This document shows positions 1 through 48,672 of a stretch of 48,672 nucleotides of DNA, in pieces. The stretch spans positions 1 to 48,672 of the forward strand of contig JADCJL010000007.1 of the NCBI GenBank assembly GCA_020247055.1, written 5' to 3'. Position numbers and translations under genes: made by a program. The notes under the pieces were generated by a model. That model did no database searches, had not been told where the DNA came from, and saw only the letters and a list, made by a program, of their open reading frames with translations. This stretch comes from Acidobacteriaceae bacterium (GTDB lineage Bacteria; Acidobacteriota; Terriglobia; Bryobacterales; Bryobacteraceae). Every line of letters begins with the position of its first letter. The stretch's first letter is position 1.

Positions 1-738
1 GAACGCGGAGCCGTGGAACTCGTTGGTGCCGCTTTTGGTGACGACGTTGACGACGGCGCCGGAGGCGTTGGCGTATTCGGCGGAGAAGTTGTTTTTCTGC
101 ATGCTGAACTCCTGGACGGCGTCGGGGTTGGGGAAGACGCCGCTGAAGTTGCGATAGCTGTCGGTGTTCATGCCGCCATCGAGGGAGTAGGCGACGCCGT
201 TGCCGCGCGTACCGTTGACGGCGAAGGCGTTGCCTTCTCCGGTGCTGGTGCTGCGGGGGATGACCCCGGCCTGGATGGAGAGTAGTTGGGTGACGTCGCG
301 GCCGTTGAGCGGGAGGCCGACGATGCGCTGTTCGTCGACGAGGCCTTTGAGGGTGCCGGACTGGGTTTCGAGCAGGGGCGCGGCGGCGGAGACGGTGACG
401 GACTCCGACAGGGAGCCGACGGGGAGGGTGACATCGAGGGTGGCATTGTCATTGACGGCGAGACTGATGCCGGTGCGGACGATTTTTTGGAAGCCTGCTT
501 TGGAGATTTCGACCTTGTAGAGACCGACGGGGAGGAGCGGGATGGAGAAGGTTCCATCGGCGGCGGTCTGGCGGGTTTCCTGGAGGGAGGTTTGGGTGTT
601 GATGGCGGAGACGGCGGCGTCCGGGACGGCGGCGCCGCTGGGATCGCGGACGGTGCCGACGATGCGGGCGGTCGATTGGGCGAGGGTGGAGTGGGGGATC
701 AGGATGAGGGAGGCAAGGGTGAGGAGTAGGGTGCGCAT
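1..738 (-). CDS. TonB-dependent receptor, Oar-like, N-terminal part (runs off window)
   Basis: Outer-membrane receptor or transporter, presumably for large or complexed substrates; substrate unknown. The visible 246 codons start at an ATG at 738 and continue off the left edge without a stop. Residues 1-19 form a signal peptide ending LAQ, followed by a carboxypeptidase-regulatory (beta-sandwich) domain at about 22-105 (GTVRDPSGAAVPDAAV is typical). The start of the plug follows (LPLNGRDVTQLLSIQAGV, then VNVVTKSGTNEFHGSAF). The last stretch matches the plug-to-barrel region of acidobacterial Oar-like proteins, so the missing part is the barrel, probably 800 or more residues. It is divergent from the cytochrome/quinoprotein operon. 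Family is secure; substrate cannot be told. Confidence 0.88.
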   Translation of the reverse strand, partial: MRTLLLTLASLILIPHSTLAQSTARIVGTVRDPSGAAVPDAAVSAINTQTSLQETRQTAADGTFSIPLLPVGLYKVEISKAGFQKIVRTGISLAVNDNATLDVTLPVGSLSESVTVSAAAPLLETQSGTLKGLVDEQRIVGLPLNGRDVTQLLSIQAGVIPRSTSTGEGNAFAVNGTRGNGVAYSLDGGMNTDSYRNFSGVFPNPDAVQEFSMQKNNFSAEYANASGAVVNVVTKSGTNEFHGSAF

Positions 739-1065
739 AGAGAGAGTAATCCAACCGTTATTGGTGAGGGCCGGTTCTTTTGAGCGCGGAAAGGCGGCAC
801 CGTGAGTGGGCCAGCGTTTCGGGTGCGGAAGAACCAGCGTTAAGAATTATACATCTGTGTTTTCGCCTGATTGTGGTGGCTCGTGCTGGCCTGACCGGCG
901 CTGAGTGGGTTGGGTAGCCCAGGAGGGAACATGGGCGGACCCGGGACGAACGAAAGGGATGCGTTGCTACGGCGGAACTTTCAGGTCACGAATGGGAGAT
1001 GCCGGAAGCTGGCAGGCCACGCTGATAACCGGGTGACGGGCCACCCTTATACAATCAGAGGAGCT
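739..1065. other. Gene-free divergent intergenic region
   Basis: This 327-bp gap separates the divergent TonB receptor and the cytochrome/quinoprotein operon. It holds an AT-rich patch around 840-860 inside otherwise GC-rich sequence, with a perfect minus-strand TATAAT. An open frame runs in from 910 into the cytochrome gene, but its first 52 codons do not resemble a signal peptide or a protein domain. I see no RNA gene or operator repeat here. Confidence 0.6.
846..851 (-). promoter_or_regulatory. Candidate -10 box (TATAAT) for the left-edge TonB receptor
   Basis: Reading the minus strand, TATAAT is a perfect -10 hexamer about 108 nt upstream of the receptor ATG at 738. No convincing TTGACA-like -35 lies 16-18 nt upstream, so this is a suggestion from one hexamer and its AT-rich setting. 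Confidence 0.35.
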
Positions 1066-1902
1066 ATGATTTTGAGGCGAATCGGAATGGGCCTGCTGGT
1101 GGCTGGCGGGTTGTTGGGGCCGGCGGCGGTGGCGCAGCGAAGCGGTGGGTTTGTGCCGGGGCAGAAGCGGCCGCCGGGGGATCCGGTGGAGATTGCCCGG
1201 GGCAAGCAGGTGTACGGGATTTCGTGCCGGTCCTGCCACGGAGCGGATTTGCGGGGCGGAGACATGGGGGGCCCGAACCTGCTGCGGTCGCAGTTGACGT
1301 TGACCGACCGGGCGGGGGAGTTGATTGTTCCGGTGATCCAGGGGTCGCTGGCGCGGAGCGGGATGCCGGCGATCCCGATGAGTCCGGAGGACGCCAAGGC
1401 GGTGTCGGCGTATGTGCGCAGCGTGATGGACACGATTGGCGGGCAGGGGAAGCCGCCGAGTGAGATGGCGCCACCGTCCATTCTGGTAGGGAACGCGGCG
1501 GAGGGCGAGAAGTTTTTCGGGCAGAAGTGCGCGGGCTGCCACGCGGTGACGGGGGATTTGCGGGGGATCGCCACGCGGTTAGCCGATCCGAAGGTGCTGC
1601 AGAATACGTGGGTAGCCGGGGTGGTGCGCCGGGGCGGCTTCGGGACGCCGCGGGGGACCAAGCCGACGCTGGTGACGTTGACGCCGAAGACCGGCGCGCA
1701 GGTGCAAGGCAAGCTGGTGCGGATGGACGCTTTCCAGGTGACTTTGGAGCTGGAGGACGGAACGATCCGGTCGTTCGGGCGGGACGGCGAGTCGCCGCGG
1801 GTGGAGGTGAAGAACCCGCTGCAGCCGCACATTGACATGCTGCCGCAGCTGACGGATCAGAACATGCACGACGTAACGGCCTACCTGGTGACGATCAAAT
1901 GA
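1066..1902 (+). CDS. Diheme c-type cytochrome, partner of the quinoprotein
   Basis: Periplasmic electron carrier of 278 aa. The start at 1066 is chosen because AGAGGAG lies just upstream and the product then begins with a signal peptide (MILRRIGMGLLVAGGLLGPA, cut near AVAQ at 23-24). The frame is open back to 910, but that extension looks non-coding. Two heme motifs are visible: CRSCH at residues 54-58 and CAGCH at 155-159. The second lies in a domain that also contains a small beta-rich insert (about 200-250). The stop overlaps the start of the dehydrogenase by 4 nt (ATGA), so the two are translationally coupled. By position it should accept electrons from the quinoprotein. Confidence 0.88.
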   Translation: MILRRIGMGLLVAGGLLGPAAVAQRSGGFVPGQKRPPGDPVEIARGKQVYGISCRSCHGADLRGGDMGGPNLLRSQLTLTDRAGELIVPVIQGSLARSGMPAIPMSPEDAKAVSAYVRSVMDTIGGQGKPPSEMAPPSILVGNAAEGEKFFGQKCAGCHAVTGDLRGIATRLADPKVLQNTWVAGVVRRGGFGTPRGTKPTLVTLTPKTGAQVQGKLVRMDAFQVTLELEDGTIRSFGRDGESPRVEVKNPLQPHIDMLPQLTDQNMHDVTAYLVTIK

Positions 1903-3581
1903 CACGCTGTCTTGGATTTCTAGGCATTGGATTATGCGGCGCGGCGCTGTGGGCGCAGGGCGGGGGCGTGAGCCCGCAAGAGTTGGTGAAGCCTCTAAAA
2001 GAGCAGTGGCCGACTTACAACGGAGACTACTCGGGCCGGCGGTTCAGCCTGTTGAAAGAGGTCAATACGGCGACGGTGAAGAACCTGTCGCTGGCGTGGA
2101 TGATCCGGCTGACGCCGGGGATGCCGGGGCAGGGGGGAGGCGGGGGCCGTGGGCGGTTCGCGCCGCCGTCGCCGGCCAAGCTGATTGTGGGCGGCGAGGG
2201 GACGGGCGATCTGCAGTTGGGCGGGGGGACGATTAAGGCCTCTGTCCTGATGGTGGACGGGACGCTGTACTTCTCGATGCCGGATAACGCGTGGGCGGTG
2301 GACGCGCGGGACGGGCGGGAGCTGTGGCACTACTACTGGAAGACGAAGGGCGGCACGCACATCGGCAACCGTGGGCTGGCGATGTGGAACAACTACCTCT
2401 ACATGGAGACGCCGGACAACTATCTGGTGTCGCTCGAGGCGAAGACGGGCAAGGAGCGCTGGCACAAGCCGATTGCGGATTTGGAGCAGGGTTATTTTTC
2501 GACGCCGGCGCCGGTGGTGGCGGGGAACCATGTGCTGGTGGGGACGGGGAATGACATTGATTCGCCGGGGTTCCTGCAGTCGTTCGACCCGGAGACGGGC
2601 GAGTTGCAATGGAAGACGTATATGGTGCCGATGAAGAAGGGGGATCCGGGGCTCGAGACCTGGGCGAGCCTGGACGCGGCGCGGCACGGGGGCGGGCAGA
2701 CGTGGATTCCGGGGGCGTACGACCCGGAGACGAAGCTGTACATTATCGGCACCGGGAATCCGACGCCGGCGTACACGACGGGGAAGCGGGGCGACGGGGA
2801 TAACCTGTATACGTGCTCGCTGGTGGCGCTCGATGTGGAGACGGGGAAGATCCGCTGGCATTACCAGACCTCGCCGCACGATCTGCACGATTATGACTCG
2901 GCGCAGACGCCGATTCTGGCGGATATGCCGTTTAACGGCAAGATGCGGAAGTTGGTGATGACGGCGGCGCGGAACGGCTACTTCTTTACGCTGGACCGGG
3001 TGACGGGGGAGCGGCTGGTAAGTGCGAAGTATGGGATGCACACCAATTGGGCGAAGGGGCTGAACCGGAACGGTGCTCCGGACCACGATCCGAGGAAGGA
3101 TCCGACCGTGGGCGGGGCGCTGGTGTCGCCAACGGCTGAGGGTACGGTGAACTGGCAACCGCCGGCGTTTTCGCCGGATACGGGGCTGTTTTATGTGCCG
3201 GAATGGAATGCGTTTTCGATTTTTTATCTGACGGAGCTGGATCCGCGGGGATCGATGGGGTTAGGGGGGAAAGAGGAGGTCGGGGTGGGGTCGCCGGGGG
3301 ATTACCTGAGCGCGATTGACTACAAGACGGGAAAGGTGGCTTGGCGTCACCGCTGGTACGGCACGGGCGGGGGCGGGGGACTGCTCGCCACGGCGGGCGG
3401 ACTGGTGTTTGCGGGGGACGGGCAGAGCAACTTTGTGGCGCACGACGCGCGGACGGGGAAGCCGTTGTGGCATACGCGGATTGGGAACATTTCGAACGCG
3501 CCGCAGACGTATCTGCTGGACGGGCACCAGTATGTGACGGTGGCGACGGGCGATGTGCTGTGGGCGTTTGTTTTGAACTGA
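1899..3581 (+). CDS. PQQ-type alcohol dehydrogenase-like quinoprotein
   Basis: Exported eight-bladed beta-propeller of 560 aa in the PQQ-dependent methanol/ethanol dehydrogenase family, expected to oxidise an alcohol and pass electrons to a cytochrome c. The signal peptide is residues 1-20 (ending LWAQG). Propeller repeats of the type LDVETGKIRWHYQ recur. HDLHDYDSAQTP at about residue 330 matches the family region carrying the catalytic Asp. There are only three cysteines and no adjacent pair, so the vicinal disulfide of classical methanol dehydrogenase is absent. Acidobacteria carry a known group of such proteins annotated as empty quinoproteins because PQQ biosynthesis genes are missing from the genomes; this may be one. 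It is coupled to the upstream cytochrome. Confidence 0.85.
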   Translation: MTRCLGFLGIGLCGAALWAQGGGVSPQELVKPLKEQWPTYNGDYSGRRFSLLKEVNTATVKNLSLAWMIRLTPGMPGQGGGGGRGRFAPPSPAKLIVGGEGTGDLQLGGGTIKASVLMVDGTLYFSMPDNAWAVDARDGRELWHYYWKTKGGTHIGNRGLAMWNNYLYMETPDNYLVSLEAKTGKERWHKPIADLEQGYFSTPAPVVAGNHVLVGTGNDIDSPGFLQSFDPETGELQWKTYMVPMKKGDPGLETWASLDAARHGGGQTWIPGAYDPETKLYIIGTGNPTPAYTTGKRGDGDNLYTCSLVALDVETGKIRWHYQTSPHDLHDYDSAQTPILADMPFNGKMRKLVMTAARNGYFFTLDRVTGERLVSAKYGMHTNWAKGLNRNGAPDHDPRKDPTVGGALVSPTAEGTVNWQPPAFSPDTGLFYVPEWNAFSIFYLTELDPRGSMGLGGKEEVGVGSPGDYLSAIDYKTGKVAWRHRWYGTGGGGGLLATAGGLVFAGDGQSNFVAHDARTGKPLWHTRIGNISNAPQTYLLDGHQYVTVATGDVLWAFVLN

Positions 3582-3587
3582 GAACGC

Positions 3588-4862
3588 CTACGGTTGGGCG
3601 GGAGGCTGGTGGCGATCCCAGACATGCACCGCGAGGACGCGGGGGCCGGCGGGGGCTTGGCGGATGACGTTGGTCTGCAACACGACCTGAAGATTCCGCT
3701 GCTCCCAGTTTTTGGGGGCGCGCCGTTCGAATTCGGCAAAGGTGCCGGGGTCGGTGAGGAAGGCGCCGGCCGCTTCGGTACCGTATTGGAGGATGCCGGC
3801 GAGGAAGACCATGACTTTGCCGGAGTGGGGGTCGAAGACCCGGGTGACGATGGCGTAGTCGACGTCGCTGTTGGCGGAGGGCCAGACGCGGGTGAGAGAC
3901 CACGGGCGGGAGTTCTGGTTACGGTCGACGACGGCGAGGCGCTCCTCACCGGAGGGCAGTTGTTCGGCGTGGAACGAGAAGCGGAGGTCGCGGGTCATTT
4001 CGAGAGTCCACTGGTTGTTGAAGGCGCCGATGAGGAGGGTGGGGTGTTTGCGGAGTTCTCCGAAGCTGAGGCCACTGCCGACGCGGACCGATAGGGGCTT
4101 TTGGCGGCGGGCGAACATTTCGCTGAGGCGGGCGGCGACGAGGGCATCGGCCGCGGAGACATAGCGGTCTTCGAGGCGAACCATGGCGCTGGAGGGTGGG
4201 GGCGGGAGGGTGGCGAGGCGGTCCCATTGACGCTGCCGGGGTTGGTAGGCGACGGAGTGCCCGAGTCCGATGAGAACGGGGTGGGAGTCGGCGGTGACGG
4301 GTTCCCAAAACCGTTCGAGGGCGGAGGGTGCGGGAGGAGGGGTGGCTGGAGTGCGGTTGAAGGTGACAGCGCCCAGCAGGAGGGTGAGGAGAAGGGTGAT
4401 GAGGAGGAGGAGCGGGGTTTGCCAGGAGCGGCGGCGTGGCGCCGGGTTGGGCGTTTGCCGGGTGTCTTCCCAGCGGAACTCGGGCAGGTAGGAGCCCGGG
4501 GGGAGGACGATGGAGAGCGGCGATGAGGGTGAGGATTGGTAGAAGGCGGCCAGGCGCTTGCGGACGTCATTGGCGCCGACGCGGACGATGGAGTCGGCGG
4601 AGGGATCGTAGGCGTCGTCGCGACCAAAGACTTCGACGCCGATGATGCGCTCCTTGAGGAGATCATCGCGACCCTCGAGGGCCCGTTCGACGACGTATTC
4701 AAGGAACTGGCGTCCCCGGCGGGTGCTGCGGAACTCTTTGCTGGCGACGATCTCGGCCAGATGCCGGCGAACCGCTTCGGCCTTTTCCCGGTCGAGGACG
4801 GGGTGGGCGGCGGAGGGGGTAAGAGAGTTAGCCATGGCCGGGTTTTCTGCTGGTTCTAACAT
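3588..4862 (-). CDS. Membrane-bound regulator with N-terminal winged-helix-like domain
   Basis: Protein of 424 aa in three parts: an N-terminal cytoplasmic domain (about 22-130), one transmembrane helix (about 149-168, LLLLITLLLTLLLGAV), and an extracytoplasmic C-terminal domain of about 250 aa. The N-terminal block, with FLEYVVERALEG, LKERIIGVEVFGR, YDPSADSIVRV and LPPGSYLPEF, is a module seen repeatedly in Solibacter-type genomes. Its ending resembles the DNA-recognition helix and wing of OmpR/PhoB-type domains, so I infer a ToxR/CadC-like one-component regulator. The C-terminal domain is not recognised. It is divergent from the large TonB receptor and ends 6 bp from the convergent quinoprotein gene. 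An alternative start at 4835 would place phased CTAAC repeats upstream of the gene. Confidence 0.65.
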   Translation of the reverse strand: MLEPAENPAMANSLTPSAAHPVLDREKAEAVRRHLAEIVASKEFRSTRRGRQFLEYVVERALEGRDDLLKERIIGVEVFGRDDAYDPSADSIVRVGANDVRKRLAAFYQSSPSSPLSIVLPPGSYLPEFRWEDTRQTPNPAPRRRSWQTPLLLLITLLLTLLLGAVTFNRTPATPPPAPSALERFWEPVTADSHPVLIGLGHSVAYQPRQRQWDRLATLPPPPSSAMVRLEDRYVSAADALVAARLSEMFARRQKPLSVRVGSGLSFGELRKHPTLLIGAFNNQWTLEMTRDLRFSFHAEQLPSGEERLAVVDRNQNSRPWSLTRVWPSANSDVDYAIVTRVFDPHSGKVMVFLAGILQYGTEAAGAFLTDPGTFAEFERRAPKNWEQRNLQVVLQTNVIRQAPAGPRVLAVHVWDRHQPPAQP

Positions 4863-4880
4863 CGCCTAACCTGCCCTAAC
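4856..4880. repeat. Three CTAAC repeats at exact 10-bp spacing
   Basis: CTAAC occurs at 4856-4860, 4866-4870 and 4876-4880, one helical turn apart, with a degenerate CTAAA at 4888-4892. The repeats lie between the membrane regulator and the divergent TonB receptor and straddle the upstream candidate start of the regulator. This is the layout of an operator bound by a winged-helix factor on one DNA face; that role is inferred. Confidence 0.5.
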
Positions 4881-5001
4881 CGCGATGCTAAACGACTCGA
4901 TTGATTGATGTTTCGGTTGGGTTACGGGATTCACTGTTTCTAGCCTTGACGGTGGCCGAGGGCGGCTCCAGGATGCGGTAAGGACCAAGGAGATTCCTGC
5001 C

Positions 5002-8000
5002 ATGAACCGTCTTGTTCGAAATAGCCTTTGGCTAACTGCCGTTGCTCTGGCGCCCTGGGTGGCGCCCGCGCAGGTCATCACCGGCACCATACTGGGAACG
5101 ATCACCGATCCTTCGGGGGCGCCAGTCAAGGGTGCGAAGGTGAAGATTGTTAACACGGGGACCAACATCGTTACCCAGACGAGTTCCAACGATGCGGGGG
5201 AGTACGTACAGCCGTACCTGCCGACGGGGACGTACGACGTGACGGTGGAGGCGACCGGATTCAAGAGTTACCGCTCGACCGGGGTGACATTGACGCTGGA
5301 CTCGAAGGTCCGGATTGATGCCGCCCTGGCGCTGGGGGCGGTGCAGGAGACGGTGGAGGTGCGGGCCAATGCACTGGCGCTGCAGACGGACTCGACGGAC
5401 TTGAACGCGACCATTTCGACCAACATCATGGCGAGCGTGCCCAACATTGGGCGGAGCCCGACCTACTACATGGCGACGATTCCGGGGGTGGTGCCACGGG
5501 GGAATTTTGAGGGTACCGGCAACTTTGCGACCGGCGACGGAGCGCGGGCGCAGTTTTCGAATTTTGCGGTGAACGGGTCGCGCCCGATTTCGACCGAGGT
5601 TCTGCTGGACGGGGCACCGAACACCGGGGCGGCGTTCAACGAGATTATTACGGTGCCAAACCTGGATGCGATCGGCGATATGAAGGTGATCACGAATGCG
5701 TATTCGGCCGAGTACGGGCGGGCGTCGGGCGGGGTGATCAGCTTTGGCACCAAGAGCGGGACCAATCAGTTTCACGGCGCGATTTATGATTACTGGCGCA
5801 ACTCGGCGTTGAACGCCAACGACTTCGGGCGCAACAGTTTCGGAAGAACGCCGGCGGGTACGCCGGTGCGGGAGAAGGGTGTTTTCAACATCCACCAGTT
5901 TGGGGCGAACCTGTCGGGTCCGGTGCGTCTGCCGAATTACGACGGCAAGAACCGGACGTTCTTCTTTTTCGCCTACGAAGGGAACCGCCGGGTGGAGGAT
6001 GCCTCGGCGTTTCTGACGGTGCCGACGGCGCGGGAGCGGAACGGCGATTTTTCGCAGACGGTGGCGCAGTTCCGCAATCCGGCCAACGGGCAGTTGGAGG
6101 TGACGCCGCGGTTGGTGTTCAACCCCACGCCGGCCGGAGCGGCGGTGACGGAGGTTTCGGCCGGGCAGTTCCGGATCAACCGGGCGCCGTTTCTTGGTAA
6201 CGTCATTCCGCCGGCGATGATCAACCCGACGGGCAGGGCGCTGGTCAACAGCTATCCGCTGCCGAACATTCCGCCGCTGAACATTGACGGGACGGTGAAC
6301 TACTTTGACAGCAACGTGATCCGGACCGAGACGGACCAGTTCATCCTGAAGCTGGACCAGCAGTTCAACGACCGGCACCGCACGTTTTTTCGCTGGACTT
6401 CGGACTGGACGCTGAACACGCCGCCGGACCGGTTCCGGGGCGAGGGCGGGAACCGGGCGGCGACGCAGCAGTCGTTGACGCGGCAGTTCATTCCGACTTT
6501 TACGCTGGGCCATACGTGGACGAAGTCGGCGACGTCGTTGTTTGAGTTCCGGGCGAATGTGAACCGGCTGTCGCTGGTGAACGAGCCGCCGCAGGGGGTG
6601 AACACGGACTTGGCGGCGCTGGGTTTCGCGCCGGACATGATCCGGGTTCTGCAGAACAACCCGTTCCCGTTTGTGGTGCCGGGCGGGGGCTTCCCGGAGA
6701 TTGGTTTCCGCTTCTTCCAGCTCCAGCGGAATTTTTCGACGAATTCAAACTTTGTAGCGAACTACACGAAGATCCGCGGCAAGTGGACGCACAAGGCGGG
6801 CGGGGAGTACCGGCCGATGTTGAACAACTTCAATCAGCCGCGGGTACCGGGCATGATCTTCCGGGCGGATGAGAACTGGACGCGGGAGTGTACGGGTCCG
6901 GGCTGTCCGGCGCTGCCGCCGAACCGGGTGGAGGGTTACGTCCTGGCGGATGTGATGCTGGGGGCGATGCGGGGTGGGGATGCGGGTTCGCAGTTTGCGC
7001 AGAATGATCCGCGGGGCGCCTTCAAGAGCAGCTACTGGGGCTTCTACTCGCAGAATGACTGGAAGGTGACGCGGTCGTTGACGGTGAATCTGGGGGTGCG
7101 TTATGACCTGCAGATGCCGCTGACGGAGCGTTTCAACCGGTTGTCGCCATTTGACCCGTCGGCGAGAAACTTCCTGGGTTCGCCGGGGGCGTATCTGCTG
7201 GCGGGCCGGGACGGGATGAGCCGGTTTCAGATGGAGCCGGACTACCGGCAGTGGCAGCCGCGGTTGGGGATTGCATGGCGTCCTTTGGACAAGACGGTGA
7301 TCCGCACGGGCTACGGGATCAGTTTTGACCAGACGACCGGGGTCGGGTCGGGGCTGGAAGGTTTCGGTACGGATGCTTTTACGGCGCCGGCGTTTTCGCG
7401 GATCCGGCCGTTGAACAACCTGGATATTCTGGAGCGTCCGTTCAACAACAGTTTTAACGGAGGGGGCACGGTTCTGGCGGACAATGCGAACAACCCGCTT
7501 TTGTACGGGCGGAGCGTGGTGGCGATTACGCGGAATCAGCGGACGCCTTACATCCAGCAGTGGAACTTTACCGTGGAGCGGGAGCTGCCGAGCGGCATCA
7601 ACCTGCAAGTGAGCTACGTGGGGACAAAAGGTACGCGGCTGACGATTCAACAGCTGCCGATCAACGGGGTGAATGCGATGGATCCGCAAGTGCTGAACTC
7701 GGCACGGTCGACGTGGATTCAGACGGGCGTGAATCCGCTGAATCAGCTGATTGCGAATCCGCTGTTTGGCCGCATCCCGGCGTTCAATGCCGCGGTAGGC
7801 GGGGCGCAGGTGTCGCGGTTGCAGACGCTGCTGCCCTACCCGGCACTCCAGAACGTGACGTTGTTCCACCAGCGGTTTGGAAATTCGAACTATCACGCCC
7901 TGCAGGTGAATGTGCGGAGGGCGTACCGGTCCGGCTTGGAGATCGGCGGCAACTATACGTGGTCGAAGAGCATTGATATTGGCAACCACTTCTCCGTGAA

Positions 8001-8778
8001 CGGCGCGGGCAACACGGCCAACGGCGGTGGGGCGAGCTCGTTTACGCTGCGGGACTGGAACCTGGAGCGGAGCGTATCGAACTCGGACGTGCCGCACCGG
8101 GCGGTGATCTACTACGCTTACGATCTGCCTTTCGGCAAGGGGCAGCGGTGGGCGACGAGCGGGGTTCTGAATGCGTTGGCGGGAGGCTGGAAGATTGCGG
8201 GCGTGACGACGTTCTCGTCGGGATTACCGTTGAGCGTGGCAGGAGGCGGCTTCGGGCGTCCGGACCTGATCAGCGATCCGGTGCTCCCGAAGGAGTACCG
8301 GGTGTTTGGCGACGGGCGGACAGCGACGCGTTTGCCGGACGGGTCGTCGGTGGTGGTGCCCAACCGCCGGTTGCTGGTGTTCAACCCGAACGCGTTCCGG
8401 AACCGGGTTGTTTCGACGGCGAATCCTTCGGTCCCGGGCGCGACGATTGTGCAGAACGACCTGTATTGGTACGGGACCGCGCCGCGGTTTCTGGACGATG
8501 TGCGGAGCTTCGGGATCAACAACTGGAATCTGACGGTGTCGAAGACGGTGTCGATGGGGGAGCGGCTGCGGGCGGAGATTCGGGCGGAGGCGGTAAATGC
8601 CTTCAACCGGACGGAGTTTGGCGCCGGCGGCATTGACCGGAACTTCGGAGCGGCGAACCTGAATCCGAACCAGGGCCCGCTGGGCGCGTCGACGAACGCC
8701 AATTTTGGCACGGCGGACATTACGGCGATCGGAAGAACGCCGCGGTATCTGCAGATGGTGCTGCGTCTGCAGTTTTAA
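5002..8778 (+). CDS. TonB-dependent receptor, Oar-like, full length
   Basis: Outer-membrane receptor of 1258 aa, the normal size for the acidobacterial Oar-like family. AAGGAG precedes the ATG by about 10 nt. The signal peptide is about 1-23 (ending APAQ). A carboxypeptidase-regulatory domain follows at about 27-105 (GTITDPSGAPVKGAKV). The plug is at about 120-250, with VLLDGAPNTGAAFNEI and ISFGTKSGTNQFHG. The barrel ends in the aromatic terminus LRLQF expected for outer-membrane insertion. It uses strongly G-ending codons, like its neighbours to the left. It is divergent from the membrane regulator, which is the obvious candidate controller. The substrate is unknown. Confidence 0.92.
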   Translation: MNRLVRNSLWLTAVALAPWVAPAQVITGTILGTITDPSGAPVKGAKVKIVNTGTNIVTQTSSNDAGEYVQPYLPTGTYDVTVEATGFKSYRSTGVTLTLDSKVRIDAALALGAVQETVEVRANALALQTDSTDLNATISTNIMASVPNIGRSPTYYMATIPGVVPRGNFEGTGNFATGDGARAQFSNFAVNGSRPISTEVLLDGAPNTGAAFNEIITVPNLDAIGDMKVITNAYSAEYGRASGGVISFGTKSGTNQFHGAIYDYWRNSALNANDFGRNSFGRTPAGTPVREKGVFNIHQFGANLSGPVRLPNYDGKNRTFFFFAYEGNRRVEDASAFLTVPTARERNGDFSQTVAQFRNPANGQLEVTPRLVFNPTPAGAAVTEVSAGQFRINRAPFLGNVIPPAMINPTGRALVNSYPLPNIPPLNIDGTVNYFDSNVIRTETDQFILKLDQQFNDRHRTFFRWTSDWTLNTPPDRFRGEGGNRAATQQSLTRQFIPTFTLGHTWTKSATSLFEFRANVNRLSLVNEPPQGVNTDLAALGFAPDMIRVLQNNPFPFVVPGGGFPEIGFRFFQLQRNFSTNSNFVANYTKIRGKWTHKAGGEYRPMLNNFNQPRVPGMIFRADENWTRECTGPGCPALPPNRVEGYVLADVMLGAMRGGDAGSQFAQNDPRGAFKSSYWGFYSQNDWKVTRSLTVNLGVRYDLQMPLTERFNRLSPFDPSARNFLGSPGAYLLAGRDGMSRFQMEPDYRQWQPRLGIAWRPLDKTVIRTGYGISFDQTTGVGSGLEGFGTDAFTAPAFSRIRPLNNLDILERPFNNSFNGGGTVLADNANNPLLYGRSVVAITRNQRTPYIQQWNFTVERELPSGINLQVSYVGTKGTRLTIQQLPINGVNAMDPQVLNSARSTWIQTGVNPLNQLIANPLFGRIPAFNAAVGGAQVSRLQTLLPYPALQNVTLFHQRFGNSNYHALQVNVRRAYRSGLEIGGNYTWSKSIDIGNHFSVNGAGNTANGGGASSFTLRDWNLERSVSNSDVPHRAVIYYAYDLPFGKGQRWATSGVLNALAGGWKIAGVTTFSSGLPLSVAGGGFGRPDLISDPVLPKEYRVFGDGRTATRLPDGSSVVVPNRRLLVFNPNAFRNRVVSTANPSVPGATIVQNDLYWYGTAPRFLDDVRSFGINNWNLTVSKTVSMGERLRAEIRAEAVNAFNRTEFGAGGIDRNFGAANLNPNQGPLGASTNANFGTADITAIGRTPRYLQMVLRLQF

Positions 8779-8798
8779 GCGCGGCAAGGTAGAACGCG

Positions 8799-8830
8799 AG
8801 GCGGGCGAACGCAGCCGGGTTCGCCCGCCT
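8799..8830. terminator. 12-bp perfect hairpin between convergent genes
   Basis: AGGCGGGCGAAC at 8799-8810 pairs perfectly with GTTCGCCCGCCT at 8819-8830 around an 8-nt loop. It lies 20 bp after the TonB receptor stop and 31 bp beyond the end of the convergent hydrolase. No T-run follows on either strand, so it is a hairpin terminator or mRNA end-stabiliser rather than a textbook intrinsic terminator. Confidence 0.6.
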
Positions 8831-8861
8831 GGCTATTTCCGGGCGAGTGGGGCGGGGGAGG

Positions 8862-10097
8862 TCAGTCGATGATGGCCTGGAAGACGGCGGCTTCGAAGTC
8901 GCGGTCGAGCTGGCGGTCGGTGTTGTCGACCTGGATCATCAGGACGCCGACAAGTTGTTCTTTGGGGTCGATCCAGAAGTGGGTGCCGAAGGCGCCGTCC
9001 CAGCCGTAGGCGCCGGGGGAGACGCGCCAGCCGGCGGCGACGGGGTTGGTGATGACCTGGACGCTGAGGCCGAAGGCGCGGCCGGGGGCACGGCCGGGAA
9101 AGGTATCGGGGACGAAGGCGGAGGCCATCCATTCGACGGTGCGGGGGGAGAGGATGCGCTGGCCGTTCCCCTGGCCGCCGTTGAGAAGCATCTGGGCGAA
9201 GGCGGCGTAGTCGTCGGCGGTGGAGTAGAGGCCGCCGGCGCCACCGTGGTAGTTGGGGCCGTAGAGGCGGAGCATGCGGGCGTCGGCGGGGAGGCGGGTG
9301 ATGGCGCCTTGGTCGCGGTGGTAGGTGGTGGCGAGGCGGGGGGTGAGGTCGGGGCCGGGGTGGAAGGTGGTGTCGCGCATGCCGAGAGGTTGGAAGAGGC
9401 GGGTGGCGAGGAATCGGTCGAGGGGCTGGCCGCTAGCGAGTTCGACGATGTGGCCGAGGGTGTCGAAGCCGGCGCCGGCGCTGTAGGCCCAGCGGGAGCC
9501 GGGTTGGAACTCGAGGGGGGTGGGGCCGAGCTGGGGGATGGAGGTGGCGAGGGCGCCGTCGTAGAAGCCTTTGATTTTGGCGGCTTCGGCGCTACTCAAG
9601 GGGCCGCTGGCGAGGCCGGAGACGTGGGTGAGCAGGTCCTGAACGGTGATTTCGCGTTTGGCGGGGGCGGCGTGGAGGGTGGGGCTGCCGGCGCGGACGG
9701 GCTCGGCGGCGACGGACTGATTTTTAAAGGCGGGGATGAATTTCGAGACGGGATCGTTGAGCCGGACCTTGCCCTCTTCGACCATCATGAGGGTGGCGAC
9801 GGCGATGACGGGTTTGGTCATGGACCAGATGCGGAAGAGGCTGTTGCGGGCCATGGGTTTTTTGGCTTCGGCGTCGGCGAAGCCGTGGGCTTCGGCGTGG
9901 ACGATGCGGCCGCGGCGGGCGACGAGGGTGACGGCACCCTGGATGTTGTGGGCGGCGATGTGGCGCTGCATGGTGTCGCGGACGCGGCGGAGGCGCTCCG
10001 GGGAGAGTCCGGCCTGTACCGGGGTTCCGTCGGGGAGGGCGGCGGAGGCGGAGAGGGCGGCGAGGAGGAGGATGGCGATGGGGGCGAGGCGTGGCAT
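8862..10097 (-). CDS. Serine hydrolase, beta-lactamase/EstB-type fold
   Basis: Exported hydrolase of 411 aa in the class C beta-lactamase-related family (esterases and DD-peptidase-like enzymes). The start at 10097 is chosen because AGAGG lies 9 nt upstream and the product then opens with a signal peptide (MPRLAPIAILLLAALSASA); the frame is open 16 codons further. The catalytic S-x-x-K is SMTK at 92-95 and the Y-x-N-like motif is YSA at 205-207. The third motif region is probably the segment with GWDGAFGTHFW near 360. The middle tyrosine motif lacks Asn, as in EstB-like esterases, so an esterase is likelier than a true beta-lactamase. Plus-strand sequence stays G-rich although the gene is on minus. 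Confidence 0.85.
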   Translation of the reverse strand: MPRLAPIAILLLAALSASAALPDGTPVQAGLSPERLRRVRDTMQRHIAAHNIQGAVTLVARRGRIVHAEAHGFADAEAKKPMARNSLFRIWSMTKPVIAVATLMMVEEGKVRLNDPVSKFIPAFKNQSVAAEPVRAGSPTLHAAPAKREITVQDLLTHVSGLASGPLSSAEAAKIKGFYDGALATSIPQLGPTPLEFQPGSRWAYSAGAGFDTLGHIVELASGQPLDRFLATRLFQPLGMRDTTFHPGPDLTPRLATTYHRDQGAITRLPADARMLRLYGPNYHGGAGGLYSTADDYAAFAQMLLNGGQGNGQRILSPRTVEWMASAFVPDTFPGRAPGRAFGLSVQVITNPVAAGWRVSPGAYGWDGAFGTHFWIDPKEQLVGVLMIQVDNTDRQLDRDFEAAVFQAIID

Positions 10098-10143
10098 CGG
10101 GAAACCTCTGGATGTTATCGCAGATGGCAAGGGGTTGGGGGGC

Positions 10144-10176
10144 AAAAAAAGCCCCCTCCGCGGGGAGGGGGCTTTT
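10144..10176 (-). terminator. Intrinsic terminator of the TonB receptor at 10202-13687
   Basis: A near-ideal hairpin: GCCCCCTCC (10151-10159) pairs with GGAGGGGGC (10164-10172) around a GCGG loop, extended by four A-T pairs. Read on the minus strand it is followed by a run of seven T (10150-10144). It sits 26 bp after the receptor stop and 47 bp before the hydrolase start, so those two minus-strand genes are separate units. Confidence 0.88.
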
Positions 10177-10201
10177 GCGCAGTTGGGTGGGAAGGTTCTA
10201 T

Positions 10202-13200
10202 CTAAAAGTAGAACTTCAGGCCCAACTGGATGTTCCGTGGGTTGCGGGTGGCGGTCAGCGAACCGAAGCCGAAGCGTCCGCCCGTTCCGCCCACCGCGGC
10301 AGGGGTGTTGATCAATTGACCGGCCCGGCTAAAGACCATGCTCCGGTTGAAGTCCGAAAACTGCACGTTGTTCAAGGCGTTAAACATCTCCACGCGCAGT
10401 TGGAGATACTTGCTTTCGGTGAACTTGAGGTTTTTGAAGATGGAAGCATCCAGGTTCCAGAAGCCCGGCAGGCGGACGGGATAGTTGCCGTGCTCCCAGC
10501 CCGTCGAACCCTTCACGGTGGGCAGGGTGAACGCCGTCGGGTCCACCTGCAGGAACTGCGTTTTGGTGGTGCCCTGGGGATCCTTGTTGATGAACACGCG
10601 CGGGGCAATGTTCACGGAGCCCGTGTAGCGTTCATTCAGGTTGCCCAAGCCGTCGATAGAGAAGCTTACGTTTTCCGGGCGCCCGCTGCGGGCTTCGAAA
10701 ATGCCGGAGATCTGCCAATCGTTCAGGATCGTCCGCGTCACCGGACTACTGAAGCCGGAGCCGTTGTTGGCCAGCTTCGGCAGGTCGTAAACCCAGTTCA
10801 CCGCGAGCACGTGGGGCAGGTCGTAAGCGAGAGGCCCGTAGTTGGTGAGCCGGGCGTTGACCGGATGGACAAAGTTGCCGTCGCCGTCGACGAGGCCGAT
10901 GGTCCGGGACCAGGTGTAGGCCAGGCCGTAGGTCAATCCTTTCGAGAAGCGCTTGGTGGCGCTGATCTGCAAGGAGTGATACTTCGAGGGAGCACCGAAA
11001 CCCAGGACGTTGGCGTTCTCAAAGCCGGGGTAGGGGCGATAGAGGTTGACCGGCTTGGTTGTGCTGCCGTCGAATAACGGGTTGGGGTTGGTCGGGTCTT
11101 GGTTCTGCGGCAGCCAGGCCGAGCCCAGCGGCACCGCGTTCCAGTTCAGCCGGTAGATGTTGTACAGGCTGCGGCTTCCCACGTAGCCCACATCGAGCAG
11201 CACACCCGTCGGCAACTCCCGTTGAATCGAGAAATTCCAGTTGTAAGTGGTGGGAATATTGCCGTTGATGTCAAAGCCGTTGACCGAGGCGGGGGAGAAG
11301 ACACCCGCGCTGGCCGGCGGAATCGATTCCAACTGCCCGTAGAAGAACGTCGGCCGAATCGTGGAGGGCGGGTTCGGCAGCATGTCGAATACGGGATTGC
11401 CCTGGAAGCGATCGTAGAAGATCCCGCCGCCGGTCCGGATTACGGTTTTGGGGAGGATCTGATAGGCGAGGCCGATCCGGGGGGCGTAGTGGATGCCGCG
11501 GTCGTTGATCAGGCCGGCCGGATATCCGTTCTGCCCCGCCCGGCCCATGCCGTTTGCATACAGGGGACCGGTGAACGCTGCGCCCCCGGTGTTGACGATC
11601 GTGCCAATCAAGGCGGCCGGACCCACCTCCCCGTTCACCGGATTCACCGAAACCCGGCGTCCGTTCTGCAGCGCCGGCTGGCGGAGCCGAGCCGCCTGCG
11701 CCGTCTGGTAAAGCGCCGGATTGAAGGACGAAGTCTGCAGCGCCTGATCAAACTGGGGCTGGATCCAATAGAAACGCACGCCATAGTCCACGGTCAGTTT
11801 GTTGGTGACCCGCCAGGAGTCCTGGAGGAACCACTCGACGTTCCAGTAGCGATACTCGCCGTTCAGCACCGTGTTGGACTGCGCGAGGCGTTGGAAGGTG
11901 CCGGTGAGGGCGTTCGAGAAGGCCCAATTGGTATCGAGCGGATTGGAAGAGTCCCGGTCAAACCAGATGTCCCCGTTAATCGAGGTGAAGGCCGTTTGGT
12001 CTTTCTGGGAGTAATGCAGATAGATGCCGGCCTTCAACGTGTGGCGCCCGAGCACCTTGGTCAGGTTGTTCGTAAAGTCCCAGGTGTGATTGAAGTTGCG
12101 GAAGGGCGTGCCGGCGAAGTTCGAGAACGGAGCGTTCGGTACGCCACCGAAACGCCAGTTCTGCACCAGGGCCAGCTTGTCCGCTTCCGGGAAAGGCATG
12201 CGGTAGGTCAAGCCCAGGGGTTGGCGTTGGAAGGCGTTGTCGGTCGGGTCGATGTTCAGCACGTTCCGCGAGGAACCGAAGATGAATTCATTAGTCAGGG
12301 TCGGGCTCACCGTCGTCGTCAGGTTGGTGATGAAGCTCCAACCCGGGTTACCGAAGTTCATGGGTCCGAATGGAATGTTGTAGTCTGCATTCCATTGACC
12401 GTACGGCATGTTCTGCTCGCTCTTGGTCCGCAGGTAGCGGGCGTAAAGCCGCCATTTATCGCTGATGTTATAGTCGCCGCGGTACATCTCTTCCCGGCGT
12501 GGGAACGAGTGCGAAACCTGGGTCTGGTAGTTGAAGTCCGGATTGATGCCTGCCGCGTTGGGCTGCGGATAGAAATTCAGGATGCGCCGGCCATCCGCGC
12601 TGATCCGGTTCTGCGGAATGATGTTTCCAGGGAACTGGATATTATTGTTCAACGGGTCGCGTACGATCAGCGGGGAGCCGCCGCCTTCGCGGGACTGCGA
12701 GAAGTTGCCGGTCCGCTCGAGCGCGCTGGGCACGGTCACGTTCCGAAGCGAGTTCGCGATCAATTGATTCTGCCATTCCGTCCCGATGAAGAAGAAAAAT
12801 TTGTCCTTGTTCCGGTTGAAGAGTCCAGGAATGTAGACAGGACCTCCAATATTAAAGCCCGGGTAGTTACGCCGCGATAACGGGCGCTGACGGTTCTCCA
12901 TGTTGTTGCGCCACAGGTTGGCGTTGAGACTTTCGTGCTGGTAAAACCAATAGCCGGTGCCGTGGAAATCCCGTGTGCCGCTCTTGGTGACCACCTGTAT
13001 CTGCGCGCCGGAGGAGCGGCCGAACTCGGCCGGCTGGGCATTGGTGATCACCTTGAACTCCCCAATCTGGTCCATGTTCAAAGTCGCCAGTGCGCCGCCG
13101 TTGGAGCCGGTATCCACGTTCGTGACCCCGTCTACCGTCAGGTTGTTCTGGTTACCCCGGTTTCCGTTCGCTTGAATGCCGCCCAGGCCGCCCGTGTAAA

Positions 13201-13687
13201 CCACGCCGGGAATGACGCGCACTAGGTCCAGGAAGTTGTTCCGGTTCATGGTCAGGTCCAGGACCTGTTTGCCTTGCAACACACCGGAGCGGTCCGCACC
13301 CGTCGTCTGCACTTCGGCGGCGGCGGCCTCAACCGTGATTGTTTCGGTTAGCGCACCAACTTCCAACACAACGGGAATGTCCAGGCGGTCCGACGCGAAC
13401 AGTTTTACTTCGCGGCGCTCGAATTTCTTAAAACCCGTCACCTCGATCGCGACGGTGTAGGTTGATGGCTGCACCGCCTGGAATAGGTAGAAGCCCTCGT
13501 CATTGGTTTCCGTTTCCCGAATGTTGCCTTGTACGGTGTTGATGAGCCGTACTTTCGCCTTCGGCACAACGGCTTGCTGGTTGTCCCGCACCACTCCGGA
13601 AATCGAGCCGGAGATCTGCTGGGCAGGAAGAAGAGAGGAGAGTAAGAACAGGGCAATGACCGCTTGCCTCGCATTGCGGAGAATCAT
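10202..13687 (-). CDS. TonB-dependent receptor, Oar-like, full length
   Basis: Outer-membrane receptor of 1161 aa. The signal peptide is about 1-22 (LFLLSSLLPAQ). A carboxypeptidase-regulatory domain follows (about 26-105, GVVRDNQQAVVPKAKV), then the plug (LTVDGVTNVDTGSNGG, IQVVTKSGTRDFHGTG) and a barrel ending LGLKFYF. It has its own strong terminator. Compared with genes on both sides its codons are less extreme: G and C are almost balanced on the plus strand, and A- and T-ending codons are more common. That suggests a different recent history, such as acquisition, or a position at the skew switch. Substrate unknown. Confidence 0.92.
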   Translation of the reverse strand: MILRNARQAVIALFLLSSLLPAQQISGSISGVVRDNQQAVVPKAKVRLINTVQGNIRETETNDEGFYLFQAVQPSTYTVAIEVTGFKKFERREVKLFASDRLDIPVVLEVGALTETITVEAAAAEVQTTGADRSGVLQGKQVLDLTMNRNNFLDLVRVIPGVVYTGGLGGIQANGNRGNQNNLTVDGVTNVDTGSNGGALATLNMDQIGEFKVITNAQPAEFGRSSGAQIQVVTKSGTRDFHGTGYWFYQHESLNANLWRNNMENRQRPLSRRNYPGFNIGGPVYIPGLFNRNKDKFFFFIGTEWQNQLIANSLRNVTVPSALERTGNFSQSREGGGSPLIVRDPLNNNIQFPGNIIPQNRISADGRRILNFYPQPNAAGINPDFNYQTQVSHSFPRREEMYRGDYNISDKWRLYARYLRTKSEQNMPYGQWNADYNIPFGPMNFGNPGWSFITNLTTTVSPTLTNEFIFGSSRNVLNIDPTDNAFQRQPLGLTYRMPFPEADKLALVQNWRFGGVPNAPFSNFAGTPFRNFNHTWDFTNNLTKVLGRHTLKAGIYLHYSQKDQTAFTSINGDIWFDRDSSNPLDTNWAFSNALTGTFQRLAQSNTVLNGEYRYWNVEWFLQDSWRVTNKLTVDYGVRFYWIQPQFDQALQTSSFNPALYQTAQAARLRQPALQNGRRVSVNPVNGEVGPAALIGTIVNTGGAAFTGPLYANGMGRAGQNGYPAGLINDRGIHYAPRIGLAYQILPKTVIRTGGGIFYDRFQGNPVFDMLPNPPSTIRPTFFYGQLESIPPASAGVFSPASVNGFDINGNIPTTYNWNFSIQRELPTGVLLDVGYVGSRSLYNIYRLNWNAVPLGSAWLPQNQDPTNPNPLFDGSTTKPVNLYRPYPGFENANVLGFGAPSKYHSLQISATKRFSKGLTYGLAYTWSRTIGLVDGDGNFVHPVNARLTNYGPLAYDLPHVLAVNWVYDLPKLANNGSGFSSPVTRTILNDWQISGIFEARSGRPENVSFSIDGLGNLNERYTGSVNIAPRVFINKDPQGTTKTQFLQVDPTAFTLPTVKGSTGWEHGNYPVRLPGFWNLDASIFKNLKFTESKYLQLRVEMFNALNNVQFSDFNRSMVFSRAGQLINTPAAVGGTGGRFGFGSLTATRNPRNIQLGLKFYF

Positions 13688-14388
13688 CTTGGAGACCCTT
13701 TTTGATTTACGTTACGATGGGCTCCCGGTGACTGGTGTAACCAGGAGATCCCAAGTTAGCCGAAAGTATAAGATAATTTACCTGCGGAGAAAAGGGGGAT
13801 GTGTCAGGCTGTTGCGCCCACGTAGAAAGTTCCGATTGACCGCCGCCAAGCCGAGGGATGGAACAACTCGCTATGAATCAAAAGAAGCGGGACCGGATGA
13901 ATAAGTTCAAGCGCTCCCGCGACACGTAGATGACCCCGCGGGGAGCGGCGGAGAAAACGAGACCCAGCGAGCGCCGGGTCCGCAAACTGCGGGGGCCGAG
14001 GATGCCGGATCGGGCCAACCTTCGCCCCCGCGCCTATGGCTCAACAGCGGGCTCCGTAAGCGGCCAGACGCGCCGCCGCCCTTTCTCCGCAGACCCCCCG
14101 GGAGCCCTCATGCGCCGCTTCCTCACCGCGCAGGACCGCCTGATAAATCTTCTGTGTCCTGCCGCAAACTCCTTCCCCGGCCACCCGGCTCGACAGCAGT
14201 CCCCTCACCAACGCAACGCACTCTACTCCGCCACCGCGCCAAGGTACCTGCGGGGTTCCGTTCTGCCCGGCCCGATACCCCCTCCGCCCCGGGCAAACCG
14301 CGTGACGACACGCTGCCCTTGCCCCTCCCACCCCATCCGCGTTAGCCTCTCAATTACCCCTCTCGCGCCCTCTCCAACTCCTTACCCC
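13688..14388. other. 701-bp gene-free region at the GC-skew switch
   Basis: No convincing gene is seen. An open frame from 13930 continues into the hydroxylase gene, but its first 153 codons are proline/arginine-rich with no domain or signal peptide. The region has one AT-rich patch (about 13760-13782). Strand composition changes from roughly neutral to strongly C-rich at about 14.0-14.1 kb. It should contain the promoters of the receptor (minus) and the hydroxylase (plus). Confidence 0.6.
13765..13770 (-). promoter_or_regulatory. Candidate -10 box (TATACT) for the 10202-13687 receptor
   Basis: On the minus strand TATACT lies in the only AT-rich patch upstream of the receptor, 78 nt before its ATG. 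The hexamer 17 nt further upstream is TTTTCT, a weak -35. The call rests on position and composition only. Confidence 0.3.
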
Positions 14389-15174
14389 ATGCCCATCTTC
14401 AGCAACCTATCCTGGGAGTGGCTCCGCGCGGCTACCAGTCCATTCCCCCTCTACCTCGCCACCGTCCTTGCGATCTCGATCGCCGAACACTTCTGGCCCG
14501 CCGGCCCACGCCCCGCCCTCCGCGACCGCCTCTTCAATTTCGCCTTGGCCTTCCTGGGCGGTCTTGCCATGGCCGCCTTTAACTCCGTCTTCGCCTCCGT
14601 GCCCACCTTCCCCTCGCCCTTCGCCACGCTCCACCTCCAGGGTTTTTGGGCGTGGACGGCCGGCGCCTTGGCCTACACCATCCTCTGGGACCTCTTCCAA
14701 TACGCGTTCCACCGCCTCCAGCACCGGGTGCCCATCCTCTGGCGGACCCACGCCCTGCACCACGACTCGGAGGTTTTTCATTGCTCCGATGCCCTCCGCA
14801 ACACCGTATGGGCAAGCCTAACCCAAATCCTCTTCATCGGCGTCCCCCTCGTCGCCATCGGCGCTCACCACCTTCTCCACCCCACTGCCGGCGTTCTTCT
14901 GTTCTCCATCTTCGGCTTCTACAACCACGCCAACCTCCGCTTCGGCCACGGCCCGCTCACCCCCCTCCTCTCCGGCCCCCAGTTCCACCGCCTCCACCAC
15001 GCCCATGACGAGTCCTGCCAGAGTCGTAACTTCGCCACCTTCTTCCCCTGTATCGACATGCTCTTCGGCACCTACCGTCGCCCCGCCCCGCAGGATTTCC
15101 CCCCCACCGGCGTCCCCGGCCGCCGCCAGTCCAGCGGCCTCCGGTCGCTCTTCGCCGCCGTTCTTGCCCGCTAA
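14389..15174 (+). CDS. Fatty acid hydroxylase/sterol desaturase family membrane protein
   Basis: Integral-membrane di-iron oxygenase-type protein of 261 aa. The start at 14389 gives a normal N-terminus with transmembrane helices beginning near residue 13 (YLATVLAISIAEHFWPAG), then further helices at about 45-65 and 85-110. The family histidine boxes are present: HRLQH, HALHH, and HRLHHAHD, plus FYNHANLRFGHG. These coordinate the two irons. Members hydroxylate or desaturate lipids; the exact substrate is not readable. It is the first strongly C-rich gene after the skew switch. No close operon partner: the next gene starts 48 bp downstream and is unrelated in function. Confidence 0.85.
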   Translation: MPIFSNLSWEWLRAATSPFPLYLATVLAISIAEHFWPAGPRPALRDRLFNFALAFLGGLAMAAFNSVFASVPTFPSPFATLHLQGFWAWTAGALAYTILWDLFQYAFHRLQHRVPILWRTHALHHDSEVFHCSDALRNTVWASLTQILFIGVPLVAIGAHHLLHPTAGVLLFSIFGFYNHANLRFGHGPLTPLLSGPQFHRLHHAHDESCQSRNFATFFPCIDMLFGTYRRPAPQDFPPTGVPGRRQSSGLRSLFAAVLAR

Positions 15175-15222
15175 CCCTGACTCGCCGCCGCCCCCGAAAT
15201 TCAATAGAATAACGTCCAAACC

Positions 15223-16488
15223 ATGACTTCCCTCTCCCGCCGCGCACTCCTCGGCTCCCTCACCTCTCTCCTCCCCGCCCAAACCCGCAAAAAGATCAAA
15301 ATCACGGACGTCCGCTGCGCCATTATCGGCCAGAGTCCCGTCGTCCGCATCGTCACCGACCAGGGCATCTCCGGCTACGGCCAGGCCGAAACCCGCAAAG
15401 TCTACCTTCGCCCCATGGTCCTCTTCTACAAGGACTACATCCTCGGCGAAGACCCCACCGACGTCGAACGCGTCATGATGAAGATCCGCCGCCTCGGCGC
15501 CTTCAAACCCTGGGGCGCCGCCGTCAGCGCCATCGAAATCGCCCTCTGGGACATCGCCGGCCAGGTCGCCGGCCTCCCCGTCTACAAACTCCTCGGCGGC
15601 AAAATCCGCGACAGCGTCCGCATCTACAACGGCGGCTTCCGCCCCGTCTTCAAAGGGCAGGAACCCCAGCACTTCGCCGAAGTCGTCCAGCAGATGAAGG
15701 AGGCGCCCGAGGGCTTCACCCTCATCAAGATGCCCATCGGTTTCCACAACCCCGCCCAGCTCAACGCCATGCCCGGACAGTGGTACGACGAACCCCGCGC
15801 CGGCGCGCCCCATGGCAACAAGGGCATGCTCACCGAAAAGGGCTTTAAACGCATCCTGCAAAGCGTCGAAGCGATGAAGAAGGTGCTCGGCGACGACGTC
15901 GGCCTCGCCCTCGACGCCGGCCCCGGCTGGATGATGAAGGATGCCGTCAACTTCTGCAAAGCCGTCGAGCCTCTCCATCTTGCCTGGGTTGAAGATCTCC
16001 TCACCGGCGATTACACCCCCTACCCCAACGCCGATCTCTACCGGGACCTGAAGATGCAAACCTCCGTCCCCATCCACACCGGCGAACAGATCTACAACCG
16101 GGCCAATTTCAAGGACCTCATCGAAAAGCAGGCCGTCGACGTCCTGGGCCCCGACCCGGAAGACGTCGGCGGCATCGCCGAACTCAAATGGATCACCGAA
16201 TACGCCGACCTCCACGGCATCCTCATGGCCCCGCACGGCGTCTTTGACGGCCTCATCGGCCTCGCCGCCCACGTGCACATGGCGGCGGCCATGCCCCAGA
16301 ACTTCGTCGCCTTCGAGTATCCCTACGGCCAGCCCGACTGGTGGTACGACATCGTCGAGGGCCTCCCCAACCCCATCGTGAAAAAGGGCTTCATCGACGT
16401 CTGGGACACCCCCGGCCTCGGCGTCAGGTTCCGCGTCAACGCCGCCAAAGCCCGCCTGTCGCCCGAAGACCGCGGCTTCTTCGACTAG
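15223..16488 (+). CDS. Enolase-superfamily (mandelate racemase/muconate lactonizing) enzyme
   Basis: Sugar-acid dehydratase or racemase candidate of 421 aa. The N-terminus has a twin-arginine-like leader (SRRALLGSLTSLLPAQ), suggesting export, which is unusual for this mostly cytoplasmic family but common for its acidobacterial members. The three metal ligands are visible: D231 in GLALDAGPGW, E257 in AWVEDLL and E288 in HTGEQIYN. The acid/base His is H338 in MAPHGVFDG. The second-strand lysine segment is TLIKMPIGF, lacking the K-x-K of mandelate racemase. The specific reaction is therefore open, with a sugar-acid dehydratase the best guess. It starts 48 bp after the hydroxylase. Confidence 0.85.
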   Translation: MTSLSRRALLGSLTSLLPAQTRKKIKITDVRCAIIGQSPVVRIVTDQGISGYGQAETRKVYLRPMVLFYKDYILGEDPTDVERVMMKIRRLGAFKPWGAAVSAIEIALWDIAGQVAGLPVYKLLGGKIRDSVRIYNGGFRPVFKGQEPQHFAEVVQQMKEAPEGFTLIKMPIGFHNPAQLNAMPGQWYDEPRAGAPHGNKGMLTEKGFKRILQSVEAMKKVLGDDVGLALDAGPGWMMKDAVNFCKAVEPLHLAWVEDLLTGDYTPYPNADLYRDLKMQTSVPIHTGEQIYNRANFKDLIEKQAVDVLGPDPEDVGGIAELKWITEYADLHGILMAPHGVFDGLIGLAAHVHMAAAMPQNFVAFEYPYGQPDWWYDIVEGLPNPIVKKGFIDVWDTPGLGVRFRVNAAKARLSPEDRGFFD

Positions 16489-16648
16489 CCCCGCCCACCG
16501 CCCCACTACGCGCCCGGCGCCGCGCCGGTAACCACCGTGCTGACGCGCGGGCCAGGAACATCTCAACCCCCAACGACATCGGCACGGCCAAGCCGCCAAC
16601 CCTTCGGCAACCCCGTGCCTCTGACACGCACCCATCTCCGGTTATAAG

Positions 16649-17779
16649 ATGAGAACCTGCATGCTCCGATCTCACTGCCTCTCTCTCCTGCTTATCGCCT
16701 TCTTCACCACCACGGCCTCCGGACAAACTCCCGCGCCGCCTCCCACCCCGCCCGCCAAACCCCAGCGCACGCCGCCCCCTACCCGCGACCCCCACACCCC
16801 CGGCTACGTCAAAGCGAAGGAACTCGCCGACGGCGCCCTCCCCTCGCCCACCAAGAACGGCAACTTCATCATCGGCCCCACCTATAAACCCGCCGAAGGC
16901 ATGTCCGGCAAACCGGAAGACCTCCAGGGCAAGGTCCACGAGTTCACCATGGAGTCCAAAGACTCCAAGATCTACCCCGGCATCGCCCGCGATGGCTTCC
17001 CGCGCCCCGACCCGAACGATCCCGCCAAACTCCTCATCGTCAGCGGCCCCAGGCCCTATACCCGCAAGGTCGCCGTCTACATCCCCAAGCAGTACGTCGC
17101 CGGTACCGTCGCCCCCTTTATCGTCGGCGCCGACGGACCGGACCGCCTCCTCTTCCAGGCCCTCGATCACCTGATCGCCGCCGGCAAAGTCCCCCCCATG
17201 ATCGCCATCTCCATCGGCAACGGCAGCGGCGACGCCCAGGGCAGCCAGCGCGGCCTCGAGTACGACACCATGTCCGGCCTCTACGCCGAATTCGTCGAAA
17301 AAGAGGTGCTGCCGCTCGTCGAGCAGAAGTATGCCGTCAAGCTCACCAAAGACCCCGACGCCCGCGCCACCATGGGCTGCAGCTCCGGCGGTTCCGCCGC
17401 CATGTCCATGGCCTGGTACCGCCCCGATCTCTACCACCGCGTCGTCAGCTACTCCGGCACCTTCGTCTATCAACAGTGGCCCTACAACGCCGAAACGCCC
17501 CACGGTGCCTGGGACTACCACGAAACCCTCATCCCCAACAGCCCGAAAAAACCGCTCCGCATCTGGATGCACGTCAGCGACCGCGACAACCTCATCACCC
17601 GCGACGCCTACCACGACTGGGTCCTCGCCAACGAACGCATGGCCAAGGTGCTGGCCAAGAAAGGCTACCCCTATCAGTTCGTCTTCACCAAAAACTCCGG
17701 TCACTGCGACCGCGCCGTGAAGCTCGCCACCTACCCCTTGGCGCTCGAGTACATCTGGCAAGGCTACAAAGCCCGGTAG
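16649..17779 (+). CDS. Exported esterase, alpha/beta hydrolase (Fes/IroE/EsterD-like)
   Basis: Secreted serine esterase of 376 aa. A signal peptide (about 1-25, ending ASGQ) is followed by a proline-rich linker and an alpha/beta-hydrolase domain. The nucleophile elbow is GCSSGG with S245. The acid is D311 or D313 in HVSDRDN and the base is H352 in NSGHCDRAV. This arrangement matches the putative-esterase family that includes enterochelin esterases and carbohydrate (feruloyl, acetylxylan) esterases. With no siderophore genes nearby, carbohydrate-ester cleavage is at least as likely. ATG at 16664 is an alternative start. It stands alone, 160 bp after the enolase-family gene. Confidence 0.82.
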   Translation: MRTCMLRSHCLSLLLIAFFTTTASGQTPAPPPTPPAKPQRTPPPTRDPHTPGYVKAKELADGALPSPTKNGNFIIGPTYKPAEGMSGKPEDLQGKVHEFTMESKDSKIYPGIARDGFPRPDPNDPAKLLIVSGPRPYTRKVAVYIPKQYVAGTVAPFIVGADGPDRLLFQALDHLIAAGKVPPMIAISIGNGSGDAQGSQRGLEYDTMSGLYAEFVEKEVLPLVEQKYAVKLTKDPDARATMGCSSGGSAAMSMAWYRPDLYHRVVSYSGTFVYQQWPYNAETPHGAWDYHETLIPNSPKKPLRIWMHVSDRDNLITRDAYHDWVLANERMAKVLAKKGYPYQFVFTKNSGHCDRAVKLATYPLALEYIWQGYKAR

Positions 17780-17968
17780 CGCTCCACCGGCGAAGTGCCG
17801 CATCCACCCTGGGCTTCCGCAGCCTGTTCAACGACTCCGTCCCCTGCCGGCTGAAAGGTGCCATCGCGTTCGCTTCGCGGTGACCCTACTGGCAGGGTAC
17901 CCTCCTTCGATCTGCTCAATTACCCCGAAAATCTCTAATCCTCCCGGCGTTCAAGCTACACTTGCCCC

Positions 17969-20110
17969 ATGCTGCCGCTGTTCTGCCTCGCCCTCTTCAC
18001 CTCCCTCGAAGGCCAGGTAACCGACGCCCTCACCGGCGAGCGCCTCGCCAACGTCCGCCTCGAACTCCCCGACGGCACCGCCACCACGACCAACCGCGAA
18101 GGCACCTTCCGCCTCAACGCCGAACCCGGCCTCACCCTCCGCGTCACCCTCGTCGGCTACCGCCCGGAACGCATCCTCCTCACCGAGGCCCCCAGCCTCG
18201 AAATCCGCCTCACCCCCGACAACCTCACCCGCCGCGACAACCTCACCGTCTCCGCCGATCCCTTCGAAGCCAGCCTCACCGGCACCGAACTCAAAAACCT
18301 CGCCAGCGTCCTCGCCGACGACCCCCTCCGCTCCGTCCAGTCCCTCCCCGGCGTCGCCGCCAACAACGACTTCAACTCCCAGTTCTCCCTCCGCGGCGCC
18401 CCCTTCCGCCAAATCGGCATCTTCATCGACGGCATCCTCCTCCGCAACCCCTTCCACGCCGTCCCCAACGAACCCTCCTCCGGCTCCCTCACCATCTTCA
18501 ACGGCGACCTCATCGAAACCCTTACCCTCCACTCCTCCGCCCCTCCCGTCACCCTCTCCGACCGCTCCGCCGGCGCCCTCGCCGTCCAACTCCGCGAAGG
18601 CTCCCGCCAGCGCCCCACCGTCCGCCTCACCGCCGGGGCCGCCGGCGCCGGCGCCCTCGCCGAAGGTCCCCTCAACCGCTCCCGCACCGCCTCCTGGCTC
18701 CTCGGTGTCCGCAAAAGCTACCTCCAGTACCTCCTCTCCCGCGCCACCACCGATCCCACCCTCGCCTTCGACTTCTTCGATACCCAGGGCAAACTCGCCT
18801 GGTCCCCTACCCCCCAACAAACCCTCTCCCTCGGCTTCTTCGACGGTCTCTCCGGCCTCGACCGCTCCGCCGCCCGCCCCCGCCTCGGCGTCAACGCCAT
18901 CCTCGACAGCGCCTACCGCTCCACTCTCCTCAACCTCGCCTGGCAGTACCGCCCCAACACCCGCTTCCTCACCACCCAGCGCCTCGCCTATCTCCGCGAA
19001 CGCGCCGAAAATCGCAACCCCCAGCTCCTGCCCCTCGCCCGCACCTACGGTGGCGAATGGGTCTGGCGCGGCGACGCCACCTATAAATCTCTCCAGTTCG
19101 GCGGCTCCCTCCGCCGCCTCCGCGACGAAGGCGCCTTCACCCGCTACCAGTTCAACCCCTTCGCCGTCCGCCCCCTCGACGCCTACCGCGGCACCGCCCT
19201 CCGCTCCGGCGCCTACCTCGAACAAGCCGCCTCCTACAAACAGCTCCGCCTCACCGCCGGCGCCCGCTTCGACCAACTCCACTCCACCGCCGTCTCCCCC
19301 TACGCCTCCCTCGCCTGGCAGCTCCGCCCCGCCTCGAAACTCTCCGCCACCCTCGCCCAGGCCGCCCAGTTCCCCACCTTCTTCGAAGGTATCCGCCTCC
19401 TTCCCGCCCGCGCCCACCACTTCGTCGCCGCCTTCGAACAGCTCTTCGGCGAACGTACCCGCCTTCGCCTGGAAACCTATCAGCGCTGGGACCGCGACCT
19501 CCCCTTCCGCCCCCTCGAAGAGCCCCGCCTGCTCGCCTCCGGGCAGATCTTCAATCCCCCCCTGCTCCCGCCCTTCCGCAACTCGCAGCGCGCCCACAGC
19601 CGCGGCCTCGAAATCACCCTCCAGCGCCGCTCCGCCAACCGCCTCAACGGCTGGGTCAGCTACGCCTACGGCCGCGCCACCGTCCGCGACGGCGCCCTCG
19701 GCCTCACCTTCCCCGCCGACTTCGACCAGCGCCACACCGTCAACCTCTACGGCTCCTACCGCCTCCGCCCGTCCGTCAACCTCAGCAGCCGCTACTCCTA
19801 CGGCAGTAACTTCCCCGTCGCCGGCTTCTTCCGCCAGCAATCCCCGACCACTTACTTCCTCGCCCCCCAACGCAATGGCCTCCGCCTCCCGGACTACCAT
19901 CGCGCCGACCTCCGGCTCAACAAGTCCTTCACCTGGCGCCACTGGCGCGGCACCCTCTTTCTCGAAGTCCAAAACCTCACCAACGCCCGCAACCTCCGCC
20001 TCGACAGCTACAACGGCTACAACGCCCGCACCGGCCAGGCCTTTCTCAGCTTCAACCGCCTTTTCCCCATCCTCCCCGCCGCCGGCGTCATGTTCGAATG
20101 GGAGCGCTAA
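17969..20110 (+). CDS. TonB-dependent receptor, shorter form with carboxypeptidase-regulatory domain
   Basis: Outer-membrane receptor of 713 aa, much shorter than the three Oar-like receptors in this window. The N-terminus is a short signal peptide (MLPLFCLALFTSLEG), then a carboxypeptidase-regulatory domain (about 15-80, GQVTDALTGERLANVRLELP). The plug follows (VQSLPGVAANNDFNSQFSLR, IFIDGILLRNPFHAV), then a barrel of about 500 aa. The C-terminus FEWER does not end on an aromatic residue, unlike typical barrels. By size and plug it resembles classical TonB receptors for vitamins or metals rather than the Oar group. Plus-strand sequence is extremely C-rich. Substrate unknown. Confidence 0.88.
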   Translation: MLPLFCLALFTSLEGQVTDALTGERLANVRLELPDGTATTTNREGTFRLNAEPGLTLRVTLVGYRPERILLTEAPSLEIRLTPDNLTRRDNLTVSADPFEASLTGTELKNLASVLADDPLRSVQSLPGVAANNDFNSQFSLRGAPFRQIGIFIDGILLRNPFHAVPNEPSSGSLTIFNGDLIETLTLHSSAPPVTLSDRSAGALAVQLREGSRQRPTVRLTAGAAGAGALAEGPLNRSRTASWLLGVRKSYLQYLLSRATTDPTLAFDFFDTQGKLAWSPTPQQTLSLGFFDGLSGLDRSAARPRLGVNAILDSAYRSTLLNLAWQYRPNTRFLTTQRLAYLRERAENRNPQLLPLARTYGGEWVWRGDATYKSLQFGGSLRRLRDEGAFTRYQFNPFAVRPLDAYRGTALRSGAYLEQAASYKQLRLTAGARFDQLHSTAVSPYASLAWQLRPASKLSATLAQAAQFPTFFEGIRLLPARAHHFVAAFEQLFGERTRLRLETYQRWDRDLPFRPLEEPRLLASGQIFNPPLLPPFRNSQRAHSRGLEITLQRRSANRLNGWVSYAYGRATVRDGALGLTFPADFDQRHTVNLYGSYRLRPSVNLSSRYSYGSNFPVAGFFRQQSPTTYFLAPQRNGLRLPDYHRADLRLNKSFTWRHWRGTLFLEVQNLTNARNLRLDSYNGYNARTGQAFLSFNRLFPILPAAGVMFEWER

Positions 20111-20112
20111 AG

Positions 20113-20130
20113 GCCCGCTTCAGGGCGGGT
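20113..20130 (+). terminator. Weak hairpin after the short TonB receptor
   Basis: GCCCGC (20113-20118) can pair with GCGGGT (20125-20130) around a 6-nt loop, directly after the receptor stop and before the ABC-F gene. There is no T-run, so termination efficiency is doubtful; it could also act in the leader of the ABC-F gene. Confidence 0.35.
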
Positions 20131-20144
20131 TGCTATACTCGCAG

Positions 20145-20216
20145 ATGAAGCGCACCGGCCGAAGTGAGTCCGTTGTGCGCGTGTTCCTCAAAAGACCGCT
20201 CCATGATCTCTGTTAG
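20145..20216 (+). CDS. Possible 23-aa leader peptide overlapping the ABC-F start
   Basis: A 23-codon frame opens with ATG at 20145 and ends with TAG at 20214-20216, after the ABC-F start at 20203, in a different frame. The product begins MKRTGRSESVV and is basic. A -10-like TATACT lies at 20134-20139. Upstream peptides that sense stalled ribosomes are known for several ABC-F genes, so coupling or attenuation is conceivable. It could equally be a chance frame: there is no strong ribosome-binding site. Confidence 0.25.
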   Translation: MKRTGRSESVVRVFLKRPLHDLC

Positions 20217-21831
20217 TTCCGTTTCCATGCGCTACGGCGCCAAAGTCCTTTTTGAAGAAGTCTCTGTCACGTTTGTGCAGGGACGGCGCTACGGCCTGAC
20301 CGGCCCCAACGGCGCGGGCAAGTCCACGCTCATGAAGATCCTCTCGGGCGAAATCGACGCCCAAAAGGGCACCGTCACCCGCCCCAAGCGCATGTCCGTC
20401 CTCAAACAGGACCAGTTCGCCTTCGACGCCTACCGCGTCATCGACACCGTCATCATGGGCAACGCCCGCCTCTGGAGCGCCCTCGAAGAACGCGAAGTCC
20501 TCTACAGCAAAGCGGACATGACCGACGAAGACGGCATCCGCCTCGGCGAACTCGAAGGCATCGTCGGCGAAGAGGACGGCTATTCGGCCGACTCCGATGC
20601 CGCCATCCTCCTCGGCGGCCTCGGCATCCCCGAAGAGCTTCACGAACGCAAGATGAGCGAACTCCAGGGCGGCCAGAAAGTCCGCGTCCTCCTCGCCCAG
20701 GCCCTCTTCGGCAACCCCGAAGCCCTCCTGCTCGACGAGCCCACCAACCACCTCGACCTCGACTCCATCCACTGGCTCCAGGACTTCCTCAATAACTTCA
20801 AAGGCACCATGATCGTGATCTCCCACGATCGCCACTTCCTCAACTCCGTCTGCACCCACACCGCCGACATCGACTATCAAACCATCATCGTCTACACCGG
20901 CGGCTACGACGACATGGTCATGGCCAAAACCCAGGTCCGCGCCCGCGTCGAAGCCGACAACGCCCAGCGCGAAAAGAAGATCGCCCAGCTTAACGAGTTC
21001 ATCTCCCGCTTCAGCGCCGGCACCCGCGCCAGCCAAGTCCGCAGCCGCGCCAAGGAAGTCGAACGCCTCGAAGTCTCCGACCTCAAGCGCTCCAACATCG
21101 CCCGCCCCTTCATCAAGTTCGTCTCGAAGCGCCCCTCCGGCAAGCACCCGCTCGAAATCAAGAATCTAACCCGCTCCTACGGCAACCAGCTCGTCTTCAA
21201 ACCCTTCTCCGCCCACGTCACCCGCGGCGAACGCATCGCCATCCTCGGCCGCAACGGCGCCGGCAAAACCACTCTCCTCCGCGCCCTGCTCGACAACGGC
21301 CCCGTCACCTCCGCCAAGGAAAAGGACCTCGCCACCGGCTCCGGTGAAGTCACCTGGGGACACGAAACCAGCATCGGCTACTTCGCTCAGGATCATAAAG
21401 AATCCATCGATAAAGGCACGACGGCCTTTGAATGGCTCCATACCTTTGATCCCCAGGCCGCCCGCGAAGAGATCCGCGGCACCCTCGGCCAAATGCTCTT
21501 TACCGGCGAAGAAGGCGCCAAGCCCACCCACGCCCTCAGCGGCGGCGAGGCCGCCCGCCTCATCTTCTGCCGTCTGATGCTCGAAAAGCCCAACGTCCTC
21601 GTCTTCGACGAACCCACCAACCACTTGGACCTCGAAGCCATCAACGCCCTCAACTTCGCCTTCCAGAAGTTCGACGGCACCGTCTTCATCGTCACCCACG
21701 ACCACGACCTCATCGACGCCGTCGCCACCCGTATCTGGGCCCTCGACCACAACGAAGTCGAGGATTTCAAAGGGCCGTACGAAGAGTATCAGGCCGCCCA
21801 CGCCGTCCCAACGAGTTCCGGCCGCCGCTAA
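20203..21831 (+). CDS. ABC-F family ATPase (YbiT/EttA-like ribosome factor)
   Basis: Cytoplasmic protein of 542 aa with two ABC nucleotide-binding domains in one chain and no membrane segment. This is the layout of ABC-F factors that bind the ribosomal E site and act in translation. First Walker A is GPNGAGKS at 34-41; the second is GRNGAGKT at 349-356. ABC-F signatures LSGGEA and LLLDEPTNHLDL are visible, and a charged linker lies between the domains (about 240-320). The start at 20203 (MISVSS) fits family N-termini better than the GTG at 20164. Subfamily is closest by eye to YbiT. It is unlikely to be an antibiotic-resistance member on context alone. It converges on the SWIM gene. Confidence 0.88.
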   Translation: MISVSSVSMRYGAKVLFEEVSVTFVQGRRYGLTGPNGAGKSTLMKILSGEIDAQKGTVTRPKRMSVLKQDQFAFDAYRVIDTVIMGNARLWSALEEREVLYSKADMTDEDGIRLGELEGIVGEEDGYSADSDAAILLGGLGIPEELHERKMSELQGGQKVRVLLAQALFGNPEALLLDEPTNHLDLDSIHWLQDFLNNFKGTMIVISHDRHFLNSVCTHTADIDYQTIIVYTGGYDDMVMAKTQVRARVEADNAQREKKIAQLNEFISRFSAGTRASQVRSRAKEVERLEVSDLKRSNIARPFIKFVSKRPSGKHPLEIKNLTRSYGNQLVFKPFSAHVTRGERIAILGRNGAGKTTLLRALLDNGPVTSAKEKDLATGSGEVTWGHETSIGYFAQDHKESIDKGTTAFEWLHTFDPQAAREEIRGTLGQMLFTGEEGAKPTHALSGGEAARLIFCRLMLEKPNVLVFDEPTNHLDLEAINALNFAFQKFDGTVFIVTHDHDLIDAVATRIWALDHNEVEDFKGPYEEYQAAHAVPTSSGRR

Positions 21832-21858
21832 ATCCGGCTCCCGCCCGCCCGCCGCGAA

Positions 21859-21880
21859 GCCCGCTGCTCTGCCAGCGGGC
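21859..21880. terminator. Hairpin between convergent ABC-F and SWIM genes
   Basis: GCCCGCTG (21859-21866) pairs perfectly with CAGCGGGC (21873-21880) around a 6-nt loop, in the 83-bp gap between two convergent genes. No T-run follows, so this is a likely bidirectional mRNA end structure rather than a classical terminator. Confidence 0.5.
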
Positions 21881-21914
21881 AACCGGCCCCCGTCTCCGGC
21901 GCAGCGCCGACTCG

Positions 21915-23090
21915 CTACGAGTTCGAACCGCCCTGCGAGCCGCTTCCGTTCGCCGCCGCCGCTCCCGGCAACGGCTCACCCAAAAGAAACAACACCGCAT
22001 GCTGCGAAGCCCGCTTATAAACCGGCTCCATGGCATCAAGCAGCGTCTTCTGCCCCTGCCAGAAAGGAAACGGCCCCAACCGCCGCGGCAGCGCCGCGGA
22101 AATCGCCGGCGGCGCCACGTCCCCCATCGCGTCCTCCGGCATCCGCACCGCGCCCTTCCAGTAGATGTCCGGATCGAGCTGTAGAGCCTGCTTCGGCTCC
22201 TCCGCCGGCGCGGCATCCTCCTCGTCCCGGTTCGCCTCGGCGTCGAGCGCCTGCGGCAGGTTCTTCTCAATAATCGCCAGCAGCTTATCGCGCCGCATCC
22301 CCCGCATCGTGAACAGCAAAAACGGGTCCCGGTCGAACTCCTCGCCCAGCAGCAGATACACCGCCGCCAGATGCTTGCACGGATTCGCCGTATCCGGACA
22401 CGTGCAGCCCGTCACCAGGTCCTGTTCGTTCTTCGGGTAAAGCGATAGCCCCAGCTCTTCAAAAATCTCTTCGATGTCGGCCGGCATCTCACCCGCCAGC
22501 AGCGTCGCCGAAAACACGGCCTGCTCGGCCAGCCGCGCACCCACGCGCGTCCAGTCCTCTTCGGGAATCGCGGCAATGTTGATGTCGACGTCGTAAGGCT
22601 TCGGCCGGGACCCGCGCACCCGCGCGTGTACATGGCCTTCGTCAATGGCGATCGCCAGCACGTGCCCGCTCTTGGCGTAGTCCCGCCCGCGGTTCAGCCG
22701 CGAACCCATCTCGAAGCTTTCGAGCACCTCAATCCAGCGCCGCGCCCACCAGTTCTCGCCAAACCGCGAACCCTTGGTCTGCGCTCGAATGCCCCCGCCG
22801 CCCGGCGCGCGAAAACCACCCGCCCGCCGCTGCGGACCCCGCCGCCGATTCCGGTTGCCTCTCCCGTCCCGGTCGTTCCGGTCGTTCCGATCGTTCCGCC
22901 GCCCGTTGCCCTCCGCTCCCCGCATCTGCTGCTGCGGGGGCGGTGGAGCCGCTGCCGGCGGCGGCGCGCTCGCCCCCTCTACCCCCGCCGCCGGCGCCCC
23001 ACGCCGCCGGTTATTAAACTTCCGTCGTCCCCACGATCCCCGGTTTCCGCCGTTGCCCCCGTTGCCCCCGCCGCCTGGCCGCTTACTCAT
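21915..23090 (-). CDS. SWIM zinc-finger protein with basic low-complexity N-terminus
   Basis: Protein of 391 aa, start at 23090 (MSKRPGGGG), overlapping the helicase stop by 8 nt. Residues 1-100 are disordered, Gly/Arg/Asn/Pro-rich and basic, including a tandem RND repeat encoded by repeats near 22870-22900. The conserved part follows, with the SWIM zinc site C229-x-C231-x6-C238-x-H240 (CTCPDTANPCKH). SWIM domains bind nucleic acid or protein partners. Bacterial SWIM genes commonly pair with SNF2 helicases, as here, so the two should work together on DNA or nucleoprotein. The Gly/Arg-rich tail suggests nucleic-acid binding. The role of the C-terminal 130 residues is not recognised. Confidence 0.85.
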   Translation of the reverse strand: MSKRPGGGGNGGNGGNRGSWGRRKFNNRRRGAPAAGVEGASAPPPAAAPPPPQQQMRGAEGNGRRNDRNDRNDRDGRGNRNRRRGPQRRAGGFRAPGGGGIRAQTKGSRFGENWWARRWIEVLESFEMGSRLNRGRDYAKSGHVLAIAIDEGHVHARVRGSRPKPYDVDINIAAIPEEDWTRVGARLAEQAVFSATLLAGEMPADIEEIFEELGLSLYPKNEQDLVTGCTCPDTANPCKHLAAVYLLLGEEFDRDPFLLFTMRGMRRDKLLAIIEKNLPQALDAEANRDEEDAAPAEEPKQALQLDPDIYWKGAVRMPEDAMGDVAPPAISAALPRRLGPFPFWQGQKTLLDAMEPVYKRASQHAVLFLLGEPLPGAAAANGSGSQGGSNS

Positions 23091-26000
23091 CCAGCGCCTC
23101 CGCACTCAACGCAAACACGTTCTTCAGCTCCTCGTTCGAAAGCTCCGTAATCCAGCCCTCGCCCGTGCCGATCACCTCGTTGACGATGCTCTTCTTGCTC
23201 TCGATCATCTCGTCAATCCGCTCTTCGAGCGTACCCACGCACAGGAACTTGTGTACCTGCACATTCCGCAGCTGCCCGATGCGAAACGCCCGGTCCGTCG
23301 CCTGGTCCTCTACCGCCGGGTTCCACCACCGGTCGTAGTGGAAAACATGGTTCGCCCTCGTCAGGTTCAAACCCGTACCGCCCGCCTTCAGCGACAGAAT
23401 AAACACCCGCGGCCCGTTGGGCGATTTCTGAAACCGCTCCACCATCATCTCCCGCTGCCGCATCGAAGTGCCGCCATGCAGATAGAGAACCTCGTCCCCA
23501 AAACTATCCTGCAGATGCTTCTGCAAAATACTGCCCATCTCGGTAAACTGCGTGAACACCAGCGCCCGGTCGCCCGTCGTCAACACCTCGTCGACCATCT
23601 CGGTCAACCGCGTCAGCTTGCCGCTCCGCGCCACCACCGCCGACCCGTCGCCCAAAAAATGCGCCGGATGGTTGCAAACCTGTTTCAGCTTCGACAGCGT
23701 CGCCAGAATCGCCCCGCGCCGCGCCATGCCGTCGGCGAACTCGATCTTCGAGTGCGCGTCCTTGAGCACCTGCTGATACATCTCCACCTGCTCGCGCGTC
23801 AGCGTGCAGTACACTTTATTCTCGAACTTCTCCGGCAGGTCGGCGATAATCCGCGTATCGGTCTTCAACCGCCGTAGCAGGAACGGCGAGGTCAGCCGTT
23901 TCAGATGGTTGGCGACGTCGTTATCCCGGTTCGTCTGAATCGGCAGGAAGAAGTTCCGGCGGAACTGCTCCCGCGTCCCCAGAAATCCGGGGTTCAAAAA
24001 CTCCATCACGCTCCACAGCTCGCCAACGTTGTTCTCGACGGGCGTACCCGTCAATGCAATCCTAAAATCGCTCACCAGCGCCCGCACCGACTTCGCCTGC
24101 CGCGTGTCCGGGTTCTTGATGTTCTGCGCTTCGTCAAGAATCGCCCCGCTCCAGGTCACCTGCTTGAAGTATTCCAGATCGCGCTGCAGAATACCGTAGC
24201 TGGTAATCACCAGATGATACTTCTGCATCTGCCGCGTAAACTCATCACCCTTCAGCCGGTTCACCCCGTGGTGCACCAGCACCTTCAACTGCGGCGTAAA
24301 ACGCGCGGCTTCCTTGTGCCAGTTGCCCGCCACCGACGTCGGGCAGATCAGCAGCGTGGGCATCGTCGTGCCCTCTTCTTTATCGAGCTGCAGCAGCGCC
24401 AGCGTCTGAATCGTCTTGCCGAGACCCATGTCGTCGGCCAGACACGCACCCAGCCCCCACTTACGCAGAAACTTCAGCCACGAATAGCCGCGAATCTGGT
24501 ACGGCCGCAGCGTCCCCTTGAAGCCCTTGGGCGGCTTCAACTCTTCAAACATCGTCCGCCCTTCCAACTGGTCGAGCAGGTCTCGCACCCATCCGGTCGC
24601 CACGACGCCCTCAATCGGCAGCTCGTGGTTCGACGGGTAATTGCCCAGCGACATTTGAATAATCTCGCGCACCGTCGCCGTGCCGCTCGCGTTCCGCCGC
24701 CAGAATTCGAGCGAGTAATCAATCTCGTCCGGCGTTACGTGCGCCCACTGCCCGTGCACCTTCACAAGCGGTGAACGCAGCCGCTGCAGTTCAAGCAGCT
24801 CATCGCGCGTCGCCAGCTCCCCGGCCACGGCAATCCGCCAGTCGAAGTTCAAAATCCAGTTCAGCGACAGCCCACCCTTCGGCGGCTTCTCCGGGCTTTC
24901 GACAATCGCCTTCACGCTCAGCCGCGCCCGCGTGCCGTCGCGGCTCCACCACTTCGGCAGCTCCACGGCGAAGCCGCCCTGCTCCAGCGCCACGGCCTTC
25001 TGGTTCAGGAACTCATAGGCGCCGTTGGTATCCACGTCAAATCCCGTCGGCACGCTCGCCCGCAGCGAGCTCTCAATCCGCGGCACAATCGAAGTCGCCT
25101 GCGTCAGCGACGTCAGCAGAAATTCAAGCGTCGGCTGCCGCGTCACCCCGGCCAACCGCTCGCCGGTGCCGATCTGTTCGGCCCGCAGCACGTTGTCCGG
25201 GTTGTCCACGCTCTGCACGAGATATCGCACCGTCCACGCCGAACCCGTCTCAGTCGGCTCCTCGAGCCGGAAGCAAAGCCGGAAGGGCGCATCGGCCGTC
25301 AATGCCACCGGTCGCCGCCACTGCCGTACCTGTTTTGAAATCCGCTCGAGGATATCCGGGTAGCCCTCGACGAGCCCGTCCTCGGAAGCCAACGCGTACA
25401 GCCACCGCTCGTGCGGACTCTTCCCCCGCGGCGGCTTCCCGCCGTTGTAGCTGCCCCGGATCAGGTCATCGAGCATCCAGGAAACAAAAGCGTCCAGCAC
25501 AATCCGCGCGGGTGTCGCCGGCGCGGCTTTATCTTCAAAGGTAATCGCCCGCGCCGAAGCCGGCATCGCCGCCGCCAGCGCCGCCAGCCGGTGCCCTTCG
25601 ATTCCGGGATAAACCGGCGTCCAACTCGCCGCAAACTCGCCGTCCACCTCGTCCAGGTCGGGCAGAAACTGCTGCCGCGCCACCAGGCCCCCCGCAAAGC
25701 GCAGCGCCGCCACCCAGAACTGCACATCCGGCGCCACCATCAGCCCCGGACGCAAAATCCGCTGGCCGAACGTCGCGGCCAAAAAGTCCACGGTCTCTTT
25801 CGGTCCCAATTGCATGGAGGCAATAGAGAACGGCGAGAGCGTTAAGCTCTCATAAACGGGATGCTCGGCGATCAATGCGCTCGATGCCACCGGCCCTTCG
25901 GGCGCGGCAGGCGCCCAGAGAACCACTCGTTGCATCTGGGCCTTTGCCAATTCCCCGCAGTAGGGGAGGGAGGAAAGTATTTCGCGCAACAGTGCGGGCG

Positions 26001-26142
26001 GGGCTCCGTAAGGATAATCCGGCGGTCCGCTTCGTTGCGGACGCCCCGCGCTCGGGGCCGCCTTCGCCTGTTTATGATCCGCCGATGCCTCCAGCCATAT
26101 CGAAAAGAAGCCGTCGTGTACGCCGGCGTGCAGGATAAGCAT
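23083..26142 (-). CDS. SNF2-family ATP-dependent helicase/translocase
   Basis: Cytoplasmic DNA translocase of 1019 aa. Residues 1-500 form a variable N-terminal region typical of bacterial SNF2 proteins. The motor follows with Walker A DDMGLGKT at about 570-577 and the DEAQ box at 670-673 (LDEAQNIKN). The C-terminal helicase lobe includes LHGGTSMRQREMMVERFQ and GGTGLNLTRANHV, ending in DRAFRIGQ. These are hallmark SNF2 motifs; Rad54/RapA-type functions in remodelling protein-DNA complexes are known for relatives. It is the upstream gene of the SWIM pair and translationally coupled to it. It is divergent from the methyltransferase genes across 81 bp. Confidence 0.92.
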   Translation of the reverse strand: MLILHAGVHDGFFSIWLEASADHKQAKAAPSAGRPQRSGPPDYPYGAPPALLREILSSLPYCGELAKAQMQRVVLWAPAAPEGPVASSALIAEHPVYESLTLSPFSIASMQLGPKETVDFLAATFGQRILRPGLMVAPDVQFWVAALRFAGGLVARQQFLPDLDEVDGEFAASWTPVYPGIEGHRLAALAAAMPASARAITFEDKAAPATPARIVLDAFVSWMLDDLIRGSYNGGKPPRGKSPHERWLYALASEDGLVEGYPDILERISKQVRQWRRPVALTADAPFRLCFRLEEPTETGSAWTVRYLVQSVDNPDNVLRAEQIGTGERLAGVTRQPTLEFLLTSLTQATSIVPRIESSLRASVPTGFDVDTNGAYEFLNQKAVALEQGGFAVELPKWWSRDGTRARLSVKAIVESPEKPPKGGLSLNWILNFDWRIAVAGELATRDELLELQRLRSPLVKVHGQWAHVTPDEIDYSLEFWRRNASGTATVREIIQMSLGNYPSNHELPIEGVVATGWVRDLLDQLEGRTMFEELKPPKGFKGTLRPYQIRGYSWLKFLRKWGLGACLADDMGLGKTIQTLALLQLDKEEGTTMPTLLICPTSVAGNWHKEAARFTPQLKVLVHHGVNRLKGDEFTRQMQKYHLVITSYGILQRDLEYFKQVTWSGAILDEAQNIKNPDTRQAKSVRALVSDFRIALTGTPVENNVGELWSVMEFLNPGFLGTREQFRRNFFLPIQTNRDNDVANHLKRLTSPFLLRRLKTDTRIIADLPEKFENKVYCTLTREQVEMYQQVLKDAHSKIEFADGMARRGAILATLSKLKQVCNHPAHFLGDGSAVVARSGKLTRLTEMVDEVLTTGDRALVFTQFTEMGSILQKHLQDSFGDEVLYLHGGTSMRQREMMVERFQKSPNGPRVFILSLKAGGTGLNLTRANHVFHYDRWWNPAVEDQATDRAFRIGQLRNVQVHKFLCVGTLEERIDEMIESKKSIVNEVIGTGEGWITELSNEELKNVFALSAEALDE

Positions 26143-26223
26143 CGAGTAAGACTACTCCACGAATACCACATCCCGGCCCCCCTCCGGGCGGCCCGCCTTT
26201 GCGTATAGTGGAAACACCAAAGT

Positions 26224-27219
26224 ATGCAACCCGTCTCTCCCCGTGATCAAATCCTCGACATGGGCTTCGGCTTCATGCGCTCTCGCCTGCTGCAGGTCTT
26301 CGCCGAAATGAAAATCGCCGACTACCTCGCCGCCGGGCAACCCGTACCCAACACCCACCCGCCCTCCTTCCACCGCTTCCTTCGCGCCTGCGCCACCATC
26401 GGCCTGGTTTCTACCCAGCCCGATGGCGCCTCCCGCCTAACCCCTCTCGGCGAACTGCTCCGCACGGACACCCCGGGCTCCCTCCGCGGCATGGTCACCT
26501 CCGTCTTCGGCGGCGGCCATATGCGGGCCTGGAGCAATCTGCCGGCCTCGCTCGAACGCGGCGTCATCGCCTTCAACGACGCCCACGGCGAAGACGTCTG
26601 GGCGTACTTCACCAAAACCAACCCCGCCGAAGGCGAAGTCTTCAACCAGGCCATGAGCGACTTCAGCGGCGCCCTCCTCCCGGCTATCCTCTCAAGCTAT
26701 CAGTTCCCCTCCACCGGCACCATCGTCGACGTCGCCGGAGGCAACGGAACCCTCCTCTGTGCCGTCCTCAACCAACAGCCCGGCCTCTCCGGCATCGTCA
26801 CCGATCTCCCCTTCACCATCCCCGCCGCCGAGGCCTACCTCGCCGCCCAGGGTATGACCCACCGCGCCATCGCCATCGCCGCCGACTTCTTCACCACCGT
26901 CCCCGCCGGCGCCGACACGTACATGATGAAGTTCATCCTGCACGATTGGAACAACCACGACGCCGGCCGCATCCTCCACACCATCCGCGCCGCCGCCAAG
27001 CCCGACAGCAAACTCATCATCCTCGAAACCGTCGTGCCCGCCGCCGATGAGCACGCCGGCCCCGCCCGCATCATGGACATCAACATGATGGTCATGACCG
27101 GCGGCCAGGAGCGCACCGCCGCCGAATGGCACGCCCTCCTTCACGCCCACGGCTTCACGATCGACGAGATCGTGCCCACCCCTTCCCCCCTCTCCGTCAT
27201 CACCGCGAGGCTCAGCTAA
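26224..27219 (+). CDS. SAM-dependent O-methyltransferase, family 2 type
   Basis: Methyltransferase of 331 aa, the size of plant/microbial small-molecule O-methyltransferases. An N-terminal dimerisation/winged-helix region (about 1-90) includes VFAEMKIADYLAAG. The SAM site is VDVAGGNGTLL at about 168-178. Motif MKFILHDWNNHDAGRIL at about 238-254 carries the catalytic His expected of the family (HDW). The C-terminal motif ERTAAEWHALLHAHGF is also typical. The acceptor is probably a phenolic or polyketide-type hydroxyl. There is no biosynthetic cluster in the window to name it. It is followed after 3 bp by a second methyltransferase. Confidence 0.85.
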   Translation: MQPVSPRDQILDMGFGFMRSRLLQVFAEMKIADYLAAGQPVPNTHPPSFHRFLRACATIGLVSTQPDGASRLTPLGELLRTDTPGSLRGMVTSVFGGGHMRAWSNLPASLERGVIAFNDAHGEDVWAYFTKTNPAEGEVFNQAMSDFSGALLPAILSSYQFPSTGTIVDVAGGNGTLLCAVLNQQPGLSGIVTDLPFTIPAAEAYLAAQGMTHRAIAIAADFFTTVPAGADTYMMKFILHDWNNHDAGRILHTIRAAAKPDSKLIILETVVPAADEHAGPARIMDINMMVMTGGQERTAAEWHALLHAHGFTIDEIVPTPSPLSVITARLS

Positions 27220-27222
27220 GTC

Positions 27223-28215
27223 ATGGTTACTCCCGAAAGAATTTTTCAAATGATGAACGCCCACATGGCGACGCAAGCCCTCCGCGGCGGCCTCGAGTTG
27301 GGTCTGTTCACCGCCATCGCCGAAGGCCACACCACCCTCCCGGCCCTCGCCGCCCGCCTCGGCGCCAGCGAACGGGGCACCCGCATCCTGGCCGACTACC
27401 TCTGCGTTGCCGGCCTCCTCGCCAAGCAGGACGACCAGTACAGCCTCGCCCCCGACGCCGCCATCTTCCTCGACGCCAACTCCCCCGCCTACATGGGCCT
27501 CGCCGCCAAATTCCTCAACCACCCCGTTCTCCTCCACGCCGCCAGCGACATCGCCGCAGTCGTCCGCACCGGCAGAAGCATCCTCGGCGGCGGCGGAACT
27601 ATCGAAGACGAAAACCCCGTCTGGGAAGACTACGCCCGCGGCATGGTGCCCATGATGACGCCACCCGCCCAGTTGATCGCCGATCTCGCCGGCCCCGGAC
27701 CCCTGCGCGTCCTCGATCTCGCCGCCGGCCACGGCATCTTCGGCATCCACATCGCGGCCAAAAATCCGGAAGCCCACATCACCGCCCTCGACTGGCCCGC
27801 CGTTCTCCACCTCGCCGCCGAAAACGCCCGCCGCTTCGGCATCGCCGACCGCTGGACGCCCCTCCCCGGCAGCGCCCTCACCGTCGATTACGGCCAAGGC
27901 TACGACCTCGTCCTGCTCACGAACTTCCTCCACCACTTCGACCAGGACGCCTGCATCGACATCCTCCGCCGCGTCCACGCCTCGCTCAAACCCGGCGGCC
28001 GCGTCATCACCCTCGAGTTCGTCCCCAACCCCGACCGCGTCACCCCGCCCAGCTCCGCGGCCTTTTCCATGATGATGCTCATCACTACCCCCACCGGCGA
28101 TGCCTACACCCTCGCGCAGTTTGAAAGCATGTTCGCCGCCGCCGGCTTCGCCTCCACCGAACAAGTGCCCACCGGCCCCCTGCCCCAACAGGTATTGGTC
28201 AGCATTCGCCGTTAA
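27223..28215 (+). CDS. SAM-dependent methyltransferase, O-methyltransferase-like
   Basis: Methyltransferase of 330 aa, nearly the same length as its upstream neighbour but clearly different in sequence. It begins with a helical/winged-helix segment (ALRGGLELGLFTAIAEG; then LAARLGASERGTRILADYL). The SAM site is VLDLAAGHGIFGIH (about 163-176). LLTNFLHHFDQDACIDIL at about 230-247 is the counterpart of the HDW region, with HHF in place of HDW. Start ATG at 27223 follows the previous stop by 3 nt, so they are cotranscribed and may act in sequence or as a heteromer. Acceptor unknown. Confidence 0.83.
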   Translation: MVTPERIFQMMNAHMATQALRGGLELGLFTAIAEGHTTLPALAARLGASERGTRILADYLCVAGLLAKQDDQYSLAPDAAIFLDANSPAYMGLAAKFLNHPVLLHAASDIAAVVRTGRSILGGGGTIEDENPVWEDYARGMVPMMTPPAQLIADLAGPGPLRVLDLAAGHGIFGIHIAAKNPEAHITALDWPAVLHLAAENARRFGIADRWTPLPGSALTVDYGQGYDLVLLTNFLHHFDQDACIDILRRVHASLKPGGRVITLEFVPNPDRVTPPSSAAFSMMMLITTPTGDAYTLAQFESMFAAAGFASTEQVPTGPLPQQVLVSIRR

Positions 28216-28235
28216 AAAGCACTAATATAAGGGCA

Positions 28236-30167
28236 GTGCTACGCCGCTCCCTCCTCCTTTGCGTCGCTCTGCCCCTGCTCCTGAGCCAGAAGAAACTCAG
28301 TGCGCCCGGCGAAGCGTATTTTCCCGCCAAAGTCATGCCCGCCCTCGAAAAAGCGGGCTGCCAGAACTGCCATGGCTCGAACGGCGTCGCCGCCGGCACC
28401 CGCTTCCGCCTCCCCGAAGAGGGCGCCAGCGCCGAAGAGCTCCAACAGTTTGGCAAGTCCCTCCACGTCCTCATCGACCGCGCCGATCTCACAAAATCCC
28501 TGCTCCTCAATAAACCCACCCGCCGCGTCCCCCACGGCGGCGGCCTCAAAATCACCCCCGGCTCGCCCGAAGAAGCCACCCTCCGCACCTGGATCGACTA
28601 CCTCGCCGCCAACACCAAACCCGACGACCGCTTCCTCCTCGGCCAGCGCAAGTTCGAAGCCCGCCCCGTCCTCCGGCGCCTCACCCACGCCCAGTACAAC
28701 AACACCGTCCGCGACCTCCTCGGCGACGATAGCCGCGTCGCCGACCAGTTCCCCGCCGAAGACTTCGTCGGCGGGTATCGCAACCAGTTCCAGTCCCAAT
28801 CCATCTCGCCCCTGCTCGCCGAAGCCTACAGCGCCGCCGCCGAAAAACTCGCCCGCTCCGCCTTCCGCGGCGGCGATACCCACGGCCTCATCCCCTGCAA
28901 AACGCGCGACGCCGCCTGCCGCCAGAAATTCCTTCGCACCTTCGGCGCCAAGGCCTTCCGCCGCCCTCTGCTCGAAACCGAACTCGCCCGCTACGAAAAA
29001 CTGTTCCTCACGCAGAAAGACTTCCTCGCCGGCGCCCAGTTAACCCTCGAGGCCATGCTCCAATCCCCGGCCTTCCTCATGCGCACGGAAAACGGCGCCG
29101 AACCCGCCTGGCGCCCCTACGAAACCGCCAGCCGCCTCTCCTACGCCCTGCTCAACACCATGCCCGACGCCGAACTCCTCCGCGCCGCGGCCCAGGGCGA
29201 ACTCAACACCCGCCAGGCCGTCGAACAGCAGGCCCGCCGCCTCCTCGCCGACCCCCGCGCCAAAATCACCCTCGATGAGTTCGTCGCCGAATGGCTTCGT
29301 TTCGACCAACTCCTCGACGCCGTCAAAGAGCGCGCCCAGTTCCCCATGTACTCGGCCGAACTCACCGTCGCCATGACCGAAGAGACCCGCCGCATGGTCG
29401 CCGACCTCGTCTGGCGCGACCAGGACTTCATGCAGCTGTTCGCCGCCGAACACAGCTTTGTCAATACCGCCCTCGCCCAGCTCTACAAGCTCCCCGCCCC
29501 CGCTAAAGAGTACGACCGCGTCCCCCTCCCCCCCGAAACCGGCCGCGGCGGCATCCTCGGCCACGCCATGTTCCTCGCCGCCACCTCCAAGCCCGCCGAT
29601 ACCAGCGCCACCCAGCGCGGCCTCTTCGTTCGCGAACACTTCCTCTGCCAGGAGGTGCCCCAGCCCCCGCCCGGCGTCAACGCCAACCTGCCCAACCTCG
29701 ACAAGGGCAAGCCCATGACCAACCGCGAGCGCCTGGCCATGCATCTGAACAACGAAAGCTGCGCCAGCTGCCACACCCTTGTCGACCCCATCGGCCTCGC
29801 CCTCGAAAAATACGATGCCATCGGCCAGTTCCGCAACAAGCAAAAACTCACCTTCCGCCCCGCCCGCCGCGAAGATGGCGACGTCGTCAACGTCGAACTC
29901 GACATCGACACCAACGGCTACGTCGCCGGCATTCCCAACTCCCGCTTCACCACCCCCCGCGAGCTTGGTAAAATTCTATCGGCTGCCCCACAATGCCAGC
30001 AGTGCGTGGCCAAGCAGCTGTTCCGCTACTATACGGGCCGTCATGAAAATGCGCGCGACGCCGTCGTCATCGATCGGGCCTTTGCCGATTTCCGCAGCTC
30101 CGGGTACCACTTCCGGGAGCTGATGGTCAGCTTATTGAAGTGGAGCGTCTTCCCCCCGGAGTCTTAA
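28236..30167 (+). CDS. DUF1592/1588/1585 protein with c-type heme motifs
   Basis: Large exported protein of 643 aa from a family abundant in Planctomycetes and Solibacter-like Acidobacteria; function unproven, thought to be redox or polymer-related. GTG start. A hydrophobic leader (about 1-17) is followed by CQNCH at 42-46, a planctomycete-type cytochrome segment. [19 protein letters not shown] (about 147-165) marks DUF1587 and [19 protein letters not shown] marks DUF1595. DUF1592 lies in the middle. DUF1588 carries CASCH at 509-513 ([20 protein letters not shown]), and DUF1585 closes the protein. Two heme motifs in all. It is 4 bp upstream of the DUF1552 gene, the pairing seen in these phyla. 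Confidence 0.87.
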
Positions 30168-30171
30168 ACCG

Positions 30172-31484
<1,313 letters not shown>

Positions 31485-31488
<4 letters not shown>

Positions 31489-32795
31489 ACCGGCGCCGCT
31501 TCCTCGGCGGCCTCACCGCCGCCGCCCTCGGCGCCCAACCCAAACGCCCCAACATTCTCCTCATCCTCGCCGACGACCTCGGCTACGAATGCCTGAGCTG
31601 CTACGGCAGCCAAACCTACAAAACGCCGCACCTCGACCGCCTCGCCGCCGAAGGCATGCTCTTCCGCTACGCCTTCGCGCAGCCCCTCTGCACCCCCACC
31701 CGGATGCAGCTCATGACCGGAAAGTACAACTTCCGCAACTGGCAGGCCTTCGGCATCATGGACCCGCAAGAGCGCACCTTCGGCCACCTGTTCCGCGAAC
31801 ACGGCTACCGCACCGCCATCGCCGGCAAGTGGCAGTTCTGGAGCTACAACCCGCCCGCCTTCGAACCCGAGTGGCGCGGCAAAGGCCAGCGCATCGAAGA
31901 CGCGGGCTTCGACGAATACGCCGTCTGGCACGCCGGCCACACCGAAGACAAAGGCTCCCGCTACGGCAACCCCACCATCTACTCAAACGGCGCCCTCCAG
32001 AAAAACCTCACCGGCCAGTATGGCGAAGACCTCTTTGCCGACTTCCTCCTGCAGTTCGTCAAAAAGCCCGACCCCAGGCCCTGGTTCGCCTACTGGCCCC
32101 TCGCCCTCACCCACGATCCCTTCGTCCCCACCCCCGACACCCCGGAGTTCCAGGGCCCCAACCGTCTTAAGCCCGACAACCGCTTCTTCAAAGACATGGT
32201 CGAGTACATGGACAATGTCGTCGGCCGTGTCGTCTCCCAACTGCCCCCGGACACGCTGATCCTCTTCTTCAGCGACAACGGCACCCATCAAAGCATCACC
32301 AGCCAACTCAACGGCCAGCCCTTCCCCGGCGGCAAAGGCCTCACCACCGAAGCCGGCACCCGCGTCCCCCTCCTCGTCCGCTGGAAGGGCGTCACCCCGC
32401 CCGGCAAAACCAGCGACGACCTCATCGACTCCTGCGACTTCCTGCCCACCCTCTGCGCCGCCGCCGGCATCCCCACCCGCGGCCTGGGCCCCCTCGACGG
32501 CGTGAGCTTCCTGCCCCAACTCCAGGGCCGCCCCGGCCGGCCCCGCCCCTGGATCTACTCCTGGTACGACCCCCGTCCCGGCGCCGATAAAGAAAACTGG
32601 ACCCGCACCCAACGCTGCGTCTTCGATCACCACTGGAAGCTCTACGACGACGGCCGCCTCTACCACTGGGCCCGCGATCCCCGCGAAACCACCCCGGTGG
32701 AGAACCCCGCCGTCCGCGCCCGCCTCCAGGCCGTCCTCACCCGCTACGCCCGCCAGGGCGGCAGCCGCGAAATCCAGGTCAAACCAAGAGCCTGA
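31485..32795 (+). CDS. Sulfatase with twin-arginine-type leader
   Basis: Exported sulfatase-like hydrolase of 436 aa. The leader [17 protein letters not shown] is twin-arginine-like. [13 protein letters not shown] at about 23-35 supplies the first metal aspartates. The formylglycine motif C-x-P-x-R is CTPTR at 69-73 (C69 to be converted), followed by MQLMTGK, with Lys where the family usually has Arg. [20 protein letters not shown] at about 265-285 is the second conserved region. It overlaps the DUF1552 gene by 4 nt (ATGA), so the three genes are coupled. No formylglycine-generating enzyme is in the window. The likely substrate is a sulfated polysaccharide or glycan; not proven. Confidence 0.88.
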
Positions 32796-32811
32796 ATCCC
32801 GCCCCGCGCCC

Positions 32812-33630
32812 CTACCGCCGCACCATCTCAATCTGCCCGGATTCGACGCGCGTATTCGGCAGCGCCGCCTTCAGCCTCGCCACCCCCGCCTCCGTCAGCA
32901 GCGTGTTCACTACGTTCAACTGCTTCAGTTTCCGCAAGCCAAAAATCCGGTCTATCCCCGCATCAGTAATCTTCGCATTCCGCAGGTTCAGCACCTCCAG
33001 CTCCGTCATCGTACCCAGCACCTCAAGACCCCGGTCGGTGATCGTCACCTGCCACAGGCCCGAGTCGGTCCGCTGCAGCCCGCCCAGGTCCAGCTCCCGC
33101 AGCGTCGGAATCAGCTTCAGCGGGCTCAGCCCCACGTCCGTCATCTTGTTGCCGCCATACGCAATATGACGCAGCTTCGGCATCGTCGCCAGCAACTCCA
33201 CGCCATTATCGGTAAACAACGCAAACCCCACGTCAATCGACTCGAGCCCCGCGTGCCCGGCCAGGTGCGCCACGCCCGTGTCCGTTACCTTCGTCCCGCG
33301 CATGTTCAGCGTCTGCAGCTTCGGCCACAGCTTCATCACCGCGCACGCCCCGTCGCCCACCAGCTCGGCGTAGTACAGGTTCACCGCCGTCACGTTCCGC
33401 AGCTTCTTCAAGTGCACAAAGCCGAGATCCGTCACCCGCGTATGCGAAAGGTCCAGCGTCCGCAGCTCCGTAAACGTCCCCACGCGCTGCAGGTCCGAAT
33501 CGTTCACCCACGTCCGGCTCAGGTCCAGCGCCACGATGCGCCCCTGCGCATCGGCCGTCGCCGTGCCCCCTACCTCCTTCACCCAATCCATCGGCCCCAC
33601 TACGGCCAGCAGCAACATCGCGGCGAACAT
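32812..33630 (-). CDS. Leucine-rich repeat protein, short
   Basis: Extracytoplasmic protein of 272 aa, opened by a hydrophobic leader (about 1-13). A W-x-x-x-V-G-G signature follows (W16VKEVGG), then DLSRTWVNDSDL and six or more LRRs of the type LxxLxTLDLSHTxVTDxGF. The gene begins at 33630, sharing one base with the stop of the upstream LRR gene (TGATG), so it is translationally coupled. Its head module is nearly the same as two modules of that neighbour, suggesting duplication and gene splitting. LRR proteins of this type are common in Planctomycetes and Acidobacteria but have no proven partner. Confidence 0.85.
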   Translation of the reverse strand: MFAAMLLLAVVGPMDWVKEVGGTATADAQGRIVALDLSRTWVNDSDLQRVGTFTELRTLDLSHTRVTDLGFVHLKKLRNVTAVNLYYAELVGDGACAVMKLWPKLQTLNMRGTKVTDTGVAHLAGHAGLESIDVGFALFTDNGVELLATMPKLRHIAYGGNKMTDVGLSPLKLIPTLRELDLGGLQRTDSGLWQVTITDRGLEVLGTMTELEVLNLRNAKITDAGIDRIFGLRKLKQLNVVNTLLTEAGVARLKAALPNTRVESGQIEMVRR

Positions 33631-35591
33631 CAGCTCTTCCTCCGGATCGGAATCGACGATTCCCGATCAAACAAGACATGCAGCCCCGGCCGCGCGGCCT
33701 TCAGCTTGTTGAAAGCCGCCTCGGTGATCAGCGTATGGTAGATGCCCAGGCTCCGCAGCTTCGGCATCTTCACAATCGTCTCCACCGCCCCGTCCGTCAG
33801 GTTCGCCGTGTCGAGCAGCAGCTCTTCGAGCTCCGGCAGTTGCAGCGCTTTCAGGCCCGCGTCGGACAAGCCCGTGTAGTCCAGGTTCAGCCGCCGCAAC
33901 TTCGGAAACTGGTTCAGATGCGGCACCGCCGCATCGTCCAGCCGCGACCGCACCGATTCAAACACCCGCAGATTCACCAGCCCCTTCAACTCCGCCAGGC
34001 CCTTGTTCGTATGCCGGCAGTAGCTCAGGTACAGCTCCTCGAGCGTGGTCATCTTCCCGATGTGCACCATCGCCTCATCGCCCAGGTCGTTCGATACAAT
34101 GTCGAGCTTTCGCAGCGGCAGCGCGCTCAGCGCCCGCAGGCCGGCCTCGGTGATGTCCGTGTAGGCCAGGCGCAGCGCCCGCAGCGTGGGCATCGCCGCC
34201 AGGGCCGCCGCGCTGCGGTCATCAAACGTCGTGTTGGCAATCTCCAACTCCTCAATCGGCAGCGTTGCCGGCAGCATCCCCCGGCTCAGCGTATGGTTCA
34301 GCGTCAGCCGCTGCAGCTTCCCTAGTCCGCCCAGCTGCGCCAGACCCGCGTCGGAGACCATCGTGTTCGTCAGGTCCAGATCTTCGAGCGTCTTCAGCTT
34401 GCCCAGGTGCGCCATGCCCCCGTCGCCAATCTCCGTCGTATCGAGCCGCAGCTTCCGCAGCGCCGTCAGGCCAGCCAGATACGCCAGCTGCGCATCGGAA
34501 ACCGGCGTCCGCGACAGATCAATTGACCGGATCTTGCCCGCCTCGAGCGAACTCCGCCCGCCCAGCCGCTCAATCCATCCGGCAATCGCGGTGTCGGTCA
34601 GCGCCGCCGGCTTGGCCGTCCGCAGCGCCGGGTCCGCCGCCTGCGGCGCCGCGTCCTGAAACTCCACGCGCACCCGCGGGTTCACCGCCAGCAGATCGTC
34701 CACGCCCCCGCGCGTCACCCGCGTGTAGCGCAGGTCGAGCGACGTCAGATTCTTGAGGCCCCGCAGCTTGCTCAGCCCCGCGTTGGTAATCTGCGTCCGG
34801 TACAGGTTCAGCTCGGTCAGCTCCTGCAGCGGCGCCAGCGCCGCCACCCCTTCGTCCGTCAGCGCCGCGCCCAGAATATTTAGCCGCTTCAGCTTCGCAA
34901 GGCCCCGCAGCGCGCCAACTCCCCGGTCCGTCAGCCGCAGCCCGAACAGGTCGAGCGTCTCGAGCTCCTGCAAACCGGCCAGCTGCTGCAGCCCCTCATC
35001 GGTGACGAACGTGTCGCGCAGGCTCAGGTAGCGCAGCTTCTTCATGCCCGCAATCTGCTTCATGCCTTCGTCGTTCATCCGCGTATTGTTCAGGTCCAGC
35101 CGTTCGAGATTCACGAAGGTCTCAAGGCCCGCCCCGCGTATGTTGGCCATCGCCACCCGCATCTCGCGAATCTGCGTCAGGTTGGCGAACTCTTTCAGCC
35201 CCTTATCCTGCACGTTGATGTGTTCAAGAAAATGCAGTGACAGCCCGAAGCGTTCGAGCTTCGTCAGCGTCTTCAGCGCCGCCAGCTCTTTGTTGGCGTC
35301 CAGCGTCGAACCCGCTCCCGGGTTGAAAATGGTGCCCGGCAGAATCAGCTCCCGCAGCTCCGTGCAGCCCGTCAGCAGCTTCAGATCCCTGTGGTCCACA
35401 ATGGTCCCGGCCAGGTCCACGCCTTCGAGGCGCAGCGCCCCCGCCGGCAGCTTCTCCGCCGCGTTGATCCACGCCGAGTCCGCCATCCGCACCCGCCCGC
35501 CAAACCGCAGCGCCCACTCCGCAGTCGCGCGGTCATCGCTCTGCGCCCATACCGCCCCGGCGCCCCACAGAAGAAAAATTAAAATTCGCAC
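33630..35591 (-). CDS. Leucine-rich repeat protein with two tandem modules
   Basis: Extracytoplasmic LRR protein of 653 aa. The signal peptide is about 1-17 (FLLWGAGAVWAQ). It consists of two similar halves. Half one starts W26ALRFGG and half two starts W339IERLGG, and each is followed by a run of LRRs with consensus LxxLxxLxLxxTxVTDxGLxxL, about 11 and 12 units. Hypervariable loop content is Asn/Thr-rich, as in this LRR subtype. It lies 26 bp downstream of the glycosyltransferase and is coupled to the short LRR gene. A recognition or scaffolding role at the envelope is plausible; no ligand can be told. Confidence 0.85.
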   Translation of the reverse strand: MRILIFLLWGAGAVWAQSDDRATAEWALRFGGRVRMADSAWINAAEKLPAGALRLEGVDLAGTIVDHRDLKLLTGCTELRELILPGTIFNPGAGSTLDANKELAALKTLTKLERFGLSLHFLEHINVQDKGLKEFANLTQIREMRVAMANIRGAGLETFVNLERLDLNNTRMNDEGMKQIAGMKKLRYLSLRDTFVTDEGLQQLAGLQELETLDLFGLRLTDRGVGALRGLAKLKRLNILGAALTDEGVAALAPLQELTELNLYRTQITNAGLSKLRGLKNLTSLDLRYTRVTRGGVDDLLAVNPRVRVEFQDAAPQAADPALRTAKPAALTDTAIAGWIERLGGRSSLEAGKIRSIDLSRTPVSDAQLAYLAGLTALRKLRLDTTEIGDGGMAHLGKLKTLEDLDLTNTMVSDAGLAQLGGLGKLQRLTLNHTLSRGMLPATLPIEELEIANTTFDDRSAAALAAMPTLRALRLAYTDITEAGLRALSALPLRKLDIVSNDLGDEAMVHIGKMTTLEELYLSYCRHTNKGLAELKGLVNLRVFESVRSRLDDAAVPHLNQFPKLRRLNLDYTGLSDAGLKALQLPELEELLLDTANLTDGAVETIVKMPKLRSLGIYHTLITEAAFNKLKAARPGLHVLFDRESSIPIRRKS

Positions 35592-35617
35592 AGCTTTTCC
35601 TGCTGGTATTGTAAGCC

Positions 35618-36772
35618 CTACGCCCCGCCCAGCAGCAGCGCCCGCAGCCGCTCCGCCGTCGCGCTAAACGGATGCGCCAGCGCATACGCCTGCGCCGCCC
35701 GGCCCATCTCCCGCAGCCGCGCCCGGTCCCGCGTCAACTCCTGCAGCGCCGGCAGAAAACCATCGGGCGAAGCCATCCGGCCAAAGTCGGCCCGCATCAC
35801 GCCCCGTGCCCCGGCGTGGTCCAGCGTCAACGCCGGCAGCCCCGCCGCAAACGCCTCCATCAACGTCAACCCGTAAGATTCATGGCTCGACGGAAACACG
35901 TACAGGTCCGCCTCGGCAACCTGATCGGCTTTGGCCTGCCCGGTCACGTGACCCGGAAACTCCACTTCCACCTGCCGCAGCTGGTCCGCCAGCTCCTTCA
36001 GCTTCTCAAAGTAAGCCTTGCCCCGCATAAACGCCGGCTGCCCGCAGATCCGCAGCCGCATCGAAGGCAGCAGGCCCTGCTGCTCCCAAGCCAGCAGCGC
36101 TTCGAGCAGCACGTGCTGGTTCTTCTCGGGCGAAATCCGGCTCAGCGTCAGCAGCGTCAACTTCTTCTCCGCCGGCCGCCGCGCACTCGTGTAGACCGAC
36201 GAGGGCGTGCCCCACGGCAGCACCTCCACCCGCACCTGCGGCCCGTAGCAGCGATGGATCACCTCCCGCATCGCCGGCGACGGCACAAGGCAAGCGGTCG
36301 CGTGCCGCACGCAGTCCCGCTGCTTCTGAAACACCAGCTGTAGCACGTCCGGGCAAAACCGTTCCCAACGCGCGTGCCACTGCACCAGCCGCTCCGGCGC
36401 CACCCACCCCCGCCCGTAAATCGCCGCCACATAGGCCACCACGTCCACATGAAAAATCACGAACACCCGGTAGCCCGCCGCTGCCAGCCGCGCAAAGTCC
36501 GGCCCCTCGGAGATGTCGTTCACCAGCACGACGCAATCCTTGGGTTCGTATCGCAAAATGGCCTGCGTCGACTCGGCTTCAAACCGCCGGCAGAACGCGG
36601 CGTACTCCCATTCGGAGAAACTCACCAGCTCCCGGCCCGTCACCGTCGCCGGGACAATCGCCTCCACGTCCGGCCACGCCGCCCGCAGCATCTCGAACAC
36701 GGCCGCCCCGCCGCCCAGCGGCACCCGCTCCGCGGCAAAGCCCCCGTGCGCCGCCGTGTAAAGAATCTTCAC
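35618..36772 (-). CDS. GT4-type glycosyltransferase
   Basis: Cytoplasmic GT-B retaining glycosyltransferase of 384 aa. The start is taken as GTG at 36772 (VKILYTAAHGG), because it overlaps the cupin stop by 4 nt (GTGA) and places the N-terminal beta-strand correctly; the frame is open 20 codons further. The donor site includes LTLSRISPEKNQHVLLEAL. The E-x7-E motif is E298 to E306 in SSHESYGLTLMEAFAAGLPA. The product likely transfers a sugar from a nucleotide donor to a glycan or lipid. The coupled SDR and cupin upstream suggest a sugar-modification operon; acceptor unknown. Confidence 0.87.
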   Translation of the reverse strand: MKILYTAAHGGFAAERVPLGGGAAVFEMLRAAWPDVEAIVPATVTGRELVSFSEWEYAAFCRRFEAESTQAILRYEPKDCVVLVNDISEGPDFARLAAAGYRVFVIFHVDVVAYVAAIYGRGWVAPERLVQWHARWERFCPDVLQLVFQKQRDCVRHATACLVPSPAMREVIHRCYGPQVRVEVLPWGTPSSVYTSARRPAEKKLTLLTLSRISPEKNQHVLLEALLAWEQQGLLPSMRLRICGQPAFMRGKAYFEKLKELADQLRQVEVEFPGHVTGQAKADQVAEADLYVFPSSHESYGLTLMEAFAAGLPALTLDHAGARGVMRADFGRMASPDGFLPALQELTRDRARLREMGRAAQAYALAHPFSATAERLRALLLGGA

Positions 36773-37248
36773 CGGATGAACTGATCGACGAACCCGGCGC
36801 CCAGCCCAACTTCGATGTAGTGCTTCCTGCACATATCGATCTTGGTGAACACGTCCTCAAACCCCGTGTGGTTGCCTTCTGCGTCCACATAGTACATGCA
36901 GCCCGAGATGTTGAAAAACGTGATCATCTCATCGGCCGACTCCACCGTCAGCGTATGCGTCTCGCCCGGCGGTTCAAACACGTAATCCCCCGCCCGCGCC
37001 ACCCAGTCGTGTTCCAGATACCGCCAGCTGCCCTTGATCACATACCCGTGCACCGGCCCCGGATGCCGGTGCCGGCTCAACACCCCGGCCTTCCGCACCC
37101 GCAGCAGGTTGCACCAGCCGCCGTTCAGCGTATTCAGCATCAGCGGCCGGAACCAGACATCTTTCGCCTGCGGCACCCAGATGCGTTCATCGTCCGGCAC
37201 CGCCGTCGTCACAATTTCAGGAGGAGATAAAGGATGCGTCGTCAACAT
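36769..37248 (-). CDS. Cupin of the 2,4'-dihydroxyacetophenone dioxygenase-like family
   Basis: Single-domain cupin of 159 aa. The metal-binding set is visible as H60 and H62 in SRHRHPG, with H67 nearby and H98 in ETHTL. The region PGPVHGYVIKGSWRYLEHD is the conserved cupin motif. The closest resemblance is to the 2,4'-dihydroxyacetophenone dioxygenase-like cupins, which use iron to cleave C-C bonds; many relatives have no proven reaction. It starts 1 bp after the SDR stop and overlaps the glycosyltransferase by 4 nt. In this operon it could also be a sugar isomerase or epimerase. Confidence 0.75.
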   Translation of the reverse strand: MLTTHPLSPPEIVTTAVPDDERIWVPQAKDVWFRPLMLNTLNGGWCNLLRVRKAGVLSRHRHPGPVHGYVIKGSWRYLEHDWVARAGDYVFEPPGETHTLTVESADEMITFFNISGCMYYVDAEGNHTGFEDVFTKIDMCRKHYIEVGLGAGFVDQFIR

Positions 37249-37249
37249 A

Positions 37250-37930
37250 CTAGGCCGCCGAATACCCGCCGTCGATCGGAATCACCGCGCCCGTCATAAA
37301 ACTGGCCGCGTTTGAACACAAGAATAACACCAGCGGCGCCAACTCCTCCGGCCTCCCCCACCGCCCCAGCGGCGTCCGCCCCAGCAGCGCCGCCGACCGC
37401 GCCGGGTCCTCCTGCAGCGACTGCGTCAGCGGCGTCGCAATCCACCCCGGCGCAATCGCGTTCACCCGAATCCCCTCGGCCGCCCAAGCCACCGCCAGCG
37501 ACCGCGTCAGCTGCGCAATCGCCCCCTTGCTCGCCGCGTAGGCCGGCACGCGCGGCCCGCCGAAAAACGTCAGCATCGAGGCGATGTTTACAATCGCGCC
37601 GCCCGCCGCCGCCAGCTTCGGCCGTGCCGCCACACAGCAGCGCATCGCGCCCGTCAAATTGATATCGAGCACCTGCTGAAACACGGGAATCGTGTACTCC
37701 TCATCGCGCCGGATCACCCCCGCCGCGTTCACGAGAAAATCCACCCGGTCGAGGCCCGCAAACAGCGCCTCGACGCCGTTATCGTCCGTCACGTCAAAAT
37801 CCGGCAGCCCCGCCGCCACCACCCGCGCCCCGGCGCTCGCGAACGCCGCCGCAATCGCCGCCCCTATTCCGCTCGTCCCGCCCGTCACCACCGCAGTTTT
37901 TCCGCTGAAATCAAACATGGAAACATCCAT
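37250..37930 (-). CDS. Short-chain dehydrogenase/reductase (SDR)
   Basis: NAD(P)-dependent oxidoreductase, 226 aa from the ATG at 37930, or 222 aa from the ATG at 37918. The cofactor motif is TGGTSGIG at 16-23 and NAAG is at 68-71. The catalytic set is N91, S118, Y131 and K135 (PAYAASK), and the C-terminus IDGGYSA is typical. The region between the glycine motif and NAAG is short: 44 residues where classical SDRs have about 60, so one strand-helix unit appears trimmed. The sequence starts FDFSGKTAVVTGG, as in KduD-like sugar-acid SDRs. It is the first gene of the SDR-cupin-GT-LRR-LRR operon. Confidence 0.85.
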   Translation of the reverse strand: MDVSMFDFSGKTAVVTGGTSGIGAAIAAAFASAGARVVAAGLPDFDVTDDNGVEALFAGLDRVDFLVNAAGVIRRDEEYTIPVFQQVLDINLTGAMRCCVAARPKLAAAGGAIVNIASMLTFFGGPRVPAYAASKGAIAQLTRSLAVAWAAEGIRVNAIAPGWIATPLTQSLQEDPARSAALLGRTPLGRWGRPEELAPLVLFLCSNAASFMTGAVIPIDGGYSAA

Positions 37931-37947
37931 TATGGAGGAAGAACGCG

Positions 37948-38592
37948 ATGCAGACCTCGGACCTGATTCAATCCCTCCGCAAGAGCTACGAAACCGGCAC
38001 CCTCGAAGAGTCGAACCTCCGCCCCGATCCCATCGACCTGTTCCGCGAATGGATGGATGCGGCCGTCGCCGCACAACTCGACGAGCCCAACGCCATGACG
38101 CTCTGCACCGCCTCGGCCGACGGCATGCCCGACGGCCGCATCGTCCTGCTCCGCTCGTTCGATGAACGCGGCTTCGTCTTCTTCACCAACTACGAAAGCC
38201 GCAAAGGCAACCACCTGCTCGCCAACCCGCAAGCGGCACTCGTCTTCCTCTGGCACCCGCTCGAACGGCAGGTCCGCATCCAGGGCGCCGTCGCCCGCGT
38301 CAGCGCCGCCGAAAGCGACGCCTACTTCCGCACCCGTCCCCGCGGCCACCAGCTCGCCGCCTGGACCTCCCCCCAAAGCCAGCCGCTCGCCGCCCGCGCC
38401 GAGCTCGATGCCCGTCTCGCCAACCTCGAAACCCGCTTCCCCGCCGAAGTCCCGCTCCCCGATTTCTGGGGCGGCTATCGCCTGGTCCCGCAGCGCATCG
38501 AGTTCTGGCAGGGCCGCAGAAACCGCCTGCACGACCGCTTTGCCTACACCACCGTCGAAGGCGCCTGGACCGTCACGCGCCTCGCGCCCTAG
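37948..38592 (+). CDS. pdxH: Pyridoxamine 5'-phosphate oxidase
   Basis: FMN-dependent enzyme of 214 aa that oxidises pyridoxine/pyridoxamine 5'-phosphate to pyridoxal 5'-phosphate, the last step of the vitamin B6 salvage route. Length matches the family. The start is supported by GGAGGAAG upstream of the ATG. FMN-contact segments RIVLLRSFDERGFVFFTNYE and SRKGNHLLANPQAALVFLWH are present. The C-terminus EFWQGRRNRLHDRFAYT, followed by RLAP, holds the substrate-binding arginine and histidine. It starts 17 bp from the divergent SDR gene and converges with the DUF2959 gene, overlapping by 4 nt. Housekeeping gene, no operon partner here. Confidence 0.95.
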   Translation: MQTSDLIQSLRKSYETGTLEESNLRPDPIDLFREWMDAAVAAQLDEPNAMTLCTASADGMPDGRIVLLRSFDERGFVFFTNYESRKGNHLLANPQAALVFLWHPLERQVRIQGAVARVSAAESDAYFRTRPRGHQLAAWTSPQSQPLAARAELDARLANLETRFPAEVPLPDFWGGYRLVPQRIEFWQGRRNRLHDRFAYTTVEGAWTVTRLAP

Positions 38593-39227
38593 CTCCCGGG
38601 CAGCGCGGCCAGAAACGCATCGGCCTCCCGCGTCGAGGCTTCAATATCGGCCACCAGCTTGGAAACCTCGGTGTCCATCTTGCTCACCGTGCTCCGCAGC
38701 GAGGTCACCGCCTCGGCGTTCAGATTGTGCTTGATAAACAGCACCTGATCCTCAAACGCCTTCAACACGGGCTTGGCCCGCTGCTCAACGTCCTTCATCT
38801 TCCGGATCAGCGGCGTATACCGCGCCCGCGCCTCCCGCATCAGCCCCCGGCTCTTGGCCTTCAGCTCCCGGTTCTCCATTGCGTTGATCTCGCTCTCCCA
38901 CTCGGCAAACATATCGCCGCTCACCTGCTCAATCGACGCAATCCGGTCGCTCACCTGCTTCGTCCGCGCCGCCGCCTCGTCGTACTCCGCCTTCAGCCGT
39001 TTATAGATCTCCTCGGTCTGCCCGCCCGCAAACCCGGTCACCGCCTGAAAGGCTTCGAGCGTCGTTTTGTACTGCTCTTTAGCCTCCTGCTGATCCTGCC
39101 GGCCCTTCTTCACCCGGTCAATCAGAATATCCCGCTTCTCGTTGCCAAGCGTCTCCTGCGCCTTGTAATAAAGGCTCTGGCAGCCGGCGAGAACAAGAAC
39201 CGCCACGAACAGGGCATGCTTGGACAT
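38589..39227 (-). CDS. DUF2959 lipoprotein
   Basis: Predicted lipoprotein of 212 aa. The ATG at 39227 gives a lipobox VLAGC with C16; the frame is open seven codons further from a TTG. The rest is almost entirely alpha-helical and charged, with long coiled-coil stretches (about 25-200), fitting the DUF2959 family, whose function is not known. It follows the response regulator by 4 nt, so it probably belongs to the kinase-regulator transcript, an uncommon combination. Possibly an envelope sensor or output partner; speculative. Confidence 0.83.
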   Translation of the reverse strand: MSKHALFVAVLVLAGCQSLYYKAQETLGNEKRDILIDRVKKGRQDQQEAKEQYKTTLEAFQAVTGFAGGQTEEIYKRLKAEYDEAAARTKQVSDRIASIEQVSGDMFAEWESEINAMENRELKAKSRGLMREARARYTPLIRKMKDVEQRAKPVLKAFEDQVLFIKHNLNAEAVTSLRSTVSKMDTEVSKLVADIEASTREADAFLAALPGS

Positions 39228-39231
39228 CCCC

Positions 39232-39582
39232 TCAGGATAGCGCCGCAAGCAGCATCCGGCGCGTTAAAGGCTTGGTCAAATATCCCGTAAAGCCCGCCGC
39301 CAGCCCCCGCTGCTCGTCGCCCTCCATCGCCGAAGCCGTCACGGCATAAATGGCCACCCCCGCCAGCGCCGGCGCCGCCCGCAGCCGCCGCAGCGTCTCG
39401 TACCCATCGAGCCCCGGCATCTGGATATCCAGCAGAATCAGCTCCGGCGGCCGCGCCGTCGCCATCTCGACCGCCGTTAACCCGTCGCGTGCCTCTTCCA
39501 CCGTCCAACCCTCGTGCGCCAGCATCGTCCGCAGCAGCTCCCGGTTGCTCGCGCTGTCATCCGCAATCAGTACCCGCCGCAT
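39232..39582 (-). CDS. Single-domain response regulator
   Basis: Receiver-only protein of 116 aa. The acidic pocket is D8/D9 with phosphoryl acceptor D52 (LLDIQMPG); T82 and K104 (YLTKPL) complete the set. There is no output domain, so it acts by protein-protein contact or relays phosphate, like CheY or Spo0F. ATG immediately follows the TAG of the hybrid kinase, with the ribosome-binding site AGGAG lying just before the kinase stop. Hence the two are coupled and very likely a cognate pair in a phosphorelay. Confidence 0.9.
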   Translation of the reverse strand: MRRVLIADDSASNRELLRTMLAHEGWTVEEARDGLTAVEMATARPPELILLDIQMPGLDGYETLRRLRAAPALAGVAIYAVTASAMEGDEQRGLAAGFTGYLTKPLTRRMLLAALS

Positions 39583-41367
39583 CTACTCCTCCCCCCGGCC
39601 CAACGCCCGCCGCAGCGTCCGCACCAGCAATTCCCGCGCCACCGGCTTGGTCAGCGAAGCAAACGCTCCCCGCTCAAGCGCCGACTCGTCCGCCGCCACC
39701 GACGTCACCAACACCGGAATATCCCGCGTCTCTTCGAGCTTCTTCAAACCCGCCAGCGCGTCCCAACCGCTCCCCTGCGGCAGATAAAGGTCCAGCACAA
39801 TTACGTCCGGATGTAGGTCGAGCGCCTTCACGAGACTCTCCCGCACCGTCGCCGCCGCCACCAGCGCCATGCCCTCGGCCTCGAGATACTCCCGCAGCAG
39901 CGCCAGCGCCGAAGGGTCGTCCTCCAGCGCCAGCACCAGCGGCTGGCTCCGCGGTGCCGTCAACGCCGCCAGCGGCAGCGTAAAGACGAAACGGCTGCCG
40001 CCCCCGGCGGCCTCCTCCATCCAAATCCGCCCCCCCTGCCGCTCCACCAGCCGCCGCGCGATCGCCAATCCCAAGCCCGTCCCCGCCGACCCCGGACCCT
40101 GATAAAACGCCTCGAAAATCCGCTCCCGCAACTCCGGCGGCACCCCCACCCCGGTATCCACCACCCCAATCGTCCCAAACCCCCCGGCCGACCTGCCCTC
40201 CACCGCCACCCGCCCCCCGGCGTTTGTAAACTTCACCGCATTCGTCAGCAGATTCAACAGCACCTGCTTCGACCGCAACCGGTCCCCCGCCAGCCGCAAG
40301 TCCCGCTCCAGTTGCACGTCCAGCGCTATCTCCTTGGCCTCGGCCTGCGGCCGCACCATCGCCACGGCCTCTTCGATCCACTCCCGCGCGGTGAACTCCT
40401 CCACCCGCAGCTCCATCCGTCCGGCCTCAATCTTACTCAGGTCCAGAATGTCGTTGATCAACGTGAGCAGGTGCTGCGAATCGCGCTGGATATGCGCGGC
40501 AAACCGTTTCTGCTTGTCGTTCAGAGGCCCTTCGAGCTCATCCGCCAGCAGCTCGGCGAATCCGATGATCGTATGCAGCGGCGACCGCAGCTCATGACTC
40601 ATGCTCGCGAGAAACTCGCTCTTGGCCTGGCTCGCCTGCTCGGCCCGCAGCCGCGCCTCTTCAATCGCCTCCTGAAACCGCCGCTGCGCGGAGACGTCCT
40701 GCGCCACCAGCAGCCGCGCCGGCCGGCCCAGATACGGCAGGTCATGCGATCGGACCTCGTAGTCGGCCTCCCACAACGGCGCGAGCCCCGCCACCCCCAG
40801 GGCCAGAAACTCCTCCCGGCTCACCCGGAACGCTTGCAGCGCCTCCCGGTTCACGGCCAGCAGCGCCCCGGTCTCCGGGTCCTCCACCCACGACGCCAGC
40901 GGACACTCTTCAAACAACAGCCGGGCCTGCGCCTCGCTCTCCTGCATCGCCGCCAGCAGGTTCATCCGCTCGGAGACATCCCGCACCACCGCCGCCGTAT
41001 GCACCGCCTCGCCCACCTGCAGCGGGCTCAGCATGATCTCCACCGGGAACTCTCGGCCATCCTTTCGTACCGCCTGAAAGTAAGATCCGCTGCCCATCGA
41101 CCGTGTTACCGGCGCCGCACTATATCCCAATCGCTTCTGTTCGTGACCGGCCCGCACCGCCGCCGGCGTCAGTATCTCAATCCGCTGCCCGATCAGCTCC
41201 TGCCGCGTGTAACCAAACATCCGCTCACAGCTCCGGTTCACTAAGACGATCACCCCGCGAGCGTCCACTTCAATTACGGCATCCGGCGCGGCCTCAAGCA
41301 GCGCTGCTTCTTTACTGTTAGTCTCACGATCAGCAGGATTCAACAATTGCAATGATCTCCAGTTCAA
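39583..41367 (-). CDS. PAS-containing hybrid histidine kinase
   Basis: Cytoplasmic sensor kinase of 594 aa with no transmembrane segment. Two PAS domains occupy about 20-140 and 145-235. The HisKA phosphate-accepting His is H258 (SMSHELRSP). The HATPase domain (about 300-455) has TNAVKF, VVDTGVGVP and GLGLAIARR. A C-terminal receiver carries D526 (VLDLYLPQG). A hybrid kinase with a separate receiver protein suggests a phosphorelay. PAS domains often sense redox or small ligands; no heme or FAD residue can be assigned by eye. The start is a TTG; no good ATG precedes the first PAS domain. It is 29 bp from the divergent sigma-54 activator. Confidence 0.9.
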   Translation of the reverse strand: MNWRSLQLLNPADRETNSKEAALLEAAPDAVIEVDARGVIVLVNRSCERMFGYTRQELIGQRIEILTPAAVRAGHEQKRLGYSAAPVTRSMGSGSYFQAVRKDGREFPVEIMLSPLQVGEAVHTAAVVRDVSERMNLLAAMQESEAQARLLFEECPLASWVEDPETGALLAVNREALQAFRVSREEFLALGVAGLAPLWEADYEVRSHDLPYLGRPARLLVAQDVSAQRRFQEAIEEARLRAEQASQAKSEFLASMSHELRSPLHTIIGFAELLADELEGPLNDKQKRFAAHIQRDSQHLLTLINDILDLSKIEAGRMELRVEEFTAREWIEEAVAMVRPQAEAKEIALDVQLERDLRLAGDRLRSKQVLLNLLTNAVKFTNAGGRVAVEGRSAGGFGTIGVVDTGVGVPPELRERIFEAFYQGPGSAGTGLGLAIARRLVERQGGRIWMEEAAGGGSRFVFTLPLAALTAPRSQPLVLALEDDPSALALLREYLEAEGMALVAAATVRESLVKALDLHPDVIVLDLYLPQGSGWDALAGLKKLEETRDIPVLVTSVAADESALERGAFASLTKPVARELLVRTLRRALGRGEE

Positions 41368-41396
41368 GTCCCCAGCAAACTAAGGGCCAGCGTACA

Positions 41397-42778
<1,382 letters not shown>

Positions 42779-42782
<4 letters not shown>

Positions 42783-44641
42783 CGGCCCAACCGCAGCCCA
42801 ATCGTAATCTGTTGCACCCCAAACGCCTCATTGGCGTAGAACGCCTGCCCCATCGACACCTGCCGCCACTCCCCCAATAGCTGCACCTGCTTCCGCACCG
42901 GCACAAGCAGCCGCGCCAGCGGCTGATAGTACCGCGTCGGCCGCGAACCCGCCGAACGGAACAGGCTCCCGCCCACCGTCACCGACCCCCGGTTCTTCGG
43001 CCAGTTCCACGTCGCCGCCAGCGCCGCCGTATGGGCGTTATCCCGGTACAGACTCCGCAGCGGCGCATACCGTTCCGGATCCAAAAACACGAGATCGTTC
43101 CATAGCGTCGATCGCGCATAGTCCGCCGTCACCGCCACCGTCTGCCGCGTCCACTGCACCGACGCCCCCGCCTGCTGCGCCGCAAACCGCAGGTTAACCC
43201 CCGGCGTCGGGTTCCCGTTCGCCGTCCGGTGGTAGTGCCCGCTCACCTGCCAGCCGTCGGCCATCCGGTAGCGCGCCCGCACCCGCACCCGCTCGTAATT
43301 CTGCAGACTCGTCCGGAAGTACGTCCGGTCCCCGCGGCCCACCTCCGCGTTCGCGTTCACCGTCAGCCGCGCCGCCGGCCGCAGCACAAACCCCGCTAAC
43401 CCCACGTGTCGGCGCAGCAGCCCCGCCTCCTGCGCCGGCCCCGTCGACAGCGTCCCCCGCCGCACCCGCGCATCGCCCCACAGGTACCGGTGCCCCCCCT
43501 GCAGCGTCAAAAACTTCGCGACGTCCACCCACGCCTGCACCTGCTGCTCGCTCTCGTTCCACACGAGACGATCCCCCTCACTCCGCCCCGGCAGCGCTCT
43601 CTGGTCCAGCGTCGTCAACCCCGCCAGCGACGCCGCGTTATGCATCCGCGTCGTCTGCCACGATTCGAGAATCCGCACCCGGCTCCACGGCCGCACCTCC
43701 ACGCTCCCCGCCCCTGACGTCCGCGGCTGGTTGGCGTAGCCCGTCACGAGCGACTGCTGCCCGCTCACGAACCGCAGCGTCTCGAGCCACAGCAGCGTGC
43801 CCTGCGCGTTCTCGCTGAAGCGTACGTCGCTGTTCGGCTGCGAGTAGAAAAACTGCCCCGTGAAATCCACCCAGCGCCACGGCGACACCGTCACCTCGGC
43901 CGACGAGTACACGTTCTGCCCGGTTACGGCATAGGCCTGCGTCGCGCGGTCGAGCGCCAGGCGCCGGCCGAAGTACGGCAGCAGCCGGTTGCCCGTATTG
44001 CGCTCCTCAATGCGCAGCGCCGTGTCGTCGTGAAAACGACCGCCGCCCTGTTCGAGCGTGAAGCGCCACCGTTCGGCATCGTAGTGCACCCCGCCCCGAA
44101 ACTGCAGATAGCCGTAGTCGATCGCTGACGCCGCCGGGTAGCTGTTCTCGTCCACCACAATCGGGCTCACCCCGAACCCGTTGCCCGACTGCCGGCCCAC
44201 ACTCAAGAACGGCTGCAGCCGCTTGCCCGGCCGCAGGTCGAGGTCCGCGTTCCACAGCCGCTGCCGCGTATCGAACGACCGCTGGCTAAAGGTATTCAAC
44301 GGATTGGCGAACGAGGGCAGGGCATTGAAATAGGCCATGTTGCGATAGCCGAACGTGAACCGGTACAGCCTCGCTTTGTCCATCGTCAGGTGCAGGGCGT
44401 TCATCGGGTCGCCCCACCCGGAGCCCGTCACCCGCAGCGCGTCCAGCCCCCGGCTCCCGGCCGGCGTCCAGGCCCCGGCAAACTGCAGAAGCCGCGGCCC
44501 CTCGGCCAGATTGTCCACGCTCCGGTAGCTCTTCCAGTCGCCCCGTGTCGAAGGCAGCACCCGGTAGCCCACGTCGGTGGTCACCTCCGGCGCCTGCCCC
44601 CAAACCACCATCGGAATCGCCAGCCACAACGCCCGTCTCAT
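42779..44641 (-). CDS. MtrB/PioB-like outer-membrane barrel of the electron conduit
   Basis: Outer-membrane beta-barrel of 620 aa, in the size range of MtrB/PioB porins. The start at 44641 is chosen because it overlaps the MtrA-like stop by 4 nt (ATGA) and opens with a signal peptide (MRRALWLAIPMVVWGQ). The body has alternating amphipathic strands with many aromatic residues (FTFGYRNMAYFNALPSFANP). The C-terminus ends ITIGLRLGR. By position directly after a decaheme MtrA-like gene it should sheathe that cytochrome through the outer membrane. It contains no cysteine at all, so the CXXC near the N-terminus of Shewanella MtrB is absent. Assignment rests on context and barrel pattern more than on sequence identity. 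Confidence 0.8.
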
Positions 44642-45534
44642 CGCAGAAAGTCCCGGTTGACGTGCGAGCCGTGGATCTTCGTATGGCACGACGTGCAGTT
44701 GCGATAGAGTGGCAGCCGCAGGTCGTGCGTCCCCGGCGCTACCGCACCCAGCGTGCCCGTCCGGTTGCCCGGCGCCGGCAGGTTCGCGTGGCACTCGAGA
44801 CACAGGTTCATCACCTCCGCCCGGTTCAGCATCCGCGGGTTTGCCGACCCGTGCGGCTCGTGGCAGCTCCCGCAGCCCTCCAGCCGCATCGGCGCGTGTT
44901 CAAACGCAAACGGCCCCCGCTTGTCGGCGTGACAGTTCAGGCACCCGGGCTCATTGTTTCGGGTCCGCGCCGTCCCCCGCAGCCCCGCCCGCTCGAGCGA
45001 CCCGTGCGGGTTGTGGCAGTCGACGCACTCGACCGTACCTCGCGTAATGCGGTGCGCGTGCGGCCGCAGAAACTGCGCCACCATGTCACTATGGCAGCCG
45101 GCGCAGGTGCTGGCCGGCGCGGGCTTCTCCTGATGCACCCCGTGGCAGCTCCCGCACCCCACCTGCCCCGCGCTATGCGACCCGTGCACCCGCCCGGCGT
45201 GCGTCGCCTGGTTCTTGTGGCAACCCAGGCACGACGCATCCGCCTCCTTCGGCGCCGCCTTCGAATGGTTCAGAATGAACTTCGCCTCGGCCGCCTCGCC
45301 GTGCTTCTGCCCCGGCCCGTGGCAAGCCTCGCACGAATAATCTTTCCAGCCGCGCCCGGCCTCCCGCTCCAAGCTGCCGTGCCGCGTCTTGGCGTACCCC
45401 TTGCCCTGCTCTTCATGACAAGCCACGCACGCCTCCGTGCCGGCGTAGCCCGCCCCCGCCCGGTCTCTCTGAGGAGGCGGCGCCGCGCCGACGCCAAAGG
45501 ACAGCGCGCCCAGCAGCAGCAAACGCTTCACCAT
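44638..45534 (-). CDS. MtrA/DmsE-like periplasmic decaheme cytochrome c
   Basis: Decaheme cytochrome of 298 aa with a signal peptide (MVKRLLLLGALSFGVGAA). Ten C-x-x-C-H motifs are visible: CVACH at 36, then CEACH, CLGCH, CGSCH, CAGCH, CVDCH, CLNCH, CGSCH, CLECH and CTSCH at 280. Size and heme count match MtrA/DmsE, about 330 aa with ten hemes. In Shewanella MtrA threads into the MtrB barrel and conducts electrons through it. It starts 6 nt after the OmcA/MtrC-like stop (GAGG upstream) and overlaps the barrel gene by 4 nt. It is the middle piece of the conduit. Confidence 0.92.
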   Translation of the reverse strand: MVKRLLLLGALSFGVGAAPPPQRDRAGAGYAGTEACVACHEEQGKGYAKTRHGSLEREAGRGWKDYSCEACHGPGQKHGEAAEAKFILNHSKAAPKEADASCLGCHKNQATHAGRVHGSHSAGQVGCGSCHGVHQEKPAPASTCAGCHSDMVAQFLRPHAHRITRGTVECVDCHNPHGSLERAGLRGTARTRNNEPGCLNCHADKRGPFAFEHAPMRLEGCGSCHEPHGSANPRMLNRAEVMNLCLECHANLPAPGNRTGTLGAVAPGTHDLRLPLYRNCTSCHTKIHGSHVNRDFLR

Positions 45535-45540
45535 CCCGCC

Positions 45541-47562
45541 TCACCGCGCATGGGACTTCGCCACCGAAAACGCCGCGTTCGGCCCGTGGCACACGTTGCA
45601 GCTCTCGCCAAGCGGCGAAGTGGTCAGCTGCACGTGCGCCGCCGCGTCCTTTGAACTGTGGCACGACAGGCACGCCGCCCCCGCCGGACCCGGATTCGGC
45701 AACCACCCCCGCGGGTCCACCACATTCAGCAGATTCGGCGCCAGCGGCAGCCGCTCCGTGTTGTTCACATGACACATCGCGCAGTTGCGCGCATCGGCCG
45801 GCAGCGCCACTTTGCTGTAGTCGTTGGCCGTCCCGCCGAAGCCGTAGATCACATAGGGCCGGCCCTGCGTCGCGCCCGTGTGCAGCCGGTGAATCATCGT
45901 CGAAAAGTTCACGCTCTCGGCCGGCATCTGCGCCGGGGTCCGCCGCGCCGCGTCCGTCAGGTTCGGGTTGTGGCAATCCACGCAGTGCTCAATTTGATTC
46001 CGATTCCGCCCGTGCGCCTCGAGGTCGGCATGGCAGGCGTTGCACTTGGCGAGCGACACAATCGTCCGCCGTGGCTCGGCCGCCTTGCCCTCCACGCTGA
46101 AGTACTTCGTCACGTTCTGCAGCGTGTCCCGCACCGTCACCGGCTGCAGCCCCGGCCCCTCGAACGTCACGTTCCGGTAGCCTTCTACGGCAATCGAGTA
46201 GCTCCCCGTCGCCCCGGCCGGAATCGCCCGCGTGAACCGGTGCGTAGCCGTCCCGCCGGGGCTCGGCGGATCTGTCCGCCCGCTTTCGGACCAGTAGGCG
46301 GCATAGTCCGCCGTCGGTCCCGCGAGCACGAACGAAAGCGAGTTCAGCTCCCCCGGCGTCAGCAGCTTCCCTTCGCCATCCCGCAGCCGGTAGCTCACCG
46401 CCGGCTGCTGCCCGGCGTTCGTATCTCGGATCTCCAGAATCTCTATGGCAATCCCCTTCAGGTTCCGCGACTTCTCCGGCCGCGTGTGCGCGCCCTCAAT
46501 CGACAGATCCCACTCCCGTTCCCCCGCCGGCCGGTGGCACTGCGCGCAGCGCGAATCGTCCACCTGCACCGGATGCCCCTTGCCCGCCGCGAAATCAATA
46601 TCGTCGTGGCAAGATCCGCAGGCCGCCTGCGTCGGCCGATACATCGCCCGCGCCTGCGCCCCCGCGTTCGGCCCCTCCTGCACATGGCACGCCGCGCAGT
46701 TGCGGTTGTTGGCCGGAAAGCCCACGTGCGAATAATCCGTCTCCCGCTGCGCGTTCCCGATCAGCGAATACTTCCCGCCCGCCTGCACGCTCGGCAGCTC
46801 CCGGCCCATGTGGATCTTGTGCGTCATCACGGTCATGTCCACCGTGTTGCCCGTGTCCGGGTCCACCGTCTGCGGCGTGTGGCAGAGCACACACATCGCC
46901 ATGCCCCTTCGCGCGCCCCCGTGCGCGGCAATCTCGGTGTGGCAACCGTTACAGCTCTCCGTCCGGATCACATCCCGCACCGTCGTCACCGCGCCCCCCG
47001 CCGGCACAAAGTGAAACACGGTGCTCGCATAGCTTACCCCCAGTTCAAACTCGTTCAGGTTGCGGCTCCCGTAGACGCCAATGGTATGCGTCGCCGTCCG
47101 GTCAAATCCGCCCGGCGCCTTCGTGCGGAACGTGTAGCGGTATTCGCCATCAGCCAGCTTCGCAAAGCTCCCGCCGGAATCCGCCGCGGCCTGCGTGGCC
47201 GATACCCCCGTCAACGGGCTCCGCTGCACCCGCGTCGTGTACGCCGTGTAGTGCTCGCCCTCGGCCGGAATCGTCGCCGCCACCAGGCTCAGGTTCACCA
47301 CCCCCGGCGTCACGCGCCCCTCCCGGTCGAGCGGCACCCCCATCGGATCGGTCACCCGTAGCGTCGCCGTGATCGTTCCGTCGGCCGCAATCTCGGCCCC
47401 CAATACCCGCAGCTCCAGCCCCGGCCGCACAAAGTTCAGCGTTCGCTCGCTCGCGTAAAAAGCCTTCTGCTCCGGCGTAAATCCAAAGCGCCGCACCCCG
47501 CCCGCCAGGCAGCCCGCCGCCACCAGCCCCCCTACCATCCAGACCCTGGCCCTGCGGTTCAT
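45541..47562 (-). CDS. OmcA/MtrC-like decaheme outer-membrane lipoprotein
   Basis: Decaheme cytochrome of 673 aa. ATG at 47562 is preferred, with GGAGG upstream, over the GTG at 47568. The lipobox VAAGC puts the lipid on C18, so a surface lipoprotein is expected. Ten C-x-x-C-H motifs fall in two groups of five: C204 to C339 and C507 to C655. A beta-rich domain precedes each, at about 30-195 and 345-500. This is the beta-pentaheme-beta-pentaheme layout of Shewanella MtrC/OmcA, the terminal reductases for metals and electrodes. The gene overlaps or abuts the upstream NapC-like gene and is followed by the MtrA-like gene after 6 nt. Confidence 0.93.
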   Translation of the reverse strand: MNRRARVWMVGGLVAAGCLAGGVRRFGFTPEQKAFYASERTLNFVRPGLELRVLGAEIAADGTITATLRVTDPMGVPLDREGRVTPGVVNLSLVAATIPAEGEHYTAYTTRVQRSPLTGVSATQAAADSGGSFAKLADGEYRYTFRTKAPGGFDRTATHTIGVYGSRNLNEFELGVSYASTVFHFVPAGGAVTTVRDVIRTESCNGCHTEIAAHGGARRGMAMCVLCHTPQTVDPDTGNTVDMTVMTHKIHMGRELPSVQAGGKYSLIGNAQRETDYSHVGFPANNRNCAACHVQEGPNAGAQARAMYRPTQAACGSCHDDIDFAAGKGHPVQVDDSRCAQCHRPAGEREWDLSIEGAHTRPEKSRNLKGIAIEILEIRDTNAGQQPAVSYRLRDGEGKLLTPGELNSLSFVLAGPTADYAAYWSESGRTDPPSPGGTATHRFTRAIPAGATGSYSIAVEGYRNVTFEGPGLQPVTVRDTLQNVTKYFSVEGKAAEPRRTIVSLAKCNACHADLEAHGRNRNQIEHCVDCHNPNLTDAARRTPAQMPAESVNFSTMIHRLHTGATQGRPYVIYGFGGTANDYSKVALPADARNCAMCHVNNTERLPLAPNLLNVVDPRGWLPNPGPAGAACLSCHSSKDAAAHVQLTTSPLGESCNVCHGPNAAFSVAKSHAR

Positions 47563-47564
47563 CC

Positions 47565-48668
47565 TCACCCTCCCAACTCCCGCAAGGCCGCCAGGTTCCT
47601 CTCTTCCACCCCCAACACCTTGTGACAGCTCTCACAATCCTGCGTCATCGTCTTGCCCGACTTCGTCTTCAACTCTTCGTTATGGCAGCGGAAACAGCCC
47701 GGCGAATCCGTGTGCCCGTTGTGCTGTGGGTAGCTGCCCCAGGTCAACTTCATCTCCGGATACACGTTCTGCTGATACAAACCGAACAGCCGCTCTCCCG
47801 CCCGCTCAAGTTCGTTCCGGTGCAGCACCATCGCCTCCGGCGCGTTCTGCTTATAGTAAGCCAGCAGCGCCGCCGGAATCTGCTCCGCCGCCGCCTCCCG
47901 GCTCGGGTACGCCTTTCCCAACACCGCCAGCGCCGCCCGGCGGAACCGCGGCACTCTCTGCGGCAACGCCCCGGCCGCCATCTCGCGGTCCACCGCCCGC
48001 TCCGCCGTCTCAAACGCATGCGCCGGCCGGTTGTGGCAGTCCAGGCAATCCATCTCCCGTTCAAAAGCCCCCGTCCCCGCGCCCCCATACTCATCGCCGT
48101 GCTCCACCCGCACCGCCACCATCGTCTTCCGCTCCCGGTCCGCTGCCCGGTAGACGATTCCTCTCCCCTTACCGAGGTGCGCCCCGTGAATCCGCCCCAC
48201 CTTCATCACCAAAGCCGTCTCCCGCCGCTCGCCCGCGTCATCGAACCGGCTCTGCCGCCAGAGCCGGTTGCCGTAATCATGCTCCCGGTTGTGGCAGTTC
48301 TCGCACGTCTCGGCCGACGTCTTCAGCGCATGCGGCGGCGACGGCACCGGCCGGCTGTACCGATTTGTCAACAGCAGAACCAACTGCCGCGTCCCGTTCC
48401 ATTTCGCCGCAATCTTCGCCCCCGCGCCCTCCCCCACGTGGCAATCCACGCACCGCACCTGCGCGTGCGCTCCCCCCACCAGATGCGCCGCATACTCCGG
48501 GCCCATCACCTGATGGCATGCCGTCCCGCAAAAGTTCGTCGACTCCATGTACCGCACCGTCCGGTAGCTCAGCGCCCCGCCCACCGCCACGTTGAACCCC
48601 GTCGCCACCGCCAGAAAAACCACCAGCCGCTGCACCCGCCGGTTCCCCCACTCCACCCGCTCCGGCAA
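47565..48668 (-). CDS. NapC/CymA-like membrane-anchored multiheme cytochrome
   Basis: Quinol-oxidising cytochrome candidate of at least 367 aa, with six heme-attachment motifs. A single N-terminal transmembrane helix (about 14-35) anchors it with the rest in the periplasm. Heme motifs: C-x-x-x-C-H (CGTACHQVM) at 47-52, then CVDCH, CENCH, CLDCH, CFRCH and CESCH. The odd first motif followed by a methionine resembles NrfH/NapC proteins, where a Met ligates the first heme. The first visible start is a TTG at 48668, four bases from the window edge; the frame is open beyond, so the true start may lie outside. It is the first visible gene of the conduit operon and feeds the downstream decahemes. 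Confidence 0.85.
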   Translation of the reverse strand: MPERVEWGNRRVQRLVVFLAVATGFNVAVGGALSYRTVRYMESTNFCGTACHQVMGPEYAAHLVGGAHAQVRCVDCHVGEGAGAKIAAKWNGTRQLVLLLTNRYSRPVPSPPHALKTSAETCENCHNREHDYGNRLWRQSRFDDAGERRETALVMKVGRIHGAHLGKGRGIVYRAADRERKTMVAVRVEHGDEYGGAGTGAFEREMDCLDCHNRPAHAFETAERAVDREMAAGALPQRVPRFRRAALAVLGKAYPSREAAAEQIPAALLAYYKQNAPEAMVLHRNELERAGERLFGLYQQNVYPEMKLTWGSYPQHNGHTDSPGCFRCHNEELKTKSGKTMTQDCESCHKVLGVEERNLAALRELGG

Positions 48669-48672
48669 ATGC

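Follow-up and report, generated by a model that had tools for sequence, protein, structure and literature searches.

Does one compact operon of an acidobacterium encode the whole path of electrons from the quinol pool to the cell surface, and from which known systems are its parts drawn? The question is raised by the end of a contig stretch of 48,672 nucleotides (the window, meaning here the whole stretch that was analysed), where the initial annotation had described a complete conduit of the CymA-MtrC-MtrA-MtrB type. We consider it fairly probable that the operon, which has five genes, encodes the entire route by which electrons leave the menaquinol pool for the cell exterior and serves as an outward conduit. 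The genes found in the window are as follows:

47565..48671, minus strand: 3' part of an imcH-type gene, predicted from the architecture of its orthologues to encode a hexaheme inner-membrane quinol dehydrogenase; the 5' end is cut by the contig end
45541..47568, minus strand: mtrC/omcA-family decaheme cytochrome (TIGR03507); starts with GTG inside a 4-nt overlap (GTGA) with the end of imcH
44638..45534, minus strand: mtrA/dmsE-family periplasmic decaheme cytochrome (TIGR03508; 6r2q_A), after a 6-nt gap from mtrC
42779..44641, minus strand: putative outer-membrane beta-barrel (620 aa) occupying the mtrB position (weak PF11854/TIGR03509 matches); starts with ATG inside a 4-nt overlap (ATGA) with the end of mtrA
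41352..42782, plus strand: sigma-54-dependent response regulator (receiver, AAA+ with GAFTGA, Fis-type HTH; PF00158, PF00072, PF02954), convergent with the barrel gene
39583..41367, minus strand: hybrid histidine kinase with PAS domain, in divergent orientation to the regulator gene
39232..39582, minus strand: single-domain response regulator

In the 5' to 3' order of the operon, its four frames in the window carry five CX2CH plus one CX3CH, ten, ten and no heme motifs, 26 in sum, and both frame and motif reading bear out the four coupled minus-strand genes, 26 motifs and tight junctions described initially. At the DNA level the motif TGYN6TGYCAY occurs 32 times in the whole window against 1.72 expected, a number reached by none of 100 shuffles, with 25 of the 32 occurrences on the minus strand of the operon's 5.9 kb.

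The MtrC protein scores 464 bits against TIGR03507 (cut-off 209.3) over profile positions 2-672 of 672, has ten CX2CH motifs and matches the MtrF, OmcA and MtrC structures by sequence. The MtrA protein, likewise with ten CX2CH, reaches 220.8 bits against TIGR03508 (cut-off 192.2) and matches 6r2q chain A with an E of 4.9e-35, which upholds its description as an MtrA-like decaheme protein; together with the gene positions, these family matches support the C-A-B order.

Because the window stops at the contig end, about 84 residues are missing from the first gene. Its start was located on another contig of this genome, C291, where the N-terminal ImcH sequence of the orthologues begins with an ATG at C291:48014 and is preceded by a gene for a small monoheme cytochrome c; C291 shares 343 nt with the end of the window, at 98%, and runs collinear with the relative G016. 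As read across the two contigs, the full operon is monoheme cytochrome c - imcH - mtrC - mtrA - barrel, as in relatives. The conduit called complete in the initial annotation is therefore not complete in the window, since the contig end cuts the first gene and the fifth, monoheme gene is missing.

Judged by its orthologues, which meet the published architecture, the first gene of the window operon is of the ImcH type. The proteins of L035-L038 have 452-454 aa, three hydrophobic helices, CGTACH (CX3CH) and five CX2CH, and the description of ImcH lists three N-terminal helices, an adjacent atypical CX3CH and five to nine CX2CH (PMC6295460). The invariant residues of the six heme motifs are common to 23 aligned ImcH-type rows, and the family profile matches the NrfH structure 2j7a_C with an E of 8.3e-8. 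PF03264, the N-terminal domain of the broad NapC/NirT superfamily, is matched with 28.8 bits (cut-off 24.1), so a quinol-side cytochrome does belong to the operon; its naming as CymA does not agree with the ImcH architecture. CymA or NapC/NirT proper was rejected on the six hemes and three helices of the orthologues and on TIGR02161, which gave 12.3 bits against 310.6 for the 368-aa part within the window, not the full-length protein. Altogether, the OmcA/MtrC, MtrA/DmsE and PF03264 models were matched above their cut-offs, and the MtrB/PioB models and TIGR02161 below.

In the outward reading, the inner-membrane ImcH-type protein would oxidise menaquinol, the small monoheme cytochrome c would ferry electrons across the periplasm, MtrA within the barrel would pass them through the outer membrane, and MtrC would hand them to an extracellular acceptor such as iron or manganese oxides or humics. 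The genome itself encodes CcmF, gave no match for ResB-type cytochrome maturation, and has two MqnA/MqnD-family genes (PF02621), which we take to be markers of the futalosine route to menaquinone.

The same conduit could also run inward, taking electrons from a partner cell, an electrode or Fe(II) outside the cell over MtrC-MtrA and the monoheme protein to the ImcH-type protein, with quinone being reduced as proposed for MtoAB-MtoD-CymA. We regard this direction as unlikely, although in mtoABD-cymA of Sideroxydans, too, a decaheme-porin pair is accompanied by a NapC/NrfH-type membrane cytochrome and a short cytochrome c, and the same paper reports 27 hits to PioA/MtoA homologues in Acidobacteriia (PMC10654088). 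The genome's two heme-copper oxidase genes could provide an electron sink, and its second MtrA-barrel pair, without MtrC, also fits inward flow. The mtoABD-cymA system, for which inward flow was proposed, has no MtrC and uses CymA, not ImcH (PMC10654088). Against inward flow, the Gallionella and Sideroxydans iron oxidisers are described with MtrAB homologues without MtrC (PMC8805035), which is present here. The only process to which ImcH homologues have been linked to date, as summarised in PMC6295460, is quinol oxidation, and Paludibaculum fermentans, an isolate of the order Bryobacterales, is reported to reduce Fe(III) (PMC8407742). The latter record, together with the published MtrCAB of Bryobacterales, was understated where the group had been introduced as usually regarded as aerobic.

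For outward flow the barrel would have to form the sheath of MtrA. If the 620-aa protein were not an MtrB-type barrel, there would be no wire across the outer membrane and the cytochromes would serve periplasmic redox balance, which strikes us as quite improbable. The candidate does stay below the curated cut-offs of PF11854 (20.8 against 23) and TIGR03509 (19.1 against 240.05), the latter giving 551 bits with the positive control, Photobacterium MtrB from a plasmid record without annotation. A PDB search with the barrel-family profile did not retrieve any MtrB, and hhalign of the family with true MtrB returned a probability of 1.2%. Nevertheless, PF11854 is matched at E below 1 by 8 of 29 family members (best 1.2e-7), and an NCBIfam search with the 29 rows found TIGR03509 in three (best 1.3e-5) and the GSU2204 family in six (best 2e-4). 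Ten intermediate barrels, eight of them absent from the 29-row alignment, were scanned in Pfam with one PF11854 match (L143, 17.7 bits, below cut-off); when the 29 rows were combined with intermediates in one profile, true MtrB scored 8.8 bits (E 2.5e-5 in a database of one sequence), which is no more than suggestive of a link between this barrel and MtrB. The beta periodicity may resemble that of true MtrB: the two-residue signal has a z of 4.0 in the 29-row profile (0/500 shuffles) and 4.5 in true MtrB, with the MtrC alignment also at 2.4, and it is 2.1 for the window barrel sequence alone (6/500 shuffles); counting strands more crudely in that one sequence gave no excess over shuffles. The initial annotation had made its reading depend on agreement with MtrB/PioB models, and what was found are weak matches below cut-off, neither a clear pass nor a full failure.

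Two further observations, the MtrA and MtrC scores above curated cut-offs and gene position, speak against a purely periplasmic role. In 27 of the 28 loci with mtrC and a strong mtrA (of 40 loci), the barrel gene lies directly 3' of mtrA, and the single exception, L053, is cut by a contig end. In favour of such a role is the lipobox, which most MtrC relatives lack. The lipobox-like AAGC occurs in the window MtrC and the near-identical L035/L075, is absent from the operon's other relatives (L036, L037, L038, L044, L073, L077, L078, L079), and a lipobox is present in 10 of 52 MtrC rows overall, duplicates counted. Shewanella MtrC is a lipidated surface protein with a conserved lipobox. The description of the window protein as an MtrC/OmcA-like decaheme cytochrome stood, while its being a lipoprotein does not extend to the family; a surface location of MtrC would still be expected in the outward conduit.

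The five-gene order was found exactly in at least 14 genomes of four genus codes and one family, that of the window; among the 14, the window's operon spans two contigs, the monoheme gene of G015 (L038) is cut by a contig end, and two operons have one gene split in frame. Matches to the monoheme gene occur in 77 of 200 genomes. When 20 further monoheme loci, from the upper part of the match list and excluding loci already analysed, were inspected, the gene lay within 300 nt of imcH or an mtrCAB cluster in 14. In both trees the operon's proteins form clades of their own. Head-position imcH (10 rows) requires two changes on the ImcH tree against 9.6 with shuffled labels, duplicates L075, L076 and L089, frame-split L079 and matches under 450 bits having been left out. 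In the MtrC+MtrA tree, built without L075, L076, L089 and loci in which not all three genes were above threshold, the operon's proteins come together in a single clade (10 rows, at 99) that includes none of the tetraheme-bearing loci analysed; L049 (imcH-C-A-B without a monoheme gene) falls outside it. In ten of 40 loci C-A-B is accompanied by a tetraheme gene while imcH is not adjacent, which shows that members of the family can do without imcH next to MtrCAB; neither the window operon nor any other five-gene operon has a tetraheme match next to it. That imcH is a chance neighbour and MtrCAB is fed by other inner-membrane cytochromes would suit such loci, as well as the 44 of 90 ImcH tree rows with neither mtrCAB nor an MtrA-barrel pair within the stretch fetched around imcH, but it is hardly credible in view of the imcH/mtrC overlap, the conserved order, the separate clades and the embedding of imcH elsewhere in the clusters of relatives, as C-I-A-B (L074) and C-A-B-I (L039).

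The outward conduit is probably switched on by sigma-54. A sigma-54-like site of the -24/-12 kind with a GG/GC core precedes all 13 monoheme-first operons with sequence there, these loci being related and not independent; the contig of the 14th (G015, L038) ends before the upstream region. The scan covered 16 loci with 15 upstream stretches, L225 being read separately, and placed the site at -28 to -38 in 12 operons and in L225 at -75, or at -27 from an earlier ATG. None of three clusters with an internal monoheme gene has it, and the background was 2.2% in shuffles and 10 of 226 at other long-ORF starts. No sigma-70 promoter was found upstream, and the scan upstream of imcH contained no sigma-54 site because the operon begins one gene earlier, with the monoheme gene. 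The genome encodes sigma-54, the window's response regulator has GAFTGA at residue 240, and a related sigma-54 response regulator stands beside the barrel in eight other genomes with the five-gene operon. This neighbour is the likely regulator of the operon from its putative promoter, with the PAS hybrid histidine kinase as its probable partner; the kinase and the single-domain response regulator were both present in 5 of 12 loci searched (L035-L038, L044).

MtrCAB of Bryobacterales has already been published as 'Group 5' by Baker et al. 2022 (PMC8805035), and the window operon has in common with it the mtrC-mtrA-mtrB order, the bacterial order and the MtrC and MtrA families. The window's near relatives carry Bryobacteraceae names. 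As described there, in every Group 5 cluster mtrB is followed by a tetraheme cytochrome, and an inner-membrane quinone oxidoreductase is absent from the vicinity (PMC8805035), whereas the window operon has no tetraheme after the barrel and carries the monoheme gene and imcH at its head; we infer that the tetraheme-bearing loci found here are Group 5. The head of the operon would thereby supply inner-membrane and periplasmic partners that the 2022 survey did not see for acidobacterial MtrCAB.

With CymA and MtrCAB of Shewanella the operon shares the division of labour between quinol dehydrogenase, periplasmic decaheme, barrel and surface decaheme. Shewanella CymA, however, is a tetraheme protein with one short helix (PMC6295460), in contrast to the hexaheme, three-helix ImcH type, and cymA is not encoded beside mtrCAB (PMC8805035), whereas here the quinol-side gene is in the same operon; the barrel is also diverged and MtrC has no conserved lipobox. 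The quinol-side gene within an mtrCAB cluster, stressed in the initial annotation, is confirmed by PF03264 but is not new in itself, since cymA is reported inside mtrCAB clusters of other groups (PMC8805035) and in Rhodoferax ferrireducens (PMC6295460). In the mtr clusters described for other Proteobacteria this gene is of the CymA or MtrH/NetBCD type, and in the window of the ImcH type. The operon combines known parts, a Geobacter-type start and a Shewanella-type outer-membrane wire, in a way that the surveys consulted do not describe, and it probably connects inner membrane and surface. Geobacter shares the ImcH-type quinol dehydrogenase, and its conduits use OmbB/OmaB/OmcB-type and Ext proteins. 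The 2018 survey found no mtrAB beside imcH (PMC6295460). Among the porin-cytochrome clusters described from MAGs of caves and groundwater, those of Group 2 contain a decaheme and a porin, six of eight with ImcH- or NapC/NirT-like inner-membrane cytochromes, a likeness taken from a text description that gives no phylum, MtrC, monoheme gene or gene order; of all 36 MAGs that carry complexes of this kind, 21 belong to the Gammaproteobacteria or the Acidobacteriota (PMC13264449). In the open-licence literature consulted, we found no description of an imcH-mtrCAB operon in Acidobacteriota.

A wider proposal, about which we are slightly more doubtful than convinced, is that Bryobacteraceae possess a self-contained, sigma-54-switched cassette of ImcH, a dedicated monoheme carrier and an MtrCAB-type conduit with mostly non-lipidated MtrC and a barrel too diverged for standard MtrB models, a third co-inherited quinol-to-surface wiring besides CymA-MtrCAB and ImcH-Pcc. 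If true, an abundant soil phylum would be tied to mineral or humic respiration through a gene set that is well delimited and can be tested, and a cassette that brings its own carrier in one operon would lend itself, as a minimal unit, to electron-transfer tests in heterologous hosts. Among 80 named loci with ImcH-type relatives none is from Geobacter, and the nearest cultured iron-reducer genus is Geothrix (L142, 36%). The nearest named relative among these 80 is a MAG with Lake Pavin in its title; this lake is permanently stratified (PMC11773610) and is called 'ferruginous' in titles among the references of that paper.

The genes at the right end of the window (contig C326, taken entire from a draft genome of 6.56 Mb in 358 contigs) belong to an operon of the order monoheme cytochrome c-imcH-mtrC-mtrA-barrel, carrying 27 heme motifs and divided between two contigs. 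Reading of the frames confirmed four tightly packed minus-strand genes with 26 heme motifs, as in the initial annotation:

47565-48671, minus strand: imcH-type gene, open at the contig end; five CX2CH and one CX3CH
45541-47568, minus strand: mtrC/omcA-family gene; ten CX2CH heme motifs
44638-45534, minus strand: mtrA/dmsE-family gene; ten heme motifs
42779-44641, minus strand: putative barrel gene; no heme motifs
C291:47692, end of another contig of the same genome: ATG of the monoheme gene
C291:48014, same contig end: ATG of imcH

The junctions, from imcH to the barrel gene, are a 4-nt overlap (GTGA), a 6-nt gap and a second 4-nt overlap (ATGA), in agreement with the proposed limits of 4-nt overlaps or at most 6 nt. 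The CX2CH DNA pattern has 32 occurrences across the window, where 1.72 would be expected, and 25 of the 32 lie within the four-gene stretch on a single strand. The operon had been described as complete in the window, which does not hold: imcH is cut by the contig end and a fifth gene sits on C291. Among relatives with readable sequence upstream of imcH, a small secreted monoheme cytochrome c gene, whose product matches Pfam Cytochrom_C, precedes imcH in L035/L075, L036, L037, L044, L077, L078 and L079, at a distance of 6-29 nt in six of them and of 7 nt in the window's own genome. These relatives, together with the monoheme gene and imcH start on C291, define the five-gene operon. The end of C291 shares an overlap of 343 nt with the window end (98% identity) and is collinear with the relative genome G016; the 2% mismatch may have caused the assembly break.

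The imcH-type gene had initially been taken as CymA-like. Its full-length orthologues (L035-L038) are 452-454 residues long, with three hydrophobic helices at the N-terminus, one CX3CH and five CX2CH, which is the ImcH architecture as published in the 2018 survey (PMC6295460). On this architecture, matched to the published description, we assign the gene as ImcH-type. According to the same survey, CymA is a tetraheme protein with a single short helix and was found in Proteobacteria only; the survey lists 19 ImcH homologues from Acidobacteria. Three helices, six hemes and a TIGR02161 score of 12 bits (cut-off 311) rule out CymA. The broader NapC/NirT affiliation stood in part, with the window portion passing the Pfam domain (28.8 bits, cut-off 24.1) and failing TIGR02161; it scored 55 bits with the NrfH model (cut-off 134), and NrfH was the nearest solved structure in a family-profile search (E 8.3e-8).

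Both decaheme assignments were borne out: the second protein belongs to the OmcA/MtrC family (TIGR03507, 464 bits, cut-off 209), the third to the DmsE/MtrA family (221 bits, cut-off 192). The former matches by sequence the solved structures of MtrF, OmcA and MtrC, and the latter chain A of 6r2q, which we take to be an MtrCAB complex; the entry's file labels chain A otherwise, but chain C is an OmcA/MtrC protein. The lipoprotein nature of MtrC fits the lipobox-like AAGC of the window's protein and is not borne out in the operon's relatives, where no lipobox was found except in L035/L075; because of this, we propose that MtrA and the barrel may instead anchor MtrC at the surface.

The fourth protein stayed below the cut-offs of the MtrB/PioB models, scoring 20.8 bits with PF11854 (cut-off 23) and 19.1 bits with TIGR03509 (cut-off 240), while a genuine MtrB encoded on a Photobacterium replicon, used as positive control, gave 551 bits in the same library. 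PF11854 was matched at E ≤1 by 8 of 29 barrel-family members (best 1.2e-7). Alignment of the family with that MtrB by hhalign gave a probability of 1.2%, and a PDB search with the family profile found no MtrB. Two-residue hydrophobicity alternation is nevertheless present, with z of 4.0 for the family profile (0/500 shuffles) and 2.1 for the window sequence by itself, compared with 4.5 for true MtrB, -0.7 for MtrC of the same replicon, and 0.5, 1.6 and 2.4 for the ImcH, MtrA and MtrC alignments. We thus regard the protein as a probable barrel occupying MtrB's place. The mtrCAB cluster of the 2.1-Mb Photobacterium replicon (L175, NZ_CP119424.1) is unannotated in the plasmid table.

MtrC itself is ordinary among relatives, since 47 of the 101 genomes searched have a TIGR03507 match above the cut-off. 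In 40 loci fetched from those genomes, chosen as MtrC-bearing contigs and not a random sample, we found the five-gene order six times, imcH-C-A-B, C-imcH-A-B and C-A-B-imcH once each, and C-A-B followed by a tetraheme cytochrome ten times (C-A-B, mtrC-mtrA-barrel). A scan for ImcH-type proteins gave at least 581 relatives; the best 80 named loci include five with the five-gene order (L075-L079), two being contigs already in the 40-locus set, and the nearest named genome among them is a Lake Pavin MAG (L075). The monoheme protein was matched in 77 of 200 family genomes, and in 20 further loci from the upper part of this list its gene lies within 300 nt of imcH or mtrCAB (14), alone (5), or 3.9 kb from the cluster (1). 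Altogether, at least 14 genomes, all from one family (genus codes g1, g13, g81, g97), have the five-gene order, counting the window's operon across two contigs, genome G015 in which a contig end truncates the monoheme gene, and in-frame splits of imcH in G233 and mtrC in G001. The splits seen in draft genomes (imcH of L079/L210, mtrC of L212) may be real or sequencing errors. Clusters of imcH, mtrCAB, tetraheme and monoheme genes were seen in L213, L218, L219 and L220, and the same without the monoheme gene in L115, L120 and L138, the orders being imcH-monoheme-C-A-B-tetraheme, C-A-B-tetraheme-monoheme-imcH and C-A-B-tetraheme-imcH.

On a quick tree built from 90 ImcH-type proteins, 2 changes explain which 10 rows head an mtrCAB cluster, versus 9.6 with shuffled labels, and nine five-gene rows form a clade (support 95). 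L049, L039 and L074 enter a 12-row clade (support 96) on long branches, L049 and L039 perhaps falsely joined according to a tool warning; L115, L120 and L138, with imcH after the tetraheme gene, are placed elsewhere. In the MtrC+MtrA tree (35 rows) the five-gene rows form a single clade of 10 (support 99), apart from tetraheme-bearing clusters and with L049 outside. Given these clades, the quinol-side and outer-membrane parts of the five-gene operon have been inherited together. In 23 of the 90 ImcH-tree rows, from elsewhere in Acidobacteriota, the imcH-type gene has another kind of MtrA-barrel pair near it, which suggests repeated coupling. In many Acidobacteriaceae loci between L103 and L153, an MtrA-family gene is paired with a mostly larger barrel that scores weakly with the barrel-family profile; an imcH-type gene is mostly 0.4 to 1.6 kb away, so that imcH is coupled to a decaheme-porin pair for a second time. 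At G000:C261:2416-5174 (L169), the window's own genome encodes a further MtrA-family decaheme protein (242 bits) together with a distant barrel, an MtoAB/PioAB-like pair; no MtrC was seen beside it.

Baker et al. 2022 (PMC8805035) report MtrCAB from five Acidobacteriia, their Group 5, which are Bryobacterales or unclassified. In all five a tetraheme gene follows mtrB, and no inner-membrane quinone oxidoreductase lies nearby; in nearly all other groups, a CymA homologue sits inside the cluster of at least one member. The window's operon differs in having imcH and the monoheme gene at its head. The 2018 survey (PMC6295460) saw no mtrAB pair beside imcH. The 2026 cave study (PMC13264449) reports ImcH- or NapC/NirT-like cytochromes in 6 of 8 decaheme-porin clusters, in a passage that gives neither phylum nor gene order. 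Since these works describe them, the parts and general idea of the conduit are already known; monoheme-imcH-mtrCAB as a separate, co-inherited and probably sigma-54-controlled type has no account in the literature searched.

Electrons would pass from menaquinol to the ImcH-type protein, the monoheme cytochrome, MtrA in the barrel, MtrC and finally an outside acceptor. The main rival is inward flow through the same conduit, as in the Mto iron-oxidation system. The own genome encodes MqnA/MqnD-family proteins, Ccm maturation and two heme-copper oxidases, the latter because of which the organism can probably respire oxygen as well. In L077 and L079, inspection by eye showed [NiFe]-hydrogenase-like small-subunit genes, divergently oriented, on the upstream side of the monoheme gene, and in L077 a large-subunit gene too, hinting at H2 as a possible electron donor.

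The barrel gene and a gene for a sigma-54-type response regulator carrying GAFTGA are convergent and overlap at their stops; a PAS hybrid kinase gene diverges from the regulator gene. A related regulator adjoins the operon in L035-L038, L044, L077 (=L209), L079 (=L210) and L207; the stretches of L049, L073, L078 (=L226), L211, L212 (ending at the barrel) and L225 yielded none. The monoheme gene is preceded, in 12 of 12 operons, by a -24/-12-like element whose GG/GC core is intact, a putative promoter at positions -28 to -38; in the thirteenth (L225) the position is -75 counted from the likelier start codon, or -27 if an earlier ATG is used. These loci are related and not independent. The element is missing in all three clusters with an internal monoheme gene, and its background is 2.2% in shuffles and 10/226 at other long-ORF starts. 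Sigma-54 is encoded in the window's own genome.

Elsewhere in the window, the following were observed:

910-3581, plus strand: overlapping genes for a cytochrome c and a PQQ-dependent dehydrogenase
5002-8778, plus strand: very large outer-membrane barrel protein with a carboxypeptidase-regulatory start (Pfam)
10202-13687, minus strand: second very large outer-membrane barrel protein of this kind, recognised only through the likeness of its start
28236-32795, plus strand: row of PSD/PSCyt-type cytochrome (DUF1587/1592/1588/1585/1595), DUF1552 protein and sulfatase, resembling planctomycete arrangements
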